From assembly GCA_021234155.1 (NCBI GenBank), contig JAJEKV010000042.1, positions 3,994,995-4,058,994 of the forward strand: a stretch of DNA of 64,000 bases. Reading direction: 5' to 3'. This DNA comes from Isoetes taiwanensis (taxonomy: Eukaryota; Streptophyta; Lycopodiopsida; Isoetales; Isoetaceae). Shown piece by piece: positions 1-64,000 of this stretch. A program made the position numbers and the translations under genes. The notes under the pieces are model-generated. The model did no database searches, was not told the DNA's origin, and was given only the letters and a program-made list of their open reading frames with translations. Numbering within the stretch: position 1 is the first letter of the stretch; every line of letters begins with the position of its first letter.

Positions 1-940
1 CGTTGGATTCAATCTGTGTTAACAAATTATATTCAAGCTATAATCGGCCATATTCAGTCAGCATCAATAGAATTCAACTTCCTTACCAGTGGTAATCTGT
101 AGCAATAGATTATCAGTACTAAAATGGATTACCAGAGTAATCTGTAGAAGTAGATCATAGTGTAGCAAGCCAAAACTGTCATCTTTGCAAGGCCGCCTCA
201 AGCTCAAGTGACGAAGCCTGGCTCAACTGATATGGATCATCCCCTGTCATTAATAAATTGGAGATTTCAGTTTAGAGAAAGAATGAGCCTAAAGGAATAC
301 TTTATGTATGAGTATCTAAATTTTCTCTGGATGAGCGTCATGCTGCAGACAAAAAGTTGCTGGCACAAAGATGCGCACTACATGGTCTATGGCTCAGGAT
401 CTATGGCTCAGGATCTAAGCATGGTTTAGTTTTCTTCAGCTGTATTGCTACATTTTATTTGCCAGCATTTGTGGACGTCATCAATATATCATATGCCTAT
501 TCTGTACTGCAAGCCCAAACAGACAGAAACTGAAGAAAGTTAGATTATACTTAGCAAACAGGCTGAAAATAAATGTTCAGACCTCGGATTCAGTTGGAGT
601 GGCTTTCATGCATCTCTGTGGCCTCTTGAAATCTATGTTTTTTTTCAAACATCATCAACAATAACGTGTTCCAGAAATCGGAGAGCAAGAACAGAAATTT
701 CATGCACTGTATCAAATGAAAATAAACATCTGCGTGAATAGAGATGCTGACCTTTTGTATGAGTTGGAAGCTATGATTAGCAAACAAGTCGAATCTGTCA
801 TAATAACAAGCAAGCCGAATCTGAAGCAAGCATGAAATTGCATTTCATTATAACCCCAAATCTGTAGCAAGCAAATCCGCAGCAGGCCCAAACTGTAAAA
901 AGCTGGAAGCAACATTTAGAAAAGAAAAAGGGCACTATGG
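1..940. other. Non-coding sequence, possible leader of element 1
   Basis: No convincing gene. Short phrases recur, for example 'aatctgtagca' near 98, 150 and 857, and 'agcaagc'-type runs around 800-860. The short open frames here lack recognisable domains and look like chance. It may be the untranslated leader of element 1, judged only by its distance from the hairpins that follow. Confidence 0.3.
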
Positions 941-1217
941 GCGACTCATGCCGCGCCCTGGCCTCAACCGAAATCCTTGCAGACCTCCCAGGCGCGGGGT
1001 AAGTCGCATCTACAGGAAATAGATGAATTTCTTCTGACCGATTGGCCAAACTTCGATCAAACTCCTGCAGCAAGATAGCATCTATCCGGGACTGTATCCG
1101 CTCAAGAATCATTCTTAGAACTCCCATCCCGACCTGAATGAAGAACAGAAGCGACTCATGCCGCGCCCAAAGACTATCCCAGATCTTCGCCAGACCTCCA
1201 AGCGCGGGATGCGTCGC
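941..1217 (+). repeat. Two hairpin repeats spaced 210 bp apart
   Basis: Copy 1 has arms at 941-957 (gcgactcatgccgcgcc) and 991-1007 (ggcgcggggtaagtcgc). Copy 2 has arms at 1151-1167 (identical left arm) and 1201-1217 (agcgcgggatgcgtcgc). The left and right arms pair over nearly all 17 positions in each copy, while the loops differ in sequence. The 210 bp spacing matches the spacing of the hairpins in the minus-strand element near 62283-63657, and both arm families share an ACTCA...GCGCC core. Confidence 0.7.
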
Positions 1218-2928
1218 ATGGCTTCGAGCTTTTGCCCTAAAAAGATTTCTCGTTTGTTTTCCGAGTTTACCTTGTTAAGATAACCTTGCCATTTTAATCT
1301 TACCTTTGATTTTCATCATTTTACACTCTTCTATTTTTTTTCTTTTCTTTTCACCACATTCTTGTCTCGAAAATTATTGATTCAAACTTTGTTAAGGAAC
1401 TCATCTTAACTATTTACTCAAGTGGAACCTAGAATCAAATATTTCAAACAACTATGGTATTTGAAGTTTGAATGTCAATAGTATTCACGATCCACTATTC
1501 ATATCGTATAGGCATCGATTCAAACACTATTCACTATAGGATTGATAGTTTGACAGTCACACACTCAGGAACCACCAACTAGGCTGGTGATCTCCGCCGA
1601 TTATCCCATATTCAATTCGCTATATAATTTCATCTATGTACATCAGTTCTATGTCATCAATTTCCATTGTTTCTCAGTGTACCATTTTGGTGCTAGGGTG
1701 GTTAACTATTATTCTATCTACATGTAAAATCGTATTTACGTGGTTCCATATTTACATAGTTCATCAATCTTGAATAAGGTTTGAAATCTCATAAATGATC
1801 AACCTTGAATAACTTGAGATGATCTACTATCAGATTTTTCTCATGACACCTTATGCCAAGACACATTCTGCCTAACCCTTGCCCAATTATACCATATGCT
1901 TAAACCCTATGCAAGTTAGGAAAAGTGTTAGGCCATTATTGTTTTTCTTCTAGTGCCTAGACCCCACTTGCCATGTTAGTGACATTTCTAGTGCCTAGAC
2001 CATCTAGCAAGTATACAACTATTTCTGTATTTTTTTCCACGTCAATATACTACTTGATGCATTAAGTAATGAGCATGCCAAAATATTATTTTGCTCCATA
2101 GATTATTACCCTTAAGTGGTATTCAACATTTGGCATATTATGCCCAACCAAGTTAGCTACATGTTTTTCAACTAAGTTGGGTCTACTACATGCCTTTGTT
2201 AAAGGCAGAAGCATGTTTTACATTTCTCAACTCAGGTCAGCCCTACTAAATCGGCGCAAAAATCTTTCCCAATAGGTTGGGTTTGCTTCATGTAAACTAT
2301 TCAAGGCACATGCCTGTTCGCCTTATGTAGGCACAAGCACAAACACAAGGCACAAGTTTTTAATAAAAACTTGTTAACATATGTACATGTACATAACATA
2401 GAAAAAAAGGGACATGATTGGGTTACTTGAATTCCAAGCCCCAAACTCATGTACTAGAACAATACATAAACTTTGAAAAATTAGGGTTTCCACATGGAAT
2501 CCTAAGAGTCTTTTAGGGTACGTCTATCGTCTTGCTTCTACTAAAAGACACAAGGAGCTTACTCAAGCCATTTTCCACTCCTCTTACTATTTTACATAGC
2601 CGTTTCCTGCACCTCGCCTAGTTCTATGGTGCCTACAGAGTTTGTTGAATAGTATCGCAACTCAGAGCACATCAAAGAGGCACCAATCGTCGGGGTATTT
2701 CATGTCTTTCAGCATACCTTTGATCTTTATGAAACAACAGCAAGGACACCATATTAACAAGATATCTTTGGTCAATATCCTTGGTCAATATCTTGGTCAA
2801 TACAATCAACAGCTCCAAGGCCAGGACGTGAGACCCCAAGGGCAAACCGGAGTGTGGATCTTTGTTAAACCTATCACACAACACTGAGTCAGACACCGAA
2901 GAAGACAGTCTGGAAAAGGGCTGAAAGA
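1218..2928. other. AT-rich stretch without a recognisable gene
   Basis: Contains short local repeats: 'tctagtgcctagacc' occurs near 1947 and 1988, and 'ttggtcaatat' is repeated three times at about 2767-2803. Open frames on both strands around 2640-3060 are short and lack domains. No promoter, RNA gene or transposon end could be supported. Confidence 0.4.
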
Positions 2929-3300
2929 ATGCCACGATACATGACATGTACGGTCCAAAGGCATAAATATTTATCAGCACAAGCAGCCTTTGAAACCTTC
3001 TTCCATTATCAGGTAATAAATAAGACAGGAGAACCATCAGCCCGACCTCTTGATCTAGCACCATTGAATATGAGGGCAGCTAGACCACATTTAGAGGAAC
3101 TCGACACCAAGGCCAACCTTCTAGAAGGCTCTTGATCTAGCACCATTGAATATGAGGGCAGCTAGACCACATTTAGAGGAACTCGACACCAAGGCCAACC
3201 TTCTAGAAGGCCCATCAGCCAAGTATTAGGAAGGGGATCATGACTATGAGGAGGAAGTCCATGAATTTGAGAATGAACCCAGATTAGCCAGGCAAATGGA
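2929..3300 (+). pseudogene. Relic of an accessory reading frame of element 1
   Basis: The translation around 3027-3070 contains GEPSARPLDLAPLNM. This resembles GEPSAQPLELEPMAM in the minus-strand reading frame at 61144-61836 of element 3. In both elements the frame lies well upstream of pol and downstream of hairpin repeats, so I infer a shared 5' accessory ORF. Here it is broken by an 82 bp tandem duplication and by stops after 3135; acidic residues continue to about 3300 in another frame. Function unknown. Confidence 0.4.
3049..3212 (+). repeat. 82 bp tandem duplication
   Basis: Positions 3049-3130 and 3131-3212 are the same 82 bp unit; I find only the last base differing. The unit length is not a multiple of three, so the duplication shifts the reading frame of the accessory-ORF relic. 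Confidence 0.9.
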
Positions 3301-3457
3301 GAAGTACAACAGGACATAGGGGACCTCCCAAGAAAGGCAATAGCAATTCAGCTGAAATCATATCTTGTACACTAATTACTATTATTGAAGGGGAAGAATA
3401 CTTTTTTGCATATCATATCTTACACCTATACCGTACTGCATTGATCAAGGTCTCCGC

Positions 3458-3655
3458 TTGGATGAACTCCTGGCTATCATCATTGATGCTTATAATGACG
3501 ACTTCGTCGACTATTTAGAGCAAGAACTTTCAAGGAAAATAGCCGAAAGAGAGACAAATACAACGCATAACATCACGAACAGACAAGCATATGATTTTAT
3601 CGAGCACCGGGTGCAACATAGAGGAATTTCAGGCAATTCAAGCAAGATTGTATAA
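3458..3655 (+). CDS. Small open frame of unknown function, probably relic
   Basis: A 65-residue open frame beginning MDELLAIIIDAYNDDFVDYL, with hydrophilic, acidic composition. It lies inside element 1 between the accessory-ORF relic and pol, so it may be a remnant of another 5' frame or of gag. No zinc knuckle, coiled coil or other domain is visible, and no relative was found elsewhere in the window. It could equally be a chance open frame. Confidence 0.2.
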   Translation: MDELLAIIIDAYNDDFVDYLEQELSRKIAERETNTTHNITNRQAYDFIEHRVQHRGISGNSSKIV

Positions 3656-4569
3656 GAATGGGAGCACAGCCCAACCCAAATAAGCCACGTCATCATGGGG
3701 CCAACCTTGAAGGGCAGTCATATTAACCTTGATAGCACCATCTCGATGAAGAGGGATCATGGCAATCTAATGGCGATAAAAATATACAGTCAAACAGCAT
3801 GAGGAAAGGGTCAGAAGCCGCAGTCAGCATGGGAAAAGCTTCATGCTATTATCTTTCTTCACTCATTCAAAGTCAAATAGTAGTTTTCCACAAACAATTA
3901 GCCATAAGGGAGCGGGGCAATTTACTTGCTATCATCACTTTTCGGCTTCTAGAGTCATTACAAACTTATCGACCATGTAATCCTAATTAGGAGATCTATG
4001 CCCTTGCATTACCTTCACTTAGCTCGAGGATACCTTCGAGATGCACCCTTAGCATTAATGGCTACAAGACACAGGACTTGCCACAGGAAAAAGTAGTTCC
4101 AGCACTGGAAGGATGCTCGACATGGAACATGCTACGAAATGTCGGCCACGACTTCAAACTCAAACATCGACGTCAGCATTAGATCCGCAATGGACCTACA
4201 AAGTTTAGATACATTTTAAATTATATTCTTAATTTAAAACCTTGAGATCACATATATATATCATGAGTATAAGTATTTTTGCTATAATCCTTCTATGAGT
4301 AAGATAAATAAAAGCAGCAACAACACCATAGTAGCCACATTGCATAACGTGTATTCGTGATCAATGTTTGCAGCTAGAAACTTTACGATACTCTCGCAGA
4401 ACACGAGTAGTCAAGATAAGAAAATTGCCTCAATAATGCAGTGCATATTATAAATGCATCATTAAGGATGGGATTGAATATATCCCTAAGCTTGAAGTCA
4501 TCGACCTAGATCAAAAGAATAAAAAGGAGGATGCAAGTACAAAGTAGTTACCTAAGGCAATTGCCAAGT
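3656..4569. other. Element 1 interior, gag/protease region not recognisable
   Basis: By position this should be gag and protease of element 1, but no CX2CX4HX4C knuckle and no DSG-type protease motif is visible. The stretch includes an AT-rich part (about 4200-4320). Either the coding sequence is decayed beyond recognition or it was replaced. Confidence 0.35.
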
Positions 4570-7430
4570 TAATTAAAGAGTTCATGACCTGTTACAGGAT
4601 GAAATTTGAGAGCTAACGTCCTATAGAGGCATTGAGTGCGAAATCAATCTTGCGCCAGATGCAAAATCAACTAGCAAAGCTCCCTATAGGATGAGCACCC
4701 TAGAGCTAGCCGAGCTCAAGAAGCAACTGCAAGAATTATTAGAGCTTGGGTTCATTAGGTCGAGTGTATCATGCTTCGGGGCAGCCATCCTCTTTGTGAA
4801 GAAGAAAAACAGAAGTCTAAGGATGTGCATTCATTTTTGTCTGCTCGACAAGCAAACGATAAAGAACAAATACATATTGCCAAGAGCCGATGATTTAATG
4901 GACTAGCTCCAAGGAGCAAAATTCTTTTCCCAATAATGATCTAAGGTCTGGCTACCATCAAATAAGAATCAAGGAGGAGGATATTCATAAGTCAACTTTT
5001 AGAATGTGGTATGGGCACTATAAGTTCACAGTCATGCCCTTTGTTCTATCAAATGCCACAGCAAGATTTATGCGCTTAATGAATGGGATGTTCAGAGACT
5101 TTTGGACGAGTTTGTCATTATATTTTTCGATGACATTCTAATCTAGAGCAAGTCCATGGAAGAACATGTGGGACATATAAGGAGAGTTTTAAAAAAAGCT
5201 AAGACATCATCGCTTATACGCTAAACTCTCAAAGTGTCACTTTGCAGCAAGTAGAGTGGAATACTTGGGGCATGTGTTCACACCGGAGAAAATCTCCACT
5301 GATCCAATACAAATTGAAGCAATAGTGGATTGGCCAGCAAAGAAGAACATCTCCGAGGTGAGAAGTTTTCTTGAATTAGCAGGCTACTACCAGAAATTTG
5401 TAAAAGATTTTGCTAAGTCGGCATCCCCTTTGTTGGACCTTACTCAGAATAAAAAATTAAAGGATTTGGTAGCACATTGGCTAGAGAATATTCAAGCCTC
5501 GTTCAAAAAGCTCAAAGAAGCCTTGACAACAGCACCAGTGCTCACCCTAACAGATCCAAATAAGGATAAATTAATAGAAACTGATGCAGGTAAACTAGCA
5601 ACCAGTGGAGTCCTTATGAAAGAAGGAAGAGTAGTAGCCTATGAATGACACCGAACAACGTTATCCACCGTGCATGATCAAGAACTTCTAGTTGTCGTAA
5701 GAGCTCTTCGTATTTGGGGGCACTATTTGTTTGGTAGAAAATTTCAGCTAGATACTGATCACCAAAGCCTCCAATACATTTTCATGCAACCACTCCGCAA
5801 TTTGAGGCAAAGACGCAGGATGGAATTCCTCGAAGAATATGACTTCGAGATAGTCTATAAGTCAGATAAATTAAATGTGGTTGCTGACACAATCTCTTGA
5901 TGACCATTGAAGACTCGAATGCATTGAAATGCCATCTCCACCTTGTCCAATGAGTTCAGCAAAATGATTGAGGAAGTTTTACCCTCAAGCAAAGAATTCA
6001 AGGAAGTATGGGCTAGTCTTTGGTCCTTGCAAGAAAGCAAAGATAGATAAAGAAAGAGAAGCCTATAAAAGATATAAAAAGGAAGGCAAACTCTTACATC
6101 ATAAAGAGAAGCTTTGCATTCCAGAGTAATCAAGAGTAATGAAATTAATTCTCCATGATACTTGATAGCCGGCTACGGGGGATTCATGAAAACTTACTTC
6201 AAGATAAGGAGTAGTTACTTTTGGCCTGGCATGAAGAAAGACACCGCCAACTAGCAAACAAAAAAGCGAGCAACTCAAATCCCAGAACCCTAGAACCTTT
6301 AGAGGTTCCAAATGCCAAATGGGAGCTTGTAAGCATGAACTTTATAACTAGGCTCCCAAAACAAAGAAGGGGCCATGACGCTTAATGGTAGTGGTTGACA
6401 AACTATCAAAGATGGCGACGCGTTTTGCCATGTCGAACCACAGATATGGCTTTAGACACCGCCTTGCTTTTCCTAAAGGAAATATTCAGATTGCGTGGGA
6501 TGGGAAGGAAAATTATCTCCAATAGAGACCCCGAGTTTATAAATGCCTTTTAGAAGGACTTCTTCAACACGATTCAGACAAAGTTATCCATGAGTACAGC
6601 ATATCACCTCTAAACAGATCGGCAGACTGAACGTACAAGCCAGATAACAGAAGACATGTTGAGAACTATGTGTGGAATAAGTCAAAGTGGGGAGACTATA
6701 TTTACTTGGTAGAGTTTGCATATAATAGTACCAAGCAAGAACCCTCGCAAATGTCCCCCTTTATGATAAATTATGGTTATCAATGCTTAACACCAGACAA
6801 TTGGCATAACCGAGTGTCCAAGATAGAAGTTTCTCAATAAAGGTTGACTGATATGCAACAATTAGTGGGAGAAGTTCAAGGCCATCTCATGGCAGCAAGA
6901 AGTCGACAAAAGAGCATAGCCGATAAATACAGAACCAAAAGAGAATTCCAAGTACGGGGTAATATTTGACTCAAAATAAAAGTCAAACACGCTAAGCTCT
7001 GCATCGGCAATTTAAGAAACTTTCTTCAAGGTGGGCGGGACCATTCAAAATCATTCAAAGAATAGGTAACCAATCCTATAAGTTGGATCTCCGCACACTT
7101 GAAAATTCATAAAGTCTTCCACATAAGCTTGCTGAAAAAGCATAGTCCCAACCCAGAGGAGATATTGGAGACACCAACTTTGTTGGAAATGACCAAAGAA
7201 CAACTTGAGATTGTTTCAAAAGCTCTTCTCGATAAAGCATATAAGAAAATAAGAAGACCTCAATCCTCCAATATCTAGTCAAGTGGACAGACTTGCAAGT
7301 GGAAGACACGACATGGGTACTTAAATCTGATCTCGAAAAATAGTACCCACAGTTTATGGAGCAATGCAAAGGCCAGCTCGTCAGCGACATCGTCAACAAT
7401 GATTCGAGAAGGTGAGTGCATTCACTCAAT
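4570..7430 (+). pseudogene. Decayed chromovirus pol (RT, RNase H, integrase, chromodomain)
   Basis: Reverse transcriptase starts near 4620 and runs through [19 protein letters not shown] (4677-4740), a catalytic FFDD box near 5135 followed at once by a TAG stop, and SEVRSFLELAGYYQKF near 5350. RNase H follows, with TDAGK at about 5580 and DTDHQSL near 5755. Integrase remnants include HDT near 6150, QTERT-like sequence near 6620 and the EFAYNS-type motif near 6715. A chromodomain relic is seen near 7130-7330 (FHISLLKKHS, then VKWTDLQVEDTTWV). Multiple stops and frameshifts throughout mean it cannot encode a working polyprotein. It is the same family as the pol at 24000-27092 but much older. 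Confidence 0.9.
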
Positions 7431-8077
7431 AGAGATTTGGCCGAGACGAATCAAAGAGTGCATGCAATCACTTTTATGAGCCAAGATGTATATAAGTTAT
7501 GACGCATGAGAGCATGGGCGATGATGGGATCATCCTTAATGTTCCCTATGCAATGGTATCATGCCTATAGATGGATAGGTGCATGATAGGGAACCACCTA
7601 GAGTCTATGTCTGTTATGGAGGATAAGCCACCTCTTATGCCAGAGCTGACAAAAGGTGTAGGCATTAGACATGTAAGCATAATAGGCATGTCATATGCAT
7701 GTAGTATAATGTAATGTAAATTAAATAGGGGTGGACCCTTAAAACCACAAATTACTAATTAAACTAACGTGATATGCTCCTGTTGGCCAATAGAGGAAAG
7801 TGACCATAAAGAGGGAGTGCATCACACCGAGAATATGAGCTTATAACATTTTGTCTTAGTTATAAAACTCCTCAGGATGTTTCAAGTTATCCTAATGTAA
7901 AAATTGCTGAAACTATATAAATTGTATAAGAATGTGAATATAGCTTCACACTCATATTCAGGTAATTAACACCCGAAGTTATGGTTGTGATAAATTCTAA
8001 GTGTTAATGTGAATATTCTTCTTTTACATTGTGCAGGTTTGTTTCGCCTTATCTAATGCTGAGGACAGCATTATCCT
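7431..8077 (+). other. 3' untranslated region of element 1
   Basis: AT-rich non-coding sequence between the chromodomain relic and the polypurine tract. It ends with atgctgaggacagcat (8056-8071), a 6 bp inverted repeat around AGGA. A version of this motif precedes the polypurine tract in all three LTR elements of the window. Confidence 0.6.
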
Positions 8078-8090
8078 AAGGGGGGGAGAA
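8078..8090 (+). promoter_or_regulatory. Polypurine tract of element 1
   Basis: aagggggggagaa lies immediately before the LTR start TGTGACGTTCC. This is the expected plus-strand DNA priming site of an LTR retrotransposon. Confidence 0.9.
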
Positions 8091-9649
8091 TGTGACGTTC
8101 CCCTGGAATATACGATATAAATACGTATATCCCACGGCCACATCACCATACAAATCTACATAAGTAGACTTGTATACACCTAATGTGGGGGAGATGACTA
8201 AGTTATCTACATAACTTAGCCAACCTAAGGTAAGAAGCCATTTCCACATGGCCTCACCTTATAGGCGAACCGCCACATAGACGCACCTATGGGAGCCAAG
8301 TGGCATTCATGTAAACCCTAACATATAAAAGGCTAAACCCTAAACCCTAGCCACATTTGGCTCCACCAACCTCAGACCACCAGTTCGCGATCAGAGCTCC
8401 GACTCGAAGACCGTCTTCGACAGCCTGGGTTACAGCAGCGATTGCCAGAGATGGAGAACCAGGGAATGAGCGGTAGCGCGTCAGGGGCAGGTATTTCGAA
8501 TAGATTTCAGTATTGCAGTAGAGCCATTCTAGAACCTATTGTTCTGAACATGAACCTAATCAATGAACCCTAATTATAGGTTAGATGTATGTGATTAGGA
8601 TTAGTTGTTATTCTCTTTTATTATCAAGATTATGTTGATATGATGTTGGTTGATCTCATATTTGCACCTCTTGTGTATTGGGAAGGGGGGTAGAGACCTA
8701 GTAGCCACTAGTAGATGATGCTCCTAGTTTAGACCCACTAGTTCCCATTATTATGCGGCCTGTGCATAGAGCCCACCTGGCTACGGAGGCTATGGAGTGA
8801 CTGAGCACCACACAACGGGGTCAGTGGCAAAGTGGAGGGAGGACCCTGCTGAGCGCGGCTACTGGGGTCCCATAGCGGGCTAGGCTCATAGTCGGTCACT
8901 TCGTGTGGGCCGGGTATGGGTCCGACACTTCCTGGGTCAATGGTGTCGCCCTGACTCTCAAGAGTTGCAAGTGTCGGCTTGGCTCTTGTTTTGGGGAGTT
9001 CAGTCGGGTATGGACGTGTGTCGCCACGATCCTCTAGCCGCCCATGGAGCCACTGCACTCCGGGAGGGGGAGATGCAACCCTTCCTACCTCATCGGACCG
9101 GGGAGATGCAACCCGGAGTAGTCTCGTTGGGTGATACCATGGGATTACGTCTCCGGCAGGTTACAGTCACGTCAGAGCCTGATTTAGCCTATCTGCAAAG
9201 TATGCACAGGAGGGGCGGATGGAGTGGTCAACCCTAGCCATTGTCTATTGCCAGCCCAAGTCATTGCCATAACTCGGTCTGTTCTATCTGGAGGCCCCAG
9301 CCGTCAGTCGACTCCCCCTTGAGTCTGAGCCCTGGGTAGGAGCCTCTATTTGATGTATTTGACGCATTCATTGTATTGTTGTATTTGATGACATGGTTAG
9401 ATGGATTATCACTACCCTTCGAGGTAGTTTATTGTTATTGTAGCTAGTGCTTATGTTGTATATTTTTGCTTCCGCTGACATAGGGACCCCATAGAGGACG
9501 GGACGGAATGACACCTCTGTGTCCTCTACTCGATCGTCTGGACCCCAGACACGAGTTAGACAGAGGGCCCATACGACGGGTGCCGTTGGATGGGGAAGGT
9601 CCTTCGATGTATACGGCGGGCTGTCGTATATAGTGCAAGGAGCGTCACA
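8091..9649 (+). repeat. 3' LTR of element 1
   Basis: A 1559 bp LTR beginning TGTGACG and ending CGTCACA, so the termini form a 7 bp inverted repeat. The left edge is fixed by the polypurine tract and the right edge by analogy with the LTRs at 11895-13480 and 27601-29382. It shares with those LTRs a block containing 'gcacaggaggggcggatgg' near 9205. Open frames inside it (for example 8905-9237 and 9519-9809) are not considered genes. Confidence 0.85.
8323..8348 (+). promoter_or_regulatory. TATA box followed by telo-box in the LTR of element 1
   Basis: atataaaagg is followed immediately by ctaaaccctaaaccctag, more than two plant telomere-type units (telo-box AAACCCTA). Plant telo-boxes are known promoter elements near transcription starts of translation-related genes. 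The minus-strand LTR at 53665-55287 has the same pairing, which supports a real promoter. The transcription start itself is inferred. Confidence 0.6.
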
Positions 9650-9775
9650 GATACCATTGGAGGTGACTGGTGCATATAAACTGTCTCTTAGGGGCATTTT
9701 ACATGCATCATCGAGAGGCAGGATGTTAGAAAAAATGGTGAGCCATTTTTCGAGGACTTATCACAAAATTTGTTT
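9650..9775 (+). repeat. Copy 1 of a ~120 bp dispersed repeat
   Basis: This segment directly follows the LTR of element 1 and shares long blocks with 11047-11168, such as 'acatgcatcatcgagaggca' and 'gagccatttttcgagga'. The two copies differ by scattered substitutions. Its family is not recognised. Confidence 0.8.
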
Positions 9776-11046
9776 TTTCTTTTCTTTTCTTTTTTCTTTG
9801 AAATATTGAAGGACCTTATAGAGCATAACTTCTCATATTATATTTACATGATGGATAAGAATCACACATTCCACAAAGCACTGCTCTTCTTTGACAAGTA
9901 CTAAGACTTTTTACACGATTGGATTTGCATTTGCCTATATGCAGATAATAAAGGTTAAATTATTTGGCATAATGGATAACTGAGGAATTTTACCTATGAT
10001 TTGCTTCACATGGACCTTGACCATGGTTTGAAGAATTTAAATGAATAATGAATTAATAGAAATGTATTTGCTTCGAGTTTTTCTCTAATATAAAGTGGTG
10101 GAAGATTATGTAGTGGTCAAATTTGTAGGCATGCACTATATCAAGAGAAAGCCTTTATTACAGGACTCAGCCGGTAGCTTCCAAGATTAGGTATGGCACC
10201 TAATTTTATTTGCCTTTATTGATTCATAGTGGGATATGAGCATCTCTGGAACAAAAATAGATCTCTGAATAGATATGCAGATAAGAAAAAGATTGTAGAT
10301 TTCTCATACTATAATATAGGCAAAAATAATTATGATTCAGATATAGACCCTATCATTTTGTTGGCCGACTTAGAGCACCTTCATCGAAAAAATCATTTAG
10401 GGCAATTTCGTGGTGCAAGGGTAACAGTGGCAGTGATTTTGGCTGCATCCTCATGACTAAAGAGCCATAGCTAGAAGCATGGAAAAAGTGAGACTCTGAG
10501 CGTTGGGCAGTAGCAAAAAATCTTTGGTGATGCTAAGCATCACAAAATTGATCATAGTTTCAAGCTTAACACTTCTTGGCAGAAACTCAGAACAATGAAG
10601 GCTTTGAATCAGGAAATTAGAAAGACATTTATACTTTATCATAGAAATTAATGCATAGTGTGATTGCTGGAATGCAAATGTTTCTAGCTCTGGCTGGTTA
10701 TGCAAGTAGTGCTCTTGCTCGAGTATAAGAACAAAAAGGTTGATCTGTATCCATTTCTAAACTACAAAAATAGGATTAGTCTAATATTTTCCTAGTTTCA
10801 AGCTTCAACAATAGTATGGATGCACTCTGTTTAATTTCATATTGGATGATTCATCTCCTTTTATGAATGCTGGTGCTAATGACTTGCAAAGGTTCACAAG
10901 GGGTGAAATGTGGTAAACAGAGAGTAATCACATGTACCTTTTGGCCCTTCAATCATTACCATATTTCATAGCAGTTGTTTGCACTTGCTTCTTGATCTCT
11001 TGCAGAATAAGCTCATAAGTATATGATCTTTGCACACGGCAAAATA
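9776..11046. other. Unassigned sequence between two copies of a short repeat
   Basis: AT-rich with no recognisable gene. One 75-residue open frame at 10229-10456 (starting MGYEHLWNKNRSLN) has an ordinary composition but no domain, and I cannot tell it from chance. The flanking ~120 bp direct repeats could be ends of an unrecognised element, but their termini are not LTR-like. Confidence 0.4.
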
Positions 11047-11168
11047 GGGCACCATCGAAGGCGACTGCAGCATGTACATCGTCCCTTAGGGGCACTTTAC
11101 ATGCATCATCGAGAGGCAGAATGTTAGAAAAAACGGCGAGCCATTTTTCGAGGACATGTCACAAAATC
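11047..11168 (+). repeat. Copy 2 of the ~120 bp dispersed repeat
   Basis: Diverged copy of 9650-9775. It runs into the (CT)n tract, and its last ~25 bases (catgtcacaaaatctagtct...) are repeated at 11204-11228 within the microsatellite. Confidence 0.8.
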
Positions 11169-11170
11169 TA

Positions 11171-11894
<724 letters not shown>

Positions 11895-13480
11895 TGTGAC
11901 GTTCCAAGTATTTATACGGTCTACGTATAACTATATTGACACGTCGCCAGTATAAATACGCCACCTTGGGGTATGATAACCTAGGGGGTTGGCCACAAGG
12001 GATTTAATTAGCTATGTTAAATTAACTATAAAGGATAATTATCTAAATACTTGCTATTAAGTCACCTAATGGTGGGAAGGCGCCATTTGGCATAACCTGA
12101 GTGACCAGCATGGGGGTTTCTAAACTGAGCCACCAAAGGCAGCGCCACCCCCATCTGTACCCCAATTTCGACCCAGCCAGCACCAAGGAGCAGCTGAGCG
12201 CTCAGAGCACAGTTGCTGAACATCTCCCAATCACCAAGACACCCTCTACCTGTCGCTGCTACCCCGGTACAGCACGATGGAAGCGCCCCTTGACAACGGG
12301 TCCAGCCGAAACTCCGATTAGTGGTAGCTTAACTTGCAAATTGTAGAATAATACTCTAGTATTCTTTTCTGGCTAGTTTTGGTTGAGATTAACCCTTCTT
12401 TGGTAATTAGGAATACTTTTCTATTATGAATGATGCTCTGTTATGGGATGGTCGATGTCTCTATGAGTTAGTTTAGTAGTTCCAGTAAACAGGGATTAAA
12501 AGGGGGGTAGAGGCCTCTGAGCTTGGGTATAGAATGCTCCTAGTACTTCCGTTAACACCCTGCTAGTTTCGGCCTGTGCAAAGAGCCCACCGGGTGATAG
12601 ACGCTATGGTCTGGCTTAGCACCAGACAAGGGACACAGTGGTGAAGTAGGGGGTGGGGTCTTGCACGAGCATAAAAGGCTCCTGAGACTCCTACAGTGGG
12701 CTAGGCCTGATAGCCGGTCACGTAGAGGGCCGGGTATGGGTCTGACACTCCCTGGGTGTAGTGGTGTGACCCGTATGGGGCTCCATGCACTTTGAGTAGA
12801 TTTAGGGTGAGTAAGTTGGGTACGGATGCGGGGGTCGCTGATGCGACACGCATTCTCTAGCTCACCCACGGAACCACTGTGATCCTGGAAGGGGACACTT
12901 CCCCGACCTGCCTCATCGGACCAGGTGTCATGATCCTGGAGTAGGCTCAAAAGAGGTGATACCTTGAGTCTGCGTCTCCGGAGGGCTATAGCGAAGCCAT
13001 AGCGTGAATCGACCCATCTGCAAAGTGTGCACAGGAGGGGCGGATGGAGTGGACAACCCTAGCCGATGTTCTATACCAGCCAACGCCATGCCAAGACTCG
13101 GTCTGCTGACCTCCTGAGACCCAGCCGTCAGTCGCTCCTCACTAGAGTCTGAGCCGGGGTAGAACCTGGGTTTTGGGTGTTTTTCTTAGTTTAGATGCAT
13201 AGTATTTGCTATTAGTATTTGGATGGATGCGCCACCCTTCGGGGTGGCTATTTGTATATGATTTATGCTGTGTGCTAACCCTTGTATTCATGCTTCCGCG
13301 ATGTAGGCGCCCATCGAAGGCGTGGGCCGAATGACCCCTCCGTGTCCTTCACCTGAGCGTCTCTACGTAGACGGCCCAGGTTAGATGGAGGGCCCTGCTC
13401 GTGGCGAGATGGTCGCCATGGGAGGGGAAAGTCCCCGTATGTATATGACCGGGGGTCGTATATATACAGGGAGCGTCACA
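11895..13480 (+). repeat. 5' LTR of element 2
   Basis: 1586 bp from TGTGACGTTCC to GAGCGTCACA, followed one base later by the primer-binding site. It differs from the 3' LTR by a few substitutions, an ~11 bp segment near 12150 that is absent from the 3' copy, and a ~196 bp rearranged insertion present only in the 3' copy. It shares with the LTR of element 1 the block near 13020-13070. Confidence 0.95.
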
Positions 13481-13481
13481 G

Positions 13482-13493
13482 TGGTATCAGAGC
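13482..13493 (+). promoter_or_regulatory. Primer-binding site, initiator tRNA-Met
   Basis: tggtatcagagc lies one base after the LTR. This is the standard 12 nt complement to the 3' end of plant initiator methionine tRNA, used to prime minus-strand DNA. Confidence 0.95.
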
Positions 13494-13712
13494 CGTGATT
13501 TCGGTTGCTCGAAATCATAGCACTGGCTAAACACTAACTCGTAGTGCGGTAGTTAGGAGGAGGCTAAGTTAATGTGTTGTTAGTCCTCTTTGATGTTTGG
13601 TTCGGTGTTAGGTTAAATTATGAAATTGTAGCTTTAAAGAAGATAGGGCGACTGGAGGGCCCAAGATTGGAAGAGATGTAAATATCAGTGGGTAGCTCAA
13701 AAGACGGAGAAG

Positions 13713-14924
13713 GTGGTTCCATTGGATCGGGCGTACTCAAATTACCCTAGAACAGTCGTCTCCCGGCGAAAAATGGTCAAGGGCAGGCCCGAAAACCAAC
13801 TCGGGCGCGAGAATAACGATAGGATCCCCTATCCTATCTATCACTTCTCGGAGCCATTCCTCATCCGGCCGAACCTTCGCCAGCTCTCCTATACCATCGT
13901 CGGGCAACATGACATGGTCATGATGCTGATTAAGTTCTATCCTCCTGAACAAGAGGGGCATACCGAGGAGGAGGACATCAGGACAGAGGTCGATCGCATC
14001 AGAGGCTTGGCTAAGGAAGATGACCATCGGGAGATAGAGCGAGCGGATACGGCGGCTCGGAGAAGGGAGTACCGGTATTTAGGGGACGGACTTGCTGTCA
14101 TAGATGGCAGGGCAATTGAGGTTCCCCCGTACGAATGGCATGAAGCTTCCCAGAGCTTCATGTGGGGAGCCCCGATCCCTGATATCAGCCTGGATTACCT
14201 AACGACGATCCAAATTGATATGAGTCAGCGGCCTCAGCGGTACCATGCCGAACTTCTTCGCCGAAGCGCAGCACAACATTTCGCTCAGGTTCAAGAAGAT
14301 TTGAGGAGAGCCCGGGAGGAACGGGAGAGGCTTGAACAGGAGGAGAGGGCTCGGCAGGACCAGCTGAACCCGCAGGACGGAGGGGCATCAGGGAGTGGGC
14401 CGGGACCAATACCCACCGAACACACGACCATTAAGCACCGTAGGAAGGCCATGGCCCGAAAATCCGGCAGTCAATACAAGGAGAAATTAAAGACTGTCGG
14501 AGCTTTTGGCAAGAATACCAGCTCTAGTCGGAGACAGCAGCGGGTGGATGACTCCCGACCAGCTGTTGGGGCCAAGACGGTGCCAGCACCGAAGGGGCCG
14601 CCTACAAAACCCGCCCCACAGAGGAAGCCTCACAGGTTCCGCCCCGGCACTGTTGCCTTACGGGAGATCCGTAGATTTCAGAAGTCAACCCAACTTCTGA
14701 TACGGAAGCTTCCCTTCCAGAGGCTGGTATGGGAGATCGCGCAGGAGTTCAAAACCGATCTCCGTTTCCAAACCTTTGCTATTTTGGCGCTCCAAGAGGC
14801 TGCGGAAGCCTATTTGGTGGCACTTTTTGGTGACGCTAACCTTTGCGCGATCCACGCAAAGAGAGTCACCATTATGCCAAAGGATTTAGCCCTCGCCCGC
14901 AGGATTCGGGGGGAGCGTCCTTAG
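13713..14924 (+). CDS. Accessory ORF A: unknown N-terminal domain fused to a histone H3 fold
   Basis: A 403-residue open frame, the first after the primer site. Residues 1-180 match nothing I recognise. About 185-222 is a charged helix ([16 protein letters not shown] type, likely coiled coil), followed by a low-complexity GASGSGPGP linker. Residues 304-403 align without a gap to histone H3 positions 36-135, with [51 protein letters not shown] and ARRIRGER all visible. By hand I count 16 substitutions in 100 positions, including R72W, S87F, A90L, E105G and A135P. Loop 1 has canonical H3 length, unlike plant CENH3. The frame is intact, which contrasts with the damaged gag-pol. Known Ty3/gypsy elements do not normally encode histones; capture of a host H3 cDNA is inferred. 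Confidence 0.93.
14451..14924 (+). other. Histone H3-like module with its own possible start
   Basis: An internal ATG at 14451 in a strong context (ggccATGgcc) would give a 157-residue histone H3-like protein starting [16 protein letters not shown] is the sequence around H3 K9 and K27 that chromodomains read when the lysine is methylated. The tail (about 56 residues to the PHRFRPG segment) is longer than the canonical H3 tail and otherwise unlike it. DNA-contact residues R63, R69, R83 and R116 and the dimer-interface residues H113 and C110 are kept. In the second copy of the duplicated block the same position reads GTG, so this start is lost there. Separate translation or splicing is inferred. 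Confidence 0.6.
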
Positions 14925-15143
14925 CCTCGTGTTACCAGGGTTTTCCCAATGTAAATATTTTTTGATAAATAATTAAAAAAAAAACTCTTTTTGTTCCAAG
15001 TCGAAGCTGTATTAAGAACCTTATATTTGATTTTAAATGTCAAATTGCTGACGTCAGCATAAATAAAAGGAGTTAAAAGAACTTTTAAAGTTCATTTCAA
15101 TTGTTAGATTTGTTTCTTTTCCTCTCTCCTCCCTTCCAGCGCC
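14925..15143 (+). other. Intron-like spacer with 3' splice acceptor before ORF B
   Basis: AT-rich sequence ending in a pyrimidine tract and CAG (cctctctcctcccttccag, AG at 15138-15139), five bases before the ATG of ORF B in good context. A donor is not certain; an AGG-GT candidate lies near 14938. I infer that accessory frames are expressed from spliced RNAs. The same spacer is repeated at 19394-19612. Confidence 0.45.
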
Positions 15144-16542
15144 ATGGCAGCCACCGACTTGCTTGCATGGTACGAAGACGGAGAACACTGGGATCCGCTA
15201 GTGGCCTTCGACCAGCTGCGGCCCTTGCTATGCCAGCGCCTAGATCTCATTACCAACATGCAGCGGCATCCAGATTATGCCGGATTTCTAGACTTTTACA
15301 TGGAGGAGATGCTCCCTCTGTGTATTCCTCTTGGGGATCCTCCCCAACTGTATCTGGAGCGGGAGGTAGTCCGGGAGATGTTAGGGGGAGACACCCATGC
15401 ATATGATGTGCTGAAGGGGAAGCTCCGATGGGGCAAACACCTGCCCGTTGTGCAGCATCAGGGGCGGCAATATCTTGAGGTTGCCTTCGCCCTAGCCATC
15501 CTCATGGATCAATATGTCGAGGATGAGACCTTGCCTGTAGAGAAAGGCAAACTGTTTGAGTCTTCCGAGGAGGGGGAAGACGAACACATAGGCATGGGCG
15601 ACTTAAGCCCGTCAAGAAGCGATTAGCGGAAGAGCTGCCACCGCGCCGTGAGCAAGCTGTAGGCTTGTCAGGGCTGGATGCCCTTCCAGTTATCTATCAC
15701 CAAGGGCAAGAATATCTTCTCTTGGATGATATTATCTGGACTTATCACATGGTGGCCGGATTTAGACGCAAGCGTAAAGACCATGTGCTTTATGAGCTTG
15801 CGGAAGTATGGACGACTTCATCGACTTCACTCCTATTGAGCTTCCTCCGGAGGTGCAGCAGCTGCTCCAGTTCCGCCAAGAGACCATAGAGCCGGCTGAG
15901 ACTCTACTCCGTCTTCGGGAGCTGGTGATGCAGGAGCCGGCCTCTCAGCCCTCACCAGATGCCTTCACGGCTATGGGACCTCACGTCCCAAATATCAATA
16001 TGGTTGAGGTTCCCTCGGTTCGGGATGACGAGGGAGAGGATTTGTACCATAATCCTACTCATTTGAAGGAGGAGCAACAGGAACTTAAGGAAGAAGAAGT
16101 CCCTATGGATTTGGATAAAGAAGTGGCCACGTCCGAGACCCCACAAGGGAAGGTATTGGGAAACCACCTTACCCGCTTCTTCTTATCAGCCTTTCGGCAG
16201 GGCCAAGTTCTTTTTATAGCCCGAGATTTAGGGCCGGAGGCTGAAGCTTCATGGTGGACCCTCCGTGCTCTCTCCACATTGGCCGGGCACAAGAAGCTCC
16301 CCTATCGTACGTTTACTTATGTACTCGTGCAACGGGATCTTGCCTTGACGGCCTTGGGCCAGGATATTGCACCTTGGATGAGCATGAAACTTAACACAGC
16401 AGCCCCATTGGCTGTTGCTTATCCACCAGAGGTTGCATCCATTGCGGCTGCCACGGTAGACCCCGGGGTGACTCTGCTGCGACACCGACCGCCTCCACCA
16501 CCTCCTAGGCCTACGAATGAAGAGGGAGGACCTAGTTCCTAA
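15144..16542 (+). pseudogene. Accessory ORF B, copy 1 (acidic protein of unknown function, frameshifted)
   Basis: Starts MAATDLLAWYEDGEH at 15144 and reads to about 15600, where small changes shift the frame (stop at 15626). Homology to the second copy continues at 15665-15800 and then at 15808-16542. The protein has a repeated motif, LPVVQHQGRQYL and LPVIYHQGQEYL, two acidic stretches (SSEEGEDEH; DDEGEDLYHN...EEQQELKEEEVPMD) and a proline-rich C-terminus. I recognise no family. Its acidity and its position after a histone frame suggest a possible histone-binding role, but that is speculation. Confidence 0.7.
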
Positions 16543-16739
16543 ATAATTGTACTACGCATTTTTGTATTGTGTATGATTGTAAAACTTTGGCTTGGCAAAT
16601 TCTTTAGCCATTCTATAATATAATATACCCCTTTTCTCATCAATTGTGATTACTGTCTTGATGAATACAATTGAGAATTGTTCTTTTCCATGATGTCTTC
16701 TTCTAATTATTGGCGTTTAGAATATAATGAAATTACGGA

Positions 16740-17228
16740 ATGTTCTACATTCGTTTCCATTGTCTTGCAGAAGAGACCCTTTGGGAATATGAGGAGAGGA
16801 TTACCGACATGATCCGGAGGGAGGATCCAGGACCGCCCGAGCAGGACTATGGCCAAAGATATGGAGAATATCCAGAATGGGATGAGGGTTATGAGATGGA
16901 ACCCCCGCCACCAGGAGAACCCTATGATCCAGCCAAAGGGATGGAGATAGTTAATATCCTTAGGGACAGAGCTTTTGAGGACCTGAAGAAAACTCTATGC
17001 CGCACATGGGACTACTGGAGCATGACCAGGCACGAAGCCTTCGAGGACGCTAACGACCACCTGTGGCAACTCTTTTATGCTTTGAGGAGGCTTTTCAATC
17101 TCCTTATTATTAGCCCAACGTGGGAATACCAACCAGTCATTGTCCAGGCCTGGGCACGCTACAAGCTCGTTAGGGCTGTGCGTGAAAGTGTCCGCTATTC
17201 AATCCTCTACCCCTTTGCGAACCCCTAG
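16740..17228 (+). CDS. Accessory ORF C, copy 1 (unknown)
   Basis: A 162-residue frame, from a first ATG at 16740 to the stop at 17228. A splice-acceptor-like tgtcttgcag ends at 16770, so the real exon may begin there with EETLWEYEERITDMI. It has an acidic, proline-rich middle (PPPPGEPYDPAKG) and a tryptophan-rich helical C-terminal half (TWDYWSMTRHEAFEDANDHLW). No known domain is recognised. The copy at 21211-21699 is nearly identical and also open, so the frame has been maintained in both duplicates; the C-terminal ~15 residues differ slightly. Confidence 0.65.
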   Translation: MFYIRFHCLAEETLWEYEERITDMIRREDPGPPEQDYGQRYGEYPEWDEGYEMEPPPPGEPYDPAKGMEIVNILRDRAFEDLKKTLCRTWDYWSMTRHEAFEDANDHLWQLFYALRRLFNLLIISPTWEYQPVIVQAWARYKLVRAVRESVRYSILYPFANP

Positions 17229-17355
17229 GCCGGGTCTTTCCAACTTTCTTTTTATGTTATATACTGTATGTGAGCTCAACTTTAAGCTTCAGTTGTATCA
17301 TGTTGTCCTTGTGTAATACTCCTGTATCAACTTTTGACAGTACTAAAGTGTAAAA

Positions 17356-17676
17356 GGGCATAAGCATGTTACAGTGTACCTTAAAAAGTATTATTTAGGG
17401 ACCATAAAACTACCTAAAAAAGTACCCAATACTAGGTACTGGGTACTTATATGATGGCTCAATAACTAATAAGTATTAAATTGGGTTCATTCATTTTCAC
17501 CTCCAATAGTACTGTCTTTATCTTGGCCTTCAACATTAACATGCTTTTGACTTTTATTTTGGACTTTTGAATTAGTTTTGATAAAAAGAATAAGAAAACA
17601 GTACCCATTTCTAAAGTACCCAGTGTAGGTACTTTAGCAGGTTCCAAAAGTGGACACCTGTAGCATGCTTATGCCC
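17356..17676 (-). mobile_element. 321 bp MITE (family M1), copy inside element 2
   Basis: Terminal inverted repeats GGGCATAAGCATG...CATGCTTATGCCC bound a 321 bp AT-rich element. AAAA on both sides may be a 4 bp target duplication. A second family member of the same 321 bp length lies at 52294-52614 in the opposite orientation, with the flanks CGTA/CGTA. It inserted into element 2 before the internal duplication, because both duplicates carry it. A 62-residue minus-strand open frame inside (17459-17647) has a relative in the other copy but looks like shared non-coding sequence. Confidence 0.85.
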
Positions 17677-17775
17677 AAAACTGTAATAGAAAAGTTTTTC
17701 CTCTTATAATAATACATGTCCCTTATGTTTTCTCTCTCTACCCTTTGTCCGACATGATAAAAGTTATAAGAATTT

Positions 17776-18569
17776 ATGTGTTATAAGTATGCTTATACCT
17801 TTTTCATGCTCGATTTAGACGGTGCACGTAACGCCGCTTGGCAGACGCCTTCAAATGCCAGTAGACTCACACCCGAACAAGAACTGATGTTAATGAAAAG
17901 GCAGCTAGGTGAGTTACAAGCCTATGTGTTGCATGCCAACCCACCGCAGCAAACCCAGGAAGATGGACCGGAGTTACCTCCGCTACCACCGAGTCCACCT
18001 ACACAACAGCCATCTCCCCCTGGAGCCAGTCCTGTACCTGCACCGAGGAGGCCTCATGCTAAGCGTCACCGAAGTTCCTCTAAGGATAGTGCCACTTCCT
18101 CACACTCAACCACTTTGGGGTCTTCTGGTTCATCGGTATCAGCTGGTGACCATGCAAAGCGCCGGGATAAGGAATACCGTAAGACGGTTGATACAGCTAT
18201 AACTAGTATATGGAAGAATAGGAAATTGGCCCAGTTTGATGGGAAATCCAGAGGTGGACTGAATGCAGAGTCCTGGTTGGACGAAATGAAGGAGTTTGGG
18301 AAGTCCTATGGCATGACGGAGAAAGATACAGGAAAGGTTGCCACCACCAACCTTACAGGGGCTGCCCGCATTTGGTGGAAGGGCTATGCCAGGGCCAAGC
18401 ACCTAGACAGGAGCAGATGCAACTTCAGAAAATTTGCCAAAGCATTCAAGTCGCATTACGTGCCTCGTGCGCACAAGTGCCAGCAAATTCAGACCTTTTA
18501 TAGGTTGGAGCAGAAGGGTATGTCGGTTCAGGATTACACTGATGAATTTATGCGCCTGAGGCTGTATGT
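17776..18569 (+). pseudogene. Truncated gag, copy 1
   Basis: The same start and sequence as the full gag at 22255, reading MCYKYAYTFFMLDLDGARNA, a proline-rich region, and the gag core (WLDEMKEFGKSYGM; ARIWWKGYARAKH). Homology stops abruptly at 18569 after RLRLYV. The frame then runs through 114 bp of unrelated filler into the second copy of ORF A DNA in the wrong frame, ending at 18798. The zinc knuckle and everything downstream are missing. Confidence 0.9.
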
Positions 18570-18683
18570 GTTGGGTTGTAGCTTTCATGCAATTTGTGGA
18601 GAAAAACATCATATCTGTGTAGGATACTGCATTGCCGCTTCTCGATCTTTTCCGGGTATGAATATTATAAACTTCCATCCTTT
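18570..18683 (+). other. 114 bp filler at the duplication junction
   Basis: Sequence between the two duplicate units that has no counterpart at the other end of either unit and no relative that I found in the window. Filler of this kind is typical of end joining or template switching. Confidence 0.8.
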
Positions 18684-19410
18684 TGAGTCAGCGGCCTCAG
18701 CGGTACCATGCCGAACTTCTTCGCCGAAGCGCAGCACAACATTTCGCTCAGGTTCAAGAAGATTTGAGGAGAGCCCGAGAGGAACGGGAGAGGCTTGAAC
18801 AGGAGGAGAGGGCTCGGCAGGACCAGCTGAACCCACAGGACGGAGGGGCATCAGGGAGTGGGCCGGGACCAATACCCACCGAACACACGACCATTAAGCA
18901 CCGTAGGAAGGCCGTGGCCCGAAAATCCGGCAGTCAATACAAGGAGAAATTAAAGACTGTCGGAGCTTTTGGCAAGAATACCAGCTCTAGTCGGAGACAG
19001 CAGCGGGTGGATGACTCCCGACCAGCTGTTGGGGCCAAGACGGTGCCAGCACCGAAGGGGCCGCCTACAAAACCCGCCCCCACGTGAGGAAGCCTCACGT
19101 GGTTCCGCCCGGCCATCGTTGCCCTTACACGGAGATCCGTAGATTTCAGAAGTCAACCCAACTTCTGATACGGAAGCTTCCCTTCCAGAGGCTGGTATGG
19201 GAGATCGCGCAGGAGTTCAAAACCGATCTCCGTTTCCAAACCTTTGCTATTTTGGCGCTCCAAGAGGTCATGGAAGCCTATTTGGTGGCACTTTTGGTGA
19301 CGCTTAACCTTTGCGCCGATCCACGCAAAGAGAGTCACCATTATGCCAAAGGATTTAGCCCTCGCCCGCAGGATTCGGGGGGAGCGTCCTTAGCCTCGTG
19401 TTACCAGGGT
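18684..19410 (+). pseudogene. ORF A fragment, copy 2, with broken histone H3
   Basis: Lacks the first ~169 codons of ORF A because the duplication starts inside it. It reads open from 18683 to 19087, then shifts frame in a disturbed stretch (19080-19135) at the start of the H3 domain. The H3 core [20 protein letters not shown] to ALQE is still readable at 19138-19267. Further indels near 19290-19320 destroy the last helix. The internal ATG of copy 1 is GTG here. It cannot make a complete H3 fold. Confidence 0.9.
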
Positions 19411-19612
19411 TTTCCCAATGTAAATATTTTTTGATAAATAATTAAAAAAAAAACTCTTTTTGTTCCAAGTCGAAGCTGTATTAAGAACCTTATATTTGAT
19501 TTTAAATGTCAAATTGCTTACGTCAGCATAAATAAAAGGAGTTAAAAGAACTTTTAAAGTTCATTTCAATTGTTAGATTTGTTTCTTTTCCTCTCTCCTC
19601 CCTTCCAGCGCC

Positions 19613-21013
19613 ATGGCAGCCACCGACTTGCTTGCATGGTACGAAGACGGAGAACACTGGGATCCGCAAGTGGCCTTCGACCAGCTGCGGCCCTTGCTAT
19701 GCCAGCGCCTAGATCTCATTACCAACATGCAGCGGCATCCAGATTATGCCGGATTTCTAGACTTTTACATGGAGGAGATGCTCCTCTCTGTATTCCTCTT
19801 GGGATCCTCCCCAACCTGATCTGGAGCGGGAGGTAGTCCGGAGATGTTAGGGGAGACACCCATGCATATGATGTCTTTGAAGGGGAAGTCTCCCGTGGGG
19901 CAAACACCGCCCGTTAAAGCGGCAAGATCGGGGCGGCAATATCTTGAGGTTGCCTTCGCCCTAGCCATCCTCATGGATCAATATGTCGAGGATGAGACCT
20001 TGCCTGTAGAGAAAGGCAAACTGTTTGAGTCTTCCGAGGAGGGGGAAGACGAACACATAGGCATGGGCGACTTCGCCCGTTGGAAGCAGTTAGCGGAAGA
20101 GCTGCCACCGCGCCGTGAGCAAGCTGTAGGCTTGTCAGGGCTGGATGCCCTTCCAGTTATCTATCACCAAGGGCAAGAATATCTTCTCTTGGATGATATT
20201 ATCTGGACTTATCACATGGTGGCCGGATTTAGACGCAAGCGTAAAGACCATGTGCTTTATGAGCTTGCGGAGTATTGTATGGACGACTTCATCGACTTCA
20301 CTCCTATTGAGCTTCCTCCGGAGGTGCAGCAGCTGCTCCAGTTCCTCCAAGAGACCATAGAGCCGGCTGAGACTCTACTCCGTCTTCGGGAGCTGGTGAT
20401 GCAGGAGCCGGCCTCTCAGCCCTCACCAGATGCCTTCACGGCTATGGGACCTCACGTCCCAAATATCAATATGGTTGAGGTTCCCTCGGGTTCAGATGAC
20501 GAGGGAGAGGATTTGTACCATAATCCTACTCATTTGAAGGAGGAGCAACAGGAACTTAAGGAAGAAGAAGTCCCTATGGATTTGGATAAAGAAGTGGCCA
20601 CGTCCGAGACCCCACAAGGGAAGGTATTGGGAAACCACCTTACCCGCTTCTTCTTATCAGCCTTTCGGCAGGGCCAAGTTCTTTTTATAGCCCGAGATTT
20701 AGGGCCGGAGGCTGAAGCTTCATGGTGGACCCTCCGTGCTCTCTCCACATTGGCCGGGCACAAGAAGCTCCCCTATCGTACGTTTACTTATGTACTCGTG
20801 CGACGGGATCTTGCCTTGACGGCCTTGGGCCAGGATATTGCACCTTGGATGAGCATGAAACTTCTCACAGCAGCCCCATTGGCTGTTGCTTATCCACCAG
20901 AGGTTGCATCCATTGCGGCTGCCACGGTAGACCCCGGGGTGACTCTGCTGCGACACCGACCGCCTCCACCACCTCCTAGGCCTACGAATGAAGAGGGAGG
21001 ACCTAGTTCCTAA
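19613..21013 (+). pseudogene. Accessory ORF B, copy 2 (5' part frameshifted)
   Basis: The ATG at 19613 reads well to about 19780; small deletions between 19780 and 19930 then break the frame. From about 19930 to the stop at 21013 it is uninterrupted and includes the region damaged in copy 1. The internal LPV..HQG repeat, acidic blocks and PPPPPPRP tail are as in copy 1. The two copies are therefore damaged in different places, which argues that an intact ORF B existed before duplication. Confidence 0.75.
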
Positions 21014-21210
21014 ATAATTGTACTACGCATTTTTGTATTGTGTATGATTGTAAAACTTTGGCTTGGCAAATTCTTTAGCCATTCTATAATATAATATACC
21101 CCTTTTCTCATCAATTGTGATTACTGTCTTGATGAATACAATTGAGAATTGTTCTTTTCCATGATGTCTTCTTCTAATTATTGGCGTTTAGAATATAATG
21201 AAATTACGGA

Positions 21211-21699
21211 ATGTTCTACATTCGTTTCCATTGTCTTGCAGAAGAGACCCTTTGGGAATATGAGGAGAGGATTACCGACATGATCCAGAGAGAGGATCCA
21301 GGACCGCCCGAGCAGGACTATGGCCAAAGATATGGAGAATATCCAGAATGGGATGAGGGTTATGAGATGGAACCCCCGCCACCAGGAGAACCCTATGATC
21401 CAGCCAAAGGGATGGAGATAGTTAATATCCTTAGGGACAGAGCTTTTGAGGACCTGAAGAAAACTCTATGCCGCACATGGGACTACTGGAGCATGACCAG
21501 GCACGAAGCCTTCGAGGACGCTAACGACCACCTGTGGCAACTCTTTTATGCTTTGAGGAGGCTTTTCAATCTCCTTATTATTAGCCCAACGTGGGAATAC
21601 CAACCAGTCATTGTCCAGGCCTGGGCACGCTACAAGCTTCGTAAAGGGCTGCATGAAAGTGTCCGCTATTCAATCCTCTACCCCTTTGCGAACCCCTAG
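21211..21699 (+). CDS. Accessory ORF C, copy 2 (unknown)
   Basis: Same 162-residue frame as 16740-17228, with the same acceptor-like tgtcttgcag just inside (ending near 21241). It differs by a few residues, such as IQRED for IRRED and RKGLHES for VRAVRES near the C-terminus. It lies 555 bp before gag. No domain recognised. Confidence 0.65.
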   Translation: MFYIRFHCLAEETLWEYEERITDMIQREDPGPPEQDYGQRYGEYPEWDEGYEMEPPPPGEPYDPAKGMEIVNILRDRAFEDLKKTLCRTWDYWSMTRHEAFEDANDHLWQLFYALRRLFNLLIISPTWEYQPVIVQAWARYKLRKGLHESVRYSILYPFANP

Positions 21700-21829
21700 G
21701 CCGGGTCTTTCCAACTTTCTTTTTATGTTATATACTGTATGTGAGCTCAACTTTAAGCTTCAGTTGTATCATGTTGTCCTTGTGTAATACTCCTCAGTAT
21801 CAACTTTTGACAAGTACTAAAGTGTAAAA

Positions 21830-22155
21830 GGGCATAAGCATGTTACAAGATTGTACCTTAAAAAGTATTATTTAGGGACCATAAAACTACCTAAAAAGTA
21901 CCCAATACTAGGTAATCGGGTACTTATATGATGGCTCAATAACTAATAAGTATTAAATTGGGTTCATTCATTTTCACCTCCAATAGTCTTGTCTTTATCT
22001 TGGCCTTCAACATTAACATGCTTTTTGACTTTTATTTTGGACTTTTGAATTAGTTTTGATAAAAAGAATAAGAAAACAAGACCCATTTCTAAAGTACCCG
22101 GTGTAGGTACTTTAGCGGTTCCAAAAAAGTGGACACACAGAGCATGCTTATGCCC
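21830..22155 (-). mobile_element. MITE (family M1), duplicated copy
   Basis: Counterpart of 17356-17676 produced by the internal duplication. It is 326 bp because of several short indels. The terminal GGGCATAAGCATG and GCATGCTTATGCCC are kept. Confidence 0.85.
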
Positions 22156-22254
22156 AAAACTGTAATAGAAAAGTTTTTCCTCTTATAATAATACATGTCC
22201 CTTATGTTTTCTCTCTCTACCCTTTGTCCGACATGATAAAAGTTATAAGAATTT

Positions 22255-23580
22255 ATGTGTTATAAGTATGCTTATACCTTTTTCATGCTCGATTTAGACG
22301 GTGCACGTAACGCCGCTTGGCAGACGCCTTCAAATGCCAGTAGACTCACACCCGAACAAGAACTGATGTTAATGAAAAGGCAGCTAGGTGAGTTACAAGC
22401 CTATGTGTTGCATGCCAACCCACCGCAGCAAACCCAGGAAGATGGACCGGAGTTACCTCCGCTACCACCGAGTCCACCTACACAACAGCCATCTCCCCCT
22501 GGAGCCAGTCCTGTACCTGCACCGAGGAGGCCTCATGCTAAGCGTCACCGAAGTTCCTCTAAGGATAGTGCCACTTCCTCACACTCAACCACTTTGGGGT
22601 CTTCTGGTTCATCGGTATCAGCTGGTGACCATGCAAAGCGCCGGGATAAGGAATACCGTAAGGCGGTTGATACAGCTATAACTAGTATATGGAAGAATAG
22701 GAAATTGGCCCAGTTTGATGGGAAATCCAGAGGTGGACTGAATGCAGAGTCCTGGTTGGACGAAATGAAGGAGTTTGGGAAGTCCTATGGCATGACGGAG
22801 AAAGATACAGGAAAGGTTGCCACCACCAACCTTACAGGGGCTGCCCGCATTTGGTGGAAGGACTATGCCAGGGCCAAGCACCTAGACAGGAGCAGATGCA
22901 ACTTCAGAAAATTTGCCAAAGCATTCAAGTCGCATTACGTGCCTCGTGCGCACAAGTGCCAGCAAATTCAGACCTTTTATAGGTTGGAGCAGAAGGGTAT
23001 GTCGGTTCAGGATTACACTGATGAATTTATGCGCCTGAGGCTGTATGTACCAGGGATGAATGAAAAGAGGGCCGTAGAGGGCTATATTGAAGGGTTGGCC
23101 CCATCAATCAAACGAATGGTTAAGGCTATAGACCCGAAATCAGTTGCGGAGGCTGAGGCTAAGGCATTGAGCCTCGAGGAGGACACATCAAGGAACCAGT
23201 ATCCGCGTCCTGCTCCCTACTCGCAGCCCCGGCCATCCACACCGTACAAACCCCGGTCGCCAAGCCCGGGCCCCTCTCAGCAGAATTCCTATGGCCGCCA
23301 GGAAAAGAAAGTTACCTTCACCATGGCGGATAAACAGAGCAATGTCGGTAAGGAAGTACGGAACCTCTTATAGTCAATTCCTAAAGAGGCCCGAGAACAG
23401 CTCCGCCGGGATAAGGCATGCTGCAGGTGTATGCGGCCTGGGCACTTTATGCACAATTGTCCTTATGTTATGCAGACTGCCCAGCTGGCTATGGCCGACC
23501 TCGATTGGGACGATCTGGAGTCGACCTTACCTGTCGAAGACGAGGCTCCCGAGTATATTCATGGTGCGTCTCATATCCTT
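22255..23580 (+). pseudogene. gag: gag of element 2 with zinc knuckle, interrupted by TAG
   Basis: Open from 22255 to a TAG at 23371-23373; the same frame then continues. It holds a proline-rich N-terminal part (about residues 50-100), a serine-rich segment, the retrotransposon gag core (FDGKSRGGLNAESWLDEMKEF, IWWKDYARAKH, FKSHYVPRAHK, FYRLEQKGMSVQDYTDEF) and, after the stop, a CCHC knuckle CCRCMRPGHFMHNC at 23419-23460. Gag forms the virus-like particle and packages the RNA. The ATG is the first in frame; a 3' splice acceptor-like gatttag at about 17815/22294 leaves open a later start. The TAG probably arose from CAG by deamination. Confidence 0.9.
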
Positions 23581-24000
23581 GCAGCTATAGAAACCGGCAA
23601 TGCCAAAAGTCAGCCTGCTGTCATTTCCACCATAGGTCAAGTAGACAGTAAGCCTTTTGTAATTCTTATGGATATGGGAAGTACACATAATTTTGCTTCC
23701 CCTAGGATGGCCCAGGTTTTATAGCTTGAAACATTAAGATCCCGACCGAGGCCTGTTACTCTAGCCAGTGGTAAGGTCATGCATACTCATGGCCGCCGCA
23801 TCAATCTTAAGATGCAGTTGCCAGGTGCACCAGTTGCTTTGGGTGCCAAATTGATGGATATTGGCAAATATGACCTCATTGTTGGTATGGAGTTCTTGGC
23901 ATCTGCAAAAGCCAACATAGACTGCGAGAAGAGAGAAGTTACCTTCAACGCCGCTAATGGAGCCCGCGTGACTATCAAAGGTGAACCATTCAACTCTATC
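23581..24000 (+). pseudogene. Aspartic protease region of element 2 with altered active site
   Basis: In the gag frame, KPFVILMDMGSTHNFAS (23650-23700) is the retropepsin active-site segment. The usual Asp-Ser/Thr-Gly is Asp-Met-Gly here (codons 23671-23679), which should impair catalysis. A second TAG interrupts at 23722-23724 soon after, then the frame continues with VTLASGK and the flap-region DLIVGMEFL. The enzyme would normally cut the Gag-Pol polyprotein. Confidence 0.85.
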
Positions 24001-26702
24001 ATGCAGTCTATGTCCATCAGACAGTTAGCTAAAGCTATACGCAAGGAAAAGCTCCTTTGCGTCATTATGCTTGCTTCCATAGAGTCAGATGCTAAACAGA
24101 AGCAAGTAATCGATACCTTGCCAGAGGGGATTGCTCATCTTCTCCGGGAATTTGGTGACCTTTTCCCATATGAGATTCAGAAGCTTCCTCCTTTTAGAGG
24201 GGTGGAATGTGAAATAGCTTTAGAGCCAGGTACCAAGCCTACCAGCAAGGCCCCGTACCGCATGAGTCCTCCAGAATTGGTAGAACTTAAGAAGCAACTT
24301 CAGGAGCTACTAAACCTAGGTTTCATCCGACCTAGCGTTTCGCCTTTTGCGCTCCTATTCTCTTCGTTAAGAAAAAGGACGGCTCGCTGAGGATGTGTAT
24401 TGATTATCGGCAACTCAACAAGCATACCATCAAGAATCGCTATGCCTTGCCTCGAGCCGACGACCTAATGGATCAGTTGCAAGGGGCTAAGTATTTCTCA
24501 AAGATTGATCTACGCTCCGGATACCATCAGATAAGGATCAAAGAGGAGGACATCCATAAATCCGCTTTTTGCAATAGGTATGGGCATTATGAATTTACAG
24601 TTATGCCTTTTGGATTAACTAATGCCCCAGCAACGTTCATGCGACTAATGAATGATGTCTTCCGACAATACTTGGATGATTTTGTTGTTATTTTCTTCGA
24701 CGACATTCTCATCTATAGTAAGACCCTCGAGGAGCATGAGAAACATCTTAGATTGGCCCTACAAAAGCTAAGGTGTCATCAGCTCTATGCTAAGTTCTCT
24801 AAGTGCAAGTTTGCCACTCCGAAGGTCGATTATTTGGGCCATATCATTTCAGCAGAGGGAATTGCTACAGACCCCGCAAAGATAGAGGCCGTAAGAGAAT
24901 GGCCTATTCCAGGGAATGTTTCCGAAGTCCGGAGTTTCTTGGGATTAGCAGGATATTATCGAAAATTTGTAAAGGATTTTGCGAAGATTGCAGCCCCTCT
25001 TACAAATCTCACAAAGCAAGAGAAGGTGAACGATTGGATGGAGCACTGGAAGACAAAAGTTCAGGAAAGTTTCCAGCAGCTTAAGGATGCCTTAACATCA
25101 GCACCAGTTCTCACATTGCCCGATCCTGACCAGGATAAACTAGTGGCGACGGATGCCAGCAAGATTGCCACCGGGGGAGTCCTAATGCAGGAGGGGAGGG
25201 TTATTGCCTATGACTCAAAGAAAATGAATGAAACAGAGCAGCGATATCCTACCCATGATCAGGAATTGTTGGCCGTTGTCCGTGCTCTACGGATATGGAG
25301 ATACTACCTTCTTGGTAGAAGATTCCAGTTGGATACAGATCATCAAAGTCTCCGTTATCTATCCACCCAGCCAAATCTCAATCTCCGTCAAAGAAGATGG
25401 ATGGAATTCTTGGAGGAGTATGATTTCGAGATTATGTATAAGCTTGGCAAGCACAATGTGGTTGCGGATGCATTATCACGCCATCCCTTGGTAACCCGAA
25501 CCCATTGTAATGCCATTTCTACGCTCACCAGTGAGTTTGGGAAACAGATAGAGCAGACCTTGCCCACAGATCCGGAGTTTTGTGACATTTGGGATAGTTT
25601 GGCTAAGGAAGCTCGCACGGATACAGAGCGTGAGGCTTTTCGTGCATATAAGAAAGAGGGCAACTTATTATATCACAAGGATAAGTTATGTGTACCGGAG
25701 ACTTCAGGAGTACGAAAGCTCATTCTTCATGACACACACAATAGCCCTATAGCCGGACACGCAGGTTTTATGAAAACCTACTTTAAGATTCGCTCCAGCT
25801 ATTTCTGGCCTTCTATGAAAAAAGACATTGCCAGATACATTAGGCAGTGTCAGGTATGCCAGCAAACAAAAGCTGAACAGTTAAGGATCCCAGGCGAGTT
25901 ACAACCTTTAGATGTCCCCAACGCCAAATGGGAAGTGATAACCATGGATTTCATTGTGGGCCTTCCAAGAACTCTCCGGGGGTATGATGCCTTAATGGTT
26001 GTGGTCGACAAATTGTCGAAAATGGCTCATTTCTTGCCATGTCGTACCACGGATACAGCCTTTGATACTGCTCTGCTATTTGCCAAGGAGGTCTTCAGAT
26101 TACACGGAATGCCACGAGTAATTGTGTCGGATAGGGATCCCAAATTTGTAAGTGCATTCTGGAAAGATTTCTTTTCCACCATTCAAACCAAGCTTGCTAT
26201 GAGTACAACATATCATCCTCAAACAGACGGTCAGACGGAATGTACCAATCGTATTATAGAGGATATGCTAAGAAGTTATGTGTGGAGTAAGCAATCACAG
26301 TGGGCTGACTATATCTATCTGGTCGAGTTTGCCTATAACAGCATGAAACAGGAGTCTTCCAGGATGTCTCCCTTTATGATAAACTATGGCTACCAATGTC
26401 TTACTCCAGACACTTGGCATGACCCCGTTTCTAAGGTGGAGGTTTCTCAAAAACTCCTCCTGGAGATGCAAGCTCTAGTCGAAGAAGTTCGTGGCTACTT
26501 ATTAGCTGCACGCAGTCGTCAGAAGAGTGTAGCCGATAAGCACAGAACCCCACGCATTTTCCAGGTGGGCGAATCAGTTTGGCTTAAGATTAAAGTGAAG
26601 CAAGCCAAGCTTAAGATTGGCAACTGCAAAAAGTTGGCCCCCAGATGGGCTGGACCGTTCAAAATTATTGAGCGTGTAGGAGAGTAGGCATATCGCTTAG
26701 AA
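24001..26702 (+). pseudogene. pol: Reverse transcriptase, RNase H and integrase of element 2
   Basis: The gag frame reaches the start of reverse transcriptase (KAPYRMSPPELVELKKQLQ) and ends at TGA 24388-24390 because of a one-base loss near 24350; coding resumes in the other frame at about 24353-24393. From there 764 codons are open: RT with [25 protein letters not shown] and the FFDDILIYS catalytic box (about 24685-24720); RNase H with TDASK (25150), DTDHQSL and ADALSR; integrase with an HHCC zinc site ([11 protein letters not shown]...CQVC), core Asp in MDFIVG, Asp in SDRDPKF and Glu in QTECTNR. A TAG at 26685-26687 separates it from the chromodomain. All catalytic residues of these three domains are present. 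Confidence 0.95.
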
Positions 26703-27092
26703 TTGCCGCCCCGCTTGAAGATCCACAAGGTCTTTCACGTGAGTCTTCTGAAGCAACACACCCCTGATCCAGAGGAGGTTTTGGATACCCCAACCCTCCT
26801 AGAAATGACAGAAGAGCAACTCGAAATAGTGCCTGAAGCTCTTCTTGATCGAGCTTACAAACAAACCAGAAGGACTCAAATGTTGCAATACTTGGTTAAG
26901 TGGAAACACTTACCAGTTGAGGATGCTACGTGGGTGATGAAGATAGACCTTGACAAGCATTATCCGGATTTCATGCGCGAATCTCAAGGCCGCACCATCA
27001 ACGATCCTATCAATCCCGCAGTCGGCGGTAAGCTTAGACGCTTGATTTCCAGGGGTAGCGCCTTAGAGGGGAAGATGCATCGTATTCTCTAG
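26703..27092 (+). pseudogene. Integrase C-terminal chromodomain of element 2
   Basis: In frame with integrase across the TAG at 26685. KIHKVFHVSLLKQHTPDPEEV is the usual end of chromoviral integrase. A chromodomain follows: VPEALLDRAY, then LQYLVKWKHLPVEDATWV, with the aromatic residues expected around the methyl-lysine pocket (Y, W, W). In other chromoviruses this domain directs integration into chromatin carrying methylated histone H3. A basic tail extends to 27092. Confidence 0.9.
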
Positions 27093-27587
27093 GACGTGGT
27101 GTACTGTCAATACTGACCTGACCACAACTTGTTGCAGAGCATATAGTTGATAGGCCGCCTTCCTTACGACTACAATGGGAACTTGACCAATCCCTATGCT
27201 CCAAGGAACTGCAACCCATAGACATGATAGGTTCCCTAATAGATAGTATTTGATATCCTGACATGTGCAGGCCAGTAAGCAGTGCGTGCCCTGCCCATGC
27301 TAGAGGGTTGCTGATGACCCCAACTTTTCCAGTTTTATTTTTGCCTACATGTTTTGTTTGTTGTTCCACTGATGTTGGTATTGGACTTCGGTCCTTGAAC
27401 TTTTTGATTATGATAATCATGTGAAATGCACCTCGGTGCTTGAACTGTTTTTCAAACTTTAAAAGTTTTGAATATCTGAATATATACACATATATTACTT
27501 ATGAAAAAATAAGAAATTACCTTCCTTCATACTGTACTTTTTCTTATATTCGCAACTAACCCCAATGCTGAGGACAACATTAATTAC
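27093..27587 (+). other. 3' untranslated region of element 2
   Basis: Non-coding, ending with atgctgaggacaacat near 27567, the motif found just before the polypurine tract in all three LTR elements. The minus-strand open frame across 27034-27489 is taken as chance. Confidence 0.7.
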
Positions 27588-27600
27588 AAGGAGGGGAGAA
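27588..27600 (+). promoter_or_regulatory. Polypurine tract of element 2
   Basis: aaggaggggagaa immediately precedes the 3' LTR, as expected for the plus-strand primer. Confidence 0.9.
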
Positions 27601-29382
27601 TGTGACGTTCCAAGTATTTATACGGTCTACGTATAACTATATTGACACGTCACCAGTATAAATACGCCACCTTGGGGTATGATAACCTAGGGGGTTGGCC
27701 ACAAGGGATTTAATTAGCTATGTTAAATTAACTATAAAGGATAATTATCTAAATACTTGCTATTAAGTCACCTAATGGTGGGAAGGTGCCATTTGGCATA
27801 ACCTGAGTGACCAGCATGGGGGTTTCTAAACTGAGCCACCAAAGGCAGCGCCACCCCCAATTTCGACCCAGCCAGCACCAAGGAGCAGCTGAGCGCTCAG
27901 AGCACAGTTGCTGAACATCTCCCAATCACCAAGACACCCTCTACCTGTCGCTGCTACCCCAGTACAGCACGATGGAAGCGCCCCTTGACAACGGGTCCAG
28001 CCGAAACTCCGGTTAGTGGTAGCTTAACTTGCAAATTGTAGAATAATACTCTAGTATTCTTTTCTGGCTAGTTTTGGTTGAGATTAACCCTTCTTTGGTA
28101 ATTAGGAATACTTTTCTATTATGAATGATGCTCTGTTATGGGATGGTCGATGTCTCTATGAGTTAGTTTAGTAGTTCCAGTAAACAGGGATTAAAAGGGG
28201 GGTAGAGGCCTCTGACCTTGGGTATAGAATGCTCCTAGTACTTCCGTTAACACCCTGCTAGTTTCGGCCTGTGCACAAGAGCCCACCGGGTCATAGACGC
28301 TATGGTCTGGCTTAGCACCAGACAAGGGACACAGTGGTGAAGTAGGGGGTGGGGTCTTGCACGAGCATAAAAGGCTCATGAGACTCCTACAGTGGGCTAG
28401 GCCTGATAGCCGGTCACGTAGAGGGCCGGGTATGGGTCTGACACTCCCTGGGTGTAGTGGTGTGACCCGTATGGGGCTCCATGCACTTTGAGTAGATTTA
28501 GGGTGAGTAAGTTGGGTATGGATGCGGGGGTCGCTGATGCGACACGCATTCTCTAGCTCATCCACAGAACCACTGTGATCCTGGAAGGGGACACTTCCCC
28601 GACCTGCCTCATCGGACCAGGTGTCATGATCCTGGAGTAGGCTCAAAAGAGGTGATACCTTGAGTCTGCGTCTCCGGAGGTCAGCAGACCGAGTCTTGGC
28701 ATGGCGTTGGCTGGCATAGAACATCCGCTAGGGTTGTCCACTCCATCCGCCCCTCCTGTGCACACTTTGCAGATGGGTCGATTCACGCCGTGATCCTGGA
28801 AGGGGACACTTCCTCATCGGACCAGGTGTCATGATCCTGGAGTAGGCTCAAAAGAGGTGATACCTTGAGTCTGCGTCTCCGGAGGGCTATAGCGAAGCCA
28901 TAGCGTGAATCGACCCATCTGCAAAGTGTGCACAGGAGGGGCGGATGGAGTGGACAACCCTAGCCGATGTTCTATGCCAGCCAACGCCATGCCAAGACCT
29001 GGCCTCGCCGACCTCCGAGACCCAAACGTCGATGCGCTCCTCATTAGAGTCTGAGCCGGGGTAGAACCTGGGTTTTGGGTGTTTTTCTTAGTTTAGATGC
29101 ATAGTATTTGCTATTAGTATTTGGATGGATGCGCCACCCTTCGGGGTGGCTAATTGTATATGATTTATGCTGTGTGCTAACCCTTGTATTCATGCTTCCG
29201 CGACGTAGGCGCCCATCGAAGGCGTGGGCCGAATGACCCCTCCGTGTCCTTCACCTGAGCGTCTCTACGTAGACGGCCCGGGTTAGATGGAGTGCCCTGC
29301 TCGTGGCGAGATGGTCGCCATGGGAGGGGAAAGTCCCCGTATGTATACGACCGGGGGTCGTATATATACAGGGAGCGTCACA
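27601..29382 (+). repeat. 3' LTR of element 2
   Basis: 1782 bp, TGTGACGTTCC to GAGCGTCACA. It is near-identical to 11895-13480 except for a local rearrangement near 28680-28880 that adds about 196 bp and the lack of ~11 bp near 27857. The ATG-initiated frame from 29287 reads out of this LTR into LINE B; this is a chance fusion. Confidence 0.95.
28573..29010 (+). repeat. Inverted plus direct duplication inside the 3' LTR
   Basis: A segment starting gtgatcctggaaggggacac (28574) and ending gtctccggagg is repeated directly from about 28791. Between the copies, 28681-28790 is an inverted copy of the downstream segment now at 28905-29010 (both contain the block with the 12-mer gcacaggagggg or its complement). 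The 5' LTR has none of this. Confidence 0.85.
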
Positions 29383-29398
29383 CACTCTCTCTCTCTCT
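29383..29398 (+). repeat. Short CT tract between element 2 and LINE B
   Basis: cactctctctctctct directly follows the LTR. With 11878-11894 it is the remains of the CT microsatellite split by element 2. Confidence 0.9.
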
Positions 29399-31011
29399 AT
29401 TTAGTCACGCTCAGAGCTATGATTGATACTGTGAAAGGGACCCAAAAACCACTATTTGCATGCTTTGTAGATTATGCTAAAGCTTTCGATATGGTTGATA
29501 GAGGGAATCTATGGAAGGCAATGGATCGTGTGGGAGTACCAATGCCACTAAGGGAAGCTGTGAAAATGCTGTATGATAAGGTGATTGTTCAACTATCCTC
29601 ACCATATTTTGAAGCTTGCAGAACACAAGTACAGAGTAATATGGGAGTCAAACAAGGTTGCCCACTGTCACCAACCTTGTTTGGTATATTTATTGATGAT
29701 TTGGAAAACTGGATTGTGTCATTGGGAGGGGATGGTATGGTGCTTGCTGGATATGTAATAACATTGCTTCTCTATGCGGATGATATAGTACTGCTCTCTA
29801 GAAGCCACAAGGGCATGCAAAAATATTTAATTATCCTTGAAGCTTTCTGTGCTGTCACGGGCATGCAGGTGAATTTGAGCAAAACAAAGATAATGATCTT
29901 TGGCACTACGTTAGATGATGGCTATGTATTCACCTATGGAGGACACTCAGTAGAGATTGTGAAGGAATATAAATATCTCGGATTGCTAGTGGATAAAAGC
30001 TACAGGTGGAATAAAACAGTGGATCAAAGGGTAACTGGGGGGGTTAAAGCTCTCTTCGCCATGCAAAGAAGGTGTGCAAAAGGTGAGATCTATAGATTCA
30101 ACCTAAAGAAAATGATCTTCCTAGCTCTAGTCCAATCAGTGGTGTTATATGGATGTGAGGTGTGGGGACCTGGCCTGTCATTGGATGGATGGCAAAAAAT
30201 TGAGAAAGTGCTAAAAAGATTTCTTCATAGTGAGTTGGATGTGAAAACCCAAACACCCTATGAAATGCTATTAGTAGAAAGCGGTATGATTCAGCTTGAA
30301 GGGGAAGCTCTTTGTCGGTACCTTACTTATCTCAGTAAACTGGGAGAAATGCATGATAATGACTATCCGCATTTGGCACAAAAAGCAACCTTCTACACAA
30401 GATGGTACGCTGATGGATTAGTTTGGATGCGCAAATGGGGGATCAGAATTGAGGATTTGGCAAAAAATAAGAAGAGAATCCGAGAATGGGTTGAGGAATG
30501 CATAATGTTGCGTACCTGGCATAGTCAGGGGGCCAAAATGCAATGCTATAGGGATATCATGAATCCCACACTGCAGGCGGCAAAGTATCTCAATGCTGAC
30601 ATATCTTTGAGAAAGAGGCATGTCATTTGTAGAATGCGATTAAGTGCGCACCATTTAGATGTGGAGGTTGGCAGGTGGTATAAAATACAACGGGACTTTA
30701 GAGTGTGCAGAATATGTGGAACCGATGAAACGGAAGATGAGACACATGCTATTCTAAGGTGCCCAGCATATCAGGCTCTGCGAGATAGATATGCAATATG
30801 CGCCCCAGACCTGGTACATTTTTTTACATTACCACCTCACATTCTAGCAGATTTTATCATTGATATGACTGAGTTGAGAGAACAAATCATTAAACGGAAT
30901 ATGTCTATGTTGGATACCATTTTTGAGGAAGGGGGAGTAGAGCAGTCCAATGGGGGTCATCCATTGGACTTTGATCATAATATATTTATGTATGAATCTG
31001 TACTTGACTGA
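29399..31011 (+). pseudogene. LINE B ORF2 fragment: reverse transcriptase and C-terminal zinc finger
   Basis: Open to the stop at 31011. Begins LVTLRAMIDTVKGTQKP, continues with RT motif A (FVDYAKAFD), SNMGVKQGCPLSPTLF, the catalytic YADD box at 29773-29784 and VNLSKTKIM. The C-terminal region ends with RVCRICGTDETEDETHAILRCPAY, a CX2C...H...C finger. The endonuclease, ORF1 and the first part of RT are missing, as is normal after incomplete target-primed reverse transcription. The frame is otherwise uninterrupted for ~535 codons, so the insertion is young. Upstream in-frame codons (29287-29398) belong to the LTR and CT tract. Confidence 0.9.
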
Positions 31012-31063
31012 CCGTCTAATGGACCTGATGGTCTAAATGGACGTAATAAACTTCACTTCACTT

Positions 31064-31066
<3 letters not shown>
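29399..31066 (+). mobile_element. LINE B, 5'-truncated
   Basis: Begins inside the reverse transcriptase directly after a CT tract and ends with a short 3' region (taataaacttcacttcacttcc) that runs into the next (CT)n tract. It lies in the same orientation as LINE A to the left and LINE C to the right. Confidence 0.9.

Positions 31067-31116
<50 letters not shown>
31067..31116 (+). repeat. (CT)n tract between LINE B and LINE C
   Basis: About 50 bp of perfect CT. It joins the 3' end of LINE B to the 5' end of LINE C. Confidence 0.97.
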
Positions 31117-31119
<3 letters not shown>

Positions 31120-31289
31120 CAGGCGCTCGTTTAGGCGCCTCGTACAGTGCTTTGTGCTTTGCTACAGTGCTTTGTGTTTTGCTACAGTGGTTTGTGGACT
31201 GCCTCGTTGGGCTGTAGGACCGGAAGAAGCGGACTACAGATGCTCAAACAGGTGCTGCTGGGAGGAATAAAAAAAGAAGGAAACACTGC

Positions 31290-32147
31290 AAAAGAGGACG
31301 ATGGGTCATCTTTGACTCAGAGCTCAGTGCTGGATCAGGAGCAGGGGGCGTTGGTATCGGTGCTGGAACAGGGGACTCTAAAACAGGGGATCCTGGCTTT
31401 TCTGTCTCAACACCAGAAGCACTGGCCAAGCAAGACCTGCTGCAAGCCATCGGCCAGATGCGACAAGCAATGGATCATTCCTTGGTGTCCATGAAAATGT
31501 CTATGGAGATCTCGGTGCAAGGTATGGTAAATGAGCTTAAATCCGTTCTGTTATCCCATGTGCAGAATGAAATAGATAAATGCAAGGAGGCCATGAAAGC
31601 TTAATTGGAAAGCTTCCAGGAACATATGAAAACTGAAATGGAAACATTCAAACAGTCAGTGATGAGACAGAATCATGAGACTAAGGGATCAACAGGCATG
31701 TTAGAAACTAATGAAGACATTCTGGAAGTAAGAACTCAGCTTTCTGCATATATTGAAGAGCAAGAAAAGAAGGAAAAAGCTTTAAATGTGAGAATTATGG
31801 GCATGCCCGAAGAAACTGAGGAACGGACCAAGGAACTAGTTGTGGCTTTGTGTGAACAGGATCTTCAGATTACGGACGCAGGAGTGACTGAGGCTTTTCG
31901 CATAGGAAAGCTGAACAGTGGCAACCGGCATATTATAGTAAGATTCAGATCCAGGGAGGATAAGCTCAATGTTTTGAAAAAGAAAATGCTGCTGAAAGGG
32001 AAACGAAATGTCTGGATAAATGATGACCTCACTAAGAGCCAGCTGCAAGAGTACAAAGCACAACTCCAGATCTTCAAAGAGACAAGACAAAATGGCAAAA
32101 AAGCATATTGGCGCAGAGGAAGAGTCATAATAGAAGAAGCTGCATAG
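31290..32147 (+). pseudogene. LINE C ORF1 protein (RNA-binding, L1 ORF1-like)
   Basis: The frame can be followed from a glycine-rich start near 31320 through TPEALAKQDLLQAIGQMRQAMD, interrupted by a TAA at 31602-31604, and then 180 open codons from 31605. A helical N-terminal part (31440-31760, likely coiled coil) precedes LNVRIMGMPEETEERTKELV and HIIVRFRSREDKLNVLKKK, which resemble the RRM-like and C-terminal domains of L1-type ORF1p (Transposase_22). Such proteins bind the LINE RNA and act as chaperones. The true start codon is uncertain. The stop at 32147 is 21 bp before the first ATG of ORF2. Confidence 0.75.
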
Positions 32148-32168
32148 GAACTGGGGACCATCAGGGTT

Positions 32169-35077
32169 ATGTGCTGGAACATAAACAGCTTGAACTCAAC
32201 TAAAGTAGCAACTATGAGCGACATTGTAGAACAAGTAAATGTTTTCTTTCTGTTAGAAACATGTGAAAATGAGGAAAAGGGGATACTAGACATTCCAGGT
32301 TTTGTATGTCTCCATTCAGTATGGTATCATAAGCATTAGAGGCTCAAAGGATTCGGTGGGATTGCCTGCTACATAAGACACAAGCTAAGAGGAATGATAC
32401 GGTTAGTACATGGCATAAAATCTTTGCAATACATCTGGCTTGAAATATTAGGACCTTTGAATAAAATATACATAGCAGGGTGTTACTACCCGCCCCGAGA
32501 ATCACCAGTTTATAACAGGGGGCAAATAGATAGGGATGATCCCTTTTTCGATCTAGAGCAAGATGTCCTGAAGCTAATGCAGCAGGGGGAAGTGATCCTA
32601 ATGGGTGACTTCAATGGCAGGATTGCACAGAAGCAAGCAGCAATGACCAGTATTGAAGGAGATCCCTTATGGATGGAAATGAATGATGGAAATGAGATGA
32701 AGGAATTAGGATGGCATAGAGAATTAGCTGATAGAATTAGGTGGCCCACACCACAAGGGAATCATGTACTAAATATGTGTACGAATGGTCTCCAAAAATA
32801 CAGGAACTCCGGTAAGCCCACTTGTAGAGGTGCTAGTGTGGTGGATTTGGTGATAGCCAGCCTGAGACTAATGAAAACTATCTCAAACGTAGACATTGAT
32901 GAAGAAAGGACGGAATCAGATCATGTGCCTATCTTTGTCACCATAGGTATTAAACGCCAAGAGACTGCAAGAAAAGCGGTGGACAGCCCTGGTAAGAAAA
33001 TATACATGCAGTATAACAAAGCTGAGGAGTACAACTCCATATGTGAATCCTGTGCCATGTGCAAGGATTGGCCTGAGAAGGTGGAAGAGCTTACTGTGAG
33101 CCTCAGTGAATTGGTAATAGAGGCTGCAAGAAAATGTTTTGTTTCCCAACAAAGGTTGAAGGGGCTTCCTGCAACAGCTGGTTTGACGAGGAATGCAAAG
33201 TAAAGCGACAAAAATTTAAACATGCAAAGGGAGAGGAGAAAATCACGGCTAAAAGGGAGCATATGCTACTAGTGAAAGCGAAAAAGAAAAATCAAAAGCA
33301 CAGACGAATGATTGGAGATTTGTTGGAGGATCCTAAGAAATTTTGGGCAAGGCTTAAGCCAAGAACAGAACAGGGCGAGCTGCTTGAGGTAGAACCCTTA
33401 GTTAGCCAAGTTAAAAAAATATACAATGTGCCAGGCATAAAGGACACTGTCCTAATAGATCTCAATGTAGAATGGGAATTCACAATGGAAGATGTACGGG
33501 GAGGGCTAGAAGCATTGGCAAATGGGAAAGCTGCAGATCACTTGGGGCTGGTTGCGGAGATGTTTAAGTGGGCAGGAGAGGAGATACACAAAACATTGCT
33601 GAAATTGATGAATATGGTATTGAGAAAAGGCTTCCCACGGGATTGGCAAATAAACCGGGTTGTTCCCTTGTATAAAACGGGTGATAAATCAGATCCCAGC
33701 AACTATAGGATGATTATGATCAGCAACATATATGCTAAGCTTTTTGCCACTATGGTTAATAGCAAACTAAGCGGATGGGCAGAAGACATGGGTGTACGGG
33801 CTGTGGGACAAGCGGGTTTTAGACCCAAGCGGTCCACTACAGATCACTTGGTTACTTTGAGAGCGATGATGGATACGGTTATAGGAACAAGAAAACCACT
33901 TTACATGTTAGCTTTTGACATGGTGGACAGAGACAATTTGTGGGAACGTATGGAAAAGCTGGAGGTGCCAAATGAGCTAAAGCAGGCAGTTAAGATACTA
34001 TACGAGAAGGTACTTGTGCAGCTATCCTTTCCATATTTTAGAGAAGGCCAGGAACCAGTAGTAAGCAATGTAGGTGTGAAACAAGGGTGCCCCATGTCTC
34101 CTACTCTTTTTGGGATATTCATAGATCAACTAGAAGATTGGATAATGCAGAACGGAGGGGATGGTATGGTTCTGGAGAGGTTTGTGGTGTTTTTACTTCT
34201 CTATGCGGATGATGTAGTGCTTTTGTCAAGGTCAAATGCTGGAATACAGAAACATTTAGATGGACTTGCAGAATTTTGTGATCACAAGAGTATGAAAGTG
34301 AACATGGGAAAGACCAAAATAATTGTGTTTGGGGCAAACAAAGTGGACCACATACACCTTGCTTACAAAGGGGAATCGGTAGAATTGGTGGACTCATATA
34401 AATATCTAGGGATACAGGTTGATAAAAGTCCGAGTTGGAACTATGCTGTAGAGCAGAGGATAAATGGTGGGCTGAAAGCATTATATAGTATGCAGCGTAG
34501 CAGTAGAAAAAATGAGATATGGAACTTTCAATTGAAAAAACAGTTATATGGGGTTCTAGTGCAAACGGTACTGTTGTATGGCTGTGAGGTATGGGCTTCG
34601 GGGTTGGCAGAGGAGCCTTGGAGGAAGCTAGAAAAGGTACAGAAGAAGTTTCTCAGAACAGAGCTGGGTGTTAAATCACAGACACCGTACGATATGCTAT
34701 TGGCCGAGTGTGGGATGACATCACTGCAATCAGAAGCTCTATGCCGAACGCTTAAGTATGTATGCAAAGTGCAGGAAATGCCGGTATCTAGTTTACCCCG
34801 ACTGACCTTAGAGGCAACAAAATGTAAGGGATGGTATGCCGATATACAAGACTGGATGAGAAAGTGGAATTTAGACGTATCAGGACTGGCTGAACATCAC
34901 GGGGATATTAGGGAGTGGGTAATGGAACATGTTATGGAAAAATCATGGAGTGTGCCAAAAGTCAAGAAGGAAAATTACAGGCAGAATATCAACCCACAGT
35001 TTCAGGTTCCAATATATTTGAGACAAGGCGTGTCGGTAAAGTTAAGGCATGCAATCTGCAGACTGAGACTTAGCTCA
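32169..35077 (+). pseudogene. LINE C ORF2: APE endonuclease and reverse transcriptase, broken
   Basis: The endonuclease begins MCWNINSLN at 32169, with LLET, GCYYPP, GDFNGR (32607) and SDHVPI (32920) marking the catalytic residues. A TAG interrupts at 32337-32339, and a frameshift near 33170 moves reading to the 33134-35104 frame. RT follows: VNRVVPLYKTGD, QAGFRPKRSTTDHL, SNVGVKQGCPMSPTLF and YADD at 34202-34213. Motif A is damaged: the FVDYAK part seen in LINE B is deleted at about 33905, which removes the first catalytic aspartate. The C-terminal finger is lost. Confidence 0.9.
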
Positions 35078-36513
35078 CAAAACCATGTTACAGAGATTAT
35101 GTAAAAGGGGTTAAACAAGATAAAAACAGCCAGTCGATATGGATTGAAATAAATGGATTGCAGACCCTTTATTATGTAGCCGTTTGTTACTTTGCCCCGA
35201 GACATAAAAAGATTTACAATGAAACAGATGCATCTAAGGACGACCTATTCTTTGAACTTGAACAGGATATCATATGCTTTCAACATGAAGGTGAAGTAAT
35301 TTTGACCGGGGATTTTAATGGGAGAACGGGTAATAGATAGGCAGCAATTTATACAGATGTGAATGACCCCCTATGGCTGGATCAGATAGAAAAGGAAGAA
35401 TTGGCTGCTAAAGGCTGGGATAGACAATCTCAGGACAAGATTATAACTAAATCAGGCCGGCAGCTATTAACACTCTGTTGTAGTGCAAACATGATTATAT
35501 GTAATGGGCTGAGTAGATTCCCAGATACACAGAAATCCACATGTAGATCCAGGAGTACTGTTGATTATGTTATAATGCAGGAACATACACTAAGCCGACT
35601 ATTAGATTTTCAAGTAGGTGATGAGCAGTTAGAATTCGACCATTGCCCACTAATGTTTACATTAGATATCAGCAAGTTTGATAGTAAAACAGATTTAAGA
35701 CCGAGTTTGAAAACATGTTACCAAGCTGAAATTGAGAAGAAATTGGAGTGCCTTGCATGGAATACAGATTTGAATGAGGCCAGCCAGCAGCTATGTAACT
35801 TGCTATCAAAATCAGCAAAAGAGGTCTTTACCTCTAGATGTGCAGTTAAGGGCTTACCATGTAAGACATGGTATGATCAAATTTGCAAAGAAGCTAAGCT
35901 GAAATGGAAAAACAGCCATGGATTGGACAAAGAACTGTGTAAAAAAGAATATAGGAAGATTACCAGACAAAAGAAAAGACAATTTATACACTCTCGGCAA
36001 GAACTCCTATGCCAGAGTTATATATCAAAGTCCAAAAGCTTTTGGAAGGTATTAAGGAGAAGCAAGCAAAAAGAATTTCCTGTCGCAGCAGATACATTAT
36101 GGCGATATGTACAAAAGCTCTATCATAATCCAGAAGATCAATCATATAGCGGGCAGCAAAGGAGATCTATCTTGATGATTGCGGCTGAAGAAGTTTCCGA
36201 TGGCATAGCTCATTTAGCTAATGGGAAAGCAAAAGACATGCAAGATCTATGTGCAGAACATTTGAAATGGGCAGGACCCAAGCTACATTCCATCATTGCC
36301 GAACTGTTTTCTAAAGCACTTATACAAGGGCTGCCCTTGTCATGGCAAGTCAATAGAGTAGTCCCGGTCCATAAGGGTGGATCTATCCATGAATAAGCAA
36401 CTATAGAACCATTTTAGTGAGCAGCCTGTTGTCGAAGCTCTTGGCTACGATATTAGAGAAGAAAATAAGCTTATGGGCAGAGATAAATGGCAAAAGGTCA
36501 CAAGCACAGGGTA
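35078..36513 (+). pseudogene. LINE D fragment: endonuclease and N-terminal RT of another LINE
   Basis: Begins mid-endonuclease (SQSIWIEI, VAVCYFAPRHKK, GDFNGRTGNR near 35310, one TAG at 35338-35340), then FDHCPLMFTLD, WYDQICKEAKLKWK, and the start of RT (LANGKAKDM, WQVNRVVPVHKGG at 36340-36380). A frameshift near 36390 is followed by NYRTILVSSLLSKLL before homology ends at about 36513. It is related to LINE C but clearly diverged (a separate subfamily), and both ends are cut, so it may be an older copy into which or beside which others inserted. Confidence 0.85.
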
Positions 36514-36639
36514 CTAAATGATGTTGATTTTATATGTATTATATGATTGTAGGGGCTCTCGCTGCCCTACATCACCCTGTGTGAATATATGCACCCAAAC
36601 CAAAGGGAGTTTCAGGGGGAATTTAATTTTAAAGTGTTG
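36514..36639. other. Unassigned spacer between LINE D and LINE E
   Basis: A short AT-rich sequence with no feature recognised. A CT-rich 'ctctcgctgccctac' segment near 36556 is unlike the neighbouring LINE tails. Confidence 0.3.
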
Positions 36640-38031
36640 GATGTAATGGTTTGTGTTAATTCAAAAAGCAATTGGCCCCAAGTGTGGTTAAGGAGTTGGA
36701 TGACACCATTCGCAATTTTGTTTGGGGAGGAAATGAGGAGGGGGCTACAGTGAAGGTCGCATGGTGGAAGTGTGTGCGTCCCAGAAAGGCGGGGGGCTTA
36801 GGTATGCTTGATGTGTCCTTGCACACGAAGGTTCTGGTGTCGAAATTCATCTGGCAGTTGTTGCAGGAGCAACAATCCCCAGGATTGGCTCTGTTGGCAC
36901 AGTCGCTTCGCCACTCTATTGTGTTTAGGAAGCCAGCAATTCCGGCTCAGTTGCCGTGGGCTCTGTTTGAGGATTTGCGGCCATTCCCTCATGCTTCGCC
37001 TTTTCTTAAAGGTCTCCTCAAGGCCTGGAAGGTGGTCAAGGTTCTCTTTTCATTGGACCCTAGCCTCATCGCCCTTTCTTTGGGTACCCTTGGATTCTGC
37101 ATCTCCCTTGGCCTCTTCCCTACACCCAGGTACTCAGCGCCGATGGATTGCTGCAGGGGTAACATCCATCCGTGACTGGTATTGGGAGGGTCATCTGGCG
37201 CCGTGGGAGTTTTTTAGGGATCGATTTGGCCTTCGGCGCTGGGACATTCGGACTTGGGCCAGAATTGCGAATGCTATTCCATTGCAGTTGTCTTCTCAAG
37301 TCAATCGCGTTTGGAAGTCGCATAGTGGACTTGATGCATCCCAGTTTGTAGCATCGGCTTATGGGCTTCTAGCGCTTCAGGACACATTGCCGCCTTCGGA
37401 TAAGTGGTCACTTAAGCTTCCAGGGAGTAAGTGGCCCGCCATGTGGAAGTGGGCGTGGAATACATTGCCTCCTCCTAAAATCCGTACCCTTCTATGGCAG
37501 ATCTTGCACCGTAGCCTCAGGGTGAATGTCCGAGTACACAGGTTCAAGCCTCAGGTAGCGGAAACATGCCCTCTATGTGGGAGGCGCCGAGAGACCATTG
37601 AGCACTGCTTTGTCCTATGCACAGAGGTAGGGGCAGCTTGGTCCTGGGTGAGAGCCCTCTTTGGGTCTTCACTTTGCAGTCAGAAGCTTCTCATGGGAGT
37701 CTTTCCTAGCAGTTGGTCAGTGGCCAAGCAGCAGGCATTCCATTTATGCAGAGCTTGGCTTCTGTGGTTGATTTGGAAAAGACGGAGAGCGAAGGTCTTC
37801 CAGAATGCAGTGCTTAGCCCTTTTCGGTTGGTTCCGATCTTGAGGCATAAGTTGTGGCAGGCTTACCAAGTCTCAAGCTTGTCTGGCACAGTTAAGCGGG
37901 AAATTTGGTCGACATTCCTACAGATTGTGAATCATGATGGGCACTTCATTTCTTAGCACCACACTTATCATTGTACTTGATCACATTCTAGTGGTTTAAT
38001 ATATTCCTATATTCTTCAAAAAAAAAAAAAA
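36640..38031 (+). mobile_element. LINE E, 3' part of a plant L1-type element with poly(A) tail
   Basis: The 5'-truncated 3' end of an L1-clade LINE, ending in about 14 adenines at 38018-38031. It differs from LINEs A-D, which end in simple CT-rich repeats. Base composition is more GC-rich than its neighbours. Confidence 0.9.
36672..37956 (+). pseudogene. LINE E ORF2 C-terminal region with zf-RVT domain, frameshifted
   Basis: The first frame (36672-37100) reads IRNFVWGG...VAWWKCVRPRKAGGLGMLD and SKFIWQLLQ, the standard region after RT in plant L1-like LINEs. A shift near 37000-37140 moves to the frame ending at 37956, with TLPPPKIRTLLWQILHRSL and CPLCGRRRETIEHCFVLC, the zf-RVT (reverse transcriptase-associated zinc-binding) domain. 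RT itself is missing. Confidence 0.9.
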
Positions 38032-38352
38032 GGTGGTGTACAAATTAGAGAAAAGGATATATATAGATATACAAAAATAGCCATGAAAATACTAGAATAT
38101 CTAGCATTATAACAGGGGGTATTTTTTATGTTTTTGTACTGTTTTCTCTAAGGTTTTCATATGATTTGGTGGCCGTATTCATCCAGGTGTACTAAATAGT
38201 ATTTCTAGAGTGCACCCTTTTGTTAGCCGTTGATTTTAGGAAAGGGGCAAATCCTGTGGTGGTTTTTTTTTTTTGTGGTGGGTGTGAATATCCTCCCATT
38301 AGTTTTAGGGTTTTTTTTTTGGGTTCCTGCTTCCATATCCGGATTGGAAAAC
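38032..38352. other. Non-coding flank with poly(T) runs
   Basis: AT-rich; T runs at about 38262-38274 and 38312-38321. No gene seen. The plus-strand open frames of 38220-38592 are rich in Phe, Gly and Val from these runs and are not supported. Confidence 0.5.
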
Positions 38353-38694
38353 CTATTTACAGAAGGTATTTACATCTCCAACAGATTTTCGGTATGCCAT
38401 AATGGAGGCTTGCTCTTCAATCCAGAAGAGATGAGATTGGGGTGTCATTTCTGCCGTAGAAGCCAGATCCAGAGGGCTCGCCTTGCTCTGTTCATCATCT
38501 TCATCGAATGCAAAACTGGTCTCGGAAGCCCCTTCCTTGAACGAAAAGTTATCTGCAAAGACTATTTGATTCTTCAATTTTCCCAGTTGTGAAGCATCCG
38601 AAATGGGAGATTTGGTTGTTTCAGAACCCTTTTCTACATCAGGAACAAGTTTTTCTGTATTATGGGAAGCAATTTTTTCATGATCAGGGCCCAA
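38353..38694 (-). CDS. Possible exon or gene fragment on the minus strand
   Basis: A 113-codon minus-strand frame beginning MGPDHEKIASHNTEKL. The composition is plausible for protein (charged, serine-rich, with FAFDEDDEQSK and few cysteines). No family is recognised and no neighbouring exons were found, so it could be a gene relic or chance. Confidence 0.25.
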   Translation of the reverse strand: MGPDHEKIASHNTEKLVPDVEKGSETTKSPISDASQLGKLKNQIVFADNFSFKEGASETSFAFDEDDEQSKASPLDLASTAEMTPQSHLFWIEEQASIMAYRKSVGDVNTFCK

Positions 38695-39912
38695 GTTTTC
38701 ATTCTGGAGGCCCCTATTGTCGTGATCTGGCCCTTATTGTCGTGATGGTCGTGATAGACCTAAGAAGATCAAACCCATTTCAGAACATGACTGCAGTGCA
38801 GACAGCCATGATGGTCTTGGATTTCATGCTTCTTGTCTCTTTGGTTTGATGTTTATGTCTGTCGGGTTCGATTCTTTTTGTTAAATAAGAGACTAGAAGG
38901 GAAGGAAGTTGATTGTTGAGCAGAAGTATCTATGGCTATGGCTATGGCGTCTCCGGTGCTGGCCTTGTGGTGGCCATGGCAGACCCTAATGATGTATTAT
39001 CATTTAAGAGGCCTAACAGATCCGAAAATGGGCTTTTGGCAGAGGTACAATAAATAAATCTGTAGCTATTCTTCCAGAATTTGCCTGTGCTCTGTTGGTC
39101 ATTGTAACGGACTTTCCTGAATGTTATTGAAAATGCTAACAAGGCAGGACTTTCCTGAATGTTATTGAAAATGCTAACAAGGCTACAATGCCCTGGGTTC
39201 ACATTTAAAATCATTTTCCAGGCGCTGGCCTTGAATGAAACTTCATTTTTTGCATACTAGAGGTGGAGTTTAATATTGAGTTTTGACTTAATATGAATCT
39301 TTGGCAGGTTAGAAAGAAAAAGAGGGAGTTGGCAACTTCAATAAATAAGGCCAAATCTGTTGCTGATGAAGATAATAAATGGTTTTTTTGGGAAAAAACA
39401 TATCGCAAATTCACGTGCCTATGTTTGCTTTAGTTAGGGCCCGAAGGGCCCAAAAATTTTTTTAATATAACAATCAACACATAACTACCATTAACATTAT
39501 TAACACAAACTATTGCATTTAACACATTTAAATTAAAATCCCCCTTAAACCCCCTTTGGTTTGGGTACATATTCACCATAGTTCGAAAAATGCGCGCATC
39601 TAAAAAATTTTAAGATAAATACGCATCGTTCCGTATCTTACGTATCTTATAAAAGATACGTGGCTTAAAAATCGAAAAAAAAAAAAGCCCCCATTTGGTT
39701 TTTCCCTTCCCGTTAGGTTTTCCCCTTGCCGCCAAGCCAAAAAATATGTTCTTTTTTGCCGAAATCCATTCTCTGCTACCCGATTAGCTCTAGTAATCGT
39801 CCTCTGCTGCCGATTAGCTCTGACTTTGAAGGAGAAATCCCTTCTCTGATGCCGACTAATAGTATTTGAAGAAGCTCTGGTACGTTTTCGTGAGCATTTA
39901 CTTAGTAAACAG
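38695..39912. other. Unassigned sequence with small repeats
   Basis: 'ctggcccttattgtcgtgat'-type sequence is repeated near 38720-38748. A 38 bp tandem duplication occupies 39109-39184. 'ctttggttt' phrases recur near 39554 and 39690 beside poly(A) at 39675-39686. No gene recognised. Confidence 0.5.
39109..39184 (+). repeat. 38 bp tandem duplication
   Basis: ggactttcctgaatgttatt and the following 18 bases are repeated exactly at 39109-39146 and 39147-39184. Confidence 0.9.
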
Positions 39913-40046
39913 CAGCAGTTACAGTTACAGGCATCAGCAGTTATAGTAGAAATACAAGGATCCATCAGCAGTTACAGTTACAGGCAGTAGCAGTTATAGT
40001 AGAAATACAAGCAGTTACAGGCAGTCATCTTATAGTAGAAATACAG
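39913..40046 (+). repeat. Short tandem repeat (about 53 bp unit, 2.7 copies)
   Basis: cagcagttacagttacaggc followed by agcagttatagtagaaatac occurs at 39913-39958 and 39966-40010, with a shortened third copy at 40012-40046. It lies just upstream of the BED-domain frame. Confidence 0.85.
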
Positions 40047-40099
40047 TGGTAGATACAGATTAGCTCCTATTCTATCTGTTTTCTTTCTAAATAGACAGT

Positions 40100-40447
40100 A
40101 TGCCTAAGCGACCAGATAAATTGTGGGCTGATGCATGCGATAATGTCACAAAGGTCGGGGGAAAAAGTAAAGGCAGTGGCAATAACCATTGGGACTACAA
40201 ATTTTGTAAGAAACATTTCACGGGTCCTCTGACAAGATTGGAATGCCACATTGGTGGCCAAAGTGGAGAAGGAATAGACTTTTGTTCTAAGTGCCCGCCT
40301 GAAATGAGAAGAGCAGTTCAAATCAAGAATGGATGGAAGGTAAGTGATAATGATGATGATGATCAGCAGATTCATGGAGAAGATAATGAAATTCATGCTC
40401 ATTATACAACACCTATTACTGCTGAAGAGACATCATTGACCAATTAA
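40100..40447 (+). CDS. BED-type zinc finger protein fragment, hAT transposase-like
   Basis: A 115-residue frame starting MPKRPDKLWADACDNV. Residues 29-73 follow the BED pattern: HWDYKFCKKHFTGPLTRLECHIGG...GIDFCSKCP. The cysteine expected two residues before the first conserved Cys is Tyr here (WDYKFC instead of a CX2C pair), so zinc binding is probably impaired. BED fingers form the DNA-binding N-terminus of hAT transposases and of domesticated derivatives. A run of aspartates (NDDDDQQ) follows. No hAT catalytic or dimerisation region was found downstream, so this is probably a transposon remnant. Confidence 0.65.
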   Translation: MPKRPDKLWADACDNVTKVGGKSKGSGNNHWDYKFCKKHFTGPLTRLECHIGGQSGEGIDFCSKCPPEMRRAVQIKNGWKVSDNDDDDQQIHGEDNEIHAHYTTPITAEETSLTN

Positions 40448-40940
40448 GCTTCCCATTGCAAAAATCTCCTTTATATACCAAGCCCTTGCAAACTGCAAGG
40501 ATGGGAAAGAGTACCATGTGTCATGGAGAAGCCAGCCATTGATTTCCATCGAATAAATTTTAAAATTTCACAAAGCAAACAGTTTTAAACCAACAAGCTT
40601 TATTCAGCAATGCCATGTGTTCTGTTGCATAAATCCAAAACTGACCCTAAATTCTGCAATTCATACACCTAGAAAGCCAGAAAAAATCAATTTATAGCCA
40701 ATTCAACACAATATGCCAGTGAAACATCAAGGTCTATGTTTTAAAATCAAGCACAAGCACAAGCTCAAGCTCAAGCACAACGAAGCTCAAGCTTATTAGG
40801 ATCAAGCAAACCCCTGAGTCCAGAAATTACATCACCCTCTGCAACAGTCTGCTCAGGCCGCCCAGCTCATATAAGGATCCTCCAACATGCAAGCCCTTAA
40901 AAAGATAAACAAAAAAAGTTCTTAAAAAGTTTGTTAGGTT
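40448..40940. other. Unassigned sequence
   Basis: Contains a run of 'caagcacaagctcaagc'-type repeats at 40746-40795. No gene recognised. Confidence 0.4.
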
Positions 40941-40943
40941 TAA

Positions 40944-41863
40944 GGGTCATTTCCCACTTGCCATTACTTTAAGTTAAATAGGGCAAATAACTGGAACTTG
41001 CTTTCCCACTGACCCTTAAGTTAATATCAATTAAGTTAATTCCAGTTAATTTTTAACTATTCATTAACTTAACGGAGCATCCTTCTCACTAGAAAAAGTT
41101 AAGTTATTTTTTTAATCAAATTTAAAAATATTTAACCAACTAGTGCAAAAGTTAAGTGACCTAAGCAAGGTCCACTTAACTTCTAACTTTTTGGTTAAGC
41201 ATTAAGCTAACTTAACTACGAGTGAGAAATGGTTCGAGTTAGGTTAGACTTTTAAATCATAATTTTGACAAGGATGCCAACTAGTTGACCAAGTGTCTTA
41301 TTAGTTTGATAGATTGAATAAAAAACATTAAAATAAGAGGTGGACTTTAAGAATTTTATGATTGATTGACTGGCCACGTAGTACTTGACTAGAAAGTATT
41401 AAAATGGAGAGAGTTGACTACAAGTCAATTGATTGGCGAGAAAGTGTCTAAGTTAACCAAAAGTCAACTCATTGACTAGAGAGTCAACCACTTTACTAGA
41501 TTTTACTAGGTAGTCAAACAATTCACAAAAATAGTAACTTGACAAAAAAAGTCATATCCTCCATTTAACTTAACCGTATCTCTTAACTGAAGTGAGAAAC
41601 GAACACATTTATCTCTAACCTAACAAAACTTCTTAACTACTAGTGTGAAGCACAAGCTTATTATAAAGATTAGGTTAAGTTGATTTCATGAGCTTGACCT
41701 AAGTGGTCCATAATTGGTATAGTGCGAATGCATAATTTCACAATCCTTTAAGTTAGTCTTAACTTAATGACTGTAATGGGAAATCACAATCTACTTTCAA
41801 TTAAGTTAAGAGATAACCAACTGGTTAAGTTAACCTAACCTAATTGCGAGTGGGAAACTACCC
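40944..41863. mobile_element. Non-autonomous DNA transposon, Harbinger/Tourist-like (920 bp)
   Basis: The left end GGGTCATTTCCCACTTGCCA and the reverse complement of the right end (GGGTAGTTTCCCACTCGCAA) form an imperfect terminal inverted repeat that extends further into taagttaa-rich sequence. TAA flanks both ends (40941-40943 and 41864-41866), the 3 bp duplication typical of PIF/Harbinger elements, and the GGG start also fits. The interior is AT-rich with many TTAAGTTAA phrases and no transposase frame. Confidence 0.75.
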
Positions 41864-41866
41864 TAA

Positions 41867-42401
41867 AAATAACAACCAATAAAATAATAAAAACCCTTAA
41901 AATAATATAAGCTTCTTTATTTCTCTTTTTCATTTTTAGCTACATATGAACTCTCAAATAGTTCAGCATGAACAAACAACCACTACTTTGTATAAACTTT
42001 TTTCCATAATGAAAAACTTGTAAAAACTATTTGCGAACGTCATAGTAACAAGGGTATCACTAGTAATGGCTCCCCAACTTTCAAACATTTTATTGCAAAC
42101 CCACTTTCTTCGATGCTTGGGCGTAATTAAAGCATCTAAGGAAATAACTAACTAGGTGTTGTGGCGAAAGCACAATGATTTGTGCCTAGAAGCAGATCAT
42201 TTACGTATTATATAAATGTCCTTGTGGTCTTTTACGCCCTTGAACATTATGCCAAACCCCTTACATGGGCTAAAAGCCCACAAGGGCTTTTATAAAATGT
42301 AAAATGGACTCGTTGAAATTATGTGCATGATATAGATTTAAAAAGGACGTAATTTAGTACTAATCTAGAAAGGGCATAAGGGCGCGATATCTTTACGGTG
42401 G
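41867..42401. other. Unassigned AT-rich sequence
   Basis: No gene seen. Positions 42349-42372 (ggacgtaatttagtactaat) resemble 42846-42865, so the GGATCC-rich region is bracketed by a short direct repeat. Confidence 0.4.
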
Positions 42402-42807
42402 CTTCGGGGATCCCGGAGGTGTGATCCAAGAGGATGGAATCCCCAGGGGGTGTGATCCCAATGGACGAGATCCCATAGTAAGCACGCCTTACTGCACAGT
42501 GTGTAAAAATCGTGCCCCTTACAGGGAAAATCAGAGCAAAATTCTGATGGCTATTTCTCGCCCGATCCTCCACAGAATCGGATGGGATTTGTTTGTGGGT
42601 TGTCAGAATCAGCTGGAGGAGAGGATTCAGTAGCAGTGGAGGAGGAAGCAGGCCGAGCGCTGCTTGGGGCAGCTCGAATCTGAGCAAAAAATGCCCCAAA
42701 ATTGTGCAGTAACCCACTAACTGCACATTTGACTATGGGATCCCGGAGGAGGGGATCCCGCGGCGGGATCCCAGAGGAGGGGACCCTATTTGGTGATCCC
42801 GGAGGGG
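42402..42807. repeat. GGATCCC-rich inverted-repeat region
   Basis: Two clusters of 'gggatccc'-like words (42402-42476 and 42731-42807) face each other. gatcccatag at 42466 and ctatgggatc at 42731 are a perfect 10 bp inverted repeat, with further partial matches inside (ttactgcaca in both arms). It could be a foldback element of about 275 bp, but the edges are unclear. Confidence 0.45.
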
Positions 42808-42866
42808 GGGATCAGCCTAAACCAGGGTACATTTATCTTCACCCGGGCGTAAGTTAGTATTAATTT

Positions 42867-42912
42867 CGATTGGTCTCTGTGGACGATAAAAATGAATTCA
42901 ATTCAATTTAAC
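42867..42912 (+). mobile_element. LINE or SINE 3' tail fragment
   Basis: gattggtctctgtggacgat followed by aaaatgaattcaattcaatt resembles 45838-45890 and the inverted 46684-46765. The shared 'ttggtctc.atggacgataaaa' plus a short simple repeat is a LINE-type 3' end. Confidence 0.5.
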
Positions 42913-44353
42913 AAAAGTCGAGGGCTTGTAAAATGGTCTCATAGGAGGGTTCAGTGAGGAACCCGCAATTTTATTTCATTATATATATAGTAAAGATTTA
43001 CATGTAGGCTAGCCTCAGCAGCAGCAACATTCTTCGAGAACGCAGCAGCAGCAAAGGCCTGCGAGACTGCAAAAATACAAAACCAACAAAATTATTGGAT
43101 GATACAGGGGGACGAAAACACCAACATCATATACTACTCACCATCCCCTAAAAAACCCTCGTCTGCTGCGGGATTCACAAGAAGCTGCAAAAACAGGGTT
43201 TCTCGTTATTTTTTTGCCCTAAAAAATGAAACTCTTTTCCTTCTTACCATGAGCGCCATGGCCACGGTGGTGATGATGCCCCATTCGCTCCAAACTGCTG
43301 AATTGGGTGTTCACAGCTCTCGTTTTATAGAGGTACAGAAACTGCTTGGAAATTTCTTTTAGTGCGCATTCGTCATTTTGGACATCTTTTGATTATTTTA
43401 AGCAAAAGCTACAGATCATTTCAAAACTTTTCTTCTGCACATCACCACAGAATATAGGTTAGCTTATCTTGTCTTTTGTATATTTTCTTCCACTTTAACT
43501 TCTCAGATCCTTCTCATCTAGTGGCTTTGGCTAATGTTATACTTTCCTGTTATATAAATCCTTTCAATGTTCCCATTTCCAGTTTCACAAGAACTTACCT
43601 TGCAAACTTATCTCAGTTTTAATCCTATCCTTGATGTAGACCAGAAACCCTTTGCTAGAAAGATCAAGAATTTTTTGTTGGAAATCTGAGTTGATATTGT
43701 GTTATTTATCTTGCTCATTTACACACAATTCTGACAACATCTGGTGTTTCCTTTCAGTGAGCCCTTACCTATTCATTTACAAGTGAATTGTATTAAGCAA
43801 GTGTGGTGAAGTCCTGGATGCAATGATATGGTTCCTTGCCTGTAGCCACTTGTAGACAAGAGTGCACGCATGTCGTTTGCTGTTTTCAAGCAGTTTGAAT
43901 AAGATGTAAGCAAGGCTGAAAATTAGAGAAATCTCATCCAAAATTACCTGCATTAATACAACATGACACTGAGCATGCTTTAAGATTGCATTTAAGATTT
44001 CTGTCTCTTTCTTATAATGGACATTTGTAAACAAGTTTGGGAACTTTATTAGATTATTGTTTTCAGATGGTTGGTGCGTAATCAGAGCTTGCCTAACAAT
44101 GTTTCAATTGCTAAATACAATTGGTTAAATACTGGCTGATGAAGGTCGGGCCTTCAGTTCTTTGAAACGTCACCGTCTTCATTCTTATCAAGGCTTATAT
44201 TCTTCTCATTTTGGACATCTGGGCTAAAAAGCTCCGCTGGACATCTTTCTGAATATTTTTGTCAAGCACACTGAAGATCAACATCTTGTGGTAACACATT
44301 TTGTTGGAAACTCGTGCATTCCAAAAAAATTGCAGGGATTTCCAATGGCCCGC
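42913..44353. other. No gene recognised
   Basis: AT-rich sequence with short open frames on both strands, none with a domain. 'ggacatctgggctaaaaagc' near 44214 recurs at 44369 inside the direct repeat that follows. Confidence 0.4.
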
Positions 44354-44695
44354 ATGTAGCATGTATGTGTTTCATCTGGGCTAAAAAGCTCCAAAAGTGT
44401 TTTTGATGTAAGTACTTATTATTATGCAATATATGGAGTAAGATTTTAGGCCAGTACAGCTGAAACAAATTCGGTCGTTTCTTGTTTGTGCTACGGATTT
44501 CGGTTCATGGGTTCAAATCTCATACGTTTGCTCTGCTTCCTTGAAAGCTTCTGTCATATATCTCTTGTGATGTATGCGAGCTTTAATTGTTTTTTTAATT
44601 GTTTTTGAGCTATGATTGAGCTTTGAGTCAGCTGGTCCGGTTTAACGCAGACGTGCCAATCCATTACGTGGAATTCAATTACTTAGGTTAAAATG
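44354..44695 (+). repeat. Direct repeat R1, copy 1
   Basis: 342 bp closely matching 46821-47149, with a few substitutions and a 13 bp internal expansion near 44590. Ends do not show TG...CA, so it is not obviously an LTR. Family unknown. Confidence 0.85.
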
Positions 44696-45069
44696 GCCCT
44701 TGCCCTTGAAAACATAGAATAACCTGATTTTGCTGACTTGACTGGGCCTTTGGTTCCCCGAATAATTGGATCCTATTGGGTTATTCTTTAGTTCTGCCAT
44801 TTTCACATTGTTTTATTGTGATCCTTTTTATCTTTTTTTTTGGAGAGCCTTTACAACATGGAAGATTCTTTGGATTCTTCCACATCTAAAGTGCTCCATT
44901 TTTGTTTCTTGAAAACGCCTGCTCAAATCAATGGTGAACACAAACCATTGATTGCACCCAAAAAAATTGTCCTGAAATTAAAAAATACTGGTGCACCGAA
45001 TAAAGACAAGTGCAGCCTGCTCCTCGTACATGCAACTATCATCATCTCTTGACATACACATCATCTACT
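44696..45069. other. Sequence between repeat R1 and LINE F
   Basis: Contains a 70-codon open frame (44840-45052) with no recognised domain. It may be the left part of LINE F, but no motif confirms this. Confidence 0.3.
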
Positions 45070-45895
45070 TCCAGAAGGTGGTCAGTATGGACGATACTCG
45101 TCTCCCTAACCTCGCTTACACTGTGGCAATATGCCTGCAGGCAATGGGGCCCCAATGCCTGCAGGCCTTCTGGCGGGAAAAGAGAGCTCAATGGCTGACC
45201 AGATGGAATGTACAAGAGCACAGTTGCATCTGAGTGCAAACAGAGGCAGATCGCCACAGTCTCAGACAGTACCTTGATACATGCTTCCTCAGCAAGCTAT
45301 GGGATGCCAGCACCCTTGAACATGTTGGAGCGGGCTCGCAATGCTACCTGCGCACTCATTTACCCATGAAAAAAGCACAGATCCATTACCTCTATCCGCA
45401 CAGGTGCACACCATCTCCCGATTGAGATGGGGAGATGGATTGGGGAGCCGCCCCAGGAGAGGCTTTGTCAACACTGCCAAGTTGGAACTGTGGAAGATGA
45501 ATGCCACACCTTTTAGAGTTGTCCGGCATATAATGACATTCAGATACGCTATGCTGAGTTGGTCCGTCCTGGCCAGCCCCTGCATGAGATGTTGAGCACG
45601 ACCTCGATATGGATGTTAGGATTATACCTTCAAGAGGTCATGGATCACCGAGATCAGCTCGGTCCTTGGGCACTTGCCTGATATGTATACATATTTCTTT
45701 CCTCCCCTGATAGATGTTTGTACAGTTTGACAGCAATCCTATTCCTATCACGGTTTTTCCCCCGAAAACCCTTTGGGCCGGGGTTTTTTTTTAACCGAAC
45801 AGTAATACATTTGCTGCGCCTCCTTTTTGGGTCCCATAGGCCAATTGGTCTCCATGGACGATAAAAAATCTATTTTATTCTATTCTATTATTAAA
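45070..45895 (+). pseudogene. LINE F, 3' end with zinc-finger relic
   Basis: Split over frames, the sequence reads HLPMKKAQIHYLYP then HHLPIEMGRWIGEPPQERLC and CQHCQVGTVEDECH....SCPAYNDI (45410-45540, one TAG inside). This is the same C-terminal finger as in LINEs A and B. The 3' region ends 'gtcccataggccaattggtc' then 'tggacgataaaa' and an attct-type repeat at about 45870-45895. It is heavily decayed and 5'-truncated. Confidence 0.75.
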
Positions 45896-46683
45896 ATCTA
45901 CCATGGAAAAGAGAAAACAAGGTCAGAGGAATTGAACCTCTTGGCCATGTGTCCTTACCAGATTTCAATGCAAGAGCACAGTCCGACAAGCTTCTCACGG
46001 GAAATATTGATAACCTTTTAACAAGGGATTCGCTTACATAATATGCCCATTACTTGTGCAACCCATAACAGTATCGTCCAGCTTGTGAATAGGGTCCTTG
46101 TAAAGCCGACCCCTCCACCAGATGCTTCAGATTCGAGATACAAATTTGTGTAATCTCTTGAACACTATGGTTGTCTCTTACTCAGACCACATCTTGAAGT
46201 TCTAAACCCTAACCCCACAAGCAGGTTTTGAACCTATGCTGCTAATGCTATATTTTCTCCCAACTTTAAAAGGTGATATGCTTCCATCCAAGCACTCAGG
46301 TCGGATAACTGCCATTAGCTCCACACATCAACCCTCTGCCTCCACCAAGCAAAATCCGCCCTCAATTTCAGTTTTTTATGGAACCAAGCCGTAGTTCAAG
46401 CCAGCCCTAACTTTCAATGAGCAAAAAAAGAAAGCCACATTCAATCATATCCACGCTTTACAATAGCCTATTTTGACACTATCTGATCACTGCAAAAAAG
46501 GAGGGGGGGAGGGGTGGGGAGAGGTGTGTGGGATAACACAATCTAACTCCTGCCCAAAACCTCAATGCCAGTACCAACTCTGTACAATTTTAAACATACT
46601 TAATTAAAAACCTTATCTCCGGCCTTTCTTTTATATGCCTTTGCCTTGAAATGCTTAGAAACGATTTGTGCAATTTTATAGGA
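45896..46683. other. No gene recognised
   Basis: Mixed-composition sequence with a purine-rich run (gaggggggaggggtggggag) near 46500. No gene or RNA seen. Confidence 0.4.
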
Positions 46684-46765
46684 ATTGAGTTAAATTAAAT
46701 TGAATTGAATGGAATTTTATCTTCCATGAAGACCAATAGGCCTATGGGACTCAATTTAGGAGCAC
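46684..46765 (-). mobile_element. LINE or SINE 3' tail, minus strand
   Basis: Read on the minus strand it gives 'gtcccataggcctattggtc' then 'ttcatggaagataaaattcc' and an attcaattca-type repeat. This matches the 3' end of LINE F. Only ~80 bp are recognisable, so it is a very short truncated copy or a SINE sharing the LINE tail. Confidence 0.6.
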
Positions 46766-46820
46766 TTCAAATGCATTATTAATAGAATTAAAAAATCCCC
46801 ACCACGAAGGATTTCTGAGG

Positions 46821-47149
46821 ATGTATCATGTATGTGTTTCATCTGGGCTAAAACGCTCCAAACGTGTTTTTGATCTAGTACTTATTACTATGCAATATAT
46901 GGAGTAAGATTTTAGGCCAGTACAGCTGAAACAAATTCGGTTGTTTCTTGTTTGTGCTACGGATTTCGGTTCATGTGTTCAAATCTCATACATTTGCTCT
47001 GTTTCCTTGAAAGCTTCTGTCACATATCTCTTGTGATATATGCGAGCTTTAATTGTTTTTGAGCTATGATTGAGCTTTGAGTCAGCTGGTCCGGTTTAAC
47101 GCAGACGTGCCAATCCATTACGTGGAATTCAATTACTTAGGTTAAAATG
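46821..47149 (+). repeat. Direct repeat R1, copy 2
   Basis: Copy of 44354-44695 about 2.47 kb downstream in the same orientation. LINE F and a minus-strand LINE tail lie between the two copies. Confidence 0.85.
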
Positions 47150-49047
47150 ATGTGTTGTACAACAAATATGCTAAGTTGCTAAGTATGTTTTACAGTTAAA
47201 TCTGAGGCAAATGAGCGCCCTGAGCACTGCCTTGATGCGAGGTTACGGTTTTTTGATGTGGGCTACTAGATTATCTTGATGTTTGAAATTTGTTTAAATG
47301 TTGGACACTAAATTTGATTGTGTTGCAGGTCTTGCAGTTCCAATTTGAGGATTATGGAATGCAGTCTAATACTGATGCTAGAAAGCTTATATTGCTTGGT
47401 TGTCTCCTATTTCCAAATGCAAGGCATGTTCAAACTCTTCATGGCATTCCTTTTTAAATGTTAAGTATGAAGTTTGGTATGCCACTATAAATGTCTAGAT
47501 ATGCTTAGAGCTATGATCTCCATGTATTTTGAACTATGATTCTTCTGCAGTATTAGTTTTGCACATTTGAAAAGATGCAGTGGATCTTGAAGCTGGAGGT
47601 GGTGAAGTTGCCCAAGCAGAAGCCCATTGTTCCCTTAGCTTCTTCTGTTATCGTGAAGGTAGTGAAACCTGTTCTCTTTGATTATTCTAGTGTTCTCTGT
47701 GCTTTGAAATGGTGGATGTTATGCTTCAGGTTCTAAATGCAATGGATGTTAAGATCTTTAAAAGACATCTATTTAAGTTTTATCCGTACTTCAGAAAATT
47801 GATCTGCAGTAGCCAGATACAAAATCAACTCAAATTTCTATCTACTCTTTTACCTTTTACGACATGTTATACTAATGTAGAAATTTTGTGTAGATAGACA
47901 TGTGCAGGGCATTGGGCGATTTTACCTTTGCACATTATTTGGGGATCCATTTTGCTGGAAATGCTCGTTGTCATTGGGCGCTTCAATGTTGTGCATTTGC
48001 AACTATAGCTCAGGTGAATGCAAACCTTTGAAAAATCGAGCACGAGGTAAATATGCCTAGTTAACTATGTTTCGAAGCCTATCATGTTGCATTTACTACT
48101 TAATTTGGCAAATCATTTTGCTTCTCTGCAATAAATATTGTATTGAGGACCTGTTTTTTCCTCATATTGGGTCATCCAGATGCAGGTATGGCATGTACAA
48201 AGATCGTGCTCATTTGGCACAAAGGGGATATTGTCTGTGTGAACTGACCACTTTCAACACATAAGGGGCTAATAAGAAGTGGAATGTGCCCATGCTCCTG
48301 TAATAGCATGATGGTCCAAGCTCATTGAATGCAATCATCAAACGGTGAAAATTCCAAATTTTTCATCATTGTGTTTCCGCATTTTATTTGGGCTTTGATT
48401 TTGGGAAAGGTGATCTCGCTCACTTCATGTCTTCTTGCTTTGCTTTCAATAAACCTTTTTACCTTCCCAGATAATTAAATAAGAGTTATGTTTAACAAGT
48501 GCTTTTGACTCTACGTTGGAAAATAACTAATCTTGCCTTCCCTAGGCCTATTGAAGTTTATTATGTTTTGAGGCATTTGCTTCGCCTGTTGAAAACAATG
48601 ATTAAATGACAACCAGTTTTACTTTAAAAGTTAATTGCGTTTGTGCCACTTACACAGGTAATTGAGCACGCTCAGAAATTGAATTTAGCTTATTGGCCAC
48701 GGTAATATCATGTTAGTTGCAAGCCTTTTTCATCAATAATGCTTTTAATCTTGAGAAAATCTAAAAAATATCGTCGTATTAATTTTTTTTTAAAAGCCCC
48801 CAATTTTTGGGACAATGAAATTTTATAGTAGTGTTGTGTCATAGCCCCTAGAGTGAATATTTAAGAGAATCTTCGCTACCTAAGCATATGAAATATTGCA
48901 TCTAGGCTCTTGGTCTTTCAAGGAGTGAGGTTGCACATTAGATGCCATTGGCTCATAATTGCCTCCCATTTGGTGGCCATGATGGCCATGGATGTTGTAA
49001 TGATGGCCATGTACGGGTGGCAATGCATTGATTATAAGCTTATCCTT
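47150..49047. other. Possible decayed exons in unassigned sequence
   Basis: Two short stretches look exon-like: 47330-47425 after tgttgcag reads LQFQFEDYGMQSNTDARKLI, and 47572-47660 reads MQWILKLEVVKLPKQKPIVP. Both are followed by gta/gtaa-type sites. I recognise neither protein and cannot link them. An open frame at 48067-48264 is hydrophobic with no domain. Confidence 0.25.
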
Positions 49048-49340
49048 TATCTTAACATATATAAGGCAGTACCATTTTTTGTTTGATGCTAATATTTTTT
49101 CCCCAGGAAAAAACCTGAGAGAGACACGTGTCTTTAAAAACTTGAGAGCGACACGTGTCTTTAGAAAAGAATAAATAAAAACTAAAAAAAATGCGACGTC
49201 CTTTCTTGCTCTGCAAGCAATCTGTGGCAATCCCTTTCTTGCTCTTGCTCTGCTCTGGCTATGGCAAATCCGTCTTCCGGCGCCTCCTAGCTCTCCGGCT
49301 TCTGCTTCGATGGCCCGTTTCGTTTGGTAATCCGGCCAAA
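49048..49340 (+). repeat. Direct repeat R2, copy 1 (left of PAL pseudogene)
   Basis: Shares ttatcttaacatatataagg, an 'atattttttccc..aggaaaaaac' block and '.tgagagag.ca.gtgtc.tt' with 51646-51760, and matches more loosely further on (tgcaagcaatc..tcccttgctct). It ends in an unclear position before the PAL pseudogene. Confidence 0.75.
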
Positions 49341-49715
49341 ATTTGGCAAAGAAATGTGTTCTGGTTTGTGTGTGGAGTAGGGTCGAAATCGACACTGGTT
49401 TTTTTTCGTCTTATGCGACGACGTGGTTGAGATGGTAAGGCAAAGATCAAGGTTATTAATCGCTAGAAGCTCAAAAATCCTAAAATCAAAGCCAATCTCC
49501 TTCCAACCCATTCCTGGCTTCAAGCATTCCTCGAAATCCCTGGATTGTTTGAAGAATTTCCGGGTTCCTAAGCAAACCCATCTCAATTCGAGACCCGAAA
49601 AGGGTCTAATCAATTCCCGTAGTCTTTTTAATTATCTTCTGCAGGATCTGCATCTCTGCAGGTTTAGCATTGTCTTAAAATAGTCTCTTGATCTTCCTGC
49701 AGAAGGAGAGTAAAA
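49341..49715. other. Sequence between repeat R2 and the PAL start
   Basis: No domain recognised. The region includes a plus-strand frame (49423-49683, starting MVEMVRQRSRLLIARS) and 'ctgcaggatctgcatctctgcag' near 49640. It may be a 5' leader or promoter remnant of the PAL copy. Confidence 0.3.
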
Positions 49716-51570
49716 ATGGTTGCAAACGAGAATCCTGCTGCATATATTCCCAACGGGATTTCACTCTGTATCACTCCCCCGGCAGTAATGAAGAAATCCG
49801 ATCCTTTGAATTGGGGCAAAGCAGGGGAGGCTCTGCAGAGGAGTCATTTTGAAGAAGTGAAAGAAATGATCAAGACGGTGTACTCAAGCAAGGTGGTCTC
49901 AATCGAGGATACCAGGCTTACAATCGCCCAAGTGGCCGCCATAGCCAGGAGGGCAGAGGTCGATGAAAGGCACAGATACATATGGAGTCTTAATCACCGG
50001 ATTTGGAGCCACATCTCACCGCCGTACAAATCAGGACGTGGAGCTGCAAAAAGAGCTCATCCGTTTCTTGAATGCCGGAATTTTCCATAGCCCAGATGGC
50101 TGCGACAATGTTCTTCCTTCTTATGCCGCCAGGGCAGCCATGTTGGTAAGGACTAACACTCTGATGCAGGGGTATTCTGGCATCAGATGGGAAATTCTTG
50201 CTTCTCAATGCAAATATTACTCCAAGCTTCCTCTGCGAGGGACCATAACTGCATCAGGAGATCTGGTATCCCTTTCTTATATTGCTGGGCTCTTAACTGG
50301 AAGACCCAATTCAAGAGCTATTACTTGTGATGGAAAAATCATCTCCGGAGCTGAAGCTTTGGCTATGGTGGGTGTGGAGAAGCCGTTTGAGCTCCAGCCC
50401 AAGGAAGGGCTTCTACCGTAAATGGCACAAAAGTAGGTTCCGGTCTTGCTTCCATTGTTTGTTTTGAGGCCAATGTGTTAGCAGTTCTAGCGTAGATTTT
50501 GTCCTTTCTTTTGCGGTTATGCGCAGGGGAAAGGCGAGTTTACGCATCCCTTTAACTCACAAGCCGAAGCATCACCCCGCCGATTGAAGCCGCCCGCGGT
50601 AATGGAATATGTTTTAGAAGGAAGTGCATACATGAAAGTCAGCCGCTAAGCTTCACGAGACCCATTCTTTGAAGAAACCAAAGCAAGACAGATATGCTCT
50701 GCAGTACTTCTCCAAATGGCTTGGCCCCCGATTGAAGTTATCGAATGGCTAGCCACTCCATTGAAAGAGAAATCAATTACGTCAATGATAACCCTATCAT
50801 TGATGTCGTGAGAGATAAAGCTCTTCATGGTGGAAATTTCCAAGGTACCCCAATTGGTGTTTCCATGGATAATGTTCGCCATTCCATAGTCGCCATTGGC
50901 AAACTCATGTTTGCTAAGTTTTCTCAATTGATCCGTGATTTCTACAACAATGATCTTCCTTCTAATCTCGGTGGAGGTCCTAATCCTAGCTTGGATTATG
51001 GATTCAAAGGGCTGAAATTGCCATGGCTTCTTACACTTCAGAGCTTCAGGTTTTTGGCTAATCCAAGCACAAATCATGTGCGAGTCTTTGAACAACATAA
51101 TCGATGTGAATTCTTTGGGGTTGATCTCTCGCCAAGAAAACTGGCCGAGGTGTTGAGATCTTGAAGCTTATGTCTACATCTTTTCTCGGTAGCATTGTGT
51201 GTCAGCCGTTGATCTTAAGCATCTTGAAGAAATAATGCAGAGTACTGTGAAGTCTGTTGTGTCTCATGCTGCAAAAAAAACCCTTACCACAGGACTTGGT
51301 GGTGTTCTGCTTCCTTCCAGGTTCTGTGAGAAGGAACTTCTGCAAGTTGTTGACAATGTTCATGTGTTTACCTATGTTGATGACCCTGCCAGTGCTGCAT
51401 ATCCTTTGATGCAGAAATTGAGGAGCTCAAGAAACAACTGGTTACAGAAGTTCCTCTCGCAAGGGATGCATATGACAAGGGTCAGTTCAGTATTGCTAAC
51501 AAGATTCAATAGTGCAGAAGTTATCCTTTGTATGAATTTGTTAGAAAGGAGGCTGGTACTACACTTCTTT
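49716..51570 (+). pseudogene. PAL: Phenylalanine ammonia-lyase pseudogene, intronless
   Basis: PAL deaminates phenylalanine to trans-cinnamate at the start of phenylpropanoid metabolism. The relic starts [14 protein letters not shown] and reads [21 protein letters not shown] and [15 protein letters not shown], loses about 25 residues, then continues in a second frame from about 49965 with GTDTYGV (catalytic Tyr codon 49981-49983) and FGATSHRR. The Ala-Ser-Gly triad that forms the MIO cofactor is kept at 50251-50259 in [10 protein letters not shown]. Frames break again near 50420, where LQPKEG is followed by a stop, and repeatedly to 50745. [16 protein letters not shown] to DYGFKG is clear (50757-51015), as are [12 protein letters not shown] and [15 protein letters not shown] (51315-51420). 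It ends near FVRKEAG-like sequence at about 51560. No intron is visible at the usual angiosperm site. Confidence 0.93.
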
Positions 51571-51641
51571 AAAAGGATATACAACTTTAAAAGGATATAC
51601 AACTTAATTGATGAAGATAAAAAGCAAAGGACATACAACTT

Positions 51642-51900
51642 TCTTATCTTAACATATATAAGGCGATGCCAAATTCTGTTTGAGGGTAATATTTTTTCCC
51701 GAGGAAAAAACTTGAGAGAGCCATGTGTCCTTAAAAAAAACATGAATGAAAATTAAAAAAAAAATCGACAGGGTTCTTGCTTTGGAAGCAATCGAATCCC
51801 TTGCTCTATGAGTCGGATTTGGGGTATGCCAGATCTGGAGCCCCAAATGTTTTGCAGCTCCTGGCTATTTGAAGCTCTAGCAACCTGGGCTGCTGGAATA
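51642..51900 (+). repeat. Direct repeat R2, copy 2 (right of PAL pseudogene)
   Basis: Same orientation as 49048-49340, beginning 'cttatcttaacatatataag'. The two copies bracket the PAL relic at roughly 0.4 kb (left) and 0.1 kb (right). Confidence 0.75.
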
Positions 51901-52293
51901 TGACCCGGGCTAAATACGCGACCAAATGCCTCTTGCCACTGCAAGATTTGCAAATCTTGCTTCAGGAATAAACGGCATCAGCTATCGCCGGAAAGAATTC
52001 TCCAAAGTGATGAAAAATGACATCCAAAATGCAGGGCTTAAATCTTCCAGTCTAAGCGGCGAAGTGTCGACATCTGCAACCTTCAGTTCTGCAAATCCGG
52101 CGAAAGATCTGGTCAAAGAATGGAGCTCTGAGGATCCAAAAAACAGGGCCAAGAATGAAAAGGGGGCAGTTTCGCTAGTCTTTGCAACCTCGCTATGATC
52201 TTAAGCAAAAACCTCTTTCAAAATGGCCCCTTTTTGCTCGGCTGCCATAGCCAAGCTAGATTTGAGCTTTTAGACATGATCCCTGCCTTCGTA
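51901..52293. other. Unassigned, one small open frame
   Basis: An open frame at 51926-52198 (starting MPLATARFANLASGING) is serine- and alanine-rich and could be a gene fragment, but no domain is recognised. Confidence 0.3.
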
Positions 52294-52614
52294 GGGTAAA
52301 AGCATGTTAGGGTGTACCACTTTTGGAACCTGCAAAAGTACATACACTAGGTACTTCAGAACTGGGTACTTTCTCATTTTTATTTTCATTAAAACTAGTA
52401 CAAAAGTTCAAAATAAAAGTCAAGGACACATTAATATTGAAAGTTAAGATAAGGATAATGCTACCGGAGATCAAAATATATATAAAAGTCCTAGAATGTA
52501 CCTTTTATTGAGATATTACACAGGTACCCAGTACCCAGTCCTGGGTACCTTTTTAGGTACCTTTTTGGTCACTAAATAATACTTTTTAAGGGACACCCTA
52601 ACATGCTTTTACCC
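52294..52614 (+). mobile_element. 321 bp MITE (family M1), second locus
   Basis: GGGTAAAAGCATGTTAGGGT at the left pairs with the right end ACCCTAACATGCTTTTACCC. CGTA flanks both ends (52290-52293, 52615-52618), suggesting a 4 bp target duplication. The interior is similar to the reverse complement of 17356-17676 along its whole length, including the repeated 'gtacc' words, and the lengths are equal. Confidence 0.85.
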
Positions 52615-53664
52615 CGTATCTTTCAGGCCCTTTTATTTTTCAATTCTGCATTTGTGGCTCTAAATCGATTCAATTGCTGGCAAGGCGGCTTCGAGTTATC
52701 CAAATCAGACCCAGTTTTTGAGAAATGAGCATTTTGCAGCGTTTGCCTCCAAAGAAATCTTTTATTGTCGCTTCTATGGATCAGAAGCAGAAAGCACTTT
52801 AAAGCCTGGCAGTTTGGTGTGCTCCATCTTGCCGAAATGCAAGATCAGACAAGCACTCTGCAACCAACTTGGACCAGACAAGCACTCTGCAATCAACTTC
52901 TTGAAGAGGTATTATCAGCATCCTTCTATCGTGCGGGCACTGAACACACGGCAAAAAAATGCAGGTTCAAAGCCTGCATGTTCTAGCACGTATAGACGAG
53001 TTGGGGAAGAGAAACGTTCGCGGCGGCCTTGGCCGCCGCGATAAGTTTCTTGTATTAAATAAGGTAGTGAGGTGGCAATAAACTTGAGTGCATTATTGAG
53101 GTGGCAATAATATTAATTATCTAAATTGTGAGATGGCATGGGCATTGCCATTTTGTTACGTCCACAACTTTTTTATATCCCTCATTTTATAACGTTCGAG
53201 CATTCAATTCCACGAGGTTTTTAACTATGTGACATAAAGCTTTGAACCAATTTATTACATGCTTTCGCAACATATATAATTGGGAATGTCCGATAGGGAT
53301 GTCCAGGTGGTAAGAAATGTGAAGCTCTAAAGCTTAACGCATGTTTTTCCCGGACATTTTTTGCATCAGAAAAGAAAAGAAGAAATGATGCTCCGGTTCT
53401 ATTAGGCCAACACTAAACATGCATGTCAATGATCACAAAATGGTCTATAAAATCTGGGTGTAACGAAGTTGGTCTTGGCCGCCGCGATAAATTTCTTGTA
53501 TATGTTTATTTATTCATCCACCCATCCATCCATCTATACGCGAACAATTTGAAATCCTCTTTGCAAGCATTCATCATGATTTTACCTAGTTAAATATTTC
53601 AAAATTGCACGTGTATTGCGTTGCTCTTGTTTACAGCTTTGAGAATATTAACGTTTTTGGAAAG
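52615..53664. other. Unassigned sequence with small repeats
   Basis: 'agacaagcactctgcaa' is repeated with a 26 bp period at about 52847 and 52873. 'cttggccgccgcgataa' plus 'tttcttgtat' occurs at about 53027 and 53474. The open frame at 52718-53044 spans the first repeat and has no domain. Confidence 0.4.
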
Positions 53665-55287
53665 TGTGACGTCCCCTACTCCTTATACGATGCCCACATC
53701 GTATTCGAAGGAGGAGCATTCCCCCTGGCAGCTACACTGACAGGGGCCATCCACCTGACTCCACTCCCATCGGGATGAGCCAGCAAGGGAAGAATGGATG
53801 TGTCATTCACCCGTCTTCCATCGGGTCGACCTATCTGCGGAAGCGTGAATAAACAAACGTGAGCACAACTAACAGTAAACAAATACAAGTATCTCGAGAG
53901 GTGAATACAATACAACATCACAGAGATAGCAATACCATAGAAATAACATCATCACATAACATAAATAACAAGAGGGAGATCCTACCCGGGCTCGGACTCG
54001 GGGGATGACCGACGCTAGGGTCTCCGAGTTCATTGCGCATGAGAAATTCATGGCAATGGATTTGGGCTGGCATAGAACATGGCTTAGGGTAGTCCACTCC
54101 ATCCGCCCTCCCGCGTGCACACTTTGCGAGTAGGCTGAAAAGTGTTGGGACTTGGCCGTAGCCTGCCGGTGAATAGCCGAGGGGCTACTACTCTTGGGTT
54201 GCATCTCCCCAGCCCGATGAGGCAGAAGAGAGTTGCCTCCCCTCCGAGGCATCCATGCTCATCACAAAGCGCTAGAGGGCCCACCGCCCTTATTCGACTT
54301 GAACTCACCGGAAGGTCATATTCACCACCCCACGAGTGTCGAGCTCATGCCTTGCCCACACGCAAAGGACAAGCCATTAAGCCTAGCCCACGAGACCCCC
54401 CGATAGGCCTTACTACGGAGGGGTCAGTCCGGTGATGAGACAAGTTCCTCCTTATCAACCAGCCTAGCCCCTTCACCCACAACCAAAGCGGGTTCCATTA
54501 CGGCACGGGCATATAATTGGGAACTAGTGGTGCTACCTAGGATCATCCGCTACACATGCTTTAGGCCTCTACCCCCTTCCCAATACATGGAGATCCGAGT
54601 GAAATACATACAACATCACGTAACCTGAAATAGAGAATATCATCTAATCTATCTACCTAAACAACAGAGTTAGGTTCCTTAGTTAGGGCTTATGATCTCG
54701 GGATCTATAAGGCCTCTAGAGTTGATCTAACATACTAAACCAGCCTATTGCCTTGCCCAAAGACGGCTTTGCACAACAGAACAACTAGATACCGCTCCTT
54801 GACCCGCTCCTCGACCCTCGGGCCGAGTCCATGCTCCTGATCTTGCTGAAGATGGCTGCTAATCGATAATCTGTTGTGCAAATCCGGCTTTCCGGAGCTC
54901 AGCAATGCGGATTGAAGTCCATACTTGGCCGAAATGGCTCAAGAGAACACTGAATTCGAGAGAGGAAAGGAGCTCTAGGAAAAACCCTAAAATGCAAAGA
55001 GAAGAAAGGTTTAGGGTTTAAGGGGAAAGCCCTTTTATAGAAACCCTTAGGGTTAGGTTAGATATTGGCCAAATGGGATTTAGCCATTTGGCAATGGGGT
55101 CCATGGGGTTATTAATTGTGTATGTTTATTTAACATGCACAACATTCAATGTTGCCCCCTAGGTGCAACCCTTGCCCCCTAGGTGCAACCCTATACGTCT
55201 CGCAAGTACATGTCATCCGTGACATGTACGGGTGACATGGTAGTATAATATACGTATTCGGGGCGTATATTATGTTGGAACGTCACA
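53665..55287 (-). repeat. 3' LTR of element 3
   Basis: 1623 bp between tgtgacgtcccc and ggaacgtcaca as seen on the plus strand, so on the minus strand it also begins TGTGACGTTCC and ends CGTCACA. It carries the conserved block seen in LTRs 1 and 2 (here near 54080-54120, complement of ggcggatggagtgg). GAAAG lies outside the left edge. Confidence 0.9.
55010..55040 (-). promoter_or_regulatory. TATA box and telo-box in the LTR of element 3
   Basis: On the minus strand, ctataaaagg (55031-55040) is followed ~10 bp later by aaaccctaaacc (55010-55021). The same pairing is seen at 8323-8348 in element 1. Confidence 0.6.
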
Positions 55288-55300
55288 TTCTCCCCACCTT
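55288..55300 (-). promoter_or_regulatory. Polypurine tract of element 3
   Basis: aaggtggggagaa on the minus strand, adjacent to the LTR. gatgctgaggacagcatc, the conserved 6 bp-stem motif, precedes it (about 55305-55322). Confidence 0.9.
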
Positions 55301-55322
55301 GACTTGATGCTGTCCTCAGCAT

Positions 55323-56189
55323 CACGCGTCTCCCCACCTTGGAAACCTGCATATCCTGCAATCACATTTAATACACATAGGATGTATAGCAAAATTACCC
55401 CAAGGTAATATTTAAGTTTTAATTTCTATAACACATCCTTGTTTAATATCATACTATGGTAAGGGAGTCTTTCACCCTCTTACTTTATCATCTATTATTA
55501 TTCACAAAATTTTATAGCTTACACCATTATTATTATTAACATAGTTCCAAAATTTCCTAAATAAGGTTCCACATCGTTTCCTTACAACACACCGTGACAA
55601 AATTATGTGTTGCAAGTCTTTGCAGTGTGACCTTCCTCCCGTAGACTCCCCTATTGGCCTGCAGGTCCACACTACGCTAGCATACATTTAATTATTATAA
55701 ATATTGGTTGTTAGGGAACCACCCATTAAATACAATTATATGGATGCAAGGCATATCTCCCGGCATAGGAAGATTATGTTTTTTCCATCATGGCCGTGGA
55801 GACAGCGCCCTATCATGCCTATATGCCACTCATGCCTACACCTGTAGTTGGCCAACGTGGGAGATAGGGTCCTTCCCGTATATGGGGCGTGAAGGGCCCT
55901 CCCCGTAGGCATTGACTAGAGGTGTTTTTCCTATCATGCATTTCTGAATGACCTCTTATCTCTCGAGGTCGTGTACTTCCGTGGGACAGAAGTAGACCTT
56001 CTAATCTACCTCCCAACTCGTGCAAGCAAAACCGCGGTCATGCCTACAATGACATTACACCACGTCCTAGAGATCACCGTAGTGGTCTCATCATCGGTAA
56101 CAACGCATGCAACCCATACCTAGCATAGGCTGCATGCGTAGATTAATCTTAGCTACACATGAAATTTAATCTAAACCCAAATCGACATG
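55323..56189 (-). other. 3' untranslated region of element 3
   Basis: No coding sequence recognised. It lies between the chromodomain relic and the polypurine tract, like 27093-27587 in element 2. Confidence 0.5.
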
Positions 56190-56830
56190 CCTGAGCCGAT
56201 TTCTTGGGTGTCGATGTCGATTACTTCGGTGACGAGCCGACCATTGCATTGCTCCATGAGTTGCGGGTACTGCTTCTCAAGATCTATTTGTAGTGCCCAC
56301 GTAGCGTCTTCCACTTGTAAGTGTCTCTTTCACTGGGTATTGGAGGATTGAGATCTTCTTGTCTTCTTATAGGATCTGACAAGAAGAACCTCTGGAACAA
56401 TCTCAAGGTGATCGCCCATTGTTTCCAGTAACTTTGGTCTCTCCAGTACTTCCTCTGGATTAGGAATGTGTTTCTTTAGGAGACTTACCTGGAAAACACT
56501 ATGGATCTTTAAGTGTGCTGGCAGGTCCAACTTATAGGATTGGTTACCTACTCTTTTGGTTATCCTGAATTGTCCAGCCCACCTTGGAGCAAGCTTCTTG
56601 CAATTGTCGATGCAGAGCTTCAGCTGATGCTGTAATCGCCGATGCAGAGCTTCAGCCTAACCGCCTCATCTATGCAATTGTCGATGCAGAGCTTCATCTA
56701 TGCAATTGTCGATGCAGAGCTTGTCGCTATGCTCTTCTGCCTGCCTCTTGCTGCTAGAGGATATCTTTGTACTTCCTCCACCAACTGTTGCATGTCGGCT
56801 AGCATCCGTTAACGTCTTAAATAAACATTA
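56190..56830 (-). pseudogene. Integrase C-terminus and chromodomain relic of element 3
   Basis: On the minus strand, from about 56825: DMQQLVEEVQ and AARGRQKSIA, then the repeat-interrupted stretch, then WAGQFRITKRVGNQSYKLDL and LKIHSVFQVSLLKKHIPNPEEV (open frame 56530-56330), and a chromodomain remnant with QVEDATWALQ near 56290. It matches the pol ends of elements 1 and 2. Stops after 56330 and the minisatellite make it non-functional. Confidence 0.85.
56597..56735 (-). repeat. Minisatellite inside the integrase relic
   Basis: 'caattgtcgatgcagagctt' and close variants occur four times (near 56602, 56637, 56673 and 56705) with short connectors such as catctatg. Elements 1 and 2 have a single copy of the matching sequence (ctctgcatcggcaatt near 6998 in element 1). 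Confidence 0.8.
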
Positions 56831-59800
56831 CAGTCTTGGACCCCTGCATGATCCTGCTGGACTTCCCTAATGCATGCAATTATATTAATTACCTTACGGT
56901 AATATTCTTATATTAGCATTATAGTAGTATTGGATATATTGCTTCCAATAGTATTATATTTAACTAACTATTATATGATAACTTTATGACATTTAAGATA
57001 TGTCATCATACGATTATCGATGCCATACTTAGTTTGAAACGTATTTTAATTGTTTATCATATGGCTAGGATTTATATCATCGGATCCAAGTGTTGAGCGT
57101 ATGACTCTCGCTCGCTACTTGGTTGGTGATGTATCAACCTTACATGTATATACTTTATATTTGCTATACTTATGGAAAGATAGACAAATTCTTATTATAT
57201 TTGTCAGGATCCTATGAAAGTTACTTAAATGCCTTTGGAAGGAATTACATCCTTGCGAAGGTTTAACTAAGATTTTATGTAATTATTATCTTACTTTATC
57301 TCGATACTGAGATATCTACACAAGACAAAACTATCTATGCAGCTATTATGAACATATAATTTATCAACAAGGCATTAAAGCTTATGATACATGCCATCAT
57401 GGAGTGCTATCGATGCCCTGCATGATAACATATTTAAGATTATATAATTTATGTAGTTATATGGGGTTGACAACCCTGAATAATTTAATTAAGAGCTAGG
57501 CTACTAGCTCATTCCTAGATGCGAATGCAAACAATAGATCATGGCGTAAGAAATTTATGCAAAGCCTCTCCCCACCTTAGTTGTCGCACCCGCTAGGGCT
57601 AGAATACATCTCCCCATTGAGTCGGTGTCGACTAATTTGGAGACGACTTGGCCATTGCATTGCTTCCATTGATTCGCTCCCCTGCTTTGGTGCAGTTGGT
57701 TACCGCATTAATCTTGCATGCTGAAGGACACATAGACATTAAGCATCTATCCATCTTACGCTCTATGTGCTTTGGCTACTTCATGAAAGGAACTCTATTC
57801 TAAGGGTTCGACTACTTGGATGGCGATTCAACCCCTAAGATGTAGGTAGGTTCAGTCCTAAGATTGAGCCCCCACTTTCTTCATAAGAAAGTGGTCCTAC
57901 ACCTCAATGTATCCTATCCCTTAATTGATGTTGTCATAACATCTTAGCTATTCTATTTACCTTAAGAGGTTATATGCTTCTTACCTAACACATTAATTTA
58001 CTAGCCTTAGCTAACATATTTAATCATCTATGATGGATGCAGCCATCATGTTTAACATATCTATCCCTAAGCGATGAGTTATTGAATTATTTAGAACAAT
58101 TCTAAATTGCAAGGTTTTATTATCATGACAATTCTTTTTGCCTCAAGAGACTATGTGATTAATATGTTTCTTATTTCTCGATGTGCCTTTCATGTGCTAT
58201 TTAATTTTATATTCTAAATATCCCCCTTTTCTTAGTTATTTACTCTCTTGGAATATTCCTATCAATTGAATTGATGTCATCATAACAAGTTGGCGGACTT
58301 GTTAGATTACTTCTTTTCATTCGATTGATTATTCCTTGGAGGTACTAGCTTTATACATGGTCAACAATTATCCTAGTAAAGATTCCTTCTTAGCGGGTGA
58401 TCGGGTCTCACGAAGTGGTTTCAATATGTTGGATGTCTGTTAACAATCATGTATAATTTTAGTTACTCCTATGCATTTCCTTCCCAATCGTTGACGCTTA
58501 GCTCAACTTGGGGCAATCCCTTCATGAGAAAATCTAGAAATGCCTTCCACTCCCATTATGGATGTCGTCATCCATAAGCCTCAATCTTGCTTTCAGACTC
58601 ATCCACTCGCCGCCTCCTCCTTGAGGGTAACGTTCTTGAGTTGAAGACTCTCGAGGCTCCTCCTCGATGTAGAGGTCAACTTTCCTCGATGTAGAGGCTT
58701 CCCATTGTTGGTGGTTTTGATGGCGTAGTTGACCACTTGAAATCTTCTATGTTACTTCCCAAAAGCCTGAAGGTGGTTTCGTTGAGAAACATCTTGGCGG
58801 CTAAAAGATGCCTCTAGATCCGATCTTATTGTGCCAACTCCATCCTTCGAGTCCTGTAGCGTGTTGACAGACAAGTGTTGAGGATGTTGCTCGCTTCACG
58901 CTTTCCAATTGTCCGGCATCTCTTTTCTTTGATCTGTTATACTGAGAGAGAGAGGAAATAACAAAGGGAAATATGCATGCAAGTCATATAGCTTACACTA
59001 TTATGATTACAAATACTATTAAAGCTATTAGGCTCCCTTGGTGTCTCCCCTCGAGGTGCACACGTACTCCATGGCGCTGTTGTCGATGTTCCTCCTAGTC
59101 TCTTGTAGGTGTTGAAGATCTATATCCTCCTATTTATATGTCACTCGTGGATCGATTGGTAGACTCTTTGATATTTTTGAGCTCTCAATGTAATGCGTCG
59201 GCTTGCTTGCACAACTTGCTTCTTCACATGCTAACTAAGGATGTGATGGTCGCGTTGATGCTTGGGCTTCCGGTCTACTTCTTAATGTTGTTCTTGGGCA
59301 ATAATTGCTTCCCCTTCACAATGTCTGAAGATCTTTGGAGGCGCCTCTTGAAGTTGTGCACAATCCCTTTGGCTAGACTCGTAATTAAGGAGTTGTTCTC
59401 TTCATCAGTTGCCTTTCAAATTGTCGATCCTTGGGTTCCGCGGTTGCATGCGAAGTTATCGTAGCTTTGTGAGGTTCTAGCTGATTAAATGGATTCTTTG
59501 GCTCGGTTCTCCTATTCGCTTCTCCATCGAGCTTCTCATCGTACTGTTTGATCTCCTCAATGTGATGGCTTAGACGTTATCACGATCTTCGTTGCTATCT
59601 TTGCCTTCTAGTTGCACTTGATCACGCCCACGGTTTTAGACCTCATGTTGCATCTAAGGAGCTCGTGGAAGTACTAGCACTCCTTCGTCTTCTGGTTTAT
59701 GGCCATTGTCCCTCAATACATGTGCATCTTCCTGGCGAGTAAAGCCTCATGACTCTTCTCCATGATTGGTTTGCTGTCGGGGATGATGTACTCTTATATC

Positions 59801-61143
59801 TGCGTAGATTGACCCTTGAGTTGAAGTACTTTCTGCCCTAGACCTGCTCGTGTCCTTGAATAGCCCGGCTAATGTCTTGAACTCTCTTTTTGTCGAAGGT
59901 GCTTTGGTTGCTGTCCTTGTCGTTAAGGTGTCGAATGCTTCTATCTTGGGCGTTGAGGTCCCTCGTGTCGGAGATAAGTTGGGCTTCTTGTCTTCTAATT
60001 GTTGGTAGGAGTACTTGACGAAGCCATCACCTAGTTGTTGAATGAGCATAGACATAACCCATTGTTGTGGCGCCTTTCTTAAGTGTATCTCCATCTGGTG
60101 TGCATGTTACAAACATCACCATACAAGGTAGAATTATGGTCGTCGAAGGTTGCCTCCTTAGTTGGCTCGTTGATGTCGAGTTGTCCCAAGGAATTCCTCG
60201 ATGTCTATTGGCTTGAGGTCGTTGTCGTAGTTTCTGAAGATGTGTGTTCGTTCCTCCTTCTGTTGTTGAGGACACTCGTGTTGTTAGTGTTGCTGCTGCT
60301 ACAAGAGGTAGAGTTGCATCCCGAAGATGTCGTCGTGCAAAACCTAGATGGTGCGGCGCTAGAGATCTTGACATGACTGGCGTTATCTCTCATCTTGACA
60401 TTGTGCTGGACGAGCGATCTTCTACTTGAGGCCACTTCTCGAAGTGTCTGGAGTTGAAGCTTGGCTTGAGCTCTGGTCGTCTCTCTCCTATATTTGCTCT
60501 TCCATTTGAGCACTTGCTCTTGGCTATACATGTGGTTCTTTACTTCATCCTTTGGCAGTCCAAGCGATGGAGTTTCTTGATGCTTAATTGTGTATACTTC
60601 TTTAGAATTTTCCCTCCTCCAATCACGTTTGATTCTTCGGTTTTGCTGCATCTTCCTTGTTCTACTTGACTCCGGGGTTCCTTGAGGTGTTGCGACTGTA
60701 GTTGACCTTCGTGTGTGATTTGAGGTCGTTATCCCAAGTCTCGCAGAACGTTGCTCGATGTGAACCCTTGAGTTGAAAATGCTCCTCCTTAATGTGTTTA
60801 CCTGTCATGTGGAGTGTCGTTTGGAGATGCGTAGCATTGATCGCTTGAGTACGATCACTTGGTTGTTGCAGTTGGGCATTGTTGCATGTCTTTGAATCTT
60901 CGTTGTGAGATGCTTCCCCTATGCCTGGAATTGTTGTCATCTCCATTGCACATGCCATCACTCTTTTGAGTTGCGTTTGAGTGGTCTGTGGTTGTTGGCT
61001 AGGTCGGCTCCTTCGTCATTTGTCGTGCTCTGCCTCCCCCGCCTCCTCTCTGGTTCTGATTGCAGCCCTATGTCTTCCGGGTTATTCGTCCACCGGTAAT
61101 GCTATCATCTCCCTGTAGTCGCCGAACATGAACTTAGGAGATG
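56831..61143 (-). other. Non-coding or decayed interior of element 3
   Basis: 56831-58600 is AT-rich with no recognisable coding. 58600-61100 has a different composition, T/G/C-rich on the plus strand, and gives Ser/Thr-rich frames on the minus strand (for example 60651-60205) that may be low-complexity or decayed. No gag core, zinc knuckle, protease or RT motif was found, so pol was deleted or replaced here. Confidence 0.5.
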
Positions 61144-61836
61144 TTACGTTGATACTGCCTCTATCCTGTTCGACTGGTGCTGCTGTCGAGGTGCTGGGTA
61201 GGAGCGCACTCGTTGTTTTCCCTCTGATTTCCATCCAGTGTCGTGGATCGCTATGAACTCCTCTGTGGGTAACTCCTGTTGTGCCATCATCTGCCTGATG
61301 CCGGTGTAGGCTTCTATGTCCGTCGATGTCTGGCCAGTGTACGTCTGAGCCTCCCTTATGCTGATGTGAAATTCCTGCGTTTCCTGGTCGATGAAGTCAC
61401 CGAGGTCCAGTTGTTGACGTAGGAGATGTAGGAGCTCGTTTATCCTGTAGCCCCTGTCCCTGCACTCTGGGGGAGGAGGGGGTTCTTGATGTCGTGCAGG
61501 CTCAGGTACGGTTCCTTGGATGATTACCGGGGTTAAGCTTGTGATGCCTAGCCCAAGTGGTGGAGTTGTCTGCGTGGTTCTCAGCCCCTCTTCAAAGCTT
61601 TGAAGTTCCTGCTCCGCTTGCTGCCTTTCTTGTGCCGGGTCGACGTCACTGATGTCCTCTCTGCCCGACCCACGTCCTTCATCTTCCTCCTGCTTTGCCT
61701 CCTCGTACTCGAGAAGCATCTGCTCTTCTTCACCTGCTGCCATGGCCATAGGCTCGAGCTCTAGGGGTTGGGCAGATGGCTCTCCTATCTGGGTTTGGGC
61801 TCTATGGAATAGAAAAATTGCTACAGCTACGGACAA
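61144..61836 (-). CDS. Accessory ORF of element 3 (unknown, Gln/Glu-rich)
   Basis: A 230-residue minus-strand frame starting MSVAVAIFLFHRAQTQIGEP about 2 kb after the primer site. A short hydrophobic start is followed by GEPSAQPLELEPMAM, acidic glutamine-rich sequence (EEEQMLLEYEEAKQEEDEG...AQERQQAEQELQ, likely coiled coil), a PPPPPE hinge and a helical C-terminal part (ELLHLLRQQLDLGDFIDQET). The GEPSA segment recurs in the relic at 2929-3300 of element 1. It is not similar to ORF A, B or C of element 2, and no histone domain is present. It may be an N-terminal gag or a separate accessory protein. Confidence 0.55.
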   Translation of the reverse strand: MSVAVAIFLFHRAQTQIGEPSAQPLELEPMAMAAGEEEQMLLEYEEAKQEEDEGRGSGREDISDVDPAQERQQAEQELQSFEEGLRTTQTTPPLGLGITSLTPVIIQGTVPEPARHQEPPPPPECRDRGYRINELLHLLRQQLDLGDFIDQETQEFHISIREAQTYTGQTSTDIEAYTGIRQMMAQQELPTEEFIAIHDTGWKSEGKQRVRSYPAPRQQHQSNRIEAVST

Positions 61837-62282
61837 GCGGCTGGCCGTATTTTCTAGGTATTTGTCTATCTTAAGGCTGTCCTAAAGTATCCTATGCAAG
61901 GGGGAAGTTCTACTAGAGAAGGACCTATCTTTGCATGGAACTCAGCCATAATGTCCTGGTAAAATAGGGAATAGCATTGATGGTTGCCATGATGCTAGAG
62001 CTGCTGGGGATATCAAACAGATGAAGGAGCGCCTCTGGGAGCTGAAAAATCGGCTTGGAGCGAGGAGCAAAGGTGTAGGATGCAAATGAGGGTTGTGGTC
62101 TACTTATAGGCAAAAACCCTAATTTTAGAAAAAAAAATTGGATAAAGGAAAATCTAGGATTCTAAGGTATTGCTAAGCACAAGACAAGCTAATCAAGCTA
62201 AAGAGTACATTCTAAGGATCCTATTGCAACAAATTCTATCTAATTTGGGGAAAGTGTGGACAAATTGGGGCAATTTTGGTGT
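61837..62282 (-). other. Leader of element 3, hairpin-free part
   Basis: Between the accessory frame and the hairpin array. AT-rich, with no gene. Confidence 0.5.
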
Positions 62283-63657
62283 GACCACTCACACAGTGCG
62301 CGAGAGGCAGTTAGGAATATGATCCTAAGTGGCATGGGCGCACTCTGTGAGGGGTGGGGCCCTGTTTGGGTCGAGGATGATGCCAAACATGCAAACTAAG
62401 GGTGAAATCCTGCATATCTCGTCGAGATAGGTCGGATTGAGCCCTTACTTGCTTCATTTGGATAAGTTTTGGCCCAGATTTGGCGACGACCACTCACAGT
62501 GTGCCCGTGGTCGAATTGGTTTGCAAACCTAATTGGTCTGGGCGCACTCTGCGAGGGGTGGGGCTCCATGTGAGTTAGGGTTGGGCAATTTCTACAAACT
62601 AGGGTTCAAATCCTACTAATTATGGTGAGTCGAATTTGAGTCGAATGGTGTGCTTACTTTCTCGCATTTGGACAAGTTTTGGCATAGATCGATTGCTTCG
62701 ACCACTCACACAAAGTCTTGTGAGAGGCGCTTAGGAATATAATCCTAAGTGGCCTGGGCGCACTCTGTGAGGGGTGGGGCCAAAAACACTGAGTTTTGCT
62801 CCAACTTTGTTAATTCCAACTACAGAACTTAGTAACACATTCTACTTACACCTGATTTAATACATTAACATGATCAAAACATAAATTTATATTTACAATA
62901 AACTAGCAATCTTCTTTCTGGCAGAGCTCGTGGATGTTGCACCCGAAGTTCTTGATAGTCGATAAGGTTCTTCATGCAGGATGATTAACGTGTCTTCCAT
63001 TCGATGAAGATTGTTGATAGGTCGGTTGTGCCCCCTGTCTTTGCTAAACTTCGTTTGTAGAGGTATTTGCCATAGTGCTTCCTCTCTTGGGTCACCTGGG
63101 TCTTCAATGTCTTCAAAAGTCGTGCTCCTTGCCCTTCTGTGGCTCTAGCCTTGTACCTTAAAAGCTATTGCTTCTATTTCTAAATAAACTGTAGTTTGGG
63201 AGACAAAATTTAGGGTTTGACATATTTTGGTCATTTTGAGGAGGATTATAATATTTTTAGCCTAATTTGAGGTCATAAATGGATTCTAGACTCTTTAATG
63301 GTCCTAACGCAACAAATTTCAGGCGATTTGGAGCTGTATAACTCAAGTTACGAAGGTTCAAAGTTTTGACCACTCACACAGTGCGCCAGGGTCGAATTGG
63401 TTTGCAAACCAAATTGGTCTGGGCGCACTCTGTGAGGGGTCACCTCTTTTTGGGGTCCAATTTTCAATTTACAAGGGGTTTCTTAGTGTTATAATATGCA
63501 AAATTAGCTAGAATCAAGGAGATAAGCTGAACTGCACCATTAGTTTAGCTAAATTATACATCTAACTAGGTCAACATGGGTCCACCACTCACACAGTGCG
63601 CCAGGGTCGAATCGGTTTGCAAACCAAATTGGTCTAGGCGCACTCTGTGAGGGGTCA
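62283..63657 (-). repeat. Array of five nested hairpins in the 5' leader of element 3
   Basis: Copies at 62283-62360, 62488-62564, 62700-62781, 63368-63442 and 63583-63657. Each has an outer stem of cactcacacagtgcgcc-type against ggcgcactctgtgagggg-type. Inside are two alternative inner hairpins: copies 1 and 3 have cttagga-atata-tcctaag; copies 2, 4 and 5 have ttggtttgcaaaccaa (16 bp palindrome in copies 4 and 5). Neighbouring copies are 205-215 bp apart except between 3 and 4, where unrelated sequence (62782-63367) intervenes. Confidence 0.9.
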
Positions 63658-63842
63658 CCTCTTTTTGGCCATTTTAGGTTGGGTTTTTGCTAAAACTTAT
63701 CACTACTCTTGCTGCACTACAATTGGGAAAAAATTTTCCCAATTTTCGAGGTTCTTGCTCGAGAGGTTGTTCCCAAGACTGGAAGTCTACTGTTAGTCCT
63801 AAGGAAAATGGTCAGTGCTCGATCTTGGTCTACCAAGATCAT

Positions 63843-63854
63843 GCTCTGATACCA
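63843..63854 (-). promoter_or_regulatory. Primer-binding site of element 3
   Basis: gctctgatacca on the plus strand is tggtatcagagc on the minus strand, the same tRNA-Met site as in element 2, one base from the LTR. Confidence 0.95.
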
Positions 63855-63855
63855 C

Positions 63856-64000
63856 TGTGACATCCCCTACTCCTTATATGATGCCCACATCGTATTCGAA
63901 GGAGGAGCATTCCCCTTGGCAGCTACACTGACAGGGGCCATCCACCTGACTCCACTCCCATCGGGATGAGCCAGCAAGGGAAGAATGGATGTGTCATTCA
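63856..64000 (-). repeat. 5' LTR of element 3, partial
   Basis: 145 bp matching the left end of the 3' LTR (53665-53809) with three visible differences, for example tgtgacatcccc for tgtgacgtcccc. The rest lies beyond the window. Confidence 0.95.

Follow-up and report, generated by a model that had tools for sequence, protein, structure and literature searches.

Within a 64,000-nucleotide stretch of the Isoetes taiwanensis genome (the window), an LTR retrotransposon carries an open reading frame, ORF A, that ends in a histone H3 domain, which raises the question of whether the histone is cargo or a gene of the element; the initial annotation had allowed for both. The domain itself was found where it had been placed. 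In the 403-residue frame, residues 289-399 matched the Pfam Histone family (5.7e-39) and residues 283-402 matched solved H3 (2.2e-51), with a gap-free core at residues 305-403 (14625-14921, + strand) that corresponds to H3 positions 37-135. Judged by sequence, this core has an H3 fold with canonical loop lengths, and it is 87% identical in protein to the H3.3 of the same plant, where a hand count had first given about 84% identity to H3. The canonical H3 tail (K4, K9, K27, and K36 in context) is absent from ORF A and is replaced by a basic tail at residues 243-304 (14439-14624, +). In joining an H3 fold to a diverged N-terminal part, ORF A resembles centromeric H3 (CENH3) and other host H3 variants. 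However, CENH3 is marked by a longer loop 1 and a diverged alpha-2, and we rejected this identity: the core aligns gap-free to canonical H3, has the canonical length, and its loop 1 is not longer; unlike CENH3 and host H3 variants, it is also encoded by a retrotransposon. For the N-terminal part of the window frame (residues 1-285), 1865 candidates among 5.8 billion proteins included none at E<=0.001. Among the 120 full-length protein matches listed, the six examined were tandem or fused H3 proteins and not relatives of ORF A. Single-sequence structure models had a mean pLDDT of 42.3 for ORF A and 35.7 for the duplicate of a downstream frame (ORF BC, see below), too poor to use.

The element that carries ORF A in the window is a defective chromovirus (Ty3/gypsy) with LTRs at 11895-13480 and 27601-29382; these and all features of the element given below lie on the + strand. 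It has the LTR pair, primer binding site (PBS), and polypurine tract of a chromovirus, and a Pfam search found the domain order gag-PR-RT-RH-INT, with a chromodomain at the integrase C-terminus (PF00385, 8.4e-09). The 5' LTR (TGTGACGTTCC...GAGCGTCACA) is identical to the 3' LTR at 98.0% over 1079 bp and 95.4% over 604 bp. It is followed by the PBS TGGTATCAGAGCC (13482-13494), which is of the TGGTATCAGAGC type, presumably the initiator Met tRNA type. Next come ORF A, ORF BC (15144-16542; a broken frame here, whereas the duplicate is partly open at 19844-21013), and ORF D (16740-17228); neither ORF BC nor ORF D matched a Pfam family above its cut-off. The gag gene (22255-23373; Retrotrans_gag 1.1e-16, Ty3_capsid 7.5e-17), a protease region (RVP_2, 23779-24390), reverse transcriptase, RNase H, and integrase (24393-26687), and the integrase C-terminus with the chromodomain (26703-27092) complete the coding part, separate frames holding the protease, pol, and chromodomain in this copy. 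The polypurine tract AAGGAGGGGAGAA (27588-27600) precedes the 3' LTR. The histone gene therefore lies inside the LTRs, between the LTR and PBS on one side and gag on the other, as the initial annotation had it.

That annotation also described the domain as duplicated with the element. A second H3 is present (about 18684-19390), and it is frameshifted; what was duplicated is a 4.47-kb internal stretch of this one copy, in tandem, whose halves (14221-18569, ending inside gag, and 18684-23048) are 97.7% identical. Several further features of the region were observed. About 115 bp of filler sits at the duplication junction (18570-18683), and the mismatches between the halves fall in short clustered patches with letters swapped, more like assembly noise than normal mutation. 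In the 3' LTR, 206 bp of LTR-derived sequence, duplicated and inverted, have been inserted; at 28664-29027 this LTR contains an inverted second copy of part of itself, possibly through template switching or assembly. A clean target-site repeat is absent around the window copy (CTCTC vs CACTC). Both halves contain a MITE-like inverted-repeat element (GGGCATAAGCATG...CATGCTTATGCCC, 17356-17676) between ORF D and gag, and a 76% relative of it lies at 52294-52614. By eye, several LINE-like reverse transcriptase frames lie beside the element (29400-37956), and a frame at 49963-50421 looks like plant phenylalanine ammonia-lyase and is probably a fragment of a disrupted gene.

Whether other LTR-bounded copies carry ORF A, a point raised at the outset, was settled by searching the assembly (1.66 Gb, 1110 contigs). 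At least 38 further loci matched ORF A DNA at 84-97% (40 of 1843 candidates scored, two being the window's own), and the N-terminal domain was found at 81-100% identity at at least 150 loci including the window's (scored of 2997 candidates), the matched part being stop-free in 137 of the 150; these copy numbers are lower bounds because only the best candidates were scored. An open frame from the N-terminal domain through the end of H3 was present in 12 of the 38 close copies, some with small in-frame deletions. A search with the Pfam Histone family, in which 150 of 8704 candidates were scored, gave 15 host-type matches and 135 others. The best 15 span the full H3 profile, and the nine that were fetched were all canonical 136-aa H3 genes, one of them with the H3.3 marks T31 and H87. 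All 31 matches fetched from the remaining 135 proved to be element-type cores, and the L026 locus is among the 104 others. A clean core was absent at 13 of 79 loci. The copies form at least three families, which begin with MANTK... (family 1), MPRFK... or MSRFK... (family 2), and ME..KQV... (family 3) and share one layout: an N-terminal domain, a charged coil-like stretch, a basic tail, and the H3 core. The window copy is rearranged, with odd mismatch patches between its duplicates, as might be expected of an assembly or annotation artefact or of a host gene that came to lie in elements by chance; given 38 DNA loci and 150 N-terminal-domain loci on many contigs, and one insertion with a target-site repeat, we regard such an explanation as hardly credible.

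The other copies also corrected the start of the protein. The GTG at 13713 had been taken as the start codon, and it is not real. At 13808|13809, 35 of the 38 other copies (all except L015, L037, and L045, which were unjudgeable) hold an extra 390-613 bp, and in many copies the real start, MANTKSAPDPSTL..., lies inside this stretch; in L009, an ATG of the extra stretch opens MANTKSAPDPSTL and reads in frame into ORF A. An intron was considered at this site and rejected. The 17 copies inspected have no GT..AG borders, and the missing stretch contains the start codon, so we interpret it as a deletion in the window copy. With the true start lost, residues 1-32 of the 403-residue frame are translated 5' leader (13713-13808), open into ORF A by chance and not the true N-terminus, and the remainder of ORF A in the window (13809-14924) consists of the N-terminal domain, coil-like stretch, basic tail, and H3 core. 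The weight first placed on the intact frame of the window copy was misplaced.

We then compared the surroundings of ORF A across copies. Two family 1 insertions, C1018 and C1095, contain the 5' LTR, ORF A, BC, D, gag, protease, pol, chromodomain, and 3' LTR in order. At C1018, the two LTRs share 95.3% identity and GTGACC forms a target-site repeat; this insertion is missing the end of protease and the initial 1445 bp of the pol frame. In C1095, only about 240 bp of the 3' LTR matched. In a third family 1 insertion, C1061, the match ends 200 bp into pol and is followed by other frames, with no 3' LTR found. For families 2 and 3, a single copy of each showed a related LTR upstream and then ORF A, BC, D, and gag in the same order. 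In the copies read of all three families, the gene occupies the same position between the LTR and leader and ORF BC-D-gag. Similarity to the window element is uneven along this order. For ORF D, amino-acid identity is 77-80% in the single copies read from families 2 and 3. In L075, the sole family 2 copy read downstream, the DNA of gag and protease is 86-90% identical, and ORF BC is 48% identical in protein; outside the H3 core, family 2 ORF A (L064) has no DNA match to the window. It seems that backbones have exchanged the A-BC cassette, or that the cassette evolves much faster.

A distinct but related chromovirus lies at 4586-7397 (+) of the window, with long pol pieces 42-58% identical in amino acids to the H3 element, and is flanked by LTR-like pieces (window 8756-9650; L077 5641-6531) that are 66% identical. 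No relative of ORF A or H3 belonging to it was found in the window or in the preceding 8 kb (L077). As far as seen, this related chromovirus has no H3 gene, and ORF A is therefore not needed by all chromoviruses here; the gene belongs, as far as seen, to part of the chromoviruses of this genome. Remains of a third chromovirus lie at 53980-56808 (-), with a chromodomain region 56% identical, and an ORF at 61144-61836 (-) shows weak similarity to positions 2986-3601, which precede the pol at 4586.

Given this distribution, we examined selection on ORF A in family 1, using the 38 copies obtained by DNA match and not picked for open frames, together with the window copy. In the core, counted over 92 of 99 codons (seven were split by alignment gaps, and multi-change codons and stops were excluded), the synonymous to non-synonymous counts were 61:3 for variants in at least three copies, 15:5 for two-copy variants, and 16:34 for private variants. 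The difference between shared and private variants has a Fisher p=1.6e-13, a value that is only a guide because inheritance from a common ancestor makes shared variants non-independent. The same comparison (shared vs private) gave 75:14 vs 40:58 in the N-terminal domain, 34:22 vs 18:34 in the coil, and 34:13 vs 19:36 in the tail. The pattern of the core was absent from the controls: shared ratios were near 6 in the wrong core frames and 0.37, 0.52, and 1.3 in pseudo-frames of the leader (32 of the 38 copies plus the window); two of these three non-coding pseudo-frames are below 1 (0.37 and 0.52), yet far above 0.016. In family 2, private and shared variants were equally rich in synonymous changes (45:6 and 74:11). 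Pairwise dN/dS of the core, a comparison among element copies that had been proposed from the start, was 0.056 over all 39 family 1 copies. In picked open copies (16, 19, and 6; mean dS 0.50-0.58), it was 0.031, 0.041, and 0.020 within families 1, 2, and 3, respectively, the ratios for families 2 and 3 leaning towards intact copies because histone score and an open frame decided which of their copies were used; host H3 genes among themselves gave 0.025. Between families, and between the elements and host H3, synonymous sites were saturated. These data show strong purifying selection on the H3 core, whose dN/dS within families is comparable to that among host H3 genes.

New copies decay while the copying lineages keep the core almost unchanged, which indicates that the protein is used. 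LTR elements do pick up host genes, as the main text of a review of plant LTR elements describes (PMC7264820), and a piece of host H3 could in principle have been gained by read-through and merely copied along. Such a passive capture is very improbable here in view of the 61:3 ratio among shared variants and of three families that have kept nearly the same core at saturated synonymous sites. The initial annotation had named near-identity to one host H3 gene as the sign of a single passive capture; the element cores read are 82-90% identical in protein to host H3.3 (68% in the frameshifted L034), with saturated synonymous sites and nine of the 15 host-type matches read. The three families and the 61:3 ratio together indicate that ORF A is an old, selected gene of the element and not passive cargo, so that of the two readings first offered the element gene stood and the cargo fell.

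Between families, identity in three representative pairs is 84-89% in the core, 31-35% in the N-terminal domain, 23-28% in the middle, and 34-36% in the tail. The DNA-contact arginines and the H3-H3' contact stretch, as we take these residues to be, are retained in almost every core, family 3 having R42K; the arginines had already been recognized as conserved in the window. Such conservation bears on the possibility that ORF A is a packaging histone, which together with H4 would condense element RNA or cDNA in the virus-like particle, outside host chromatin. The position of ORF A upstream of gag in the same element and its basic tail would suit this role, and histones of some giant viruses are described as virion proteins (PMC9145170). 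However, a core that is 84-89% identical between families, with its DNA-contact and H3-H3' stretches kept, probably exceeds what condensation would require, and the doublet viral histones covered by the same source are far more diverged (22-48%). We therefore consider packaging unlikely.

Other core positions are changed: 86, 89, 102, 105, and 107 are altered in all three families, and 87 in two. T107A is present in 26/26, 22/22, and 6/6 cores of families 1, 2, and 3, and V89I in 25/26, 21/22, and 6/6. Residue 105 is G in family 1, S in family 2, and G in five of the six family 3 cores. Of the two substitutions first highlighted in the window, E105G is fixed in family 1 (26/26), while R72W is confined to the window copy and L009, its closest relative, and was dropped as a functional change. 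The chaperone site at 87-90 reads FAIL in families 1 and 2 and HAIL in family 3, against HAVL in host H3.3. With positions 86, 87, 89, 102, 105, and 107 altered, host chaperones may not accept the element H3. The replaced tail retains remnants of H3, namely an STGGK-like piece in family 2 and, mostly, ARK[STA] in family 1 (R in 34/39, K in 39/39), which is like H3K9/K27; an ARKS-like motif is missing from the family 2 tails read and variable in family 3. Since the motif belongs mostly to family 1 and is not kept across families, we rejected ARKS-based mimicry of H3K9/K27 as a general mechanism. The same observations cut both ways for a decoy, whereby the core would absorb H4 or H3 chaperones, or the tail would mimic H3 tails, and silencing would be weakened without stable incorporation. 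The five positions altered in every family and the ARK[STA] of family 1 would fit a decoy, but the absence or variability of this motif in the other families would not, and a decoy would have no need to keep its DNA contacts; this explanation appears slightly less likely still than packaging.

To place the origin of the gene, we built a nucleotide tree of the cores, leaving out L034, L037, and L093 (frameshifted or degraded). The nine host genes formed one group (support 0.994) separate from the element cores, and this unrooted tree is compatible with a single capture. E77 is found in all nine host H3 genes and in most element cores (28/38 in family 1), and five of six angiosperm H3 proteins have D77, the sixth having a changed site. 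The sharing of E77 by host H3 and most element cores hints that H3 may have been captured within the lineage of this host.

We compared the element with known systems. Among the titles and abstract openings listed by searches of open-licence papers were DNA viruses with histones, but no histone in a retrotransposon and no histone-bearing chromovirus. Single histones are described for bracovirus (H4) and for prasinovirus, Manila clam xenomavirus, Sylvanvirus, and others (H3); they are mostly 73-89% identical to the host in the histone fold, some with lengthened tails (PMC9145170). According to this review, the single viral H3s, two of which have TAIL at 87-90, are likely assembled into host nucleosomes, and the long-tailed bracovirus H4 enters host chromatin; the words 'retrotranspos' and 'retrovir' do not occur in its text (PMC9145170). 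ORF A is similar in being one core histone close to that of the host, kept by selection in a mobile genome, with I89 in the chaperone site. It differs in that its carrier is an LTR retrotransposon, that about 300 or more residues precede the core, and that it exists in more than 100 scored genomic copies and three old families. Among plant elements, Phalaenopsis Gypsy elements with an added 2-ODD (m6A demethylase) ORF (PMC9289625) appear to be a parallel, as a plant Ty3/gypsy lineage keeping a host-type domain in an added ORF, although both the domain and the lineage are different. The accompanying screen of 121 angiosperm genomes passed 15 domains through its filter, with no histone among those named in section 12 of that paper (PMC9289625), and 'histone' is absent from the main text of a review on the additional ORFs of plant LTR retrotransposons (PMC7264820). 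With its LTRs, PBS, gag, protease, reverse transcriptase, RNase H, integrase, and chromodomain, the element is like plant chromoviruses, but unlike the known ones it has three extra ORFs (A, BC, and D) ahead of gag. The nearest pol proteins are 43-54% identical across 91-100% of the query; many carry the prefix PITA_, which we take to denote Pinus taeda.

Taken together, these results favor, at a probability of roughly two in three, the reading that ORF A is a standard gene, long maintained by a chromovirus clade, and encodes a tail-replaced H3 variant that acts on chromatin. A tail-swapped replacement histone is suggested by the analogy with single viral histones that are assembled into host nucleosomes. 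The H3 core would pair with host H4 to form tetramers and nucleosomes, and would thereby carry the element domain that stands in place of the H3 tail onto chromatin. One option is placement on the new DNA of the element, where the normal H3 tail, the bearer of silencing marks, would be missing; another is placement on target chromatin, where the domain might tether the integration complex alongside the integrase chromodomain. We advance more tentatively, as a possibility that falls short of even odds, that this lineage makes its own chromatin, its H3 variant replacing host H3 on cDNA, integrated copies, or target sites and so evading silencing or steering integration.

Hosts rely on core histones to silence transposons. 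If the above is true, an H3 of a transposon clade's own would be a new kind of weapon in the silencing conflict: its nucleosomes would lack the K4/K9/K27 tail and bear an element-coded domain instead, and, with the integrase chromodomain, the element would both write and read its own chromatin state. The H3 has been kept while synonymous sites became saturated and the remainder of the protein fell to one third identity, which would make these families a natural experiment in which H3 residues the nucleosome can spare. Whether a mobile element can set the chromatin of its copies with its own histone is a question that can now be tested.
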